Assembly: GCA_004764695.1 (NCBI GenBank)
Contig: SMSO01000031.1
Location: forward strand, 9,273,761-9,337,760
DNA length: 64,000 nt
Direction of reading: 5' to 3'
From: Schizochytrium sp. TIO01
Lineage: Eukaryota; Sar; Bigyra; Thraustochytrida; Thraustochytriidae
Shown: in pieces, positions 1 to 64,000 of the stretch
Numbering within the stretch: the first letter of the stretch is position 1
How the letters are laid out: each line of letters opens with the position of its first letter
The notes under the pieces: model-generated
The model's input: only the letters and a program-made list of their open reading frames with translations
What the model was told of the DNA's origin: nothing
Database searches by the model: none
Made by a program: the position numbers and the translations under genes

Positions 1-801
1 AATGCTCATATGCTTTTTTGCCTTTTCAAATCGTTTCTAATTAAAAAAAATGATCTGCAACATATAACAGCAACCTGCTGCCTCAATTTTGCCTTTTTGA
101 GACACCTTGGTACTCGTACGCAAAGTCACCGTCGTGAATAAATGCTAGGTGCTAGCAGAGCAAAGACAAATGAAAAGAAGCATCGTTTCTTGAGCAAAAT
201 GCGAAAAATTGTTCCAACTACTACCTACCTGCCCTAGCTACTACTAGGTAGAATATACTCGGGTGTCCGATCAGGGCAAGATAAGTATCGGATATCGACT
301 GGACCCAGAGGGTTGCGACCATGACAGCTATAGAGATTGCCAACCTGATCAAACCAGGGAAGCAAAGATCCCCAAATACGGGTTTCTGTTTCTTTGTTTT
401 TTTGTAACAAAGTACCGCGTACCTGGGTCTTTCTATTGGTGTCAAACACAGAAATGCTAGCAACCCCTTTTTGCCCTAGGTTTTTTCCTAACCATGACAA
501 AAATCACATTTTGGCATTAGTGTATTGCTAGGTTGTTGCAATAAGACTAATTCTTTCTTCTGATCTGATTTCTGCACAAGCATATAGATCGTACGGTACT
601 TAGTACGAGTACTTACGTAGAAACATCATAGCTTAATTGATGAAAGTCAAGCATCGATCCTCTTTCGTTTAGTAATCGTAGGTAGTACAGCTAGTACCCT
701 TTTTTTAAAATGAAAAAGCATTTGGCGAAGACCAAAGCGATACAACAACTCGCTCGCGCGCAGCAAGAGGGGAACGAACCCTTCGTGCTCTCACAAGACC
801 C
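1..801. other. 5' flank of the PAN receptor gene
   Basis: AT-rich spacer. It contains TACCTACC/TAGGTA-type motifs at 221-249 and 671-697, and a T-run followed by an ATG at 710. That ATG opens a 66-codon frame (710-910) that overlaps the start of the large gene in another frame, so it is either a upstream ORF or shows that the true start of the large gene lies further in. Other short frames at 221-500 overlap each other on both strands and have no recognisable protein character. Confidence 0.5.
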
Positions 802-3800
802 ATGGTCCAGGGAAACACAACTCAGAAGCACCTTTGGGACCCTTCACTCCTGGGGTGTGGCACAGAAGTTACTCCTGCCCAACAATATGTGGCGCGGAAT
901 TGTGCATTGAGGTCTCGCCTTGCGGCACGTGTCCATATTGAATCTGTGCAAAGACAGCAAGTCTGCGAAAGTATACGTAACACTACCCTTTGGAAGAGAT
1001 CAGGAGGCACGCAAAGGCTCCCTCAACATCGCTCTCCACAGAGCCCAGACCTGATCACGTGCTCCTCTGGAGGCAACGTATTGATGTCTTCTTCTCTCTC
1101 TTTCCTTCAAAGTACCCTATCACGTGTTGGTCAAAACAAACTGATACAGATGCAGATACAGTCAAACAAAGACCCTTGGGAACAGCAGCAACAACAGCAC
1201 TCTTCTTTGTTAAGACGGCCATGTGAGGAAACCAATTCTTACTCAAATAGGAGTTCAAATCATCACAAGAGGAGACCACACTATGCTCGTGTTTCGGTCA
1301 TCACAATAATAACTGTAATACTGCTCTTCTGGCACCCAGGTGCGATTTGCGCGTTTACAAACGAAGGTGACCAACGTGCATATGCAAATTTTGTTCTGCA
1401 TATGAGCGCTGGAGGAGAAACCGGTATGTACTTCAATTATTGTAGTGATCAAAACACAGTCAATGATCCATGCTCGTGCAATATAAATGGACGTCAGATT
1501 GTATGTAATGAAGAAGGTAGAATTCAAGAGATCCATTTGCCAGAAAACAGTCTTTATGGAAATCTTTCTCCAGATATCTTGAATATGTTTACTCAACTCC
1601 ATGCTTTAAATCTCTCGTCCCTGACAACAAATTCAGCGCATCGTAATTTGCTGAAAGTTTCTAGCGCAGAGGTGAATTGTACTAACCTTTCCAAGTGCCT
1701 TGATGGTAGTTGGACTTGCGATTTTTCCGGGAGTGATCTACGCATGTGCTCTACTAAGAGTTCGTCTTCAAATCTACCTCAGAATAAAACTAAGGCGTCC
1801 TTTGAATGTGCATACGACGGCTATCTTATTACAGAAAGTACAAATGGAGGCGAGATGCCATTGAACATAAAAGATGTTGCTTCTGCGCAACACTGCTGGA
1901 ATCTCTGCACCAAGTATAGTTTCTGCCTTTTCTTTTCCTTTTCACCGTATGGAAACACAGCCGGTACTTGTCTTCTGCACAGCCGGCTTGGAGACATTCA
2001 ATCTAATAGTAAATGGTTGTCTGGGTCGAAGACTTGCGATGACATTTTCTTCTCCAGATCTACCTCTTCAATTCCGGCAAGTAAAAGCGCCGATCAAGCT
2101 ATTTCAGCTGCGACTCCTACTCGCAGAGCTGTCCAAGCTCTGGATGACTGCTACACCGAAGGTTACCGCTACGTTCGCACAGGCTCTCAGCCTATTGCAA
2201 CTGAGACTACAGATCCAGATGTAGCCTCTTGCCAGAATGTTTGCCTGACGAACTCAGATTGTTTGTATTTTGCTATAAAAGTCTCGGGTAATAGCAATGC
2301 TGGTCAATGTGAGTTGTTCTCTGATATATCAGCAGGTGTCACTGAGGCATCCAATTGGGATCTGGGCCCTCGAAGCTGTTCATCGTCTACCCCTACATCT
2401 ACTCCTACTGACGTACCAACTACCGCAGCTTCGCCAACTAAAGAGCCTACTACAAGTCCTACCGAATCATGTTTTACAGAAGGTTTTCGGTTTGAGCGTA
2501 CAGATGCTCAACCTTTTCTCACTGAAACAACTGACCCTGATGCTGATTCTTGCCAAGCGCTATGCGAAACAAATGATTCATGTCTGTACTTCGCTGTCAA
2601 GGTTTCAGGAAATAGCAACGAAGGCCAGTGCGAACTGTACTCCGATATATCGGCAGGCACTGTAGAAGCATCCAACTGGGTACTTGGACCACGTACATGT
2701 GCCGGAACAACTGCATCTCCCACGGTCTCTCCCACACCATATCCGAGTATAGCAATAAGTGCCCCGACCACTGGTACTGTAGCACCAACGTCAGACTCTG
2801 CAAGCAGTCCCACAATTGCCCCTACCTCGAGTCCAACAGAATGTTTTACAGAAGGTTTTCGGTTTGAGCGTACAGATGCTCAACCTTTTCTCACTGAAAC
2901 AACTGACCCTGATGCTGATTCTTGCCAAGCGCTATGCGAAACAAATGATTCATGTCTGTACTTCGCTGTCAAGGTTTCAGGAAATAGCAACGAAGGCCAG
3001 TGCGAACTGTACTCCGATATATCGGCAGGCACTGTAGAAGCATCCAACTGGGTACTTGGACCACGTACATGTGCCGGAACAACTGCATCTCCCACGGTCT
3101 CTCCCACACCATATCCGAGTATAGCAACAAGTGCCCCGACCACTGGTACTGTAGCACCAACGTCAGACTCTGCAAGCAGTCCCACAATTGCCCCTACCTC
3201 GAGTCCAACAGAATGTATTACAGAAGGTTTTCGCTTTGAGCGTACAGATGCTCAACCTTTTCTCACTGAAACAACTGACCCTGATGCTGATTCTTGCCAA
3301 GCGCTATGCGAAACAAATGATTCATGTCTGTACTTCGCTGTCAAGGTTTCAGGAAATAGCAACGAAGGTCAGTGCGAACTGTACTCCGATATCTCGGCAG
3401 GCACTGTAGAAGCATCCAACTGGGTACTTGGACCACGTACATGTGCCGGAACAACTGCATCTCCCACGGTCTCTCCCACACCATATCCGAGTATAGCAAT
3501 AAGTGCCCCGACCACTGGTACTGTAGCACCAACGTCAGACTCTGCAAGCAGTCCCACAATTGCCCCTACCTCGAGTCCAACAGAATGTATTACAGAAGGT
3601 TTTCGCTTTGAGCGTACAGATGCTCAACCTTTTCTCACTGAAACAACTGACCCTGATGCCGATTCTTGCCAAGCGCTATGCGAAACAAATGATTCATGTC
3701 TGTACTTTGCTGTCAAGGTTTCAGGAAATAGCAACGAAGGTCAGTGCGAACTGTACTCCGATATATCGGCAGGCACTGTAGAAGCATCCAACTGGGTACT

Positions 3801-6800
3801 TGGACCACGTACGTGTGCCGGAACAACTGCATCTCCCACGGTCTCTCCCACACCATATCCGAGTATAGCAACAAGTGCCCCGACCACTAGTACTGTAGCA
3901 CCAACGTCAGACTCTGCAAGCAGTCCCACAATTGCCCCTACCTCGAGTCCAACAGAATGTATTACAGAAGGTTTTCGGTTTGAGCGTACAGATACTCAGC
4001 CTATCGACACGGAGACTACTGACCCTGATGCTGATTCTTGCCAAGCGCTATGCGAAACAAATGATTCATGTCTGTACTTCGCTGTCAAGGTTTCAGGAAA
4101 TAGCAACGAAGGTCAGTGCGAACTGTACTCCGATATATCGGCAGGCACTGTAGAAGCATCCAACTGGGTTCTTGGTGTAAGGGAATGTGCAAGCACAACA
4201 ATCCCAAGTAGTATACCGACACAAGCGCCTACCTTGAGCCCGACAGCTGGAGAAAACACAACGCGGTCTCCGTCTGTAACAATGAGTCCAACAACGCCCT
4301 CACCAACAGCGTTGCCCACTGAGTGCTACACTGACGGCTATCGCTTTGAGCGAACAGATACTCAACCAATTGACACTGAGACAACATCACCAGATGCTGA
4401 TTCTTGCCAAGCTTTATGCCAGAGCAATGCCAATTGTCTTTACTTCGCTGTTAAGGTTTCGGGAAATAGCAACGAAGGTCAGTGCGAACTGTACTCCGAT
4501 ATATCGGCAGGCACTGTAGAAGCATCCAACTGGGTTCTTGGTGTAAGGGAATGTGCAAGCACAACAATCCCAAGTAGTATACCGACACAAGCGCCTACCT
4601 TGAGCCCGACAGCTGGAGAAGACACAACGCGGTCTCCGTCTGTAACAATGAGTCCAACAACGCCCTCACCAACAGCGTCGCCCACTGAGTGCTACACTGA
4701 CGGCTATCGCTTTGAGCGAACAGACACTCAACCAATTGACACTGAGACAACATCACCAGATGCTGAGTCTTGCCAAGCTTTATGCCAGAGCAATACCAAT
4801 TGTCTTTACTTCGCTGTAAAGGTATCAGGAAACAGTAATGATGGCCAGTGCGAGTTATATTCTGATATTTCTTCTGGACTAACAAGTGCAAGTAATTGGG
4901 TTTATGGACCACGCACATGTGGAACTAGTGCCCCTACATCAGGATCGCCTTCATCCACACCTACTCAAACCCCAACAAGTGGACCAACAAGGGCCCCATC
5001 TGCAGCTCCTACACTTTGCATCATCGAAGGCTACCGTCTTGAACGAACAGACACACAACCCTTTACTACTACTACAACGGATCCAACCGCTAGTGCTTGT
5101 CAAAGCGAGTGCGTCTCAGTAGACGGGTGTATTTATTTTGCTGTGAAGGTTTCAGGAGATAGTAATACTGGTCAGTGTGAGCTCTACTCTGATATAAGTG
5201 CCGGGATCGTTGAAGCTCCGAATTGGGTTTACGGCCTTGGCGAATGTGGTGGCCCGACGGCAACTCCAACGAGTTCTCCAACCACCTGTTTTTTTACTGA
5301 TATGACATACACTGGTGAGGTGATAGAGGAGCTTACGAGTATTGCATCATCTACGGAATGTCAAGATGAGTGTGTTACTGTAGATGAATGCTATTACTTT
5401 ACGTTTAAGTACCAAGGCGACAATAATGGCACATGTATTCTCCTTTCCGCTGTAAATGTGACCCTTACAGGCGAAGATAACTACGAATCTGGCCCTAAGG
5501 TGTGTGGAATGTCCCTTGCTCCTACATTAGCTCCTACAAATCGACCTGTGACCTCCACTGCGCCTACTCCTACCCAGACCCCAACGGTTTCGACGACCAA
5601 TCCTACTAGTTCACCTACATCTGCCCCTGTAACTCTATCTTCAGATCAGTCAGAGGCATGGACAAACATGTACGATGACTTGAGCGGGTCTAATTGGGTG
5701 GCATGCACATCAGACGAGAACCCATGTAATGACCCTTCTTGCTCAACATCTTCAGGAAATATCCAAAGATATGTTTCTTGCTCAGTGCAAGAAGATCAGC
5801 GGCGTTTAATTAGACGTAGTCGACGCTTCCTTCAAAGCTCCAGTTCCCCAAGTAGCATTACGGCAATAGTTCTTCCTCTGAACGGGATGGAAGGATTGCT
5901 TACGAAAGATACCCTTGATGCGTGGACTAGCCTTGAGGTGCTGAACTTGACTGGTAATGATATCACTGGGGATGGCCCAAACGACTGTATCGATGCACAG
6001 CTTTGCTACGAATCAGGAGTTGTTTGCGACGTGCCAAGTTTATGTGGAGAAATGTATTCTGTAAATTCTGATGGATCATCAGAATGGACACCGGTCAACT
6101 CGACATCTGACTCATATTCAACGCTTGATGTCTCGACGGGAGAATCAGTTCTGTTTGAGTTCTCAAATTCGAGTAATGTGGTTCGACTAGCCTCTCTAGA
6201 TGCATATGAGAGTTGTAATTTTACGGACTCTACCTTGCTAGCAGGCTCAAGTGAAGGTTCGTACCGTTTTGTAGCAGATCAAGAAGATGAAGGCAAAACA
6301 GTCTATATCACGAGCTCGCTTCCAGTAGGAAGCCATGCTAACTGTAAAAATGGACAACGGATTGCAATCCGAGTTGCAAGCGTGAGCACTAGCGCCCCAA
6401 CAACAAGTGGTGGCGACACGTCGGACGATAGCTCCAAAGCTAATGGATCTGGCATCAACTGGATTTGGCTTATTATTATTATCCTCCTTGTAGTTCTTTG
6501 CGGACTTCCTTGTGTAATACTATCTACAATTCTTTGTATGGGTAGATTCTGTCCAGGCAGTCTTCCTGGTTGTATCCAAGCCCCACTGGATCGGTGCCTG
6601 CTAGGCTCAAGAAGTAATTCTTTAGGAAGGAAGAACTTTGATTCAATGTTGCCTTATACAAGCTCAGAAGCTAGCACTGCTTCTCCAAGTGGGGCCGGTG
6701 GATCTATTTCGCTTTCGCCTATTTCAACAGGTAGCCATCAAAGAGCACAACAAATTAAAGAATCTGAAGATGACAGGCTTGATAATGGATCAGCATTCTC

Positions 6801-7527
6801 GCCTCTCCCGCCTCCTGGCCAGGGAGAAGGGCGCGCTCGAAAGGAACGTTATAACTCTGGTACAACTGAAATCTTTCTTTCTCCGATCAGCTCATCATCT
6901 GAAACCAGAACTTCATCTACTGGTCATCGCTCAGACGAAGACGATCTCATGAGTCTGCATAAGAATAAGTCACTTAAAAAGGTAAAGCTCGAGGCGATGG
7001 CGATCGGCAATGTAGTATCCCAGCCAATTACATGCACAGAAGACCTTTTGCGCGAAGCAGGTCTAGAGGAACACATTGAGGAGTTTCAAAACGAAGATAT
7101 GGATCTTGAAGCAACAACATATGCTACCGAAGGCCAATTGCGTGACTTGGGTTTGTCAGTCGGTGAAGCTGCTCGACTTCGTCATATCACTCGTACATTG
7201 CAAAGGAAACTTGCAATGCCCGATCGATCGTCAACGGGCTCAAGCAGCGCTCGACTTTCGAACAAAAGTAATACTCAAAGCCAGTTACGCGGGGTGTTAA
7301 AGAAGCCACATCCAGAAGCCTACTCCGTGCTAGATAGACAAACACAATTCAATGTTGGCGACAGAGTTGCTGTAGAACGAACTGGAACCCGTACAGTTGT
7401 AGGGAAAGTTATTGAGGTAAAAGATACTGGGCATGCGACGCGAGAGCCACGATATGTTGTAGAGATCCAACAGGGTTCTGGTTCAAGAACGCAAATTGTA
7501 CGTGAGCCAGAGCTTCGCCGACGCTAA
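802..7527 (+). CDS. PAN/Apple-repeat, LRR, SAM-domain single-pass receptor-like protein
   Basis: Seen: 2,241 codons without an intron. A basic, low-complexity N-terminus (1-160) precedes a hydrophobic segment (164-182) ending GAICA|F, a likely signal sequence. An LRR-like stretch lies at ~208-273. Eleven Cys-rich PAN/Apple-like modules follow from ~334 to ~1570, each with YFAVKVSGNSN and CELYSDIS motifs and joined by Ser/Pro/Thr linkers. A second LRR segment with an N-cap (SGSNW...NPC) is at ~1615-1749. One TM helix (INWIWLIIIILLVVL) is near 1885-1910. The Ser-rich cytoplasmic tail holds a SAM domain (~2078-2135) and a final SH3/KOW-like module (~2184-2241, VGDRVAVERTG). Family knowledge: PAN domains bind glycans or proteins and SAM domains oligomerise. 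Inference: a plasma-membrane adhesion or recognition receptor signalling through SAM assembly. The start is uncertain: Met95 (1084) and Met117 (1150) also precede the signal segment, and the 710-910 frame overlaps Met1. Confidence 0.85.
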   Translation: MVQGNTTQKHLWDPSLLGCGTEVTPAQQYVARNCALRSRLAARVHIESVQRQQVCESIRNTTLWKRSGGTQRLPQHRSPQSPDLITCSSGGNVLMSSSLSFLQSTLSRVGQNKLIQMQIQSNKDPWEQQQQQHSSLLRRPCEETNSYSNRSSNHHKRRPHYARVSVITIITVILLFWHPGAICAFTNEGDQRAYANFVLHMSAGGETGMYFNYCSDQNTVNDPCSCNINGRQIVCNEEGRIQEIHLPENSLYGNLSPDILNMFTQLHALNLSSLTTNSAHRNLLKVSSAEVNCTNLSKCLDGSWTCDFSGSDLRMCSTKSSSSNLPQNKTKASFECAYDGYLITESTNGGEMPLNIKDVASAQHCWNLCTKYSFCLFFSFSPYGNTAGTCLLHSRLGDIQSNSKWLSGSKTCDDIFFSRSTSSIPASKSADQAISAATPTRRAVQALDDCYTEGYRYVRTGSQPIATETTDPDVASCQNVCLTNSDCLYFAIKVSGNSNAGQCELFSDISAGVTEASNWDLGPRSCSSSTPTSTPTDVPTTAASPTKEPTTSPTESCFTEGFRFERTDAQPFLTETTDPDADSCQALCETNDSCLYFAVKVSGNSNEGQCELYSDISAGTVEASNWVLGPRTCAGTTASPTVSPTPYPSIAISAPTTGTVAPTSDSASSPTIAPTSSPTECFTEGFRFERTDAQPFLTETTDPDADSCQALCETNDSCLYFAVKVSGNSNEGQCELYSDISAGTVEASNWVLGPRTCAGTTASPTVSPTPYPSIATSAPTTGTVAPTSDSASSPTIAPTSSPTECITEGFRFERTDAQPFLTETTDPDADSCQALCETNDSCLYFAVKVSGNSNEGQCELYSDISAGTVEASNWVLGPRTCAGTTASPTVSPTPYPSIAISAPTTGTVAPTSDSASSPTIAPTSSPTECITEGFRFERTDAQPFLTETTDPDADSCQALCETNDSCLYFAVKVSGNSNEGQCELYSDISAGTVEASNWVLGPRTCAGTTASPTVSPTPYPSIATSAPTTSTVAPTSDSASSPTIAPTSSPTECITEGFRFERTDTQPIDTETTDPDADSCQALCETNDSCLYFAVKVSGNSNEGQCELYSDISAGTVEASNWVLGVRECASTTIPSSIPTQAPTLSPTAGENTTRSPSVTMSPTTPSPTALPTECYTDGYRFERTDTQPIDTETTSPDADSCQALCQSNANCLYFAVKVSGNSNEGQCELYSDISAGTVEASNWVLGVRECASTTIPSSIPTQAPTLSPTAGEDTTRSPSVTMSPTTPSPTASPTECYTDGYRFERTDTQPIDTETTSPDAESCQALCQSNTNCLYFAVKVSGNSNDGQCELYSDISSGLTSASNWVYGPRTCGTSAPTSGSPSSTPTQTPTSGPTRAPSAAPTLCIIEGYRLERTDTQPFTTTTTDPTASACQSECVSVDGCIYFAVKVSGDSNTGQCELYSDISAGIVEAPNWVYGLGECGGPTATPTSSPTTCFFTDMTYTGEVIEELTSIASSTECQDECVTVDECYYFTFKYQGDNNGTCILLSAVNVTLTGEDNYESGPKVCGMSLAPTLAPTNRPVTSTAPTPTQTPTVSTTNPTSSPTSAPVTLSSDQSEAWTNMYDDLSGSNWVACTSDENPCNDPSCSTSSGNIQRYVSCSVQEDQRRLIRRSRRFLQSSSSPSSITAIVLPLNGMEGLLTKDTLDAWTSLEVLNLTGNDITGDGPNDCIDAQLCYESGVVCDVPSLCGEMYSVNSDGSSEWTPVNSTSDSYSTLDVSTGESVLFEFSNSSNVVRLASLDAYESCNFTDSTLLAGSSEGSYRFVADQEDEGKTVYITSSLPVGSHANCKNGQRIAIRVASVSTSAPTTSGGDTSDDSSKANGSGINWIWLIIIILLVVLCGLPCVILSTILCMGRFCPGSLPGCIQAPLDRCLLGSRSNSLGRKNFDSMLPYTSSEASTASPSGAGGSISLSPISTGSHQRAQQIKESEDDRLDNGSAFSPLPPPGQGEGRARKERYNSGTTEIFLSPISSSSETRTSSTGHRSDEDDLMSLHKNKSLKKVKLEAMAIGNVVSQPITCTEDLLREAGLEEHIEEFQNEDMDLEATTYATEGQLRDLGLSVGEAARLRHITRTLQRKLAMPDRSSTGSSSARLSNKSNTQSQLRGVLKKPHPEAYSVLDRQTQFNVGDRVAVERTGTRTVVGKVIEVKDTGHATREPRYVVEIQQGSGSRTQIVREPELRRR
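2470..4689 (+). repeat. Intragenic tandem repeat: four 372-bp units then two 366-bp units
   Basis: Units begin at the first Cys codon of each PAN module: 2470, 2842, 3214 and 3586 (372-bp spacing), then 3958 and 4324 (366-bp spacing, ending 4689). The 372-bp units are almost identical in DNA including synonymous sites and linkers. Variant bases alternate between units: an ATA/ACA codon in the linker alternates I-T-I-T, while the second residue of the module goes F-F-I-I. This mosaic suggests duplication in blocks plus gene conversion. Flanking PAN modules (1, 8-10) are clearly more diverged. Confidence 0.95.
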
Positions 7528-8032
7528 AAATGCCCTCATTATCTTCCCGGAAACCTCGTGCAAAATTGCATCCCACTTATTGGAGATTTTTGTTAAATGT
7601 TGAATCACTCTTTGTCTTTTGATTTATTATACCATCTTGAATATGAACAAGCTCTAACAATTGAATTTCTTCGCAAGCATATTGGACCGAAAGGTATCAA
7701 GTGGTGTTCATAAAGTTAAATTTCATTAATAATATAAATGTGTTTACAAGGTGCCCAGTTATTTTTATAATCTTTGTTGTTGTGTCCTAAATCTCATGTT
7801 AGCATGGTTTTCAAGATTTCTATCATGTATTGGAATAAAAGAGAAATGGAGGGAAATATAATTTAAAACTTTGAGTGTTGCGCTCGATAATATTTTCCCA
7901 AAACGCTATCATTTGCCTTCGAAGCTAGGCTGGCTGAATATTTCTTCGCTTGCACTTTTCATAAGTGTTAAAACGAGTCATTCTCTTAATACCTCGAAGA
8001 TCAATCTGAAAACCTCCATACAGGTAAACAGA
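7528..8032. other. Convergent 3' spacer
   Basis: AT-rich region between the receptor gene (+) and the thioesterase gene (-), probably the two 3' UTRs. An AATAAA at 7834-7839 could serve as a poly(A) signal for the plus-strand gene. No reading frame or repeat of note. Confidence 0.5.
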
Positions 8033-8878
8033 CTAAGCTTTATGCAGTGAGCCATTCGTGGAAGGGACAGAAGACGTACGAGCAAGGATATCTGCTACAC
8101 GGTCAACATTGGTGAAAAGAAAAAAGTGGCCACCTTCAGGAAAAAAATCGACACCAAGCCATGATATCTCAGGAGAGGCTAGTAAAGATTGCCAAGGCTC
8201 TACCTCGGATGGCTGCAAATCATCTCCGTGTAAAACTTGGAGTGTAACGCTAGAATCAAATTTGGGAAGGGTACGGTTGTCTAGTCTGAAGGTCCCCAAG
8301 AGTTCGTAGTCTGCTCGCAAAGGCGGTATTATGAGTGCGCGAAACGAAGGATGGCTAAGAACCTCCTTTGGTGTACCCCCTTTTGCAGAAATGTAATCGA
8401 GAAAGGCGGCATCACTCATGTCATGTACTTTGGGGAGGTTCTCTGCCATGTTCTGAGGTGCGCGAGCCGCTGCCATAACAAGTTTAATGGGTGCTACGGT
8501 AAAATCTCCAAGGCTCTCAAGAACTTGCCATGCTACCTGGCAGCCCAAAGAGTACCCAAAAAATACAATTGAAGATGGTGCACGCCGTTGCTGGGCAAAG
8601 TGGCCCCTCAGAACTTGGGCTACCTGAGGAATTAGCTCTTGAAAACTACGAAAAGCGGGTTCAGAAGCTCTGGCTAAACGTCCAGGTAAAGACACACCCA
8701 ATGTTGCTGCACCACGTTTTGCGAGTGCTTTGGCAAGTGAACGAACTGCTGGATGAGCAAGGTTGCCTCCAGCCCAAGGGAACACAATCACAACAGGCTC
8801 TCCGGTGGCATCTTTTCCCCCATTTTCGCACGCAGGAACGCGAGCCAGCACCTCGAGACGGACTCGTTGATCTCCCAT
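8033..8878 (-). CDS. Type II (GrsT-like) thioesterase
   Basis: Seen: 281 residues, ATG start, alpha/beta-hydrolase layout. Motifs in order: FPWAGGN (33-39), LPGR (64-67), the nucleophile elbow GYSLG with Ser110, GG-T-P (167-170), PLRADYELL (186-194), LHGDD with the acid Asp219 or 220, and EGGHFF with His251. This combination is diagnostic of the free-standing thioesterases of the GrsT/SrfAD/LgrE family, which remove wrongly primed or stalled acyl groups from carrier-protein domains of NRPS and PKS enzymes. Length is slightly above the usual 230-260 residues because of a short C-terminal tail. Inference: it edits a carrier-protein megasynthase (PKS, NRPS or PUFA synthase-like) encoded elsewhere, since none lies in this window. 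It is convergent with the receptor gene. There is no obvious targeting signal, so cytosolic. Confidence 0.88.
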   Translation of the reverse strand: MGDQRVRLEVLARVPACENGGKDATGEPVVIVFPWAGGNLAHPAVRSLAKALAKRGAATLGVSLPGRLARASEPAFRSFQELIPQVAQVLRGHFAQQRRAPSSIVFFGYSLGCQVAWQVLESLGDFTVAPIKLVMAAARAPQNMAENLPKVHDMSDAAFLDYISAKGGTPKEVLSHPSFRALIIPPLRADYELLGTFRLDNRTLPKFDSSVTLQVLHGDDLQPSEVEPWQSLLASPEISWLGVDFFPEGGHFFLFTNVDRVADILARTSSVPSTNGSLHKA

Positions 8879-9083
8879 GAAGACGTGCAGTTTACAGTCA
8901 CTGTATTGCCTTCGCCCGTCTGCAATGTCAACTTAGTAAACTTGTAGGTATAATGCTTTACTAATGGGCCTAGAAAGCGGATGAAGTATCACCTACATCC
9001 TAGTACCTACTAATACAAATTCGCACACCACACTTAGGATTTAACCAATAAAATTTGCAAAACTTGCATTTCTAATAGTGACA

Positions 9084-9122
9084 TGGGCTAAGGCCCAATC
9101 GCGGGTTGAAAACTAACCCGCG
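9084..9122. other. Two adjacent inverted repeats (hairpins)
   Basis: TGGGC (9084-9088) pairs with GCCCA (9093-9097), and CGCGGGTT (9100-9107) pairs perfectly with AACCCGCG (9115-9122) across a 7-base loop. Two stable stems two bases apart in AT-rich DNA are unlikely by chance, but no gene or known RNA family is recognised. Confidence 0.6.
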
Positions 9123-9518
9123 ACTCAAAGATAATTCTTAAATCATATTCTAAGATAGGTAGCGCAAAAGGATGCCTCTCGGCGGCGTGATATCATGACC
9201 GGCTACGTGTTTGCATTTGAGGTTTATGAAAACCTTGGGTAATACCACATTCATTGTATCATTTTGAGAAATATAATTTTCTCGGCAAATAACATGTTTA
9301 CACTAAATAAAAAGCTCGGTTTTCTGAAAGAGCACTTGACGAAAGCTAAAATGACCCCAATGAGATATTATTCGAACCGTCTTGCATTTGATCCATCTTG
9401 ACCATTCTGGAGGTTTCAAATTTATATAACCTTCGTTTTCACCAAAAAGCCAAAGTGCAAGCTTGCGGTGAACCTCAAAAATCCAGTAAGGGGCGCAAGC
9501 CTGGCCTTTTGAAGTTGA

Positions 9519-9840
9519 CTACTCCACAGATGTCTTTGTATACAGCTGTGGCATTTGGATAGTCTCGCTGGAGGCCACCAATCTAGCATTTGAGATTATC
9601 TTTTTGCTTGGCGGAGGGCACTCTGGCGTAAACAATGCTACGGTTAGTGGTACGTTGCTCGCCGGAACCGGAATGCAGCCATAGGTACGCTCAACGTTGT
9701 CAGATGTATATGTGCAGTTGCCTCCGGAGAAGAGCCCGAAGAGTACTTGCTGAGACGCTAAACTTCCGGTTGAAGTACTTTGATAATTTGAATTGAAGGT
9801 TTGCTTCACTTGTAGTGTTTGGAGCTTGATGGTTCCTTGG
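9519..9840 (-). pseudogene. Orphan coding-like fragment
   Basis: An open minus-strand frame of about 100 codons in a segment visibly richer in GC than its surroundings. It encodes a Cys-containing, Pro-rich peptide (motifs GGNCTYTS, TPECPPP). There is no ATG at the 5' end: the first possible start is GTG at 9809, and the frame is open a little further upstream to a stop. It may be a lone exon or a decayed gene piece. Product not recognised; not an established gene. Confidence 0.25.
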
Positions 9841-11356
9841 TCATGTCATATTCTTACCTAGCCTCCACTTCTTAAATAGTTATAAAGTATCATTTATATG
9901 GCTGTGAAATATAAAGTACCTTTTATTAGTAGGCTTTATAATAAGCACAGTCTTACTTTTCATTCATCCCTTAGTCATTGCAAGTATGTTAGTATTTGTG
10001 TTAGACAGTAGCGCAAATTAACATGCAGAGACGCAGAAGTGGTCACCTTGCTTTCCTTTTCACTTGGGCATTACTACTTCCACTATCCGAAACGAAAGAA
10101 TTAGTGGCAAACATAAAACAAAAGCCAAGCAAGAACTGAGCGCATCCAAAAAAGCAATATTTTCTTTTTTTAATTTGAAAAAGGAGGGAAAGGAAAACCA
10201 TGTCGACCTCAATGTAAGACGTGAGACGTGTAGATATTGAGGTTCTGCTGAAAAAAATGCACATTTCTATGGTTCTAACTTAAGGATGCTACCATGGTAT
10301 ATTCAAGCATGCATTTAAACAATATACTATTTCAGAGACAGGCAATGACCTAATATGCAATCTCCTACCTAGTCAGAGGTTTCCTAATTCGAGTCAGTCA
10401 TTCTACTTGGGTAAAAACTCAATTTAATGGATATCACACAAGTTGGAAGGCACCATGGGATGACAGCGAGTAAAATGTGCGATATTGTCATTGTCGTAAG
10501 ACCTGACCAGAAAAGTAATCATAGATAGTCAGGGCGTTCGTTTTGCTACCTAGAAGATATCGGCATTCCTCCTCAAAGTTGCTCAGCAGATCAACGTCTA
10601 GGTACTACTTTTATACAACTCTAATACATCCAGTAGATAAGTTTATACGTAGTGGGAAGGGGTTCAACAAACAGACTTGTTCATATGCTGAGGAAAAGAC
10701 GCAAAGTATGCATTCTCCTGAATTGTTTGACGAACGGCACTGTCGAATGTCACCAGAACAACCAAAACATTCCAATTCTATTGAGCCACCTTATGTAGTG
10801 TTGATTAGAACCAATGCCTACCACCTTAATCGCTATTAAGAAATGTAAATAACAACGCGAAATGCAATCTTTGAGCCACTATAATGCAATTGTGTCAATT
10901 GGATTAATAGGATAAAATTTGCGAAAGCCAATGCATAGTGAAGGCTCTGTGCTGTACACACTCTTATAGTAGTTGTGATATGAGATTCTTCAGATTCTGG
11001 ATTACCTCTTCACAGTCCTGGGAGGTTTTATATTCGTAACAATTGTTGGCAAATGCGTAACAGAGTGTCTCTTATCGAAGAACACTCTCACTAGTTAGAG
11101 GCACCTAATGGTTCTTTCACATGCGCAGAAAGCCCAAGCCAAATCAAATCATCATTCCTGTAACCATTTCTCTAAAACTAAGTATCTCTACCTACTGGTC
11201 ACGGCACACGTAGTTCAGAAGGCTAGCACAGAAAGCGGCAACACTCCTCTCGCAAGTTGATTGCAGGAATCTACTAGTAATTATTTTATTATATATATTC
11301 ATTTTTATTTGTTTATATATTTTTTAATAAAAAATTTAAATAATATATCTGTATAT

Positions 11357-11382
11357 ATCATCATCATCATCATCATCATCAT
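11357..11382. repeat. ATC trinucleotide microsatellite
   Basis: Nearly nine uninterrupted ATC units following an AT-only stretch (11281-11356). Confidence 0.9.
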
Positions 11383-11737
11383 ATGTTAACATTCTGTTTA
11401 CATTTAGAAAACCTACCAAGACCTGATAAAGCTGTTTGCTTATTAGTAGTAATATAGTACTACTATTATGCTAATCCATTACTACCTACCTACCATACCA
11501 TTTTCTACCATAGTCAGTAATGGCAGTAACCAGTAAATAAATTACTTATAAGCAAGGAATCAGTCTTGGGGGTTCTGGAATGGGGTAAACTATTTGTTGC
11601 GCCCGAAACTCCATTGCTGTGCTACATATTAGTAAAGAAGTTTTACCACCATTTCTTTAACCCGTCGAGTAATAGGCACATAGGTGGTAATTAGTAGCTA
11701 CTCCTACGGCATAGCACTAGTAGTAGGTTGCGTTCTC

Positions 11738-11745
11738 TATATAAA
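11738..11745 (+). promoter_or_regulatory. Possible TATA box of ARMC6 gene
   Basis: TATATAAA lies 257 bases before the ARMC6 ATG, flanked by TAGTAGTAGG and TAGGTAG motifs. Position is plausible for a gene with a ~200-base leader, but AT-rich DNA makes chance matches common. Confidence 0.3.
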
Positions 11746-12001
11746 CTAGGTAGTGCCACATACATAGCTCCTATGACAATAAGAATGTTCTAGTACATAC
11801 CCGTTTTTTTAAATTAATTTTTTACTCTTCAAATTGGGATTGAGAAAATGACAACCGACAACAAAAGTCCATCGAAGGCAAACCAATAACCCGACATTAA
11901 ACGCTGCAAGCTAGCAAGGAAGCAGCCTTCCAGCAAGCAAGTAAACGCAGTACCAAGTCAAATATAGCCAAGGAAACACGATAGAGTTACGAAAAGGGAA
12001 C

Positions 12002-13567
12002 ATGTCTTGTCCTTGCGCTCACGACCACGGCAAAGACCAACTACAGGCCGATGGAAGCCTGCCGATCTCGTCTCTCGATGATGTTGCGGCACAGATCCGT
12101 CGTGAATGTGCTGAGCAAACACCCGGAACCGCAGAGGCCTTTGAGGCAGCCACGAAAGCTGCAATGGAGGCAGAGCGTGCCGCTAATCGCAAGAAAAAAA
12201 CTATCTCCCAGGCTACATTTGATGAAGTCGTAGATGAAAATGTGGAGGAATTCGGACTTGATCTTGAGGAAGCAATGAAAGACGCTGTGGAGCAATTTAC
12301 ACAACAAGGAGTGGATCTGTCTACCCTTGTAACCACGCCAGAAGAGCGCGAAGTCGACCAGCGCGTGCAAAGTGACGTCAAAAACCTGGAAGAGACATTC
12401 AACGATCCAGCCTGTACTGCGGCTACCCTCGTTCCGCTTCTAGACCACCTAGCAGAAACATGCCAACTCGGCGCACCTCAACGCAAAGCTGCAGGACGTC
12501 ATGGCGCAGTTGGTGCTACAACCTTTGTATGCAAGAAATTTTCTCAAGATGAGCTTGTTGTCCTTGCTGCTTTGCGCCTGTTGGAGATTCTTGTCCAGAA
12601 CTTTGAGAATCGTGAGATTATTCCTTTGCAAGGCGCCGAAGCTGTTATTGAATGCCTTAGCCATCACGAAGCAAACGCGGCTATCCAACGTGCTGGATTT
12701 GCAGCACTTGCAACCTGTATTACCAAGCATGAAGCCAACAAACGGAACTTCAAGGATGCTCAAGTTAACGGTCGGATTCTTCATTGTCTGCATAATCATC
12801 AAGATAACCATGATGCAATTGCTGCAACGTGCCGCTTTCTTCGTATTTATTTAAGTGATGATGACAGGCGACCTGGCGTCCAGCCAGGTACCTTTGTGCG
12901 TGCCCGTGAGCTTGGGGAGGATTACTATCGGGGAGCGTTGTCCGCCTTGGTGAGCGTTCTTGCTCGGGAGGAGTCCTTGGCAGACCAAAACAAGGTGGTT
13001 GTTTTGTTTTCGACCCTTCGCTCAGTTGCTGTGAACGATCTTATTTGCAAACACTTTGCAAATGAAGGAGGACTAGAAGCCTCTTTGCTTGCCTTTGAGG
13101 CGCACGTAACAGAGGAGCTTGTGGCTGCCCAAGCGTGTATGCTTCTAAAGACTGTCACACGTAATGACGACATAAAGCGAACTGTTGGCAAAGGCAAGGG
13201 CCTTGGACTTCTCTTACGTGCTCTTGAGACTCATGGAAATTCATCGCGTGTAGCAGAGCAAGCTCTTGCATGCCTGTCGGTTCTCTGCCTCCGCCAGCCC
13301 GAGAACTGTGAAAAAATTGCCAACCTGGGCTCTCTTCAACTCATTAGTGCTGCAATGACCCAGCATCCTAACGAGGCTGGTGTTCAGCGTCAGGCTATCT
13401 CAACTCTCCGCAATATGGTCTCGAGCTGGCAGAACAAAGATCTTTGTGGTCAGATTCTGGACCATGGAGCGGAGGACCTAATTCGCAAGGCCCGTGCTTC
13501 TCATCCCTTTTGCGAAGATGTAGCCTACGCAGCTCTTCGCGATCTTGGTTGCTCTTATCATGCATGA
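12002..13567 (+). CDS. ARMC6 armadillo-repeat protein
   Basis: Seen: 521 residues, intronless, ATG preceded by a purine-rich leader. Residues 68-107 carry the characteristic ARMC6 N-terminal helical motif: ISQATFDEVVDEN, then EEFGLDLEEAMKDAVEQF and the acidic-patch sequence QGVDLSTLV. Residues ~125-515 are Leu/Ala-rich helical armadillo-type repeats (for example AALRLLEILVQNFENRE and QALACLSVLCLRQPENCEKI). Family knowledge: ARMC6 is conserved across eukaryotes; its molecular role is poorly defined and it is regarded as a helical protein-interaction scaffold. Length matches animal ARMC6 (~480-500). The 20-residue N-terminus has a CPCAHDH Cys/His cluster. It is convergent with the ankyrin gene. 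A small gene at 60892-61401 carries the same N-terminal motif twice, pointing to shared ancestry of that motif. Confidence 0.92.
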   Translation: MSCPCAHDHGKDQLQADGSLPISSLDDVAAQIRRECAEQTPGTAEAFEAATKAAMEAERAANRKKKTISQATFDEVVDENVEEFGLDLEEAMKDAVEQFTQQGVDLSTLVTTPEEREVDQRVQSDVKNLEETFNDPACTAATLVPLLDHLAETCQLGAPQRKAAGRHGAVGATTFVCKKFSQDELVVLAALRLLEILVQNFENREIIPLQGAEAVIECLSHHEANAAIQRAGFAALATCITKHEANKRNFKDAQVNGRILHCLHNHQDNHDAIAATCRFLRIYLSDDDRRPGVQPGTFVRARELGEDYYRGALSALVSVLAREESLADQNKVVVLFSTLRSVAVNDLICKHFANEGGLEASLLAFEAHVTEELVAAQACMLLKTVTRNDDIKRTVGKGKGLGLLLRALETHGNSSRVAEQALACLSVLCLRQPENCEKIANLGSLQLISAAMTQHPNEAGVQRQAISTLRNMVSSWQNKDLCGQILDHGAEDLIRKARASHPFCEDVAYAALRDLGCSYHA

Positions 13568-13964
13568 TGTGCAGTAAGAACGCATCATTTTAGTTGGGGA
13601 ACTTACTCTTCGCAGCGATTTGTTTAGTTTCCAAACTGTGTACAAGCAAGTCGGTCTTATTCACCTAGTTTATACTATTATAATGGACGAACGAGGACAA
13701 ACACTTTCAAACCATTTTGTGTATATATGCATGCATGCCGATTGGATCTTTTCTTTGATGTTCACGTGTTTTGTTTTGTTTAAAATAAAAAATTGATTTG
13801 GATTTTTTTTCTTGTTATATTAATTCATGTCTTCTATCTCTGATTGGCATTCAAATTATATTATATATATAATGATAAAATAGAATTAAGATATGAATAT
13901 TATTGTCGATTACATATTGATACATAGTTTGAACGGACATGACAGTCTGTAGGAAAGCTGGGGT
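13568..13964. other. Convergent 3' spacer
   Basis: AT-rich 397-base region between the ARMC6 (+) and ankyrin (-) genes. AATAAA at 13784-13789 could be the ARMC6 poly(A) signal. Nothing else seen. Confidence 0.5.
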
Positions 13965-15293
13965 TTAACCATTTCGATCCAAAAAGGACAATATGAGCTC
14001 CCAAATGTCTCGTGGCAGAAACGTGAGAGATAGCAAGTACTTCGCCTTTTCGCGAAACTGCTTGGGGAAAAGATGCGATGACCCTGGCTGCCATGGCATA
14101 GTCAGGCCTGCACACAGATCGCTCACAATATCTTTATCAACTGGCAGTCCATACAATATGTGGGATTTTTGTGCTAGAGAAATGGCGTTTGCGCTCCCAT
14201 GAGGCGATATGAAAACGTCCGACCGGAGTACTGCATGGAGCACCTCTATATCCCGGGCCTCTACACAGCGTTGCAGTGGCGAGCGTGCAGCTGTGTCGCT
14301 TAAAAACATCACCAAGGCACGGCTCTCAAGCTCTCTTGCTAAAGAAAGAGGGGTGATTTCTAAAAAGTTGCGTTGTAGTGCATCTGCGCCATAAACGCAT
14401 AAAATTCTGCACACGTCCAAATGTCTTTGATGTACCCCAATGATCAATGCACTCACCCCTTCGTGGAATGAAACATTCGGGTCGGCACCATCCTTTAGCA
14501 GCTGTCTTACAGCTTCTGCCCAGCCTTTATAAACAGCATATAATAGTGCAAAATCCCGTACTTCTTGGTGTATTTCTTTACCACAAGGACGACTGAAGAA
14601 CATGCTTCCTACATGGTCTCGGTTGCCTTTGATAGGGAAATTGCATAGTTCGCTCCAAGCATAGCATACCTCATAGACTTGAGAAGAGTTCATTCCCCTC
14701 TTCAACACAGAAAAAACATCCATGAATCTGTCTGCATTAAATATGTCACCAGAGCAGTGACCCAGTGCAGGTTGCTTCAAGGTAAATGATGTTTCTTTTG
14801 ATCTATTAATATGTGCAGTGTCCTTCCAGGGCTCAGTCCAAATACCCTCGCCTGCACAGCCTAGAGGATATCTGCTTTTGAATACCAAGACAGAGCTCTC
14901 CAGGTAAGCTTCCTCAGCCTTAACAAAAGTAGACGAAATCATGTCTCTAATATACAAAGACTGTCTACGTGTCTGTTTCTGTGAAGAGGTGATATAAGCG
15001 TGGTGCGAATGCGCTCTGGTGTCTCGTCGGTTGATTTTATGTTTGTGAAAATCTTCGTCTTCTTGATCTTCTACGTCCTCTGTGCCAGGATGAGTACTCG
15101 CGTCACACCTTGCCATCAAGTTCGTAAAGCAGGTCTCCCTTTCTGTCCACCGGACATGGCCTTCACTTCGTCTGCGTTGGTGCCGCCCTCGAGGGGAACA
15201 ACTCAAGTGTGAAGGTGAGCCATCGTTCAGAGCATGCAACATCTGAGCTTGTACTCTTGCATGCATCTCTTTGCCAGACTTACTTGCGTCCAT
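13965..15293 (-). CDS. Ankyrin-repeat protein with C-terminal F-box-like helix
   Basis: Seen: 442 residues with ATG start. The first ~110 residues are basic, His/Arg/Ser-rich and probably disordered. Residues ~246-335 form about three ankyrin repeats (LLYAVYKGWAEAVRQLLKDG, ADPN, then SALIIGVHQRHLDVCRILCV, YGAD, and ITPLSLA). A fourth, weaker one follows at ~337-365. The C-terminus, LTFLPRDIWELILSFLD (423-439), has the LP..W..IL.FL pattern of F-box, SOCS-box and PRANC-type adaptor helices. Inference: a substrate adaptor of a cullin-type ubiquitin ligase, ankyrins binding the target and the terminal helix binding the ligase core. The adaptor reading is moderate; the ankyrin reading is strong. 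Upstream DNA (15294-15430) is a long pyrimidine-rich tract on the plus strand, i.e. purine-rich on the coding strand. Confidence 0.8.
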   Translation of the reverse strand: MDASKSGKEMHARVQAQMLHALNDGSPSHLSCSPRGRHQRRRSEGHVRWTERETCFTNLMARCDASTHPGTEDVEDQEDEDFHKHKINRRDTRAHSHHAYITSSQKQTRRQSLYIRDMISSTFVKAEEAYLESSVLVFKSRYPLGCAGEGIWTEPWKDTAHINRSKETSFTLKQPALGHCSGDIFNADRFMDVFSVLKRGMNSSQVYEVCYAWSELCNFPIKGNRDHVGSMFFSRPCGKEIHQEVRDFALLYAVYKGWAEAVRQLLKDGADPNVSFHEGVSALIIGVHQRHLDVCRILCVYGADALQRNFLEITPLSLARELESRALVMFLSDTAARSPLQRCVEARDIEVLHAVLRSDVFISPHGSANAISLAQKSHILYGLPVDKDIVSDLCAGLTMPWQPGSSHLFPKQFREKAKYLLSLTFLPRDIWELILSFLDRNG

Positions 15294-15658
15294 TGCTGCC
15301 CTGGAAATGTTTTTGTCGCAGTCAAGTGTTCTCGTTTTGCAGACAAATTCTTTCTTCTGAGTCTTTCCTTCTTCTTCTCTTCTTCCTTACCTTTTCTCCT
15401 TCAAGTTGTTTTCCCGCTTTTTATAAAAGTCATTCTTATTTTGCTAGTGTTTCGTTGGAGAGCCGAGAGCTAAGCTCCAATTAAGCGAGATCTATATAAA
15501 TGATACCTACGTTTTTTCTGTACCAATTTTTAACTTTTAATTTATTTTTTTAATATAATACCTGTTACTAGATACCAACAACACCTACTAGCTAGAGACG
15601 AAATTGGTAGGTTTTTGAAGTCTTAATCTTAGTATCACTCCCAAAATCAGGGCCTACT

Positions 15659-15689
15659 CCTATCAATCCTTTTACTTGGGTAAATATCT
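15659..15689 (+). repeat. Short dispersed repeat, copy 1
   Basis: CCTATCAATCC followed by TTTTACTTGGGTAAATAT. The same sequence with two extra T's and one substitution recurs at 42024-42056. Related ACTTGGGTA cores are at ~10411 and ~63484, and in reverse at ~50567. Confidence 0.55.
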
Positions 15690-16097
15690 CAGGTTAAAAC
15701 AAATCACTCGCACCTCCCCGTCAAGCAAAATATAGCTTCATGTGATATACTTACTTTTTATTTTTAGTTATATTTCAAACACAAAAACACAGAGTCGGAT
15801 TCATTTCCATTTGATTTTGCATTACTGGTGCATACCGGACCTAACAGAATCACTCATCAGAGGCCCTTCTTTGAAAAAGGATTCAAATTCTACTCAAGTC
15901 AAAGCATGCACACTAGGTCTAATACCTCCCAGTCGATCGTTTTTTATTTCCCTTACTCAGTCTGAAACAAGATTCTTGATGTGGAGAAGAACCTGAGTTA
16001 TTGGAGGGGAAAGAACAAGAAGATATCCTTCGACCTACCTCGAATTTTCTTATAATTTGAGTTTCACTTGCGTCAATGCCGCTGAAGATTAAACTAG

Positions 16098-16500
16098 ACA
16101 GCTAGAGGTTGACTATGAAAATGAATGCAAGAGACTCCAGGAAAGCTTGAAGAAGGCTTAGGAAGACTTGATTAACTTTGGCTTTAAGAATTTGCGATTT
16201 ACTGTCTCAAATAATTATATGATAAATATATTCCTATTGTAATTAGGAGACTACAACAGACTTGACATTTACTCGTCACAATTGAAAAGGTTAGGTTGAC
16301 TTGCCTCTTCAAACATCAACTCAAGTTAAATGAAGTACCAGGAGAATCCGTATGTACACTTTCAGTTTTCGTCTATCTTGAGTCCACAACCTAAGTTCTA
16401 AGCCTATCTATGTAAACCCTAGATCCTTGAAGGCTTAGAATCGAACGCGAAGAACTCTAGGAATATTTTCTCCACTGGTTCTTTTGATTTGAAATCTCAA
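16098..16500 (+). repeat. Decayed interspersed repeat, copy A
   Basis: Shares with 21483-21725 a ~100-base near-gapless similarity beginning CAGCTAGAG and running through GCTTGAAGAA to CTTTAAGA. A second shared block near the end reads TTCTCCACT-GTTC followed by GAT--GA-ATCTC. No coding capacity. Probably a relic of a transposable or other multicopy element. Confidence 0.5.
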
Positions 16501-17185
16501 CATATAATGCGAAACTCATAGCCAACTTTAGAAATTAAAATTTTGCAACAATTTCATAACCACCGTAGATCAAGAAGGCTATCTTGTCTGCCTTTAAATT
16601 ACCAATTTAAAGTGTAGCTGAGAAACGATTACATCACCTGTTGCCACGAATAGTTTGATAGATGTCGCACGTGTCACAGTGCTAGAGTACATTCATTTGG
16701 AACTAGAGGATTTCGAACGCCTAATCTTCTTGACTTTAAAAGCAAATTACAAGACATATATATGAATCAGCCATATAGGATCTACCCTATGTAAAACCAT
16801 ATATATCATTGAATTATTTTGATTGAACTAAAATGCTTAATTGTATTAGATTTTTGGCGAAAGATGCGAGACCAAGGAACTATATGTCAAATGCTATGAA
16901 CGTGTACCGATACAAGGGTACAGATTAATTACATCCGAAAAGGAAATTAAACGAGCATATTGACCAAAATGATATATTGACTATAGAGCTTACTAAACCC
17001 TAAACGAAGCATCTCACGAGATTGCAGCTACTTGATCTAACCAGAAGCTAAGAGGTACATAGGATTGGGCCTACTCTGGCCCACTAGACCTAATTCACAT
17101 GTTAGACTCCTTTTGAAAAGGTAGATGTTCGCAAATCAAAACTATATTTTGTTTTAAGATTATTCTTTTATTAAGTTATTCTTTT

Positions 17186-17207
17186 TCTTTCTTTCTTTCT
17201 TTCTTTT
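17186..17207. repeat. CTTT microsatellite
   Basis: Tandem CTTT units in an AT-rich background. Confidence 0.85.
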
Positions 17208-18125
17208 ATACTGATGGGGTTTGTTTTTTGTTTTCCACTTGCATTTTTTTTCTTAGCAGAAGATTACTATTTCTTTAATTTCATACCAATATGAAACTCT
17301 TCGCAACTTCGATAAGTGTTATGGATTGATCAAAGAAGCGCAATAGACCATTACTATTCAAGTCCCTCGATACTGCACCTGATCACCGTAGTTTCTTTAA
17401 CTTTCTTAATACCACAATTTTCCTGGCACTTTGTTGCGAATACTAGTTATTTTTATTCTCCACTTTATCATACCATCCGGTCAATAGAAAACTCAATTGC
17501 GGGAAAGCTGTCCGATTCGACAATCTTTTGACGAACAAGACACGATGGATGTATCTGTCCATTGAGAAAATTAGGCATGTGTTGAGTAATCAGGCAAGTT
17601 AGGTTCGAGTAAGAAGTCCAGGTCTGACTTTGATCGATGATATCATTAGTGTATAAAGACGTCGATTTTGTGGTTGACTATCAGGTTGATAGCGGATCAT
17701 GTGTGTAATTTTCATTTCCGTAAGGTAAACAAAATCTCTGACGCTTATTTCGTTTGTATATTGCGAATTGAACATATTTGTGACCTTTGGTGAACTCATT
17801 CAATAAGTAAATGAAAGCTACATAAATAGGGATACAGACATGCGTAAAAGTTATTTTGCTTTTCGTACAGGACACACCAAATAAAAGATATATAATAATA
17901 ATGATTGAGCTAGTTTTTATGATAATAAGCATTGTTATTTTAAGTGAAAAGTCAAGTTTTCTCTTGTTTTGTTTCGTTCTTTCTCTGCCTGCCCGACTTA
18001 ACTTAACAACCACTTCCACGTAAGATAATTAGTTAGTTAGTTAGTTACATTGTACTATTTTAGATTAATTTAATTTTTAAGAAAACTAGAAGTATCTTTT
18101 AATGGAAAATCTTTTAGACACCAGA

Positions 18126-18430
18126 GATTTCCTATTATCGTGCTCCCTATCGTGCGATAAGGAAATCGCACACTTCTCTAAGACAAAGCCTCACAGGCAA
18201 GCATACCCAAATCCCCCGGTTACTCACAACCGCTCGAGTCTCACCGACCACACCAGTCAGGACTCCTTATCCTATATTTAACTTACTCACACAAGCTTAG
18301 TTTTGTCAAAGAGCTGCGACTGCGTCCCACGCACGCTACCTCTTCGTTTACCCTTCTGAAGGCTAGCCGATCCTCCCACGGATCTGCGATTGCCACTCAA
18401 TCGACCAGGGATCATGACATCAGGTCGAGT
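18126..18430. other. GC-richer island opening with an inverted repeat
   Basis: In the desert this ~300-base stretch is clearly richer in GC than its flanks. It opens with a strong hairpin: GTGCGAT (18152-18158) pairs with ATCGCAC (18165-18171), and a longer alternative fold pairs GATTTCCT (18126-18133) with AGGAAATC (18160-18167). Further short self-complementary pieces follow (GATCC...GGATC, GCGT...ACGC near 18335-18385). No open frame. Candidates are a structured non-coding RNA gene, a SINE-like element, or a relic of a gene. No pol III box was recognised. Confidence 0.35.
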
Positions 18431-19215
18431 GCTTCTATCTATGATTAGATTAGATTAACAAGTCAAAAGATTATGAAAACAGTCATTGTCAAGAAATGGA
18501 GGGAACTATGAAATTTTGAACTTTCTTTGTTGTATGAAAATACTGGATGGAGAAGTATATTCATAATAGCTGTAGCTATTCATTAATATAATAATATTGG
18601 TTCTTTTTACTGCCATCATGCAAAATTTGCTCTACTGTCCTTTTTGAAAATATACTACTTCATCTTCATTTTGAAATTTCATAGCATATGGCTGACTATC
18701 TGAATAATTTTGGTAGTGACATCATTTCTCTTCTTATTATATCATATGTACCACTCTAACTTAGCATCTTATCATTCTTCTTTTCAGCAGACACTTTTCC
18801 GTTCGGTCAAATCCAATTTACAGTTAATTGTCTCTTTAATCTTACAATTTAAATGAGAATATTTGATATAATTTACAAAATTATACAAAATAACAATAAA
18901 TTTAAAAATAATTATCAAAATTGAGAAAAAAAAATGATAAATTTAATAATTAGCTAAATATTTAATTAATTTGTATATATATTATATATTCGAATAATTT
19001 GCTAAGTGTTTACAATTCAGATTTGGTTAATGTAGGGATATATTTAGTTCAAAAATTGAGATGGGCAGTGCAGGCCTTACTGATATTAAAATTGATAAAA
19101 CCAGTTGTCTTTACTTTGAGACTATCTATATAGTTTGGCAGATTGTATTGACATGAACGGCCCCACATACATTAATTGTGCTCATAAATAGGTAACCTTG
19201 TTGTATACTATAGAC

Positions 19216-19245
19216 TTGAATTGAATTGAATTGAATTGAATTGAA
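19216..19245. repeat. TTGAA pentanucleotide microsatellite
   Basis: Six perfect TTGAA units. Confidence 0.95.
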
Positions 19246-21482
19246 TATTATTAATAACTAATGACTTTGATAACGAAACCTCTCTATATACAAGCAACAT
19301 CAACAAATTTAATTAAAATCAAATACTGACCAGTCAAGCTGACTAATCGAATCATTTGATGGCAAGTGGAGGTTTCTTTTTATCACCTATGTATGCTATT
19401 CAATAGACTATATTTATTATATACGCCTCCCAGATATATTCCTCCACTGTCTAGCAAATGTATCATGATGGTTTAGTTTAGTTTGGACCACTTTGCCAGC
19501 GTACATTCGTATTGAGTTAATTAGCCTCGTAGGTCAGGACATTCACCCGTTCTACTACTACCAGTGTCCTCCTTGAACCATTCAATTAAGATCTTATCTG
19601 CTTATGTCCTCGTTCGACAACTTCGAGCGGGTATGTATGATCTATTATTGAGCAGTGTGGTCTCTCTTCTCTAAATTCAATCAATCCATCCATGTATTTT
19701 TCTAACTATTTATTATCTCATAATTTCAATACTTTCATGGTCCGACATAGTGTCACAATTTACTAGTCTGGTTTGTGCGCGCAAGTTGAATATGATGTTA
19801 CTATTCTTGTGTACTTCTTATTTATAAACTTTTAGTTAGTTATAAAAATTTTAAGGTCAGTATATATAATATGTACCTCCTGTCCATGAATTGATGCATG
19901 CACGAATCATCTTGTTGTCTTTAAAAGAGACACATACCTGAAACGTCTTTGAAATATTTTCTGTCTATCAATTTACTTAATATATTTCGTAGTCGTTCGT
20001 AATTTCGTGCTGTCAAAGACAAAGGAAAGCAAAAAAAGGGATAGATGCAGTCGCAGACACACGAAGGCTGGATGCTCTATAATAGAATGCGTAAAGTCAT
20101 CCGCTCATTCTGTAGTTCAACTTTGCTTAAGTAATACGATATCTATATTCTAACATTTCTTATATTCTCCGAAGAGACGCTGTTCTCTGATTATTAAAGG
20201 CATGCGAATTAACTGGACTAGTACGTTCAAATCTATTTACTTACATACATACTTGTATAGTGCGATATCATATAGAAGCCAAAGACTGGCATCAAGACTA
20301 GTTATATGTTGTTATATAGGTACGTACGGTAGAAACACAGTGACCAAACCCTATATCAGTCAACCCTCCAATTTCCGTACAACGATCCTTAGCGTTTCTA
20401 GCATGTTCGTTCAATACACTTTTGAAACATCACTATGTCCACTCTTTTTTAAGTTTTAAATTCGAACTACTTAATGGATGTATCTTTAATTTTAAAAAAT
20501 CATGTACATTTATGATTCTCTTTTTCTCTTGTTTAATTTTGTGCGCCAATAGTTTTCAATTACCCTGTGATCTCCCAACGTGCTAAACAAAATCACGAGC
20601 GAAGACCCTCGCTTGTATTTGTTCCTACTCTAATTATAGCTTTTCAAACCTTCCGCTCTTGTACAATAATTGCAAAGTCTGGGCATGCTGCCAAGACATG
20701 GACAAATTACTTTAATGAAAGAGTTATTTTTTCTGGACTTTAGGGAGACGAACTAATCAAACTTGATTAACAGTAACGTCTCGATGCTCGAACATATCGT
20801 CTTGCGCAAAAGTAACATAGTATTGTGGCTAGGTATGACTGACGTATCTTTAATTTTAGAAAGATGTGCAGTACCATCAGAATCGAGAAACCAATACATG
20901 CACAATCAGGAGAATTTCTTCGCGTAATAATATCTTATTCTCAGTAGTATGAGGGATGAGTGCAAGCTTTTACAAAATTTAATATAGACTCTTTGGATTA
21001 GATTTTTTAAATTTTCATGGCAGCATATTGATCCTTGTATTTGAGACTTTCTTTTAGCACAAATGCGAGCCGCTCAACACATATTACGGCATTTTCCCGT
21101 CATATATTTTAACATAATCTTGGAGTGAACTACCTACTGGTTACCTCGAAACCTTTTTGTTACTGAGAATCGTGTGAATTTATGCAAAGATAAATTATTA
21201 ACGGGTTACGTAGGAATAGCCTTGCATAGCTAACTTTGAGTATATAAAAAGAAGCCTTTAAAGTATTAAATGAAGCCTGGTTCTTGTATAAACTCGAATC
21301 TTGTTTAGTAAATTTTAGAAAGTATTTGACAATCGAGAGCAAAATTTTTAAAAGAGGTCTGCTCAAGAACAACAGTTCATCATAAATCTGGAACAAAAAA
21401 AGTATGCCTGTTCTGCAATAGAAAAACAGTTTCTTTGCAGTGAGAAATTTGTGTTGTGAGTGACTGCTGCATAATCAATCAG

Positions 21483-21925
21483 GTCAGCTAGAGTTTGGCA
21501 GTAAAGATGAACCCAATATTTTTGTGAAGGCTTGAAGAATGCTCTAAAAGGTTTGATGATCTATGACTTTAAGAGTAAACAATTTTCTATCCTTGGACTT
21601 CAATTCCACGACAGATTGATTCGTCTTATTGCAAGCTCTCTGTCAATGAGGTCTTTATGAAGGGGCACCAGGAATTATTGCAATGTTTTCTCCACTAGTT
21701 CCTTCGATTGGAGATCTCGGCAGACACTATTGATGAGATTTGATTATTTCGTCTCTTCAACCATCCACTTAGATTCCACCATACATAATTCCAGCAGATA
21801 GGCAAGTTTAGTTGTCTAATTTTATTCCTTTGTAGTCTCTACACATTTGAGGGCCTTACAACGGAACGCCTAAGACTCTTGCCTTATCCACTATTTTCTT
21901 CGATTGGAGATCTCAACAGTGACGT
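21483..21925 (+). repeat. Decayed interspersed repeat, copies B and C
   Basis: 21483-21725 aligns with copy A at 16098-16500. A third partial copy at ~21855-21920 repeats the terminal block (GGAACGCCTAAGACTC, then TTCTTCGATTGGAGATCTC). Divergence between copies is high, so the family is old. No frame survives. Confidence 0.5.
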
Positions 21926-23539
21926 GCTGACTTTAAAACAACGAGAAATGTTATATTTTCAAGTTTACACTTTTGTCTAAGAATCTTGAGTTTATGTTCT
22001 AGAGCATTGATTTCTGTGGAACAACTTATGGAACTTGTGAACCTCTAATTTAAATATAATTTGAATACTATATCTATAAATCTGAAAGATATTTTAAATT
22101 TAAAAAAAATCAATTTTGTCACATTCCCGCGTATGATTGCTGAGAACCTGCGTTAAAGGAACTGTGGACAAGACATTGCTACTGTTCCTACCGTATCTTA
22201 TAAAATTTAAAATTCAAGTTCACATATGATAAGAACAAGACAATGAGATAGTTGATTATGAAGAATCTCCAAAATTTAAAGTGTAAAAAACATAATTTAT
22301 TGAATACGTATGAAAAAATCTCCCCTATGGTTCACAAGGCGTTTCCATCCTTTTCTGACAATAACGTGTAACAATACAGATCAAGTCTGTCTGAATATCC
22401 TAAGTATTATGTAAATGATTTTACCATAGAAATACAATTGCAAGGATAGCAAATTGCCAACTCAAAAAACTTGAAATTTGTAAAGCCTTCCTATTTCTTA
22501 CCTCCAAGCCTCTTGTCTCTTGTCTTCATCCCGTCAATCAACCTCAACTTGACCAGATTCAGCTTTTGTCAATAATTTAATATGGTCTTCGATGATTTCA
22601 CTTGGAGAAATTATCGAAGGCGGGGGAGGAATAAGAGAGGATGTACCATATAACTTCATAGTAAGATAATATTATCTTCCTTGTATCAAAGAAAACCAGA
22701 CGTAATAAATAACATGAATAATATGGATCTGTGAGCTGATTGAGCTCAGATAAGATTAAAATCTATTGTTTACCATTGTTAAGGTCAGGCTTTAGTTTTC
22801 TTCGCCGTTTCAGTTTGTCAATTGTCAATACATGTGCTAAGATCAAAACACCGCTGCACTCCAGGAGATCCATCATGAGACTCTTCGATTATTCAAAATA
22901 TCAGGTATTGGACGCATTGTATTGCTCCTGGTAATATCCAAGCCACTAAGTCGGATGTGGGAACTAATTCCCAAGGACTGTATAGATTGCTAGCTAGCGT
23001 CAGCTATTTATTTTCGAAAGTTATGCCTATTACTAGGACCTAACTATATAGCAATAGGGTCCTAAGATTGGATAAAAGGAGGAGGGAACGAAAATGAGGA
23101 ACTAAAAATGAGTTCTGCAATGCGCAACCGTCGTGGTAATAATTCTAGTAGAGAACGTAGAGGATGCCATTTACCAAGAGAAAGTTTAAAATTGTAGAGC
23201 GAGCAACAGGAGAGAGAAAAGGCAACCTCTGATTCATGGTCAGGTTTCTGCCCTTCCCTAACTTTGCAAACTGACAACTGGGTGGAAACTTAACCACGAC
23301 CAAGCAGCCAAGACGAGGGTTGAGTGCAATCATACTGGTATCTTGGGCGACAAGCTGGCTCTGACTGCGAGAACCACAAGCCTTTGAAAAGAGCACTGGT
23401 GTGTTGCTTGCATATCAGTTATTCATCAGTTCATTAGCTTTGAGCATAAAGTTTGCTGCCTTCTCTTGGAGCTGCGTGGCGTTACAGACCACAACACGAA
23501 TCATTCAAAGACAAGTTTTAAAGAACAGAGATTGCAAAT

Positions 23540-25954
23540 ATGTTTGCTGCACCAAGTCCAAGAGCTGCAGACATGAGCGGCAATGCCAGGGCTGTGCCCC
23601 TGGTGACCCCTCGCCGGAGCACACGTCGTAAAAGTGGCGCTCCTGCATCAACAACGAAGCGCACAACTACGGCACGTCGCACGGCCGGAGCTACAAGCAC
23701 ACGAAAGGTTGGGCGTTCGACTGCTCGACGTACTGTGAAAAGGGCTTCTGCCTCAGCTGCAAAGGGTTGGACAGCTCGCGTTGCAGAATCAGATAACCTA
23801 GAGTCTAGCTTCATGTCATTGGACGACGATGATGTTGATGTGGCACCTGACGCAAACTTTGAGAGCCACTTTACCGATGAAATCCGCAAAGAAGATGAAG
23901 ATTCATCGATATCTCCTAGTGGCAAAGCTGCAGACGAGAACTCTGGCGCTGGAGCAAATATGCCTAGAAGCCCAACATTGAATGAGCGGCTCAAACGCGC
24001 TGCAGACTCAGTGCGTCCATCATCGCATAGGCGCAACAAGAAAAGGCGCAAGACTAGTGGCCCCTCATCCCCGGTTATGAATCTTGATACTTCAATGTTT
24101 GACTCAGTGGATGTGAGTCCACAGAGTGATCGCAGCGGAAGATCTTCATCAGCAACAGCGCCTTCTGCTAAAAAGCAAATTAATTCTCAGAAGAAGGAGC
24201 TAGAGGAGGAAGAAGAGCGTAAGTCCCAGGCTCGCGACTTTAAAGATCGTGGAAACGAGCACTACGCTGAGAAGGATTATGAGTTAGCTGAAAAGATGTA
24301 CACGAAAGCCATTGAACTTGACCCAGGAAACTCCGTATACTATGGCAATCGTGCTGCTTCGAAACTTATGCAATCCCGTTACGTCGATGCTATTGAGGAT
24401 TGCAACAAGTCAATCGAACTTGACCCCTCTTACACACGTGCACGGGTACGCGCTGCCCGTGCTTCGCTAGCTTTGGGTGACATGGACATTTGCAAAGAGC
24501 ACCTTGGTGCGCTCGTAAGACAAGGTAAAGGTCACACAGAGGAAGTCAAAGAGATGCTCATTCTCTTTGCAGAGTATGAGCAACTTCTCGAAGACAGCGA
24601 TCTGGCTCTGAGCGAGGAAAACAGTGAGGAGTGCGAACGCCTCACTGATAGAGCGCTTCAAATTGCGCCAGGATCACGACGAATCTGGATCTGCAAACAA
24701 GCTTTGAAACTCCTCAGACTTGCTACATCTGGCAAAGCTCCTATGGTGAACAAGTCCGAGCTTCAGGGTGTGCGTGCTGAGCTTGAAGGAATCATTTCGG
24801 CAACACAGAATCCGAATGATGAGGAGATGCTGCTTGCCGAGTGCTACAATTATGCAAAAGTTTTACTGTATTGTGCTCTAACAACCGAGGCCAAGATCCT
24901 TTTTGGTGTCTGCTTGAAACTACGTCCTCAGGACGGACGAACCCTACGCCGAGTTGAGCAGGTCCGCGAGATGGAAACGCTACTCAACAAAGGTGTTGCT
25001 GCATTCTCAGATGGTCGTAATGAGGAGGCCTTAGAGACCTTTGATCGCGCACTTCAGCTCGATGCAGCCAACAAAGCTTTCAATGGTCGAATGTTCTTTC
25101 GTCGTGCTGCAGTAAATATGGCTCTTCACAGATTTCGTGATGCCATTGCAGACTGCAATCGGTCTCTAATGAATCTGCCTTTGTATCACAAAGCCCGTGT
25201 TCGGCGCGCGCACGCTTTCATGCGTCTTGGGGACTACAAAACTGCAGTCGAAGATCTTGAAAAAACATATCGAAAGCAACCTACTGCGGCAATTGCTCGT
25301 GAACTCAAGAGTGCTCGCGCTTTCTTGGAAAAGGCTCAGCGCAAGGAAGAAGAACGCAAGGCTAAAGAAGAGTTTGATAGGAAAAAGAAACAGCAAGAGT
25401 CAGCTGATTATTTTCGCTCCCGTCGCAGCACATTCGCAGGTCAGACAAAGGAAGACTCAACAGGTACCGCTAGTTCTGGATCTGCACGCTTTCGTCAGAC
25501 AAACTTTTTTTCCTCCTCGAACGCTTCTTCTAGTTCTTCTTCCTCGAGAAGAAGATCCGGGTCTAATGCATCTGGGGCAGGACCACGCACCAGAGCTAGC
25601 AGCAGTGGAAGTGGAAATAGCGGGGCAAACAACCAAGGAACTAAGCGAGAAGCGGAAGCACCCCCTCAACACAACTATAATACAAGAAGCAGCAAAAAGG
25701 CTGAGCGTCCTCAACGCCGGCGTTCTTTTGAACCTGAGACCACCAGTCATTATCAAGTCCTTGGCCTGGCGGCAACAGCAACCTCTGCTGCTGTGAAAAA
25801 AGCATACAAGCAAAAAGCTCTTCGATACCATCCAGACAAGTGCAAATCACCGAGTGCAGAAGCAAGGTTTAAGCGCGTGGCCGAAGCCTATCGCGTTCTC
25901 AAATCCCCTTCCACAAGACGTGCATATGATGCAAAGCAAACGAGCTATTGGTAG
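23540..25954 (+). CDS. TPR-DnaJ co-chaperone (DNAJC7-like layout)
   Basis: Seen: 804 residues. The N-terminus (1-80) is rich in Arg, Ala, Thr and Lys (RRSTRRKSG, RRTVKR), resembling nuclear or nucleic-acid-binding tails; an acidic Ser-rich linker follows. TPR repeats start at ~232 (DRGNEHYAEKDYELAEKMY), and a second TPR block lies at ~477-580 (NKGVAAFSDGRNEEALETFD). A charged coiled-coil helix is at ~588-625 and a Ser-rich linker at ~640-735. A C-terminal J domain (737-804) has the HPD motif at 764-766 and the helix II/III pattern KKAYKQKALRYHPDK. Family knowledge: J domains stimulate Hsp70 ATPase through HPD, and TPRs dock Hsp70/Hsp90 tails or clients, as in DNAJC7. Inference: a client-transfer co-chaperone, possibly nuclear because of the N-terminus. 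Met12 is an alternative start. It is convergent with the LRR gene, 180 bases apart. Confidence 0.9.
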   Translation: MFAAPSPRAADMSGNARAVPLVTPRRSTRRKSGAPASTTKRTTTARRTAGATSTRKVGRSTARRTVKRASASAAKGWTARVAESDNLESSFMSLDDDDVDVAPDANFESHFTDEIRKEDEDSSISPSGKAADENSGAGANMPRSPTLNERLKRAADSVRPSSHRRNKKRRKTSGPSSPVMNLDTSMFDSVDVSPQSDRSGRSSSATAPSAKKQINSQKKELEEEEERKSQARDFKDRGNEHYAEKDYELAEKMYTKAIELDPGNSVYYGNRAASKLMQSRYVDAIEDCNKSIELDPSYTRARVRAARASLALGDMDICKEHLGALVRQGKGHTEEVKEMLILFAEYEQLLEDSDLALSEENSEECERLTDRALQIAPGSRRIWICKQALKLLRLATSGKAPMVNKSELQGVRAELEGIISATQNPNDEEMLLAECYNYAKVLLYCALTTEAKILFGVCLKLRPQDGRTLRRVEQVREMETLLNKGVAAFSDGRNEEALETFDRALQLDAANKAFNGRMFFRRAAVNMALHRFRDAIADCNRSLMNLPLYHKARVRRAHAFMRLGDYKTAVEDLEKTYRKQPTAAIARELKSARAFLEKAQRKEEERKAKEEFDRKKKQQESADYFRSRRSTFAGQTKEDSTGTASSGSARFRQTNFFSSSNASSSSSSSRRRSGSNASGAGPRTRASSSGSGNSGANNQGTKREAEAPPQHNYNTRSSKKAERPQRRRSFEPETTSHYQVLGLAATATSAAVKKAYKQKALRYHPDKCKSPSAEARFKRVAEAYRVLKSPSTRRAYDAKQTSYW

Positions 25955-26134
25955 ATACCGAGTAAAATTCCCAACAGATATTGAAATACATCATTTTAGC
26001 AAATTAAGTTGTACTTTGCTTTCCTTTGATACGTTTGTACTTTGGACATGGAGATAGGGAATGATGACAACTCGACAAGTAAGAAAATCTATAACTCCTC
26101 CGTAACAATGATTATTTTGATATCTAAATTATCT

Positions 26135-27607
26135 CTACCATGCATCAACCTTTCGTTGCGTACTCCAGGTTCTTGTTGTTGGTTTACTGAGTGAAATGCC
26201 ATCGGCATCAACACTCTCGTCCACGGTCTTATTTTTCTTCTCTTTTTTGCTCTTCTTCTTAAGCTTCTTTTCCTCACTTTCGTCTGATTCAGGTTTCGAC
26301 CTCTTGCGTCGAGAGACCTTCTCTACAATCACCTCTGCAACACCAGATCGAGCAGGATCAACAGTCTGAACAGGCGGTTCACGCTCAGGTGTCAACGGTG
26401 TGGAGGCGGCCTTCGATTTGGGAGGAGCTTCCTCTGCTGCATTGCTAACATTGACTTTGCCCCTTTGATTAGACCCAGAAGTTGGGGCGCTTTTCTTAGA
26501 GCTGTCTTTGGTTTCTGTGATTGCGACCGGCTGCGGAGCAAGACCAAGCTTGTCAAGTAGCACACCGTCACATGTTTTGAGCCGGGAAGCGTCTTTGAAG
26601 AACTGTTTAACAACGACACGAACAAGCTTTTCTTTTTCCTCTGCCGAAAAGTTGTCATCGCTTGAACTTTCTTTGACACCCAGTAGCTTTGCAACAATCG
26701 GATTGCGGGCAATGGAAACATGTATAAGGGATGCACTCAATTGCTTCAAAACTTCAATTTGTTTTGGCTTGGTAATGTGGTTATTACTCACGTCCAGCAC
26801 TGCAAGTTTGTTGCAATCTTGTAAAATGGTTGGGTCGAGGCTTGTGATGGAATTGTGCGAGAGTCTTAGTTCTGCGAGAAGAGGACAACGACGAATATCA
26901 GGGAGCGACCGAAGGTCATTCTTTGAAGCACTCAATTTCTTCAGACCCGGCAGGTTTTCTAGCTGAGTACGACTATCTAGTTTCTTGAGCTTATTCCCAG
27001 ACACAATTAAGGTGTTTACGGCAGGCAGCGCTTCAGGAAACTCAATGGATTCAATTTGATTATCATTGAGTACAAGCGCTGCCAATTGTTTCATATGGGC
27101 TAATGCAGCACTTGAGAAATGGGTCAAGTTGTTGCCAGCGAGCTTGAGAGTGACAAGCTTTTCAAGTTTCCATCGGCCAATGCGCTCAATACATTCGTTA
27201 TCCAGCTTATTGTTGCTCAGGTCCAGGAATGTGAGCATCGAAGGTGTATCCACAGAAAACACACGTTTCGGCAAACTCACAAGGTTGTTCTTTTGAAGAA
27301 ACAGTTTGAAAAGGCCTGTGAGTTCGACAAGAGACTTTGGAGCAAGACGATCTGCTCCAAGGTCTTCGAGATGCAATACTTTGGCTTTGGCCAGGTCTGA
27401 GACTCCAGCTTCGACCATTAGTTTTTCCACACGAGATTTGGTAAGAACTCGCTCTACAGCTCCACTGGCCACTTCCGGCTCCTCCGGACGTGTTGCTATG
27501 GGCTTTGAGACATTTTTCTCACGCGCGACCCCTCTTTTAGTAAGTGTCTTTGGCACAGCTTTCGCGGCTGGGCCTGCCCGGCGTTGATTCTGCTTCGGAC
27601 TTGCCAT
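26135..27607 (-). CDS. Leucine-rich repeat protein with Lys-rich, probably nuclear tail
   Basis: Seen: 490 residues. After a basic N-terminus, residues ~75-305 contain about nine LRRs of the SDS22-like class (LTFLDLSNNKL, LVTLKLAGNNL, LAALVLNDNQI, LAELRLSHNSI, LAVLDVSNNHI). They are closed by a cap-like helical segment (~320-355, VVKQFFKDASRLKTCDGVLL). Residues ~360-490 are disordered, with a basic cluster (432-460, SRRKRSKPE and KKLKKKSKKEKKNK) typical of nuclear or nucleolar localisation. The C-terminus ends in TWSTQRKVDAW. No enzyme domain. Inference: a nuclear LRR scaffold, for example in the style of PP1-regulatory or snRNP-associated LRR proteins; which one cannot be decided here. It is convergent with the TPR-DnaJ gene. 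Confidence 0.85.
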   Translation of the reverse strand: MASPKQNQRRAGPAAKAVPKTLTKRGVAREKNVSKPIATRPEEPEVASGAVERVLTKSRVEKLMVEAGVSDLAKAKVLHLEDLGADRLAPKSLVELTGLFKLFLQKNNLVSLPKRVFSVDTPSMLTFLDLSNNKLDNECIERIGRWKLEKLVTLKLAGNNLTHFSSAALAHMKQLAALVLNDNQIESIEFPEALPAVNTLIVSGNKLKKLDSRTQLENLPGLKKLSASKNDLRSLPDIRRCPLLAELRLSHNSITSLDPTILQDCNKLAVLDVSNNHITKPKQIEVLKQLSASLIHVSIARNPIVAKLLGVKESSSDDNFSAEEKEKLVRVVVKQFFKDASRLKTCDGVLLDKLGLAPQPVAITETKDSSKKSAPTSGSNQRGKVNVSNAAEEAPPKSKAASTPLTPEREPPVQTVDPARSGVAEVIVEKVSRRKRSKPESDESEEKKLKKKSKKEKKNKTVDESVDADGISLSKPTTRTWSTQRKVDAW

Positions 27608-29084
27608 TGGCTTTGACGGCTACTTTGCAGCCAGTGGTCTTTTTTATCAAATAGGACTTCTGCAACTACCTTTCTGCCTGATCAGCAAGTGCCTCTCGTG
27701 TTGTTAATGCTGATGAAGCTTTCGTGATGGTTGGAATTGATTGAAGAGCAGGATGGTGTTTTTGTCTTCTTCTTCGTCTTTCTTTGAATGACTGGACCTC
27801 CTTTTCGTAGGCAGAGTTCTCCCAGAGCAGAGAGGGATATTACTATTAGTAGTAGACGTAACTATGTAGGTATTATTCAACTAGGATACATCTATTTCCA
27901 AGTCTCTACAGAATGATACCTCAAAACTGTGCAAGCAATTCTAACTCTTGTTGAGGTCTTAAACTCTTTATGGAAAGAGAAGTGATCTCAACCTTTAATG
28001 CAATCATCAATACCGGATTTGGAATACCTAGCCTAGAATAAAAGATTTGGACTTTCGTGCAGGCAATCGTGTCCTTATCATTGGGTAGCAAAGCTGTATT
28101 TCCATTCTTAGAATTTTGAAATTATCTTCTAACAGATCTTAAAAGAAATGTACAATACCTGCATATCATGAGTAGGTGCATGTTTGGGTTACCAAATGAA
28201 TTTCTATCTACGACGTAGGTACAGTCAGAGACAGCCATCACAAATTAATTTCATACCTGCCCAGCTTCTCCTCGGTCATCCATTCATCTGATTGTCAAAC
28301 TATCGAGGGATAGGTCCTAACCTACTTCGTACCTAAAGCGCAAAGATTTATTTGAGAGTTTTAACCCAAATTCGAGTACAAGGATTGATTGGAGTAGTGA
28401 GAGTCACTGTGGTCTAACAGAATCTCTATTAGTATATATTAAGTTTATTTTCATTCATTATTTATTTTTAAGAATCATTATTTTTAAGAACTGTTATGTA
28501 ATTTGTTAGTGTTTACTGCTAATGTCGAATTGATTGTTTGACTATTTGTGATTGATAGGTGAAAGTTGAAAAATAAGTGCATAATAGGTATTAGGGAATA
28601 GTAGGGGAAATATGGCACCTGCAAGTCAACGGCTTGATTTGCTCACCATTTCATAAGTAAAATGACACAGAGAAATAGGGCTACGACTGATCAAGGAACA
28701 TAAGGGCTGGGGGCTATTATAGAGAGCATGGCAAATATACAATTGCATTAACGTCAGCAAAATATTGGGCTACACGGGGTCTTAATAGTCCACAAGAGAG
28801 GACGCAGCTAGCAGTTCAAAGTATTTGGTGAACTTGAGGCGGCGAGCCCCTGGCAGAGCAACGCTTTTGCCTCTGCTCTGCCCAAGCACGGGGATAAGAA
28901 AGAACCGCACTAGTATCAAAAGCATCAAAATTGAGGACAACAAGAGATCCCTTCACTTGGAGACTGGGCTGCAAACAGTCAAGTTAGCACAGGGCCACTC
29001 ACTCGCTTCTCTCTGTTGTTTGCTTGTGCGCGGAAGATATAACTACAGCTTTTTGGTGGGGGCGACCCGCATCTAAAAATCCGA
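27608..29084. other. Divergent promoter region
   Basis: 1.5 kb between divergently transcribed genes (LRR to the left, giant secreted protein to the right). Next to the LRR gene there is a pyrimidine-rich tract (27750-27790) and a TAGTAGTAGAC...TAGGTATT motif group (27845-27875). A GC-richer stretch (28830-29070) lies just before the giant gene and probably belongs to its leader. No convincing gene. Confidence 0.5.
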
Positions 29085-32000
29085 ATGCATTTTCTTCAAT
29101 CAGAGTTCCTAAATTTGCATCTTTTACATATTGGGGAGTACAATGTAAAGCGAAAGTACATGGGGTTGCAGACATGGCCAAGTAAATTAAGGTGGTCGCA
29201 AATACAGAATTTGATACTGTGTCTTTTTATCACAATATGGATTCAAGTTGGCCCTTGGGTCACAGAAGCCTATACTTCGAGTCCAGGCACAGGGGTAATG
29301 TACATGGAGGTTTACATTCAGCCTAGCGAGGGATACGCTGGTGAACCATTTGGAGTACAGCCTTGCATAGCCTTCTTGGACATACAAGGTCGTCTCGTCA
29401 ACACCACAATGAACTCGTACTACTCGACTGCAAAAACGTATGCTCGCTTCGAATTAGAAAACCTGCCTTCTGATTCAAGGTATGCTATCCTAGAGCAGGA
29501 AGGACGCGAAGGTGAAATTCCAGAAGTTGAAATTGTGGAAGGTTGGGCCAATTTTACGGGGCTCAAATTTGATGACTTAGGTGATGGTTTTATCATTAAC
29601 TTTTACACTGAAACCTTACAAGTTAACAGTGAACCAATGAGCAACCGTTTAGGTCTGCCATATGAGCTTCGTGTGATTCAGGATGTTGGTACGGCAACTG
29701 GTGGCGTAGAATTCAAACCTCAGCCAATTGTGGCTATTGTTGATAAGGGAGGGAACACTGTAACCACTGTATCAAGCGGAACTATGACAGTAAGCATTTG
29801 CCAGCCAAGCGATGGCATGGGCTGTGCAGCAAACCCAGGTGGTACCCTCACTAGCCTTGCTGCAACGTCTTCGTTCGTAGCTTCGATAAGTGCTGGGCGA
29901 GCTGTGTTTTCTGGATTGAGTATTGACAAAGCAGGAACGCCTTATCAACTACTCTTTGTGTCTACATATACTGGTCTATCTCAAACAACACTAATTACGG
30001 CAGAATTCACTGTAGGTGTTGGCCGTGCTGTAGAAATCCGCATGGAGCAAAATGTCTCTGATGCAAAGGGAGGTCTTCCTTTCGGACAACAGCCAGTTAT
30101 CTCCCTACGCGATGCAGGAGGAAACATTGTTACAGAAGATAATGTACAGCCACCCTACTCAACAGTCAGTCTGCATTTAAGTAATAATCCGACTGTCGCA
30201 TTGCTTTCCTCAGCACTCAATAGCTCCCGAACTCTATATTTCACTTCTGGCATTGCCACATGTGTAGACTTCAAAATTAACAAAATTGGCCAAGGCTATC
30301 AAATTGGGTTCACAGCTAATATGCGAACTGCAACCGGAATTGCCTATACAGTGTATACAGATTCCCCGCCTTTTGATGTTACACTTGGTGATCCAACAGC
30401 TCTGGAGATACAGCGTGGCGTCGGTGGGGCATACGCCGGAGGACTACCTTTCTATGAGCAACCTATTATTCAGCTAGTAGATGGCGGTGGAAATGTCTAT
30501 GATACAGAAAGTAACGCCCAAGTTGAAGCTCAGTTAGTCGTGAGTCCAGGTGGCTTCGAGATGTTAGGTGTTCATGAAGCAACATTTTTCAAAGGGGTGG
30601 CTCGCTTTCGTTCTCTGAAAATCATCCAGCGAGGGGTAGGTTACACAATTACATTTAATTCCACAGTAGATGGGCAGACCCTCTATGTAAATAACACCTT
30701 CGATGTACTCTCCTCATGTGAATTTGAGCTGATGGCAGATGACGCTGAGAAGGATGACCGTTTCGGACATTCGGTGTCGATCTATGATGATACCCTTGTG
30801 GTAGGTGCGCCCTTTGAAGCTCAAAGTGTATATGAGGTACAACGAGTGACAGCATTAGCTGAAGAGGGTACTGTGTTGACAAATCAAGTCCAGAGGGTTC
30901 AAATTCGAGGCCGCCACCAAACAGAAATTCAAGTTGTATCTTCGTGTGGAAACGGTGCAGCATCCAGCACGCTTGCAGGATATTTCACGTTGACGTTTGA
31001 AGGACGAACGAGTCGACCATTGCGCTATGACATACACCCAAATGTACTGAAGAGCTACCTGGAAACCGATATACCTGCTGTTGAGACTCTCACTATCGAG
31101 AAAGTAGCGAACTCTAATTGTAATGCCAGCAACAGCTATAATTGGACCATCTACTTCAGCGAGCTAGAAGGAGAAATTCCTGAATTTGTTGTAAATTACG
31201 TTGGTCTTAGCACTTCAGCAAGCCCTGATCCAACAACCTTTCGATACTCGGCAACCGAGTTCAAGGGAATGCAATCTGCAAGCTCTGCTGATGATGTGTC
31301 AGTTACCGTGACAACTCTTAGCGATAGCCCTATAATTACTGGCTCATTCAACCTTATTGTAGGAGGTGATGGGACCCCCTTAGGAGATGATGTTGAACCT
31401 CTTGCGACAGAGAATATTTCAATCTCTGCCACTGGTGTTCAACTAAAAACAGCCGTAGAAACCGCAGTTCGGCAACTTGTTGGATCTCATTATCAAAGCA
31501 TTTACACATCATTCAATCTGCTTGATGTCACCCGAACCGGGCCAGATAGTCAAGGTGGATATATATGGGATCTTACTTTCCCCGCTACGGTAAATGGGGT
31601 ATATGACTGGCGCACTATCGAGGTCGACATTAGTGGGCTTTCAGGGCTTGGAGTTAACTCCCTCGTAACAATTACACAAGAAGGCCAATCCCCTCTAGCT
31701 GGAAATTTTGCTTTGTGGTTTAAGAATCAAGGTCCAACTCCTATTCTTGCATATAATGAGCCAGAAGCCACTTTCAAAGCCAAGCTAGAAACCTTGCCAA
31801 CTATCCAGGATGTCACTGTGGTACGCTCGACCACGTCATCTGGTTATGTCTGGACTGTTACTTTTCTTGCAACATCCAACAAAACAGAATATGGATTTGT
31901 CGCTGACGAAATAGGTAATCTACCTCCGCTGAAAGCAGACACATATGAACTCCGCGGCACAAATGCTCAAATCCTTATTGAGTACGCATATGCAGTAGAT

Positions 32001-32348
32001 AACATGGACACGCTCAAGTGTCAGACAACACTTGATGAGGTCACTGAATATGACGCAAACGTCGAGCCGTCAAACTGCGTCTTGCAAGATATTGACGAGT
32101 TTTTGCTTCCTGAAGATATGCCAGTAATGGGAAAAAAGGGGTCTGAAGCTGGTGCCGCTTACATCATGTATCGTGACGAGGCAAACCTAAAGTGGAGTCA
32201 AGCTGTAAAACTTCGTGGGTCTGACTCAACGCCTTATGATAACTTTGGATGGGCAGTCAGTTACGACAATTCTACCAATGCTGGTGGAGATCAGACAGGG
32301 AATAATTGCTGTTGGTGCCCCCCACGCAGAATATCGCGGAAATGCTGA
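29085..32348 (+). CDS. Giant secreted adhesin-like protein, 5' part (before frameshift)
   Basis: Seen: 1,087 codons. A hydrophobic signal segment lies at ~42-58 (NLILCLFITIWIQVG) followed by WVTEA|YT; Met26 is an alternative start nearer to it. Residues ~80-540 hold four ~115-residue beta-rich repeats with the pattern GG.PF..QP.I...D.GGN.V. An FG-GAP-type motif follows (DRFGHSVSIYDDTLVVGAP), then a series of ~90-residue modules with G.F.L.F....T..L.Y, LET...I..V.V and Y.WTV.F. The frame ends inside a second FG-GAP motif: DNFGWAVSYDNSTN is read, but the expected IIAVGAP is found only in the +1 frame. So this is not a complete protein: it continues into 32215-38922. Many N-glycosylation sequons. 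Inference: extracellular matrix or adhesion protein. Confidence 0.8.
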   Translation: MHFLQSEFLNLHLLHIGEYNVKRKYMGLQTWPSKLRWSQIQNLILCLFITIWIQVGPWVTEAYTSSPGTGVMYMEVYIQPSEGYAGEPFGVQPCIAFLDIQGRLVNTTMNSYYSTAKTYARFELENLPSDSRYAILEQEGREGEIPEVEIVEGWANFTGLKFDDLGDGFIINFYTETLQVNSEPMSNRLGLPYELRVIQDVGTATGGVEFKPQPIVAIVDKGGNTVTTVSSGTMTVSICQPSDGMGCAANPGGTLTSLAATSSFVASISAGRAVFSGLSIDKAGTPYQLLFVSTYTGLSQTTLITAEFTVGVGRAVEIRMEQNVSDAKGGLPFGQQPVISLRDAGGNIVTEDNVQPPYSTVSLHLSNNPTVALLSSALNSSRTLYFTSGIATCVDFKINKIGQGYQIGFTANMRTATGIAYTVYTDSPPFDVTLGDPTALEIQRGVGGAYAGGLPFYEQPIIQLVDGGGNVYDTESNAQVEAQLVVSPGGFEMLGVHEATFFKGVARFRSLKIIQRGVGYTITFNSTVDGQTLYVNNTFDVLSSCEFELMADDAEKDDRFGHSVSIYDDTLVVGAPFEAQSVYEVQRVTALAEEGTVLTNQVQRVQIRGRHQTEIQVVSSCGNGAASSTLAGYFTLTFEGRTSRPLRYDIHPNVLKSYLETDIPAVETLTIEKVANSNCNASNSYNWTIYFSELEGEIPEFVVNYVGLSTSASPDPTTFRYSATEFKGMQSASSADDVSVTVTTLSDSPIITGSFNLIVGGDGTPLGDDVEPLATENISISATGVQLKTAVETAVRQLVGSHYQSIYTSFNLLDVTRTGPDSQGGYIWDLTFPATVNGVYDWRTIEVDISGLSGLGVNSLVTITQEGQSPLAGNFALWFKNQGPTPILAYNEPEATFKAKLETLPTIQDVTVVRSTTSSGYVWTVTFLATSNKTEYGFVADEIGNLPPLKADTYELRGTNAQILIEYAYAVDNMDTLKCQTTLDEVTEYDANVEPSNCVLQDIDEFLLPEDMPVMGKKGSEAGAAYIMYRDEANLKWSQAVKLRGSDSTPYDNFGWAVSYDNSTNAGGDQTGNNCCWCPPRRISRKC

Positions 32349-35300
32349 AGTCCAGTCAATCACATGCAGCGCAGATAGCGGCCAGCTTGCTTTCCGTTTT
32401 CGATCCCATCTATCTGGCTACATTTCTTACAATGCTACCGCCCCAGAGCTAGAAGCGGCCCTGGAGGAAGCATCCTCCATCACAGATGTTAGCGTGACCT
32501 ACTTTTTAGGGACTACAGATAAGACAAGCGAGCTTGCTTCAGACAGTGGTCATGGACTATGTCAACCAAATACAACAGATACCGGGAGCCGTATCATTGC
32601 TCTTGTTACATTTATCTATCCAGACAATGGTGACTTGCCGATGATGGAAGCAATTACATACAACGTCAAAGTTGATACAATTCCAATACTTTTTGACTCA
32701 ACAGCAGCCGAAGGGCGCAATTACTACCATTACGGCGTGGTCACAATTGCAGAAACTGTCGAGGGTTCAATTCTTGGGAAGGAATCTGGTGAATCTGGAT
32801 ACATGACTGGAGCAACGTACATCTTTACTCCAGACAAGAACAATGGAGTAGAGTCTCCATTGAACTCGTGGACTCAAGATGCCAAAATCCTTAGCTCGGA
32901 TGGAATTGCAGGTGATGAGTTTGGCTATTCAGTGGGCGTTTATCAGCTTACTGTTGTGGTAGGAGCTCCACACCACGCATACGATGTCTCTGGAGCTAAT
33001 GAAATGGCCAGTGCTGGGGCAATTTATATTTTTAAGCAGCAAACAGGAGGTAATTGGCTACAAACTCAAAAGCTTGTGATACCAGATCGGGCGGTAAATG
33101 ACTTCTTTGGAAAGGCAGTACTTATTAAAGGTGATGTAATCTATGCTTCAGCTCCTGGGAAAAATAATGCGACAGGACGAGTGTATATTTTTAAGCGTCA
33201 AGCTGTTTCGAGGCCATTTGTCTTCGATCAAGCAATTACCCCAGCCGATTCTCTGCCTGGAGATAATTTTGGCAATTCGCTTGCTGCATATGACAATACC
33301 CTCGTTATAGGTGCCGAATATGCTGATGGTCTCGAGGATTTGTCAAATGACACAGTTTACGTTGCAGGAGCTGAACAGATGCAAGGCCGTTCTCAAAAGC
33401 CGCGTAATACCTATGGACTTATCGATTGTGGAGCTATATACTCATACACGCGGGCTTCAGTCCGCAATATCTATATAATGCAACAGAAGATTCTTCCTCG
33501 CACCCCTCGTTCTGGAGGGCGATTCGGACATGCTGTGAGTGTTGAACGAGATTTACTTCTTGGAACTGAGCAAGAAGAATATGTAGGGAAGTTCAACGCA
33601 AGAAGGTACATATTCTTAATTCGAACTTATATACCTCAAAATCTTCTTAACAACACAGATTCTACGCCAAAAATTGGCAACCTCTTTGCCCTCACGTGGA
33701 GGAAAGAAGTATCGTCAAAGCCACAACTTGAGGAAGATATTCGTATTACGAGATTTAGTGTCCCAAAGTATACAGGAGCGGGAATTGAAGAGACTGTATA
33801 TACTGATCAATTTGAAGATGTCCAGACCTCATGGCTGTCTTTCAACGCAAGCGCAGCCGATGTCCAATATAGTATTAACCACGAACTCGATGCTGGGGAT
33901 ATTGTCGTTTCTCGCAGCGACGCAGATGAGTATGGAGGCCATACATGGGTAGTCACATTTTTAGATGTGACTGCAAAGGGCGGCGCGGCGGGGTCGATAC
34001 CACTGCTAGGGGCAAAAAGTCAGCTCTCAGGAGGCGGAGAAATTGAGGTACTGATTGATCAAGAGCCTCTTCCATATATACATGGCGAAACTCATCTGTT
34101 TAAACGCAGCCCATCTACAACTGGTGAGTGGAAACAGCACGCTATACTAAGGCCAGAGGTTCAACAAGATGGAGATCTTTATGGTGAGTCGATCTCCATG
34201 CGGGGACGATACGCGGTAGTGGGAACCCCTAATAGAGATAAACTGGACCTCTCTGGGATCAATGGTGGAGCTGCATATGTATTTGATTTAGGCTTTGTAA
34301 ACACAGCGTTTGAATCAAGCAACTTCAATGTGTCAGAGGCAGTAGGTGGAACTTCACTCACCATAACCAGGTGCTCACCAACCTGTGTTGTAGGTCGCAA
34401 CCCACCTTCGGGGACGCTTCCATATGACTTCGCCCTTGACGAAAGGGTTGCTATACAATATCTCTTAGTTGACGGAACAGCTCGCTCTCGTGCAGACTGC
34501 CTTCTGGATTCAAATGCATCAAAACAATGCGTCTGGCTAAATTCAGATAAGCATGATTGGGATGCCTCAAAAATAGTTCCGGATACATATATTGATGTTC
34601 AATATACGGATCCACTCTTCTTTTCTCCTTCACGATTCTATTCTCCTGCCAACTTCTCCGATTCAACAACTTATTCACAGTCTGTTCTGGGCAATTCACA
34701 GTATCATAAGTATGATTTTCGTGCTCAGTCCGACTATGCTCCAACTGGAGGGCAAATGATCTTTGATCCTGATGAAAAGAGCAAAACTTTCGAGGTGGTG
34801 GTTACAAATGACGAGATAAATGAACAACCTGACGAGACTGTGAATCTGTTAATTTTTTCAGCTGGTATGCGACCAATACCTGGAGGAGACTATTGGTCTG
34901 TTCTTACGATTGAAGATGATGGTGATGGAGGTGTCGGGTCTCAAGATACCTTCGATAAGCACTTCGCTCCTGATCCTGCGTCAAAAGCTCGCTATGGAAC
35001 AGCAACCTCTGCTGATGGGCGTATTGCTGTTGTAACTGCACCTTTACAGCCGAAAGATGGCATGGTAGAGGTCGGCGCAGCTTATGTGTATCGTAAATCA
35101 GACAGTGGCATATGGGAGATAGAGCAGACCTTGGAGTCCCCCAATGCAACTACTTCGGGACGATTTGGGCTCTCTGTGCACACCTCTGATATGGATCCGC
35201 ACCGAATTATCGTGGGGGCACCAGGAGAAAGTCCTCCTGCGGTGTACATTTACATTCGTGTGGCCAGCACTCCAAGTCTCAAACCGACATCAGTTCCTGG

Positions 35301-38300
35301 TACTTGGGAACTTGAAGCGTATTTTGCTCTGGACCCCGAAATTATTTTCGATCTACGCTGTGATCCAGATAATAGTGGTACTCAATCACGATGTCGGAAC
35401 AGCCATAATCCAGCAAATCGGGACTCCTTTTATGCTGGCCCAAATGCCGTGGCGGTACATAGCAACTTCGCTGCAGTTGGAGCAAAAGGACTTGAGGCTG
35501 TCTTTCTTTATCGCTTCAGACGAAATTATGAGTGGTACTTCTTTCAAATGATTAAATCCTCAGATTACCAGGACACTATGTACCCGATGGGCTCAGAACA
35601 TCGCAAAATCTATGTTACACGCCCACACTTTGGAGCCAGCGTATCGCTGTATGATGACACACTACTTGTAGGCGCTCCACTTGGTGCTAATGAGCGGTAT
35701 GAGGACCCAAATAAGCTAACCGACCAAGACACGGGACTTACTTGCGCGGAAGCTGGTTTTTTAACGGCTGACAACAGTGCACCTACTCTATACAATTGGT
35801 CTATGAATTCGTACGGAAATGCGTACATGTGGAGTTCAGCAACATCTAATGAAACTGCGATATACGAGGAAAAGGTAAATGGAGGTCTGACACTTCAGTC
35901 GGTAGTAACTTGTGAGGAGACAGATGCATTTAAGTTGACTATCCGCAGCAACGGCATTCCAAACCATGAAATGGGTTTGTTTCCATTAACTTCCGACACG
36001 ATGTTTACAAATCAGTCTGACAATGCAAATTTTGTTGAGCCTCAAGGACACGTTATCTACCTCCCGCGTTTTCCAAACATCACAGTTGTAAACCCTAGAT
36101 CAGTTCTTGTAGATTCTACTGCACTCCCGGACGGTCCTATCGGTTTTGCACTAAATGGTGTTCCGTTTTTGAACCCATTTACGTCAGATGGCGATGATGC
36201 AACCAAGGCGAGCTCAGTCGGCTACAGTGGGAATTTTCCTGACTTGTGCAATGGTGCACCTGTATCTGGTAATATGTATGGCTACCGAACAAACCCAATT
36301 TGCCTTTATGACCAGCCAGTGGAAATCGAGTCTCCGCAAATGATCACTGGAAAATACTATCCATTTGGGTTTGATCCAGACAATATCACAAATCCAACTC
36401 CTGGAGAAAGATCTCCGAAGCTAGGCTACGCTTTGGATGGTTTTCCAATATATGGGCCGTTTGATGAAAACGGTGATCTCCCTAGTGATCTAGATGAGTG
36501 TAATGGTCGATATGACACCTCCCTCGGAAATTACATATACCATATAACCCCCTATAAAGCACCTTACATACTCGGGTGTTTCCGAGGCAAGATCAGCATT
36601 GAAGTTCCTTTTACAACGAATCCATTTCCTGAATTCAGCCCTGGGGCTAACAATGCACGCGATCTGTCTTTTTATGGCAAAGGAAAGGTGTTTGTTTTTC
36701 TTTTGCGAAAGCTGACCGAGTATGGAGTTGTTACTCCAGGCGAAGTGAACGGGATGGACTTATCCCCCAAAGCGAACCCGTATGACGGCCTGGAAGTGCA
36801 AGATGTCTGGCTTGAGCAAACTTCGCTTCTTTCTAATGACGGGGAGCAGGGAGATCGCTTCGGCACTGCCTTGGCTATTGATGTAGATCAAGTACTCGTT
36901 AGCGCTTTTCGTGATAGTGCGAAACCTCGTAGCACGTGGGATTTTGAGACCGGAGATCTGCGGGGTTGGACAAAAACTGGCGATGCATTTGACATGCAAC
37001 CTACCTTTGGGGACAATAGTGTTTACCGAAACGTGTATGGTGACTGGCTGGTTTCCAACTTCCGCGACTATGCTCGGAAAACCTATATTGGTAGCTCCAA
37101 TCGAGAAGGCACGAAAATTGACATTGCAGAGTATATCACAGGTGAAGATCGCACCGTACCATATGGTCCTGGAAGCACCCATGTGGACCATCCTATTCCG
37201 CAAACCTTGCCTGCACATGAGCTGCAAAGAATAATGTTTGGCTTTAAGCCAAATCGAGGAGAGTCTGCAAAGCTTCGGGGGAGGTTCTACATTGGAACCT
37301 TTGAAGCGCGGCCTGCGGTATACGAAGGTAATAGTTTCGAGCCTACGTACGAAGAAGGTCGGGTGCAAGGGGACGAACCCCAAGGAACTTTGACATCAGA
37401 CGTTTTTCAAATATATGGGACTAAAATAAGCTTCTTGATTGGAGGTGGGTGCAGCATTGACCATGAATACGTTGAGCTCATTGTAGATGGTGTGCCCGTC
37501 CGCCGAGAGACAGGACAATGCCGCGAGGAAATGCGCCGAGTTGTGTGGGATGTGTCAATGTATCGCTGGCAAAGCGCAGTAATTCGTTTAGTGGATGCAA
37601 GCTCAACAACTTGGGGTCACATAAATTTTGATGATGTGCGATTCAACTGGCATCCTTCTTATGAGTCGAAATCAACTACACCTTCTTCAGATGGCAGTAA
37701 TAATCGTTTTCCATCTGGAGGTGCAATGTTATACTCAGGGGAACCCCAAGCAGGAGCGGTTTATGCTTTTCGTAGGCGGTCATCTGTGCTTCCTGAGGAG
37801 CCTTGTGAGCGAGATTGTGACGCAACTGGGTGTTTCTACATAAATACTCCACCAAATCGTTCTTCTTGTGAATGGGAAGAGCAGCAAAAGCTCCAGCCTA
37901 GTGACCGTAGGGCGTATGAAGCCTTTGGATGGTCCTTGGATATTGATGACACAACTGGATTAGCACTGGTGGGAGCAGTGAACGGTCGTGTAGTAGATGC
38001 GCTTAATCGCGACGACCTTGGAGGCCGGGCACAAACTGGAGCAATCTATGTATTTCGAAGAAATCCAGAAGTTCGCACAGATATTGGAACCTTCATATCT
38101 AAACCGTACTGGATGCCGCAGGAGAATATGAAACTCCAGTATCCGGACCTTGCTGAATCTGAACGTGGCCAATTTGGCTATAGCGTCTCTCTCACTGGGT
38201 ATGATGCGATTGTTGGGGCTCCTGGTAAACCAGCTATTGGTCCTATTGGTTCAGACTATCCCGATCATAATTCTGCGAGCCTACGTGCCTATCCAAATGG

Positions 38301-38922
38301 GGGAGCCATGTATAGCATTGATGTAAGTGCTGTCAATGTGCGTTTTGAGCAAAAGGAATATAGTGTTCTCGAAAACCATCAAACGTTGGCTTCTATGCAA
38401 AACAGGGTAAAAATTCAAGTGCGCCGTTTTAGTGATCTTAATACTACCGTACAGGTAACATACTCAACTTCTGATATTACTGCGAATGGCGTTTCAGAGG
38501 CCCAAGCTGCATACTGTCAAACACTGTTGTATACAAAACGAGGGCAGAATTATTGCGGGGATTATGTTCAGCAGTCAGGAGTAATAACATTTGACCCAGA
38601 TGATGAAGTAGTGGAATTCGAGTTGCGAACGATCAATGATAATTGTAATGAAGGACACTCTGAGTATGTTCTACTCCAGTTGGGGATCCCAGGTGGTCCA
38701 GTTATATTGGGAGAACAATATGTTGCGCGCCTTCGCATTGATGATGATGACAACAGTGTTCAAGTCAACCGTTTGTTCTGTCCAGAAATGTCATATCCCA
38801 TTTCGCGCTACCACCCTTTCTATAGCGCATCAGAAGTGCCTGATTTGAAGGGTACCCCGGCGTCTCGGCATCCCATCGCTGAGACTGAGCACAGTAAATG
38901 GGTTTTGGAGCACGTCAAATAA
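32215..38922 (+). CDS. Giant secreted adhesin-like protein, 3' part (FG-GAP, YHYH, Calx-beta)
   Basis: Seen: 2,235 codons open. The frame begins without a believable ATG or signal peptide (GTG at 32215), because it is the continuation of 29085-32348; meaningful sequence starts near 32300 (IIAVGAPHAEY). About twelve FG-GAP-like motifs recur (GDEFGYSVGVY, GDNFGNSLAAY, RPHFGASVSLYDDTLLVGAP, RGQFGYSVSL and others), as in integrin-alpha-type beta-propellers. A Calx-beta domain lies at ~838-905 and another at ~2041-2179. A YHYH-type domain is at ~1305-1461 (GYALDGFPIYGPFDENG, DECNG, NYIYHIT). A secreted beta-sandwich module is at ~1575-1812 (WDFETGDLRGWT, SFLIGGGCSID, WGHINFDDVRF). No C-terminal TM helix or GPI-like tail, so secreted. 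With the 5' part the protein is ~3,270 residues. Inference: calcium-dependent adhesion or matrix protein; no catalytic activity claimed. Confidence 0.85.
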   Translation: MGLTQRLMITLDGQSVTTILPMLVEIRQGIIAVGAPHAEYRGNAEVQSITCSADSGQLAFRFRSHLSGYISYNATAPELEAALEEASSITDVSVTYFLGTTDKTSELASDSGHGLCQPNTTDTGSRIIALVTFIYPDNGDLPMMEAITYNVKVDTIPILFDSTAAEGRNYYHYGVVTIAETVEGSILGKESGESGYMTGATYIFTPDKNNGVESPLNSWTQDAKILSSDGIAGDEFGYSVGVYQLTVVVGAPHHAYDVSGANEMASAGAIYIFKQQTGGNWLQTQKLVIPDRAVNDFFGKAVLIKGDVIYASAPGKNNATGRVYIFKRQAVSRPFVFDQAITPADSLPGDNFGNSLAAYDNTLVIGAEYADGLEDLSNDTVYVAGAEQMQGRSQKPRNTYGLIDCGAIYSYTRASVRNIYIMQQKILPRTPRSGGRFGHAVSVERDLLLGTEQEEYVGKFNARRYIFLIRTYIPQNLLNNTDSTPKIGNLFALTWRKEVSSKPQLEEDIRITRFSVPKYTGAGIEETVYTDQFEDVQTSWLSFNASAADVQYSINHELDAGDIVVSRSDADEYGGHTWVVTFLDVTAKGGAAGSIPLLGAKSQLSGGGEIEVLIDQEPLPYIHGETHLFKRSPSTTGEWKQHAILRPEVQQDGDLYGESISMRGRYAVVGTPNRDKLDLSGINGGAAYVFDLGFVNTAFESSNFNVSEAVGGTSLTITRCSPTCVVGRNPPSGTLPYDFALDERVAIQYLLVDGTARSRADCLLDSNASKQCVWLNSDKHDWDASKIVPDTYIDVQYTDPLFFSPSRFYSPANFSDSTTYSQSVLGNSQYHKYDFRAQSDYAPTGGQMIFDPDEKSKTFEVVVTNDEINEQPDETVNLLIFSAGMRPIPGGDYWSVLTIEDDGDGGVGSQDTFDKHFAPDPASKARYGTATSADGRIAVVTAPLQPKDGMVEVGAAYVYRKSDSGIWEIEQTLESPNATTSGRFGLSVHTSDMDPHRIIVGAPGESPPAVYIYIRVASTPSLKPTSVPGTWELEAYFALDPEIIFDLRCDPDNSGTQSRCRNSHNPANRDSFYAGPNAVAVHSNFAAVGAKGLEAVFLYRFRRNYEWYFFQMIKSSDYQDTMYPMGSEHRKIYVTRPHFGASVSLYDDTLLVGAPLGANERYEDPNKLTDQDTGLTCAEAGFLTADNSAPTLYNWSMNSYGNAYMWSSATSNETAIYEEKVNGGLTLQSVVTCEETDAFKLTIRSNGIPNHEMGLFPLTSDTMFTNQSDNANFVEPQGHVIYLPRFPNITVVNPRSVLVDSTALPDGPIGFALNGVPFLNPFTSDGDDATKASSVGYSGNFPDLCNGAPVSGNMYGYRTNPICLYDQPVEIESPQMITGKYYPFGFDPDNITNPTPGERSPKLGYALDGFPIYGPFDENGDLPSDLDECNGRYDTSLGNYIYHITPYKAPYILGCFRGKISIEVPFTTNPFPEFSPGANNARDLSFYGKGKVFVFLLRKLTEYGVVTPGEVNGMDLSPKANPYDGLEVQDVWLEQTSLLSNDGEQGDRFGTALAIDVDQVLVSAFRDSAKPRSTWDFETGDLRGWTKTGDAFDMQPTFGDNSVYRNVYGDWLVSNFRDYARKTYIGSSNREGTKIDIAEYITGEDRTVPYGPGSTHVDHPIPQTLPAHELQRIMFGFKPNRGESAKLRGRFYIGTFEARPAVYEGNSFEPTYEEGRVQGDEPQGTLTSDVFQIYGTKISFLIGGGCSIDHEYVELIVDGVPVRRETGQCREEMRRVVWDVSMYRWQSAVIRLVDASSTTWGHINFDDVRFNWHPSYESKSTTPSSDGSNNRFPSGGAMLYSGEPQAGAVYAFRRRSSVLPEEPCERDCDATGCFYINTPPNRSSCEWEEQQKLQPSDRRAYEAFGWSLDIDDTTGLALVGAVNGRVVDALNRDDLGGRAQTGAIYVFRRNPEVRTDIGTFISKPYWMPQENMKLQYPDLAESERGQFGYSVSLTGYDAIVGAPGKPAIGPIGSDYPDHNSASLRAYPNGGAMYSIDVSAVNVRFEQKEYSVLENHQTLASMQNRVKIQVRRFSDLNTTVQVTYSTSDITANGVSEAQAAYCQTLLYTKRGQNYCGDYVQQSGVITFDPDDEVVEFELRTINDNCNEGHSEYVLLQLGIPGGPVILGEQYVARLRIDDDDNSVQVNRLFCPEMSYPISRYHPFYSASEVPDLKGTPASRHPIAETEHSKWVLEHVK
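32298..32300 (+). other. Frameshift point in the giant gene (GGG run)
   Basis: Upstream frame: GAT CAG ACA GGG AAT. Removing one G gives GAT CAG ACA GGA ATA ATT GCT GTT GGT, which restores an FG-GAP motif across the junction and joins the two long frames. The frames overlap from 32215 to 32348. One extra base, real or a sequencing/assembly error, is the simplest explanation; programmed +1 frameshifting is an alternative. Confidence 0.75.
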
Positions 38923-39221
38923 AGAAAAGCTCGTACATACCTTCGCATTAAAAGAAAAAGAAGAAGAAGAAGACAGTTTGGTATTCCCGCATTGAAATGT
39001 ATAGATTTAGAATAACATGCGCATACAGAAAGGTGGAAGGCGGGACTGAATATCAAGGAAAAAACAGTGTATTAGGTTTGATAATTGATTCATGATATTC
39101 GTTTGTGTTAATTCATTTGTCTAATAAAATTGAGATGAGTATCCCTGGCACTGTTGCGATGATTGTAGATTAGAATAAAAAGTAATTTGAGCAGATAGCC
39201 AAACCGACCCGGTCAAGAGAC

Positions 39222-41471
39222 TCACGACGATTTGCTTTTACTTTGAATTGCAAAAAGCTGATCATTGGCCTCCTTGACAGACTCTGCGTTCGCATCACCT
39301 TCTGAAAACCAGTCATACTCATCGTCTGTAATTGTCTCGTTATCTTCTCGATCTACATCTTGGTCATTGCTTGAAGTCCCACGTGTTTTTCTGGTTGGCG
39401 AACTTTCATTACTGGGCTCAATCTTAACTCCTACTAGACTGTCCCCTTCGTCATCCTCACTTGCCATACCGCTTTCGTCATCTTCATCGTCATCTTCATC
39501 GTCATCTTCTCCTTCTTCGTCGAGCTCATCAAGGTCTTCATCACCAATTCTCATATTCACAATCTGTTCATATTCATCAACAGAGGTTGCACGCAGCTCA
39601 AGAAGGGCCAGTCTACTGAGGCTATCAACAAGATCATCCGTATCCTCTTCGACGCGGTAGACATCAAAAGCAGCTAATAGACGCGCGTCCCGCCTCATAA
39701 TCAGGGGGCCTAACACCGCCGCTTCCTCAGGGTCAAGTTCACCGTGAGCAACGAGATAAAAAATCGTGTCGAGGATAAGTTTATCCAAATTTATCTCGTT
39801 GGGAGTTGCTGCAGATGCATTCGTATCAGCAGACTTAGAAGCCCAGCTTTGAACAGCTTCAGGGCCAGCAACAATCGAAATCTGCTTCAGAGTATCGATA
39901 AAGTCGTCGAGATCCATTGTAGCGGCATGCGCCTCGTGAGCAGCAAGAATCCTCTCATCTTGTTTGCTAACGAGTGAGCTCAGTACTTGAAACTGGAGCT
40001 CAGAAAATACACCATCCTGGTATAGTGAGCGTACGAAGTCCATGGTTTCACTAGCCTCTTTCCCTAAGGTAGAGTCCATTTGCTGAGGGTGTGCTTTGCT
40101 TTGGCTTCGAACCATGCATATCCTGTGAAGTGAGTCAATTGTATCTTCAAGATCGCCATCTGCAAGCAAAACATCGAACACTGCAAAAACACCAGGATCA
40201 TTGCGCTGCAATAGATCAACAAGGATGCGAACTTCCACACTATCAAATACTCCTTGGCGAAGCATCTTGGCTAGAAAAGCACCTTTATCAAAGTCAATAA
40301 GAATGGTAAGAAGCTGATCTGCAAGAATACGTTCGTTCTGGTGATCACAGTACACCTTCCAAGCCTGGGAGACACTAGAGTGGGTCTCACGGTACATGCG
40401 AATAAGAATTTTAGCTTCAGGTTGAGAAATATATCCATGCTGAAGCATCATTACGAGAACACGCTCGAGACCGTAAAAGCGTGCAATACGACGCAAGGTG
40501 TCAGCAAAGTCCTCTTCATCGCCTCGGTCCTCATAGACTTGAGAAGCAGCCTGGACAAGAGGGTTTCTCAGGTCCACTAAACGCTTGACTGTCAGTGTTT
40601 CGGTTGGAGTCAAAAGACCTCGCCGATGGAGAGCTACAATAACTTGATAAAGTAGCTGCTGGTCTTCTTCGTCCATATCTTCGTCCTCTAAGAGTTCATC
40701 CCCTTCTTCTTCATCATCGTTATCGTCGTCGTCATCATCATCGTCGTCATCATCATCGTCGTCGTCATCATCGTCGTCGTCATCCTCCTCGCCTTCATCA
40801 TATGAGGAATCTATACGCTCCGCGATATGTGCAATGTGATGAAGGGTATCTGTGAGGTCCTCCCAGTCTTTGTCTTCAGTGTACACATCGATAGCAGCGA
40901 TTACTCGATCATCGCCTTCGGAAGCAAGTCGACGGATGATATCAGCTTGGGCCTCTGAAAGCTCATTTTGATCCTCCATGTAGGTCACAGCCATCAAGAG
41001 GTTAGCTTGCTTGAACCATAACTCCTCTTCAGCGCTGTCTGATCGTGATTCATCAAATGGGTGAATTTCGGCACCGGCTTCGTTAGACTCGTCATCTGTA
41101 GCATCATCGTGGATCTCGTTCATTTCGAAGCTAGCATTCGATGCATTGGACGCCATAAAGCGAGTGGAACTACTCGGAGTGGGAGTTGATGAACGAGATT
41201 GAACACCAGATAATTTTGAGGCCAACATTGAGGATGACTTGTATAAAATGCGATAATGATCATGGTCAAGAAGGTCCGGGGCCTCGCAAATAGTTCTGAT
41301 TCCAAAGATTGATTCATCACGAGGGTCTTCGAGGCCAACAACACCTGTGCGTCCAGAAACTCTTTCGAGGATTGCTATGAGTTCTGATGGGGGAATTCCA
41401 GGAAACAGAAGAACTTCGAACCTTCGCCCGAGACCGTCTATTACGGCCACGCGGTAGGTGTCCACCTCCAT
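39222..41471 (-). CDS. Acidic protein with six copies of an unassigned ~60-residue helical repeat
   Basis: Seen: 749 residues. The N-terminal ~80 residues look like a compact alpha/beta domain (YRVAVIDGLGRRFEVLLFPG, then GLEDPRDESIFG and ICEAPDLL). Six helical repeats lie at ~151-220, 271-334, 335-397, 398-455, 477-540 and 565-630. The shared pattern is a helix ending in G-hydrophobic, then E..IL..L....D..V.AA..VY....D..D..DTL.RI; examples are RVIAAIDVYTEDKDWEDL and RLLAAFDVYRVEEDTDDL. Between repeats 1 and 2 is an acidic linker with 21 consecutive Asp, and residues ~645-745 are strongly acidic. No TM helix, signal or catalytic motif. I recall similar repeats in other protist proteins but know no family name. 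Inference: a solenoid-like scaffold, with acidic parts possibly binding basic proteins or calcium. It is convergent with the giant secreted-protein gene, 299 bases apart. Confidence 0.75.
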   Translation of the reverse strand: MEVDTYRVAVIDGLGRRFEVLLFPGIPPSELIAILERVSGRTGVVGLEDPRDESIFGIRTICEAPDLLDHDHYRILYKSSSMLASKLSGVQSRSSTPTPSSSTRFMASNASNASFEMNEIHDDATDDESNEAGAEIHPFDESRSDSAEEELWFKQANLLMAVTYMEDQNELSEAQADIIRRLASEGDDRVIAAIDVYTEDKDWEDLTDTLHHIAHIAERIDSSYDEGEEDDDDDDDDDDDDDDDDDDDDDNDDEEEGDELLEDEDMDEEDQQLLYQVIVALHRRGLLTPTETLTVKRLVDLRNPLVQAASQVYEDRGDEEDFADTLRRIARFYGLERVLVMMLQHGYISQPEAKILIRMYRETHSSVSQAWKVYCDHQNERILADQLLTILIDFDKGAFLAKMLRQGVFDSVEVRILVDLLQRNDPGVFAVFDVLLADGDLEDTIDSLHRICMVRSQSKAHPQQMDSTLGKEASETMDFVRSLYQDGVFSELQFQVLSSLVSKQDERILAAHEAHAATMDLDDFIDTLKQISIVAGPEAVQSWASKSADTNASAATPNEINLDKLILDTIFYLVAHGELDPEEAAVLGPLIMRRDARLLAAFDVYRVEEDTDDLVDSLSRLALLELRATSVDEYEQIVNMRIGDEDLDELDEEGEDDDEDDDEDDESGMASEDDEGDSLVGVKIEPSNESSPTRKTRGTSSNDQDVDREDNETITDDEYDWFSEGDANAESVKEANDQLFAIQSKSKSS

Positions 41472-41961
41472 GATAATCGACGTGGAACGAAATCAAAATA
41501 GAGAGAGCGAGAAAAACCGCGATAAGACCAAGCAGGAAACAAAGACTCTACCAAAACCAGGCCTTATGGAAAGAGTCAAAGGTATTTGAATAGGTATTAA
41601 GTTATCTCGAGAGGGTCCGGCAGTGTATGAAGCAGTTTGGACGTCGTTGGTTTTTGATCTCCTTTCTTCGCTTGCACTTCGAGGCTCTCTCTTCTCTTTG
41701 CTTTACTATAATCTCAGTATTAGTGCTGGTATCTGTCTCCCATAGTAGGTACTCTAATAGTTATTTAACAAGTTGGTACGTACTATTAGTATAGCTATCT
41801 GACTGTTTTTTTCTTTCCTTCAGCGAAGGCCTTCAGAAAGAAATCTTTGATATTAGTAGTTACCTATGCAGTGGATAATATTTTAAATTAAGAGAAATTA
41901 TCAAACTTGAATATTTATGAAGAATCACTTTAAAAAATTAAAAAAAATCTTTACTAAGCAT

Positions 41962-41985
41962 GTAGGTAGGTAGGTAGGTACCTAC
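41962..41985. repeat. TAGG tetranucleotide array ending in a palindrome
   Basis: Consecutive GTAG/TAGG units run into GTAGGTACCTAC, a perfect 12-base palindrome. This is the densest example of the TAGGTA motif that recurs near genes in the window. Confidence 0.85.
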
Positions 41986-42023
41986 TGTACTGATTGTGCA
42001 TAATAGATACTATGTATCCACCT

Positions 42024-42056
42024 ACCTATCAATCCTTTTTTACTTGGGTAGATATT
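42024..42056 (+). repeat. Short dispersed repeat, copy 2
   Basis: CCTATCAATCC, a T-run, then ACTTGGGTAGATAT. Near-identical to 15659-15689 and again next to TACCTAC motifs. Confidence 0.55.
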
Positions 42057-43321
42057 CAAATAATCGTAATATTACAAGTAGGCAGGTAGGAGTGCAATAG
42101 AAAATGCCCCTAAGTATCCCGGTTAAATGCATAGATTTGTGTTGATTTCTATATGTTAGTAAGTCCTATAGAGGCGCTAACACAAGTAAAAGAGATTGAT
42201 TACTAGTACAAGATTTTCTTTTTTGCAGTATTGGATGGTGGCTACGTACTATTTTCTAGATCTATCTTCACCAGTGTTTAACGCTTGTCTCTGCTTGAGT
42301 TTTGCTTTAACATCAATTCGCATATACGGAAACTAGTGACGAAGTTTCTGCCATCCCAAACCATTCTTTGAGTTATTGTTCTTATCTGAACAAAAGCAAG
42401 TAATGGAAGATGGTGTGCAACATAATTGCGAGTTTAAACACTATTTCCAATAAATTATCATACGTACCTTGAAAATATATAGCAGTATAGAAGGGTCACT
42501 GAACAGCCCAAAGCTGGATAATCAAAATTGATAGGGGTGTCACAAATCAACTTATTTGTACAGAAGAGGGGTTCATTCTTAGGTGCCGAGTACCGAAATC
42601 ATTTCTCCTGATTGATGTGGACATTCTTTACGAAAGGGTTCAAGCTAGAAAGTCAAGTCAAAGAGTTTGGTGAACAGAAATACTTGAAGCGTAAGTGCGC
42701 AGGAGTACAATGTATCGTAATGTGCGTACTTATGGCTACATTGTCTTGGTTCAGTTTTAGTGATTATTTCTTGGTAAAACCTTAAGACCGAGTTTGCCGA
42801 CATTTTAAACAACGAAGCAAAGAAAGGGGAGGTTAACAACGACGCAAGTGCCATAAAACAAGACACCGAAAAAGATGTCATAGTATATTGATTGAAATCG
42901 AAGTGAAGAACACGTCTCCAAAATGGAATTTAACCTTCACAAGTAAGATTTGAAGGAATCTCCTTGATGCATACAGATGGGATTAAAAAAGACTTTAGTC
43001 ATTTCTGGGTTCTTCTATAATTTAACCATAGAACGAAAATCATCAAGATGTAGAGCTGTTGTACATCTAGTGAATTGGACAATAACTTGATAAAATTGTG
43101 TGATGCGTGAGTTTAATGCTAGGGTTTAAAAGAAAGGTAGCCGACAACAAAATATGTGATCAAGCCTATTAGCTAGAATTCAAGTTCGAGCTTGCTGATC
43201 TACAATACGCTTGGCTTTCTTTTTGAAATCTAGAGCAATGTTGAAAAACAGTGTACATCCCCCAGAGGGCAATGGATAGGACTAGTGAGACGTTGAACAT
43301 ACGTCGGATTTGTACCTCTTC

Positions 43322-44314
43322 TTAACTGTCTTGACCGGGCCAAACAAAGATGTTGAGGGCAAAGGAAGAGGCCATCCAGCGCTGGAAGATCTTGTTGCCA
43401 GGGCGGAAGTTAACGGAAGCAGCGTTAACAAAAAGAGGCAGCAAGTGCTCCTCGCGAGGGTGGGCAGTGCGCGCATCGGGAGCCTTGGACTCCCACTTAA
43501 GGACAGCCTGTTCGGCTTCAGCAGGGGTACGCTCTGGGTTGGCAAAATTGTCATCAAGCCAGTCCTGAAAGTTCTGAGCCCAGGTTGTAGTGGTAAATTC
43601 ATCGCCAGTGGCACGCGCAGTGTACATGTTATGAGTAGCCATACCAGAGCCAATGATAAGGAAGCCCTCGGAACGAAGCTTGCCAAGTGCCTTGCCGAGT
43701 TGAATGTGGGAAGCAGGACTCATTGAGCTACCGAGGGACACCTGGATGACCGGAACATCAGCTTGGGGGCGTACAAGAAGCAAAGGAATGTAGACACCAT
43801 GATCAAACTGCGTGCGGTCCTCACTGGGGCGAGCATTCACGCCACCTTCAAGAAGTGCCTCAAGAACACGCTCACGTTTGTCCACATCGAGAGGAGCGTT
43901 GTAGGTGTACTTGTAAGACTCAGGGGGAAAACCATAGTAATCGAAGAGAAGAGGTTCTTTGGCAGATTTACGGTAGAGAACTTCGAATTGGTCACCCTTA
44001 CCCTTCTTACCCTTTGCCTCAGCTTCCCAGTGAGCAGAGACAACAATAATGGCCTCAGGCTCCTCGTAGTCACCATTTTTGCCGTAGAGCGTATCCCAGA
44101 GCTTCTTGATCTCCTTCACGGCGGTGGAGTGAATGTCACCTGCGGCAAAAGGTCCACTGCCGTGGGTGTCAAGAAGGAACATGGGACCACCACCATGTCC
44201 GATGAAAACAGAGGGTTGTTCTGCGATTTTCGCCATGGCTAAGGTATGACACTCTGCTGTAGATGCTGCCGCTCGAGAGAGACTGTTTACAGTTGTGCTA
44301 CCTACTAGTCCCAT
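43322..44314 (-). CDS. Class III extradiol (DODA/YgiD-like) dioxygenase
   Basis: Seen: 330 residues with an ATG start; Met27 (MAKIAEQPSVFIGHGGGP) matches where family members begin, so the first 26 residues may be an extra leader or a targeting peptide. Signature motifs: IGHGGGP with His40, VVSAHWE with His95, DHGVYIPLLL with His172, and AHPREEHLLPLF with His285 and His290. These are the conserved His positions of the LigB-fold 4,5-DOPA dioxygenase family. Family knowledge: members use a non-haem metal (Fe2+ or Zn2+) to open catechol rings; plant and fungal DODA makes betalamic acid precursors from L-DOPA, while the bacterial YgiD role is less settled. Substrate here is unknown; catechol-ring cleavage is the inference. 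Lys/Gly insertion (KGKKGKGD, 101-108) follows the second motif. No partner enzyme lies nearby. Confidence 0.9.
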   Translation of the reverse strand: MGLVGSTTVNSLSRAAASTAECHTLAMAKIAEQPSVFIGHGGGPMFLLDTHGSGPFAAGDIHSTAVKEIKKLWDTLYGKNGDYEEPEAIIVVSAHWEAEAKGKKGKGDQFEVLYRKSAKEPLLFDYYGFPPESYKYTYNAPLDVDKRERVLEALLEGGVNARPSEDRTQFDHGVYIPLLLVRPQADVPVIQVSLGSSMSPASHIQLGKALGKLRSEGFLIIGSGMATHNMYTARATGDEFTTTTWAQNFQDWLDDNFANPERTPAEAEQAVLKWESKAPDARTAHPREEHLLPLFVNAASVNFRPGNKIFQRWMASSFALNIFVWPGQDS

Positions 44315-44459
44315 ACGCTTGACTTTTCAACTCTGGTTTGAGTTTCGGATTTGCTTTTGCTTTTGACTTATTCGTTTTGGATCTCGTCGCTCTCGCTCTC
44401 GTTCAAGAGGATGTGATGTTAGCAGCCTGGTCCTGTTGGCTCAATATCAATCGCGCACT

Positions 44460-44751
44460 GCTTGTTCTCACAACTCACAAGCGAAGTTCTTGTTGACTCT
44501 CTTTTCACGTTTGCTTTTGCCGCTCTGTCTCACTGCCTCTGCCTCCACTCCCTCCCTCATCTCTTCAACATTTTCTTTTCTTTCTTTTTTTAAGGCTAAC
44601 TCTTCACCCATCCTTCTCTATAAATTCCCCTCTGAAACTACTCTGTCTCACACTACATTTCTACTTCCTCTGTCCCTCTGGGAACTCGCCCTCACATCCC
44701 CCTCTTATTTTCTCCCACACTCCGGGTCCTCCTATCTATTGAGGTAAGTGC
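44460..44751 (+). promoter_or_regulatory. Pyrimidine-rich tract with TATA-like site and donor-like end
   Basis: The plus strand is almost all C and T over ~250 bases. It includes TATAAAT at 44619-44625 and ends with AG|GTAAGT at 44742-44749, a perfect consensus 5' splice site. Either the upstream region of the minus-strand dioxygenase gene or the first exon of an unseen plus-strand transcript. Function not demonstrated. Confidence 0.3.
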
Positions 44752-46559
44752 GCATCAAGGCTCCCTTCTCTTCTTCGCCCTCTTTCGTCTCTCAAAAGTT
44801 TTCCATCTCGGCAAGGTTGCCGCAACCCCCGAAAGGATAGAAGACCCTGACCATGTGTCCCCATAGTTGGAAAGTGGGAAAGCGCTGTGTACCTTGCAAG
44901 AAGGAGGAGGGGGCCTCGGCGGCTTCGACTTGGACTCCGTTTGCTGAGAATGCCGGTGCTTTCCGGAACCTTGCAGAAGACCGTAAATTAACTCAGACTG
45001 CACACACAGCTTGAAGGTATGTGGGAGGTTCACCATCTCTTTTCGTCGGCGATGTTTTCTGAGGCCCCGAGGTGAGGATGCGTCGTGCATATTGAATCAC
45101 ATAAGAGATATTTCTGGTGGATGCTGGTGGTTGATTACCTGTACTTACTCGTTGTAGTAGGCATTTATACGTTTTAGACGAAGTCCGTACTTTCGCACAC
45201 CGCAAGGTAGGTAAGTTAAGTATAGTAGGTTTTCGAGCAGGGACTCGTTTTCGCAGTCCATAATCCCCTTTCCGTTTATGATAAATAGAGAAGCGATTGA
45301 CGAAATAAATGAAGCAACTTTAAGAAATTGTTATGACCTCCTGGATGCGTTCAAGTGTATCTGTGGTTTCGTCCCGGCTACGAGACGGCACATGGGCAAA
45401 TTCATGCGTTAGATGCTGTTTTACAAAATCAAAAATAGGCTTATATAAATTTGCTGAGGTAATCCAAGTGGAGGCAACCTGAGCTAACTACTCAATCGAG
45501 TCTTTCAACTCATATAGATAGTTGAAGAAACCCGCTTTGTGATCCTGCTAAGAAGACAACAGCCTGAGTTTTCAAGCTAATCGTTAGAAAATTGAAAAAA
45601 GTTGAAAATATAAATGAAAGATTTTAAAGAGGAGCAACTTCTATTTTAATTTATGTGAAATGATTTCCACTTAGCTGATTATGTGGCGTGGATATTCGCT
45701 GGTTTGGTAAACTTCGTCTCCATAAAATTAATGCGTAGAGTGTTGACAAAAACAAATCCTTGCGCTTATCTGCAGCAAAGCCAAGTAGTGCAGTTGACTG
45801 AGGGACGTTGTGAGATCAACTTATTGAAACGTGAACTCAAGTTATAATCTATCCTTGATGGATGCAACGCCCTCTCCCAGCCCTTCCCAGAGACAGAAGT
45901 AAAGCGTAGGCTTATTTTGTTGTTAGGCGCAGCCATGGTTTGAGGGAGGCCAGCATACCAAAAAAGACGGCAACAGCCTGAGTTGTTGAATTTTGTTGAA
46001 TTTTGAGTGAATACCTTTATCGTCATGCTGATCTAGCAAAACCTATTCAGTTGCGAGAACTGAGTTGAATACCAACGAGGTTAGAGGTAAAGCAAAAACG
46101 AAAGACAGATCAGACTAGTGAGACTTGGAGCGTTTTTTTACAATATAGGTGGAGATCATTGAACGACGGCTGTCGCAGCCCGTTATCATAAAAAACAATA
46201 TATATAGATAGTGTTTTTGCTAGTACTCAGTACTATAACCAGACGAAAAGTTTGGTGGTATGACTTGATAGGTAGGCACCTTTTATTTTATTCTATTTTT
46301 TTAATAAATGAACGACAATAGGTTTTCTTCCTGTACGGTTGCCAGTTTGGACACTACATTCTCTCTTTCACTCTGTTTGTTGTTTTTAGTTGTAGCCTGT
46401 GTTGTGAACAGAAGCAAATATGCACGAGGTTAACGTATTACTGTGTAACAACAATCCCCGTTCCTCTGCAATAAAATTAGCTTCTTTAGTTACTTGAAAT
46501 AGAAATGTTGTTGAATCACACAAGCACGTCGGAGCCGTTTGCTGTGATCCATGAAAATG

Positions 46560-46615
46560 AGCTCAGTCGCTCTAACTAGTCAGAGGTAGTAGTTATACTC
46601 TTTCTGCAAAACAAT
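46560..46615 (+). repeat. Dispersed repeat family 2, copy a
   Basis: CTAACTAGTCAGAGG, TAGTAGTTATA, then AAACAATCA. Matches the core of the copies at 47845-47915 and 50885-50958 with gaps. Confidence 0.4.
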
Positions 46616-47844
46616 CATTCAGTGGGGTCCTGTAGGTACTACTAGGTTGTCAGGTAGGTAGAAGATACCTCGGTGGTCGAACACAACAGCAAACGAAGAG
46701 TTCATACCAACCTGGTATCTTGAAATAAAATCCAGGCAAATTTAGCGACGCTGCGTACCTAAGCAGGAGATAGCACCTAGCTAGTTACACAATAGTAGGC
46801 CATCGTTCAAAAATGCCACTATGCTCCTTTGTAGTCCCGACGCGAATGCGTTAGCCAGAGTCTGGAACGAATAGTTTTCTTCTCGCGCTGAAGATTAGGT
46901 AACCGGGCTTATTCCCATTTGAGGGAGGTTATCAGCAAGAAAATCAGACTTCTGGAGTTCTTGCCGCGGCTCGATGTATCGACTCTAAACGCTTTCCGCC
47001 TTCATTCTTAAAAGGTAGTCTTCTTGAGAAAGAATGGCAACCGGAAGATGCCATTCCTCGCGGCCTTGCGCGGACGTCTCCAGTTCCTACTGTGTCTTTT
47101 CGTCAAGGTGCGTACAGAGTTTCTGCCAACTTACGTTCTGAGCTTTTCCACTCTATTAAAATAAAGAACCTGCGTCTATTTTGTGAATTTAACTTTCAAA
47201 GCCGCTGTGCTGCTTTGTGTTGACGCAAGTGGTGACTTGTAATTGCTGCTTGCAGTTCAGAAACCCCGCAAGAAATAGAATTCGCAGTGATGTCGGGGCT
47301 TCGTGGATATGCTTTGGTAGCTAGCCACATAGACATCAACATGTCATAGGCGAGCTCTTGTACGAGCGAGCACCTACTTCAAGTTCACTAGAAAAAAAAA
47401 ACGCTAGCCTCTATTCCGATGAGCAGTAAGGCAAAGGTATCTGATGAGTTCGTTTTGTGTCTTTAGATTTTATTACTGAAAAACCAAAACAGAAAAACCT
47501 TTCCTTAGGGTCAAAACTCACGCCAAAAACAACCATTACACACTACGTACTAATAAATACTTAGCTAAATGCTACTGCACTTACCTTTGACTATCTCGGT
47601 AGCATGTAGGGTGCCGTAGGATACCTTACCACCACGCCAGAGTTTTATTTTTTGGAAAACAGCCAGATCGTGAAAAGGTAAAGTTCAGTTCGCATGTACG
47701 GGGACTCTTCCTTCCACACCGATGCGAACGGGGGTTGCGCAAGCCACACCGAGTGGCCATGAAGCAGACTGCGATATAATTAGATTGTTAGGTAACTACT
47801 TAAGCACCTCGGTGCGGCACTACTACTAGTGCTATTATGGCACC

Positions 47845-47915
47845 AGGACACTCTCACTGGTGAGAGTTAATAAGTTAAAATCCTCTAGCGAGTTGAAGCC
47901 AAAGCAATCACAGGC
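47845..47915 (+). repeat. Dispersed repeat family 2, copy b
   Basis: CTCTCACTGGTGAGAG followed by TAATAAGTTAAAATC and, downstream, AAGCC-AA-CAATCAC. The same blocks in the same order and spacing occur at 50885-50958. Confidence 0.55.
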
Positions 47916-48502
47916 ATGATAGTAACGAATAGATAGATAGGTAGTTAGGTGGTACCTAGCTAGTGCGCTCAGCTTGGCTAAGTTAAGAAGGATAGTTGGG
48001 TTGGTTCTGGGCAAGTGCTCAGGAATAGCCACAAGAAGCCAGATGACGGTCAATGGAATGACATTACACCAACACCTCTAGACTCCGGGATCACGATGTC
48101 AGGTCCTACGTAAACTCGCTTACTACTAGTAGGTAGGACCTCGTACTTTACCACACATAAGTAGTCTCTTTGAAGAGCAGCAAATCCGAAGTGTTATTAA
48201 TGAACAAACTATGGAGTTTCTCTGACATATTTTTGGTTTATTCTTTTTATGCAATTCGCAGTTTCATGATTATGCTGAATGTAATCGCCAATGGTACAAC
48301 TGCTGTCTTTTATGGCGAAACCTGTTGATGCTTAAGCACAATCTCTTTACCCAGCTAACTCTCAAGAGTCATGTCAAATATTCAAAGCTCGAATATGACT
48401 ACTATTAGAATGATGTTCACTGGAAAAGTCAACAATTGTCAGCAAAATGAGTCATGTGATTTCCTCGTCATACCCAAGATACTTAAATTTAACGACAGTT
48501 CA

Positions 48503-50101
48503 TTATTTGTCGGACTCAGCGACGCGCTTGGCCATAGCAATAGTTTCTGACCAGCGCTCACGCCAACTAGCTACTGGGGATGTTGGCTGAGGCCTTATAT
48601 TAAAGTTAGAATCTTTACTATCGACATCGCCACACCAGTCTTCTTGGTGCCTCCATGGTTCATTTGCTGGGGACTGAGTATTAGAAAAGTGTCCAAGGCG
48701 TCCATGAGAAATCCTAGAGGGCGTTTCACATGGAGAATCATATGAATAAGTCTTCCGAACTGGCGAGCTTAGTGAATGGGACGGGTTGGTAGTAAAGTTT
48801 CTCGGTGTAAGATCCTCAGTACTCTCGAGATCTTGCTCGGCAATTGAGTCAAACGCAGGTAAATATGAAGCAGTTGCTATAAATAATGGACTCTGTTTTT
48901 TCTTTGATTTGTGTGATAAAGAAGGTAAGCTTTTGCTTGATATTTTTTTCGGCATGCGGGAGGATAGAGACTCAGAATTCGCCCATGAAAATCTTGATTT
49001 AAATGAGCGAATCGAAAAGAGGGATGACGTTGATGATGCACGCGTAATAGAGGAGTTTGGGGATAACGAATCTGGGTAGTCTCCAAATTGCATAAGCGTC
49101 TCAGGATTGTTTGACTTATCAAAGTTGATATCGGCACAATCTTTTGCCATGTAATTCAGGGAACTGCCCTGGCTATGGCTTATTAACTCGATGCTACTAT
49201 GGTGCCCATTCGTCCTGCGAGACCTGCGTCGCAAAAGGAGCACTGCGGCCACAATAAGAGCAATTAAAAGAATTGCGCCAATTATACCACCGAGAAGAGG
49301 TCCAACAAGCGAGCCACTGGACTCTTCTCCGACGGGAGTGCCATCGATGCTGCTTTCGTTTGTACTCTGTAGAGTTGAAAATGTGGGAGATACTGTCTCT
49401 GCCCAGCTAGGACTTCCAGTAGAATTAAAAATATTGTTTGAGGATAAAGATGTAGGGCTCACTGAAGGAGCTCTGGTCTCTAAATTTTGAGCGTAGGGAT
49501 CTGAAACCGTATCAACAGCGCCATCAGAGGTGAGTGTACTACTACTTCTTGTCGGAGCTATCGATGGGAGATTTGTTGGCATTTGTGTTGAGTCAAATTC
49601 CCCAACCTCTGCAGTTATGTTGTTGGTTGTGTTATTTTCTTCCATTATACTTTCTGCCGAAGGAGCAGAGGTCTCAAGATACACGACTGAAATTGGTGCA
49701 TTTGTTGGGTCGTTAGTTGGAGCTACACTAGTGGTGCTTGTTCCAGTTGGTGCTTCGGTCGTGGGGATGATGATAATTAGCGGAGTTGGCCGCGAAGTTG
49801 GCTCATCTTGTTCAGTGATGATAGCTGTCGGAGCAGGGATCATGGTTGGCTCCTGCACTGGAGCAAATGTATTATTTGCTGCATGATTGAGCACAAATTG
49901 TGATAAACAAATGAGGGCGAAAGAGCTCAATGTGAAATGCTTAGAGGCAATCCAGACATGTTTATTGCTAGTCCGACGAAAACTTCTGGAAAGTGCTGGG
50001 GCTGTATTTGCTTGAAGTCTGGGTTCTGTCTTCTTCTTCTTCTTCTTCTTCTTCTTCTTCCACACATTTTGTTGAGATCCATCACGACCTCGGTTTTTCA
50101 T
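48503..50101 (-). CDS. Mucin-like single-pass membrane protein
   Basis: Seen: 532 residues. The basic N-terminus contains ten consecutive Lys (15-24), encoded by a perfect AAG microsatellite. A hydrophobic signal-like segment (~57-72, TLSSFALICLSQFVLN) precedes a Ser/Thr/Pro-rich ectodomain (~73-262) with N-glycosylation sequons and SPT/APT motifs. One TM helix (~266-289, GGIIGAILLIALIVAAVLLL) is followed by the stop-transfer RRRSRR. The ~240-residue cytoplasmic tail is Ser-rich and ends with a conserved-looking WRERWSETIAMAKRVAESDK. The next Met (87) lies after the signal segment, so Met1 is the only start that keeps it unless an intron exists. Inference: heavily O-glycosylated surface protein, type I topology, probably signalling or anchoring through its tail. 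Same linker style as the PAN receptor at 802-7527. No known domain recognised. Confidence 0.7.
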   Translation of the reverse strand: MKNRGRDGSQQNVWKKKKKKKKKKTEPRLQANTAPALSRSFRRTSNKHVWIASKHFTLSSFALICLSQFVLNHAANNTFAPVQEPTMIPAPTAIITEQDEPTSRPTPLIIIIPTTEAPTGTSTTSVAPTNDPTNAPISVVYLETSAPSAESIMEENNTTNNITAEVGEFDSTQMPTNLPSIAPTRSSSTLTSDGAVDTVSDPYAQNLETRAPSVSPTSLSSNNIFNSTGSPSWAETVSPTFSTLQSTNESSIDGTPVGEESSGSLVGPLLGGIIGAILLIALIVAAVLLLRRRSRRTNGHHSSIELISHSQGSSLNYMAKDCADINFDKSNNPETLMQFGDYPDSLSPNSSITRASSTSSLFSIRSFKSRFSWANSESLSSRMPKKISSKSLPSLSHKSKKKQSPLFIATASYLPAFDSIAEQDLESTEDLTPRNFTTNPSHSLSSPVRKTYSYDSPCETPSRISHGRLGHFSNTQSPANEPWRHQEDWCGDVDSKDSNFNIRPQPTSPVASWRERWSETIAMAKRVAESDK

Positions 50102-50884
50102 TGTCGCGACTTCGTTGTCAAAGCTGCAGCTCAGCTGTCCTTCAGTATTGTTATCATACTTAGCAATAGCTACCTTATCAATCTAAATCTTCAAGCTTGT
50201 TTGATCTTATCTAGAAAGGAGGACAAATTCGGGTGCTTTCGGGTTGTTCTCATTTCCAGTGCACACCTCACACCGCACAACACAGGAACCTAAACCTGGG
50301 GCACTTGCCCTATGGCATTTTATAAAGGCATAAGTAACTGTTTGGTCTAAAAACAAAACCAGAAAAGACAGCAAGCATTCTGAAAGAAAAGCGCGAAGCT
50401 ACTTCTGCTATTTGTGCATTCCCAGAGACTATTCCTATCAGTCCTTTGATTTATTTCAAAGTGCAAGTTAATCAATCGTTCATAGTTAGAGTTATAAAAA
50501 CTAGAACTTGCTGTACCTCGTTACCGGTGTTACACATGCCGAGATGAATTCACTTGAGGTTTTACCCAAGTTTGAGAGGAGGAGCTCAATAGGTAGTTAG
50601 TTCTATGGAGAGTGCTGGGGCAAATAAAATATGAACATTTAACTTGCGACTGGGTACCAACAGAAAATAACCGGCCTAGTCCTTAGCATGACTAACCTGA
50701 CGTTTTTTGCTTACCATTAGCATATTGTAAGAAATACATACACAAATCGATATTCTCAGGGACAATTCCTCGCGCGTGTCCTCCTGGAATTCGTTTAGAG
50801 TCACAAGAGATAAAGTACTACGTGCCAATCAGTGTTGGCCGAGGTAGATAGCCTACTACTGTTCTCAATTCAGGTTAGTGCGCT

Positions 50885-50958
50885 GCACTCGCAATGGTCA
50901 GAGGTAGTAAGTTAAAATCTTTTACCTTGATAATATATAAGCCGAAACAATCACTTAT
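50885..50958 (+). repeat. Dispersed repeat family 2, copy c
   Basis: CTCGCAATGGTCAGAGG, TAGTAAGTTAAAATC, then AAGCCGAAACAATCAC. Collinear with 47845-47915; the two also resemble each other for some tens of bases upstream. Confidence 0.55.
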
Positions 50959-51089
50959 ATTACGATTTAGAGCTACCTTGTTTGAGGACTCAACTTGAGG
51001 CTTTTGTTTCTAGACGTTTTAGCTCCATTACTAATAGACGCTAATAAGGTCATCTGAACGGAAAGGTGAAGTGAAAAAGCTACCCTGCC

Positions 51090-51538
51090 CTAGGTAGGAT
51101 AATTAAAAAAAAAAATTATTGAAAAAAGAAAAGAAAAAAGGGGGAGAATGGGTAGCACTATGCAAGTGTTTTGGGGGCTCAAAAGCGCACGAAGCTTGGA
51201 ATCCGAAGACCAGTCTTGTGGCGTGGGATGATAAACTCGAACGGTACTCCTTTCCATGTGGCAGTAGCTGGTAGGACGACTTTTCTGAAAGAGTTGTTGC
51301 TCGTTCACCTGTCAACGGTTAATGATTCAAATAAATGACGAGGTTCATGCACCTTCCGGTAGAGATCTGTGAGCCACGACGATTGCGCCCCCAAGCAAGA
51401 GGCACCATTTGTTTCATGCTGAGCCCTGTGAGAGGCAAAAAAAAAGAAAAAAGAAAAAGGAACAACGTGTGCGAAGTTTAGCAATAAAAATGTCGAACCT
51501 ATTGGCGAATGTCTACCATGGTTGCACCATGGTCTCAT
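51090..51538 (-). pseudogene. Doubtful coding remnant
   Basis: Two minus-strand frames meet at ~51305, in a patch richer in GC than its flanks. Neither has a convincing start at the 5' end of a domain. The downstream one contains a protein-like stretch (TVRVYHPTPQDWSSDSK). It could be a broken small gene or chance. Product not recognised. Confidence 0.15.
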
Positions 51539-52347
51539 GATATGGAAAAAATATGAAATATTTCAACTCCTTTCATTAAAGCACATTCCTCAGGACAGCG
51601 ACATTGCAGCACTTTATTAAAATCAAACGTGTCATTGAAGAGTGATGTAAGAGTAGTAAAATACTCCTAGAACCCAAAGGGTACATTATGCATACTTCAG
51701 TTGGACAGCAAAAATGAAGGGTGAATATCTAACAACTTCGAATCAGAAGCTATGGGCAGTGCTTTCACATGGAAAGTAGCGACAACAATAAATTGCAGGA
51801 GTATGCTGCCCTTGTAGAAGAAAGAGAAAAGATTATGGAGTAAAAACAGAGGTCAAGATCAATTTCATTAGCTATAAAGGTAAAAGTATTAGTGGAGTAG
51901 GGAATTCCAAATAAATTTAGGCAAACATTTCCAGTGTTGCTGAAGAAATTTAGTTTGTCATTTTCCTGAAGAGAGAGGACATGACTTGTCGTTATCCTTA
52001 CTATTCTTATCCCTTCCCTTGGATAATCATGCAGCACATCGGTATATTCGCCCAAGCAATGCACATAGTATTTTATTGTCATTTTCTATGTAGCTCATAC
52101 CCTGTGATTTCTTCAAACCCCCTTGATTGGCTTGAAAAAAATGGAGTGATAGAGAATTGCACTTCAGTTCGCGCTCCTTTTCAGGGTGTTGCGGAAAACA
52201 AAAGCTTTAAAATATACATAAGAAGAAGCATGTGCATGCGTTTCATGGAGACTGTGTATATTTGCCTTACATTTGGCAATGTAATCTATGGGAGATGTTG
52301 GACATATCTAGTAACACCTATAAAATTGCCCAAGTCGTGATTGAGAT

Positions 52348-53517
52348 CTAGGGTAGTGAGCTGGGCGCAACACTTCTAACTGGAGCATTATTGTCAAGCA
52401 CAGCCTTAATCTTTTGGGCGCGATGAAGTTCATGTGTGCAGGCCTTGAGAACCGCGTCATGCTCTTTGCGCTTTTTCAGAAATGCAAGTCGAAGAAGCGC
52501 AAGTTCCTGACTTATGTGAGCGCGACTCTGACGAAATCGGAGTAGGCGTTCGCGAGATCGAATTAATGACTCCCGAAGCCTATCTGCTTCTACACGGGTC
52601 TCAGATTCACGCTCTGCAACATGCTGTGGAAAACAGCGCTCAACCATTTGCTTAAGTGTAATACTTTCGCAGAGGTTTGTACTACATACAGTAGGTTCGC
52701 GGCAGCTAGGGCACGGAGTTTTCGTGTTATCATGAAGCGCACCTCGCAGTGCAAGTGATTCGCGCTGTGTTGCCTCATAACGAACCAGACATTCCCGACA
52801 AAAGGAGTGGCCACAACGCAGAGTGCATGGGCGGTAAAAAAGGTCTAAGCATACGGAACAGGTGAGTGAGCTGCGGAGTTCCTCATTCACATTATTATTA
52901 GAAGTTCCGGCTTGTGAAGTCTGCGAATCATCTGCAGAGTGTGTGCATTGTCTCCCATAGCTTTCGTGGCTTTGTTTACTAGTTTCCATGAGTGCAGGAC
53001 GAGAGGCTTCAGCTTCATGGTTTTCCCGCGAATCATGATTCCGCATTCTCTTATAGCTGATAGAGTTTCTGTTCCAATTTTGTTGTTGCTCTTGCTGAAT
53101 GCTTTCTGATCCTTCTTCATCTTTGCCTCCTGCTGGGCTACAAGGGCGCTTCATGCCTCTCTGGTTAGACTCCGTTGCAATAGATGTTCCCTGGGTGTTC
53201 GATGAAGTCTCCACGGTCTCTGCTCCGTTCATAACTCCAGCCACCGCACTCATTGCAGCCATAGCGCTCATTGCAGCGGCGGCTGTTGTGGCACGTGTTG
53301 TAGTAATTCTTTCGGTCCTGACATCAATGGCAGTGACAGCACTGGATGCTGTCTGGGCTGAGAACGGGTTTGGGTGAGTGGACGCAGCATGAACCTGGGC
53401 TGCGGCGTGTTGAAGGTGCTCGCTGGCACTGCGGCGCGCAGTAAGATTGATAAGGATCTCATCCACAAGAGCCATGGAGACGCCGAGCGAGGCCTCGCTT
53501 GATTTATGTGCAAGCAT
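52348..53517 (-). CDS. RING-finger protein (probable E3 ubiquitin ligase)
   Basis: Seen: 389 residues. The N-terminal ~210 are Ala/Ser/Thr/Gln-rich and probably disordered (alanine run AAAAMSAMAAMSAV near 79-93). A C3HC4 RING lies at 220-272: C220-x2-C223, CTLRCGHSFCRECL (C231 region to C243) and CPSC (269-272), with an insertion of ~25 residues before the last Cys pair. Right after it, LKQMVERCFPQHVAERE (288-304) resembles the segment that follows RING in LONRF/TRIM-type proteins. A coiled coil runs ~300-375. No TM helix. Family knowledge: C3HC4 RINGs bind E2 enzymes and promote ubiquitin transfer; the coiled coil would dimerise it. Target unknown. Met15 is an alternative start. Upstream DNA (53525-53615) is pyrimidine-rich on the plus strand. 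Confidence 0.85.
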   Translation of the reverse strand: MLAHKSSEASLGVSMALVDEILINLTARRSASEHLQHAAAQVHAASTHPNPFSAQTASSAVTAIDVRTERITTTRATTAAAAMSAMAAMSAVAGVMNGAETVETSSNTQGTSIATESNQRGMKRPCSPAGGKDEEGSESIQQEQQQNWNRNSISYKRMRNHDSRENHEAEASRPALMETSKQSHESYGRQCTHSADDSQTSQAGTSNNNVNEELRSSLTCSVCLDLFYRPCTLRCGHSFCRECLVRYEATQRESLALRGALHDNTKTPCPSCREPTVCSTNLCESITLKQMVERCFPQHVAERESETRVEADRLRESLIRSRERLLRFRQSRAHISQELALLRLAFLKKRKEHDAVLKACTHELHRAQKIKAVLDNNAPVRSVAPSSLP

Positions 53518-56087
53518 TTTACGCTGATGTTTGGAGGTGCTGATGGAGACCTTTGTTATAGTTTTGGTTTTGGTTCTCTGGTTCTACTTCTTTTCTCTGC
53601 CTTTGCTTTTATTTTCTTTTAATTTACATTTAAAAAAAAGGAAGAAAAAAAAAATACAGAAAGAAACATTGAAAATCGGCACTTTAGTCAATCTATTAAG
53701 CTGAAGGACATAGTAGAAGAAGGGGAAAAAATGAAGTGCTACTCTCTATGGAAGTATGCAGTAGGTGAGCTCTACAATCATTAAGATGTATAGATGTTTG
53801 CTGTCTTTGTTTTCTTCACTACTCGAGAAGGACAATTAATCCTCAGCTGGAAGGGACAATGCCCGGTAGGCCTACTTTGCAATTTATTCGGAAAGAAGGG
53901 CAGAGGGGGACAACCTCACAGCGTCTGTATCAATGATTATGATCACGTGGAATGTAAGCGGTTATTGTTGCAAACTGTTCGTGTTGACTGACTCCTGTTG
54001 AGGGGGTGCTGATTAAGAGGACACATATGGTTCTAAAGAAATAAGAAATAGCAACAACGTCAAAAAAGGATCATTGATGCTGTCATTTCTCTGAATTGAA
54101 GATGCTGCAATGCTAGACACTGCGTATCAGTCTTGACGGGGCATTTGAAGTTCAAGAACCCCAAAGATAACACTGAGAGAGGCCCTATCCCAAGACTCTC
54201 ATTTTTCTGCGCACGATTCCTTTGAGCATTCGGCATCCGAGGTATGTGGTTCGTTCCCTCCCAGTGTCGGTGATTGCCTCTCGTTATACATACCCTTGGT
54301 CCCTTTCACCGCTCAGATAACAGGAGCATTTTAACAATTAAAGACAGCTTTTTTTTTTTTCATATTTAAAAAATTAACATAGCATATCATGACACTTAGT
54401 TTTTTTTTAAAATGTTAAATAAAATAAACAAATAAATAACCATAATAGCAAAAAGTAAAGCAAAGCAAAACAAACTCTTGAAAGGAAAGCAAAAAACGAT
54501 ACTAGGTAGCAGAAGAGAATTAATGCTCATAAACATCAAGAGGTGATACCACATTTCGATGGCTGAGTACCTACTAATGCACAATTCTGCTTAAATACCA
54601 TGAGAAACTAGTACTTGCTACAATACTAATGAGTATAATTGGTGTCTATATACCAGCAGGTACTTATGCTGGTATCTGTGTATAATCTCTTCTGTATTTC
54701 CAAATCTGTCACCGGAGGTCTGTCAGTATCTTTATCTATCGATTTGATCTACTCTATCTAAGTAAGAGCGTTAATTGTTAATTCCACCTTGTACCCGATA
54801 TCAAAAATATAAAATCGGCAGATAAACGTTTTATTTTTATTTTTATTTTACATTTTAAAGAGGCCAACATATCATGATATATATATTAAAATAGAAAATT
54901 TATTGTTATCAGGTAATAGGATTAGTTAGTTATATAAATATTTATCCGATATCACCACTAACAAAGAAATGGTTAAATGGAGTAGAATGCTGGTACTAGT
55001 CTCTAGATAATAAGATTAAGTTACTAAAAAACCATAAAGGCGGAGGAGAAACAGTGACTGTTTTCTCTGCGTATTATCTGTTGTTTCATTCTCTGGGAAT
55101 GCAATGTATATAGAGGATGTTCTTGAATCTATGATGAGATATACTAGACATTTCCGATTATCTCGTTTCGCTTTTAAAAAGCCACATTATTTTTTTTTAA
55201 AATTAATATCATGTTCTATTCCCAAGCCTCATGGTCATGAATCTGTCTATCTCCGGTCGTTTTGTTCTGATCGGGGTACAACTTAAGCCCTTTATCAGGT
55301 GTTGCAACTCTTTGCCACTCTTTGCCACTCTTCCCTAACTTCCGTTTCCACTTTTGTTATCTCCACTTCACTCTTCTTTGGTCATCTCGTCACTTGACCT
55401 AAACACGATGAAGGAAGGTAGGGTCTATATGCAATTTAAAAATATTATATGCAAAGCTGACCATGAATGACAATAATGAAAATACTGAAGGCTTTAAGTT
55501 TAAAGTCATGCCCTAACCTGTAGCTCAAGTTTGAAACAAAAACTTAAGCTGATGTGAGTAGTCTATGTTTGCACTCCTAGAATTGCAAATATGGTTCGAG
55601 GTTTGATTTCGATAATACTTTATGCCATGATTCTAGTCCAAGTATGAAAGTAGTGCCGTTTACTATTGCCTTCGTTGTCTTTTTCTTCACAAGGATGGCC
55701 AATTTTCTCTCAAATCACACTTGTCCCACATACAGTGTACCAAGGTTATATAGTTGATGGTATCCAAGAAAACAAATAGGTGTGTTCGAAAACACCTCAG
55801 CTACTTTGGTCCTCACGCGGTTGGTTGAATTGAAGGGCAGAAGCCTACCTACTTTGTCTTTATTTCGTTTTCTTCAATCTTGATAATGCGAAAGATCCAG
55901 AAAGAAAGATTATTACATGAAGAAATCAAGCAAAGAATCACTGGCTAATCAGAATTAAGATGATTCTGTTCATGTTTTCGAATTATGAATTATATGGGGC
56001 AATTTTAAATTATCTGGTTCCCGCTCTTTTCTGTGTAGTCTTCAATGCACTATGCAAATAGCATCCTTGTGGCGTTGGTGCTTATGT

Positions 56088-56113
56088 GTAGCAGGGTCAA
56101 ACGTGCTACCCTG
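56088..56113. other. Two overlapping, mutually exclusive hairpins
   Basis: GTAGCA (56088-56093) pairs with TGCTAC (56104-56109) across 10 bases. CAGGGT (56092-56097) pairs with ACCCTG (56108-56113), also across 10 bases. The stems share bases so only one can form. It lies at the head of a GC-richer patch with no open frame. Confidence 0.55.
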
Positions 56114-59100
56114 TTTAATAGGGCAACGGTTCTGGTTCGATAAGAATGTCTGGATCCCCGGCGTGCCAGTGTGATACTTTTAGCGACAATTTAATTTTGA
56201 TTCCGAAGAACTCCCAACCACCATAGCCAGACAGCAATCGTCAACCTCTATTGTGCACAGTTATTGGCCTACTAAGTGGTGGGGAGTTTTCCGATGTAGA
56301 GAATTTCTTGCAAGCCTATCTCCCGAGATCTGATTGTGGTCCCGCAAGGCTTTTATGAGGCGGCGACGGGTGGCGGCTCTTTATCTAGGCTTTAAAAATA
56401 TACACCCACTCGTGACCGACCTTTCTGCAAAAATAACAATCAAGATGACTCTTCCTATCAAGTTCGACTTTCAAGTTTGTTTTTTTCGAAACTAGTAGGG
56501 AGGCATACTTATCCCTACCTAGGTTACGTACCAGAGTTTGTGACGAGACTAGTGAACTCCACTACTATTTTGAGCGCAATGCAAAGTTCTCACTCATATT
56601 CAATAAAACAAGAGCTTGAGGTATCATCACATAACTAATAATTGGTATTGCTGAGTGATAGCATTAAGTTGGTCCAAAATCTATCAAGCCATTAGAACAA
56701 ATGGAATGAACTAATCAGTTTAATTCGACCATGGAGAGCCACGAAGGTGGCAATAGTTCTAGTTTGTTGCAAAAGTATTTCCTCATATCTATATTATTGG
56801 TTGAAACCTCCGTAAGGTGGTCGGCTTCGCTATTCTGCTAGTATTTACACAACCTAATTGGATAGAGGGTTGATACAAAATGAAAGAACTCATGCCCATT
56901 ATGAACTATTTTCTGTTGGTGGTGTGTCACTGTGACACTGAGGTTTATTGACATTTTCCTAGCATGTAAATATAACTGTTTTCTGCGTATGGTAACCCGA
57001 CCACTAAGACTTGTCTGTTTGCCATCTGCGAGCAAAACAAACTTTAAAAAGGAGAGAGGAGAAGGAGAGAAAAGGATAGTAATAAGAACTTGTTTTCTAT
57101 TATTCAAAGAAAAGGAAAGCAGGAGGAGGGGTTTATGATGGGGAAGTGGGAGTGTCTTTTTTCTTTTTATCCTTTTAAAAATAATATTAAGAAATCTAAG
57201 AGCTACTGGGTAGTTAGGTACTAATAACGTACCATGGCAATAAAACATCGTACAAGCGATAAATAGGGTAGGTAAATAGTTGGGTAGGTATTCTAATGAA
57301 GTACCACTGGGTTGTCCATCGCTGTTTTCCGTGCCTCCACAAGAATGACCTCCGGAGCAACCTCTATCGTGCTACCGTTCAAACAATTGCACATCGCAGA
57401 AATATATACCACGTGAGGTGCTGCAATAGTTGGAAGGGGCGTTATGTGTTATGTTAGAGATGGAGCTTAGTTTTGAATGGTGCTTCCTTACAACGTAATA
57501 ATTCGCTGTACTATACATCCGAAGGAGCTTCACCAGACTAACAAATAATTGAAGCTTTCTGGACAGGTGTATGTAAGCTCAATCGCGATGATCGAACGCG
57601 TATAAAGCTTAAAGAGCAACATTTATTGAAATCGAACAAGGAGAAACAAGGACAACTAAAGCTTAGAAGCTTAAGGATGACCAAATGCAGTCCATTTGAT
57701 AATAACATAGACGCGCCTTACGAATGACAATAATTGGAGGTTGTGAGATCTATAGCGCAAGGGTGAGCAAATCTTTGCTTCACTAGTTAGAACATTTTTT
57801 GAGTCAGGAATCATATATTTCATCATGGTAGTATGCGACGGAACGTACTGACTCATACTTGCTAGAACTTTGCTCCTTGTCTCAGATGTTTGAACTCCAA
57901 ACGGTGATATTTTACTGCTTTCCTATGATTCACGGGTATGATTCCGTTTCTGTTCGAATTTTGAAATATAAAACTCTGTTACTACGATGCCGGATAACAT
58001 GCTCGACCACCTGTAAAGTAATCGACATGTGTTGCAGAATAACTATGCATATAAGCAATTTAAAACCTGAATTCCAAAGCCTTTTTCCATAAGATTTTGC
58101 GCCCAAGTATTAAAACTATTTGCTACATGATAGATGATCGTGTTCCGCCAAGTGGGTGCTCATTCTCCTCATCCCTGATACGAAACGTACCTGTATATGC
58201 TGCGATCAACAAGCGCACATGCGCGCATACACAAATTGTTATTCTCATGAGAACCATTATTTAGTGGTGATTATAGCTTGAACATGGGGAAGTCGAGTGG
58301 TCTCAATTCCGTGTAGCGATAAGCTGCCTCGCGCTTTACTTGTTTGGCCACCTGTCTGCTAAACTTTGCACATTTGCACTTTTAGAATTGTGGTGCAGAA
58401 ACGAAAATAGGATGACATATATATTGATTTTGTGAGACTGATGCCCACAGCAGGTTAAAATTAGAAAATAGGAACAAAGTCTTTAAATAAACTTTGTGGC
58501 AACTAACGAATAAAACGTTTTATTCTATAAATTTAATCAAGACAAATTAACCTGTTTCCATAAAATACCGGTAGAAAAAGTTTATATGCTATATTAAGAT
58601 TTTAAAACAGTATTAAAAGTTTAATTGTTACTGTTAGTATACGATCCTACAAGTAAACAATAGATAGATTCAGCAAGATGCTCCGTTTGTCCTATTCGTA
58701 GTAGCTAACAAAAAATAAAGTTTTTTTTTTTTCTTCAAAGCGAGTATTGTATTTTTTATTTTAAATAAAAAATAAAAAATGTAAATGGAGGGTCGTGGGA
58801 GGGCCAATTTTTACAGATAACAAGCAGAGAATATCCAGCAAAGTCTGAGTTACGAAACGAATTGTGAGCGGATGTCTCTGAGTTTTTATCACACATTTCT
58901 TTCTCTATTGACATTCACGCGCGATAAAGTAGCTTGAGTAACCATGCGCACGAGTGTTTCATTTTCCCTTCAAACCTTTTTTACATGCTGACAGGACCTT
59001 AAGAGCTATTGTACAAGATCTCATCAATTGTCATATGAAGACAGTCTGCAAACTTTATTATTTTCATGCCCAATTTCCTTTTGCTCTTTGTAGCATTTAC

Positions 59101-59651
59101 TGGTGATTGGGACTTGTGCTTTGCTTTTTAGTATCGTGCACGTGCCCTGATTTTCCTTTCCATTTAACCACAAAAAAAGAGCTGAGGAGAAAGTTTATTT
59201 TGGCAATATGTAGAAATCTTGATACAAAAGAAACAGAAAACGAGGAAGAGAAGAAAAGTTTATGCAACGAATTAACAGTTGGGGTGGACTAAAATTTTCG
59301 GACCCACTGACGGCAGGAGATCATTGGGGTCCGTTTAAAAGTTGAAAGTTGAAAATAAATATTATTTTAAAACCATTGTCACGGTTGTTACCTGGCAGTT
59401 TTAGGTGCTCGGTCACTACCGCCTCATAAAACTGCAAAATATACAAATTATCTGGTAAATGCGCTGAGCACCAAACAAGTTGGTTGCCGCTGTTTCATCT
59501 ACGTTTCACTAGTGTAACTTACGGTAATATCGTCGAAAGTAACGCGAGATGACATGACTAGTAGAGTTAAGTAATCACATGGCCAATGTCGAAACTAACT
59601 TGAACTTTTAACCTGCATATATTTCCACAGTTTGAAGTACAGCAAAGAGAT

Positions 59652-59670
59652 AGAGAGAGAGAGAGAGAGA
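59652..59670. repeat. GA dinucleotide microsatellite
   Basis: About nine GA units. Confidence 0.9.
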
Positions 59671-60891
59671 CGATCACAAACCACAGGCACCGACATTCTC
59701 ATCGGCAAAATTATTAACTGAAAGTAACATCTTTTCTTGAGCATGCAAATCCACTGATTTACGTATCGTCTTGAATTTGTAGAATCATGTTAGACAGGCT
59801 TGTCTTGCTAGAGACAAATTTTCAGAGTATACTACTAATTTGAAAATAATATTTATGATGTCAAGAGAAATTAACAAATCGTAGCCAACAGCGATAAAAA
59901 TTCTTGAGTAAGTTCTGCTTTCGAAGTGCTCAACACCTCTATACAAAATACAGACAGTAACTCGAGACATAATCTTAGCAAGCCTATTTTAAAAGGTGCA
60001 CATCTTAAAACAAGCTACCTGTAAAGTAAAAAAATCTAAAATTTGTTATGAACATGAAGACGGGAATAATTATCATATCATTCGAGATAGTGTGCCAATA
60101 TACTGTTTAATCCTCCGTGAAGGGAATATTTGCACCAATTGAGTTTTAAAAATATTGGAATACAAAGTATCATTAATGATTACTTTGAAAACACACTATT
60201 CCGCCTTGTAGCATGCGATTAGTTGTTTCAGGAGCATTAAGATATCACAACAATGAAAGAAAGAGATATCCCACTTTTGATAATAAAGATGTTGGCAATG
60301 TATTCTCCGATCGAGCAAGCAGCCCGCAAACCGAAAATCAAGACTTCATGATAGAGAAGCTAAAATCAACACACTTATTGAACTCGTGATCTATATTGTA
60401 CCCATTAGGTTTTAGCCTCTACATTACAATTGAAAGAAAGAAACACTATAGCAATCCAGATTAAGTCCTTAATAGATGCCCTTTTGTTTCCCCATCGTTT
60501 TGGATTTATCAAACCTTTCTTTGACAGCGTAGCCAACCTGATCAGGATACATAAGTCAGAAAACCTGAATATGAAATAGCATAATTCCAAATTGTTATCA
60601 TCTAGAGGTTTCGTATTATTGAAAGAGGGCAGCAAAAGAAGCTACCCCACTCCTAAATCAACAACACCATGTTCCCAATACTTCAGACTCCAGACAAAGC
60701 ACATGTAGCTAAATCAATGAACCCAAAGCTCACGTTGCTGTGGGTATTCGATCGTTACAGTATCGCCACCATTAGTAGTACCCGTTGAAGACCGCCTTCT
60801 CTGTTGAAATCGTATCCTGACAGGTTTCTTTAAATGTCGACACACCAATCAAGTTGCCCTCACGAATGAGAGAATAGCATCTACTGACGTT

Positions 60892-61401
60892 TCATAATGG
60901 TTTTCCTGCCAGTTTAAATTGCTCAAGAGCATCTTCGATAGCTTCTTCACGTGACATTCCGAACTCGTCCATGTTTTCTCTGACGGCCTCGTCAAATGTC
61001 TCCAGGGAGATACCAGCCTGTTTCAAGACCGCAAGGTAAGGTAAATTGGCCTCATTCTCCGGCAAGCGCTCTTGATTGGATGATGAAACAGCAGTCGTTT
61101 GAGAGGACAAAGGTGATACACCTAGACTAGAAATCGCTGCCAAGACAGCGTCCCCATATGATAGGCCTTGCGTTTTCACCTGTTCAAGGATAATCTCATC
61201 GAACGCTGGCGATGAAAGATGATTCATGAGCGTGAACGCACGCTGATCGCCGTGCATAAGGAGAAAAGTGAGCTGCTCTTCTTTGGCACTTTGCAAACGC
61301 AGCTTTAGCTGCAAATCATGTTCAGTCTCGACCATGCTGTTCAGTTGTTTGGCACGTCGCTTCTTGCGCGAAGAATAGCAACAAGAGAACAGCTGTTGCA
61401 A
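60892..61401 (-). CDS. Small protein with two ARMC6-type N-terminal helical motifs
   Basis: Seen: 169 residues, ATG start. The N-terminus MQQLFSCCYSSRKKRR has a Cys pair beside a basic stretch, a layout often palmitoylated. Residues 131-166 match the ARMC6 N-terminal motif: FDEAVRENMDEFG (135-147) and EEAIEDALEQFKLAG, against FDEVVDENVEEFG and EEAMKDAVEQFTQQG in the ARMC6 protein at 12002-13567. Residues 67-90 (FDEIILEQVKTQGLSYGDAVL) align with the same motif without a gap, a degenerate second copy. No armadillo repeats follow. Inference: a motif-only relative of ARMC6 that could bind the same partner, possibly at a membrane through acylation. It is isolated in AT-rich DNA, but the clean motif spacing argues for a real gene. 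Confidence 0.7.
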   Translation of the reverse strand: MQQLFSCCYSSRKKRRAKQLNSMVETEHDLQLKLRLQSAKEEQLTFLLMHGDQRAFTLMNHLSSPAFDEIILEQVKTQGLSYGDAVLAAISSLGVSPLSSQTTAVSSSNQERLPENEANLPYLAVLKQAGISLETFDEAVRENMDEFGMSREEAIEDALEQFKLAGKPL

Positions 61402-64000
61402 TTTTGACTTCTTTGCTTTCCTCTCCAGTTAGTAGTAGTAGACAGGATAGGCACATCTCTACTTAGATAATAGTCTTATCTATAAGTACTTTAAAAAGAT
61501 CGCATGATATCACCTGAAGAAAGGAAGCGTTAGGTTATCGAAGTGAGGCTTCAATTGAGAGAGTATTGTTTATAGAAATGTAAAAAACCTACAATGATAT
61601 CTAATGCAGTGTACACGGCAAACAGCTTTCTGATTTCATACCTGCCCGAAGGTGAAACTAGATAGATATTTGTTCGGTATCAGCAATATGCTACCACAGC
61701 TTGCGCTCTCAATTAAAAACGACTCATGGTTACTTATTTATTACACCCTCACGACAGGTAAAGTAGAAAATACTATAGCTTGGTAAGTGCAATCATGCAT
61801 GAGAGAAGGCGATCTCGTTTTCTATCTCACACATTCTCATTTTTTGAAATTCGGAATACAGAAACTGTAAAACTTCCGAGTTTCAGATTAAACTTATTAT
61901 TGCGCGAAGATAAAAGCTCAAGACTTACCAGAGGCGGTGGTCAAGTATCTAGAGCGGAAATTAAATTCTCAAAGAGAAAAATAAAGATGATGATGTATGA
62001 GGTCTACTTAGCTGCGAGTTGCGACATACTGAGAACGTGTTTGCAATCACAATTTATAGTTATCACTTTTTACGTGATACAGGCTGAGATAATAAAATTA
62101 TGGTCAAGACTTAGATTGTAATTGGAATGTCAAATACCTGTGGAGATAAGTAGGAGAAAATTATTCTAATACAATAATAAAAGTAAACTAATTCTACTAA
62201 ACGCAACACTTGAAAAGAAGAAGAAACTATCGTTGACAACTCCTTAATCATTCTGAGAGAAATTGTTGCAGATGCATAAAATTTTAAAATCAATAATAGC
62301 TGCTTGTTTTCAGCCATTTTTTTTAGAGCTGCAGTTTGATAAGCTTTATGTACGACTACAAACGTTGCTGATAATAATTGTATGAGAGGTGTTTTTAGGT
62401 GCTGTTTAGTTAAGCACGGTCATCGCAGCACAGGTGTCATTGTTTTCTTGCCCAATGAATTATACGAGCAACTTCTAGAGTTGAGATTTTATCTGTCATT
62501 AAATTCTAGTAACTATAATTGTTTGAGAACGGAGATTGTCTACACATTGAATTAGAGGTCTTTAGATTTATATATGCTTTAGCTCAAGTAACTTCAGTCT
62601 TCGATTATGGACAGATCTAAGTATTCTCTATTGTGACCACTTGAATGACGAGGTAAAACTGGCCTGACAAAATCTTATTATAATAATTATTAATAAACAA
62701 AACCAGGTAAGTAAGTAATCAGAGCTTCTTTCGGGGATGTCTCGCAGAGCAGACCATCGGTTGATTATTTTTTGTTCTTAAACACTAACTATGACGGGGG
62801 AAGGGAAATGTTCAGATAGCAATGATGTTTGAACTCGTTCACCAACTCCTCTTTTAAAATTAAATTACTACATCGGCAAGGTTTAGCGTAGCTTGAAGCA
62901 AACTGAGACCGCTTTGTCCTTTAAGTGTTATATATAAATACATAGCCTTCTCTATAAATTCAACGCTATACATACCTCTGTCTATCAAGGTCTACTTTGA
63001 AAAGTACTAGCACTTGAATTCTTCGAAAAAACAAAAACAAAAAAATTCATTCGGAATTGTATATGCCAAACCTAGCCCAATGCAAAATGGGTTTTTGTTG
63101 GTTTTGAAATAAGTTACTAAGGCATTATCTGCTGGTCTTGATAACAGCTCGCTAAATTGACCTATCACTCCAATAAACCTTCGGACATCGATTTCGTTCA
63201 ATAGATTCATCCCGCTCTGACCGTTCTTTTCTTTTCTTTTCTTTTCTTTTCCTTCTTCTTCTTCTTCTTCTCTACTAGTGATACCTTGATACCTAGGTAG
63301 GCCAGTCCAATAATATTATGGTTCATATTTTAACCTAGTGTTTTACTTACTTAGTAAGTAAGATCCTATGGTATCTATCCCGACATTCTCTAATACTAAC
63401 AATAGTGATGTAATTCTACGTTGTCCTGCTATATAGTTTCACACCCTCAGAATAAATAGTGGTATTACCTATTACCTCTAAACTTGGGTATCTAACTAAT
63501 CCTCTCTCACCAGTCAGAGGAAATTAAATTAGCTTAGTAAAACAATTACTCAGTGTGATTACTACCTGTGCCTAAGTATGTGCTACTTCTACTTCAACCT
63601 AAGTGAATGAATTGCGCATTCCTACCGATGCTTAATAGTAGTGTATAGGTTAGATACCCTAGCTAGATAGTAGGTACTTTGCGTCTTCTGAGGTAGTAAG
63701 CAGTGGGTGAGACTGTGAGAGTATGTGAGGTAATTTTCAACAACCAAAAGCTCATACTAGTAGCAGTACACTATGAGATGGTATTCCGTAAGAATAAAAC
63801 ACACTCTCTTTCTTTTTTCAAAGTAGTAGTACTAGTACTATTATTATGATTAGTAGTGGTAGTAGAAGTAAGTAAAAACTCCAGTCAAAACAACAAAAAA
63901 CTCATTTTAAACCAGTGGTAGATAGTAGTTACCTACTTTGTGCATAGGATCGGGACTTTATAATAAGCTTTTTACTAAGATTTTACCCTAGAAGGGCTGA
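61402..64000. other. 2.6-kb right-end spacer
   Basis: Promoter side of the small ARMC6-motif gene, with TAGTAGTAGTAG at 61428-61440. It also holds a TTTTC/TTC microsatellite (63225-63272), a cluster of TAGGTA, TACCTA and TAGTA motifs (63290-63700, 63820-63870, 63920-63940) and an ACTTGGGTA core at ~63484. The minus frame 63007-63210 has a weak retroelement-like look only. No firm gene. Confidence 0.5.
63225..63272. repeat. TTTTC then TTC compound microsatellite
   Basis: Pentanucleotide TTTTC units followed by TTC units. Confidence 0.9.

Follow-up and report, generated by a model that had tools for sequence, protein, structure and literature searches.

Among solved structures, the closest match to the predicted fold of the repeats reported here is the VEL domain. 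VEL domains polymerise head to tail, using an isoleucine together with a pair of basic residues (PMC7614096). Within its fold class, VEL has been described as the exception in being able to assemble; the ZRF1 and DAXX bundles belong to the same class and lie within histone-binding proteins, and do not polymerise (PMC7614096). Here we consider an acidic protein of Schizochytrium sp. TIO01 that carries six repeats whose fold is probably not new and, as judged from structure models, resembles this VEL or atypical four-helix-bundle class.

The gene lies in a 64,000-nucleotide stretch of DNA, which we refer to as the window. Its reading frame (39222-41471, minus strand) is open over 749 codons without an intron, and the encoded protein is strongly acidic. 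The features are as follows.

39222-41471, minus strand: whole open reading frame, 749 aa, computed pI 4.07, single exon
41223..41471, minus strand: predicted ubiquitin-like beta-grasp domain, aa 1-83 (single-sequence fold prediction, pLDDT 68)
40821..41003, minus strand: repeat 1 (R1), aa 157-217, profile match
40656..40820, minus strand: acidic linker between R1 and R2, aa 218-272, net charge -41, holding the 21-Asp run
40722-40784, minus strand: 21-Asp run, aa 230-250, mixed GAT/GAC codons
40473..40655, minus strand: repeat 2 (R2), aa 273-333, profile match
40290..40469, minus strand: repeat 3 (R3), aa 335-394, most diverged, profile and structure model
40107..40280, minus strand: repeat 4 (R4), aa 398-455, profile and structure model
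39867..40049, minus strand: repeat 5 (R5), aa 475-535, profile match
39600..39779, minus strand: repeat 6 (R6), aa 565-624, profile match
39225..39599, minus strand: acidic C-terminal tail, aa 625-749, net charge -36, probably disordered to judge from its composition

An earlier note on this DNA, made from the sequence alone, had described an aspartate linker interrupting the array after the first repeat, and the run is indeed exactly 21 Asp long and lies between R1 and R2. Within the tail, aa 681-692 (39396-39431, minus strand; GVKIEPSNESSP) include a sumoylation-like psi-K-x-E site, VKIE, followed by SP. A Ser-rich ORF of 131 aa at 39265-39660 on the plus strand lies opposite the Asp/Glu-rich coding sequence and is an antisense artefact of acidic codons. 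A microsatellite of the TACC/GGTA type is found upstream of the gene at 41960-42040.

Further reading frames of the window lie on the plus strand. Two overlapping ORFs of 1087 and 2235 aa at 29085-38922 resemble a single giant FG-GAP-like surface protein with a change of frame near 32285-32300, where no intron is obvious; the change could reflect an assembly indel, a frameshift or decay of the gene. At 802-7527, a 2241-aa protein consists of near-identical tandem cysteine-containing modules of ~100 aa with PTxxPT linkers between them; to judge by eye, a membrane-spanning segment and a SAM-like region on the cytoplasmic side follow. A third protein (23540-25954) has TPRs, a C-terminal J-domain and a long basic N-terminus, and is DNAJC7-like by eye. 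The genome also carries long polyunsaturated-fatty-acid synthase genes.

The claim that the protein holds six copies of one repeat is borne out. A profile built from the six segments finds exactly six copies of ~60 aa each in the 749-aa protein, and to guard against circularity each repeat was scored by a profile of the other five and compared with shuffled sequences (n=3000). All six are significant in these leave-one-out tests, with 47.7, 37.0, 17.1, 43.9, 41.2 and 46.0 bits for R1 to R6 (E from 2e-7 to 7e-17 at Z=1); R3 is the weakest, and 0 of 3000 shuffles reach the score of any repeat. The shared motif described earlier is correct for five repeats, in which the D..DTL.RI ending is clear, but R3 retains only part of it and its ending is degenerate (ERILADQLLTIL). 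Conservation of the terminal Asp, on the other hand, holds throughout, the residue being present ahead of the final Leu in 6/6 repeats; the metal role suggested for it gained no support. Any two repeats are 15-32% identical, with third codon positions close to random; the duplications are therefore old, and it is the protein that preserves the repeat pattern.

By sequence, the repeats match no named family in the libraries searched. Neither the whole protein, nor any single repeat, nor an artificial consensus had a Pfam match above cut-off. The earlier statement that the repeats are not ankyrin, armadillo, HEAT or TPR agrees with the absence of any match of these Pfam models to the protein or its natural repeats at E up to 10, and the artificial consensus alone gave TPR_7, at E 0.28. 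NCBIfam and PDB sequences yielded no noteworthy match beyond the acidic run, and a PHROGs search of the protein gave acidic low-complexity or sub-threshold matches only. At E up to 10, neither the protein nor its individual repeats match the Pfam model of the VEL domain, VIN3_C (PF23380), although a control VEL sequence matches that model at 1e-30; a search of the whole genome with PF23380 was likewise negative, but control genomes gave no match either. Viral and prokaryotic contigs scanned for relatives of the repeat contained none, and a viral structure library gave no match. Forty-two viral loci were picked out by a DxRxxAAxDVY pattern at the DNA level; none exceeded 14.6 bits and, given that the motif had served to select them, they were set aside as chance. 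Because the repeats have no match among Pfam, NCBIfam or PDB sequence models, their standing as an unnamed sequence family without a Pfam model is supported. The suggestion that the family is undescribed is supported at the level of sequence, within the libraries searched; the fold is probably not new.

The repeat is not confined to this gene. The genome (64 Mb in 37 contigs) was searched exon by exon, a procedure that may miss diverged copies. With tblastn, the consensus repeat recovered five of its own six copies and one locus outside the gene, C34:977405-977572 (E 0.0012), which is its sole outside match in the 64 Mb. The locus corresponds to the C-terminus of an ORF that we call P0001.

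L031 1471-2781 (genome C34 near 977400), minus strand: P0001, 436 aa, with a polyQ stretch, an acidic region, RPEL and one predicted four-helix domain

RPEL is the motif by which MRTF and Phactr proteins bind actin. In P0001 it is detected in four stretches (PF02755, E 1.9e-11, 43.7 bits over a cut-off of 23), and in a search of the genome no protein other than P0001 exceeded the cut-off. A literature search for RPEL in oomycetes, protists or Phytophthora found nothing. The seventh copy, present in another protein, supports the repeat family as real, and the lone copy in P0001 implies that the unit is an autonomous domain able to stand alone. As far as sequence can tell, the putative four-helix domain is known in two architectures in one genome. 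Two other kinds of match were rejected: a weak one at C36:1275849, in a GTPase-like ORF without the repeat motif, was attributed to chance, and further whole-protein matches in the genome fell mostly within the acidic run.

The compact N-terminal domain that had been placed ahead of the array is also present, at about aa 1-80, and is predicted to be a beta-grasp, with the element order E-E-H-E-E-H-H-E. Its model resembles Hub1 (Foldseek E 2e-3, probability 1.00), and its further neighbours are doublecortin (Z 8.7), PB1 (Z 8.1) and many UBLs (7-8). No Pfam UBL model matches the domain, and we assign it as ubiquitin-like with moderate confidence.

For the repeats, AlphaFold2 modelling of R3 and R4, using an alignment with two further rows (three in total), gave pLDDT 87.4 and pTM 0.63. 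The modelled helices are 3-13, 18-29, 33-45 and 48-62 in R3, and 64-73, 79-90, 94-106 and 109-125 in R4; the helical nature proposed for the repeats is thereby upheld, and each repeat is predicted to be a self-contained four-helix bundle. The relative orientation of R3 and R4 is uncertain because of the pTM.

Foldseek found nothing significant with the repeat model (E 4 or more). With VIA-align, the polymerising VEL domain of VEL1 from Arabidopsis comes first (7o6v_A, Z 8.3, 2.5 A, 63 residues), followed by 7o6w (Z 8.2; 2.5 A and 62-63 residues for the VEL pair) and, as the next unrelated entry, one at Z 4.4. Helical bundles scoring under Z 13 may match through common arrangement, and we therefore regard VEL as a partly supported lead. 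None of three sequence comparisons gave significant evidence of homology to VEL: hhalign gave a probability of 0.2-0.4% (P 0.14-0.32), HMM scores of repeats against VEL fell inside the shuffle range, and global profile alignment gave a z of about 3. The comparison is a weak one because the VEL profile had two members only. In these non-significant alignments, the position of VIN3 R554 is occupied by Q/E/L and that of R556 by mixed residues in 3/4 alignments, so that the basic head pair of VEL does not appear to be conserved; the position of I575 is V/A in the repeats, in a register that is unsure.

What might such a protein do? Our tentative preference, which we hold at somewhat less than even odds, is that it is a multivalent scaffold, with a ubiquitin-like head, six autonomous four-helix modules, acidic linkers that are uneven and in part flexible, and an acidic tail. 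It looks like a scaffold because the module also ends the genome's only detected RPEL protein. In such a scheme, (i) the four-helix domains would bind one another or a common ligand; (ii) the six-copy protein would thereby cluster partners that have one copy each, for example the RPEL protein; and (iii) the acidic spacers would hold the modules apart. From the likeness to the VEL fold and the shared domain, we hypothesize that the domains, that of the RPEL protein included, self-pair, and we infer from the same two observations that G-actin might be clustered through the RPEL protein. A far more specific version, in which the repeats are a VEL-like, head-to-tail self-assembling family outside plants and six joined copies recruit the RPEL protein into a polymer-based system by which a stramenopile senses or clusters actin, seems to us very improbable.

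The main rival to the scaffold is an array, perhaps nuclear, that binds a ligand and does not polymerise. According to this scenario, the four-helix units are peptide or protein binders like those of DAXX and ZRF1, their number provides avidity for an external ligand rather than self-association, and the protein may be linked to histones or chromatin. Consistent with such binders are the non-polymerising members of the VEL fold class, the net charges of the R1-R2 linker (-41) and the tail (-36), and the lack of conservation of the VEL head residues. However, acidic runs are common, which weakens the nuclear part of the argument, and ZRF1, Zuotin and DAXX are missing from the fold-match lists, an absence that does not exclude likeness. 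We consider this reading unlikely, although a serious competitor.

A second alternative, that the repeats form one continuous superhelix of the general alpha-helical solenoid kind, bears on the regular solenoid envisaged in the earlier note. R2, R3 and R4 do abut, with gaps of 1 and 3 residues, and perhaps form a rigid block; in the structure model, a single residue separates the final helix of R3 from the opening helix of R4, into which it continues. However, the other linkers are much longer, the five from R1 to R6 measuring 55, 1, 3, 19 and 29 residues, and such spacing argues for beads rather than a solenoid. The four-helix units, the single copy in P0001 and the failure of the HEAT, ARM, TPR and ankyrin models to match likewise oppose a regular solenoid, which we regard as improbable. 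Finally, it is highly unlikely that the link to P0001 is chance and its C-terminal 60 residues merely share a helical, charged composition: direct BLASTP does give an E of merely 0.01 and the homology rests on a six-repeat profile from one protein, but the six-repeat HMM finds P0001 at E 4e-4 for 15000 sequences, its C-terminal copy scores 25.1 bits with 0/3000 shuffles equal, it is the one non-self match to the consensus, and it carries the AA..VF....DTM.R motif in the right order.

Returning to the scaffold, an implication of self-pairing, if it occurs, is that a second lineage would use a VEL-like bundle for assembly, and that VEL-like assembly would be connected with actin rather than with Polycomb silencing. 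Should self-pairing not occur, the repeats still represent a concrete sequence family that has two architectures in one genome and was missed by domain libraries.

The protein can be set beside four known systems. Like TPR, ankyrin, armadillo and HEAT proteins, it has tandem alpha-helical units; unlike them, its units are predicted to have four helices each, are irregularly spaced, occur also singly and have no Pfam match to those families. The likeness to RPEL-repeat proteins (PF02755) lies in the motifs of its relative P0001, whereas Pfam detects no RPEL in the six-repeat protein. The atypical four-helix bundles of ZRF1/Zuotin and DAXX are alike in belonging to the VEL fold class, but are single copies in chaperone proteins and are not among the fold matches. 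Compared with the VEL domain of VIN3 and VEL1 (PF23380; 7o6v, 7o6w), which is present as one C-terminal copy after PHD and FNIII, the repeats stand six in tandem in an organism that is not a plant, with neither significant sequence similarity nor, apparently, the basic head pair. The likeness lies in the predicted fold of our repeats, with four helices in about 62 residues, and in two stretches of similar appearance: the G-hydrophobic turn that follows helix 1, and DT(F/L) at the close.
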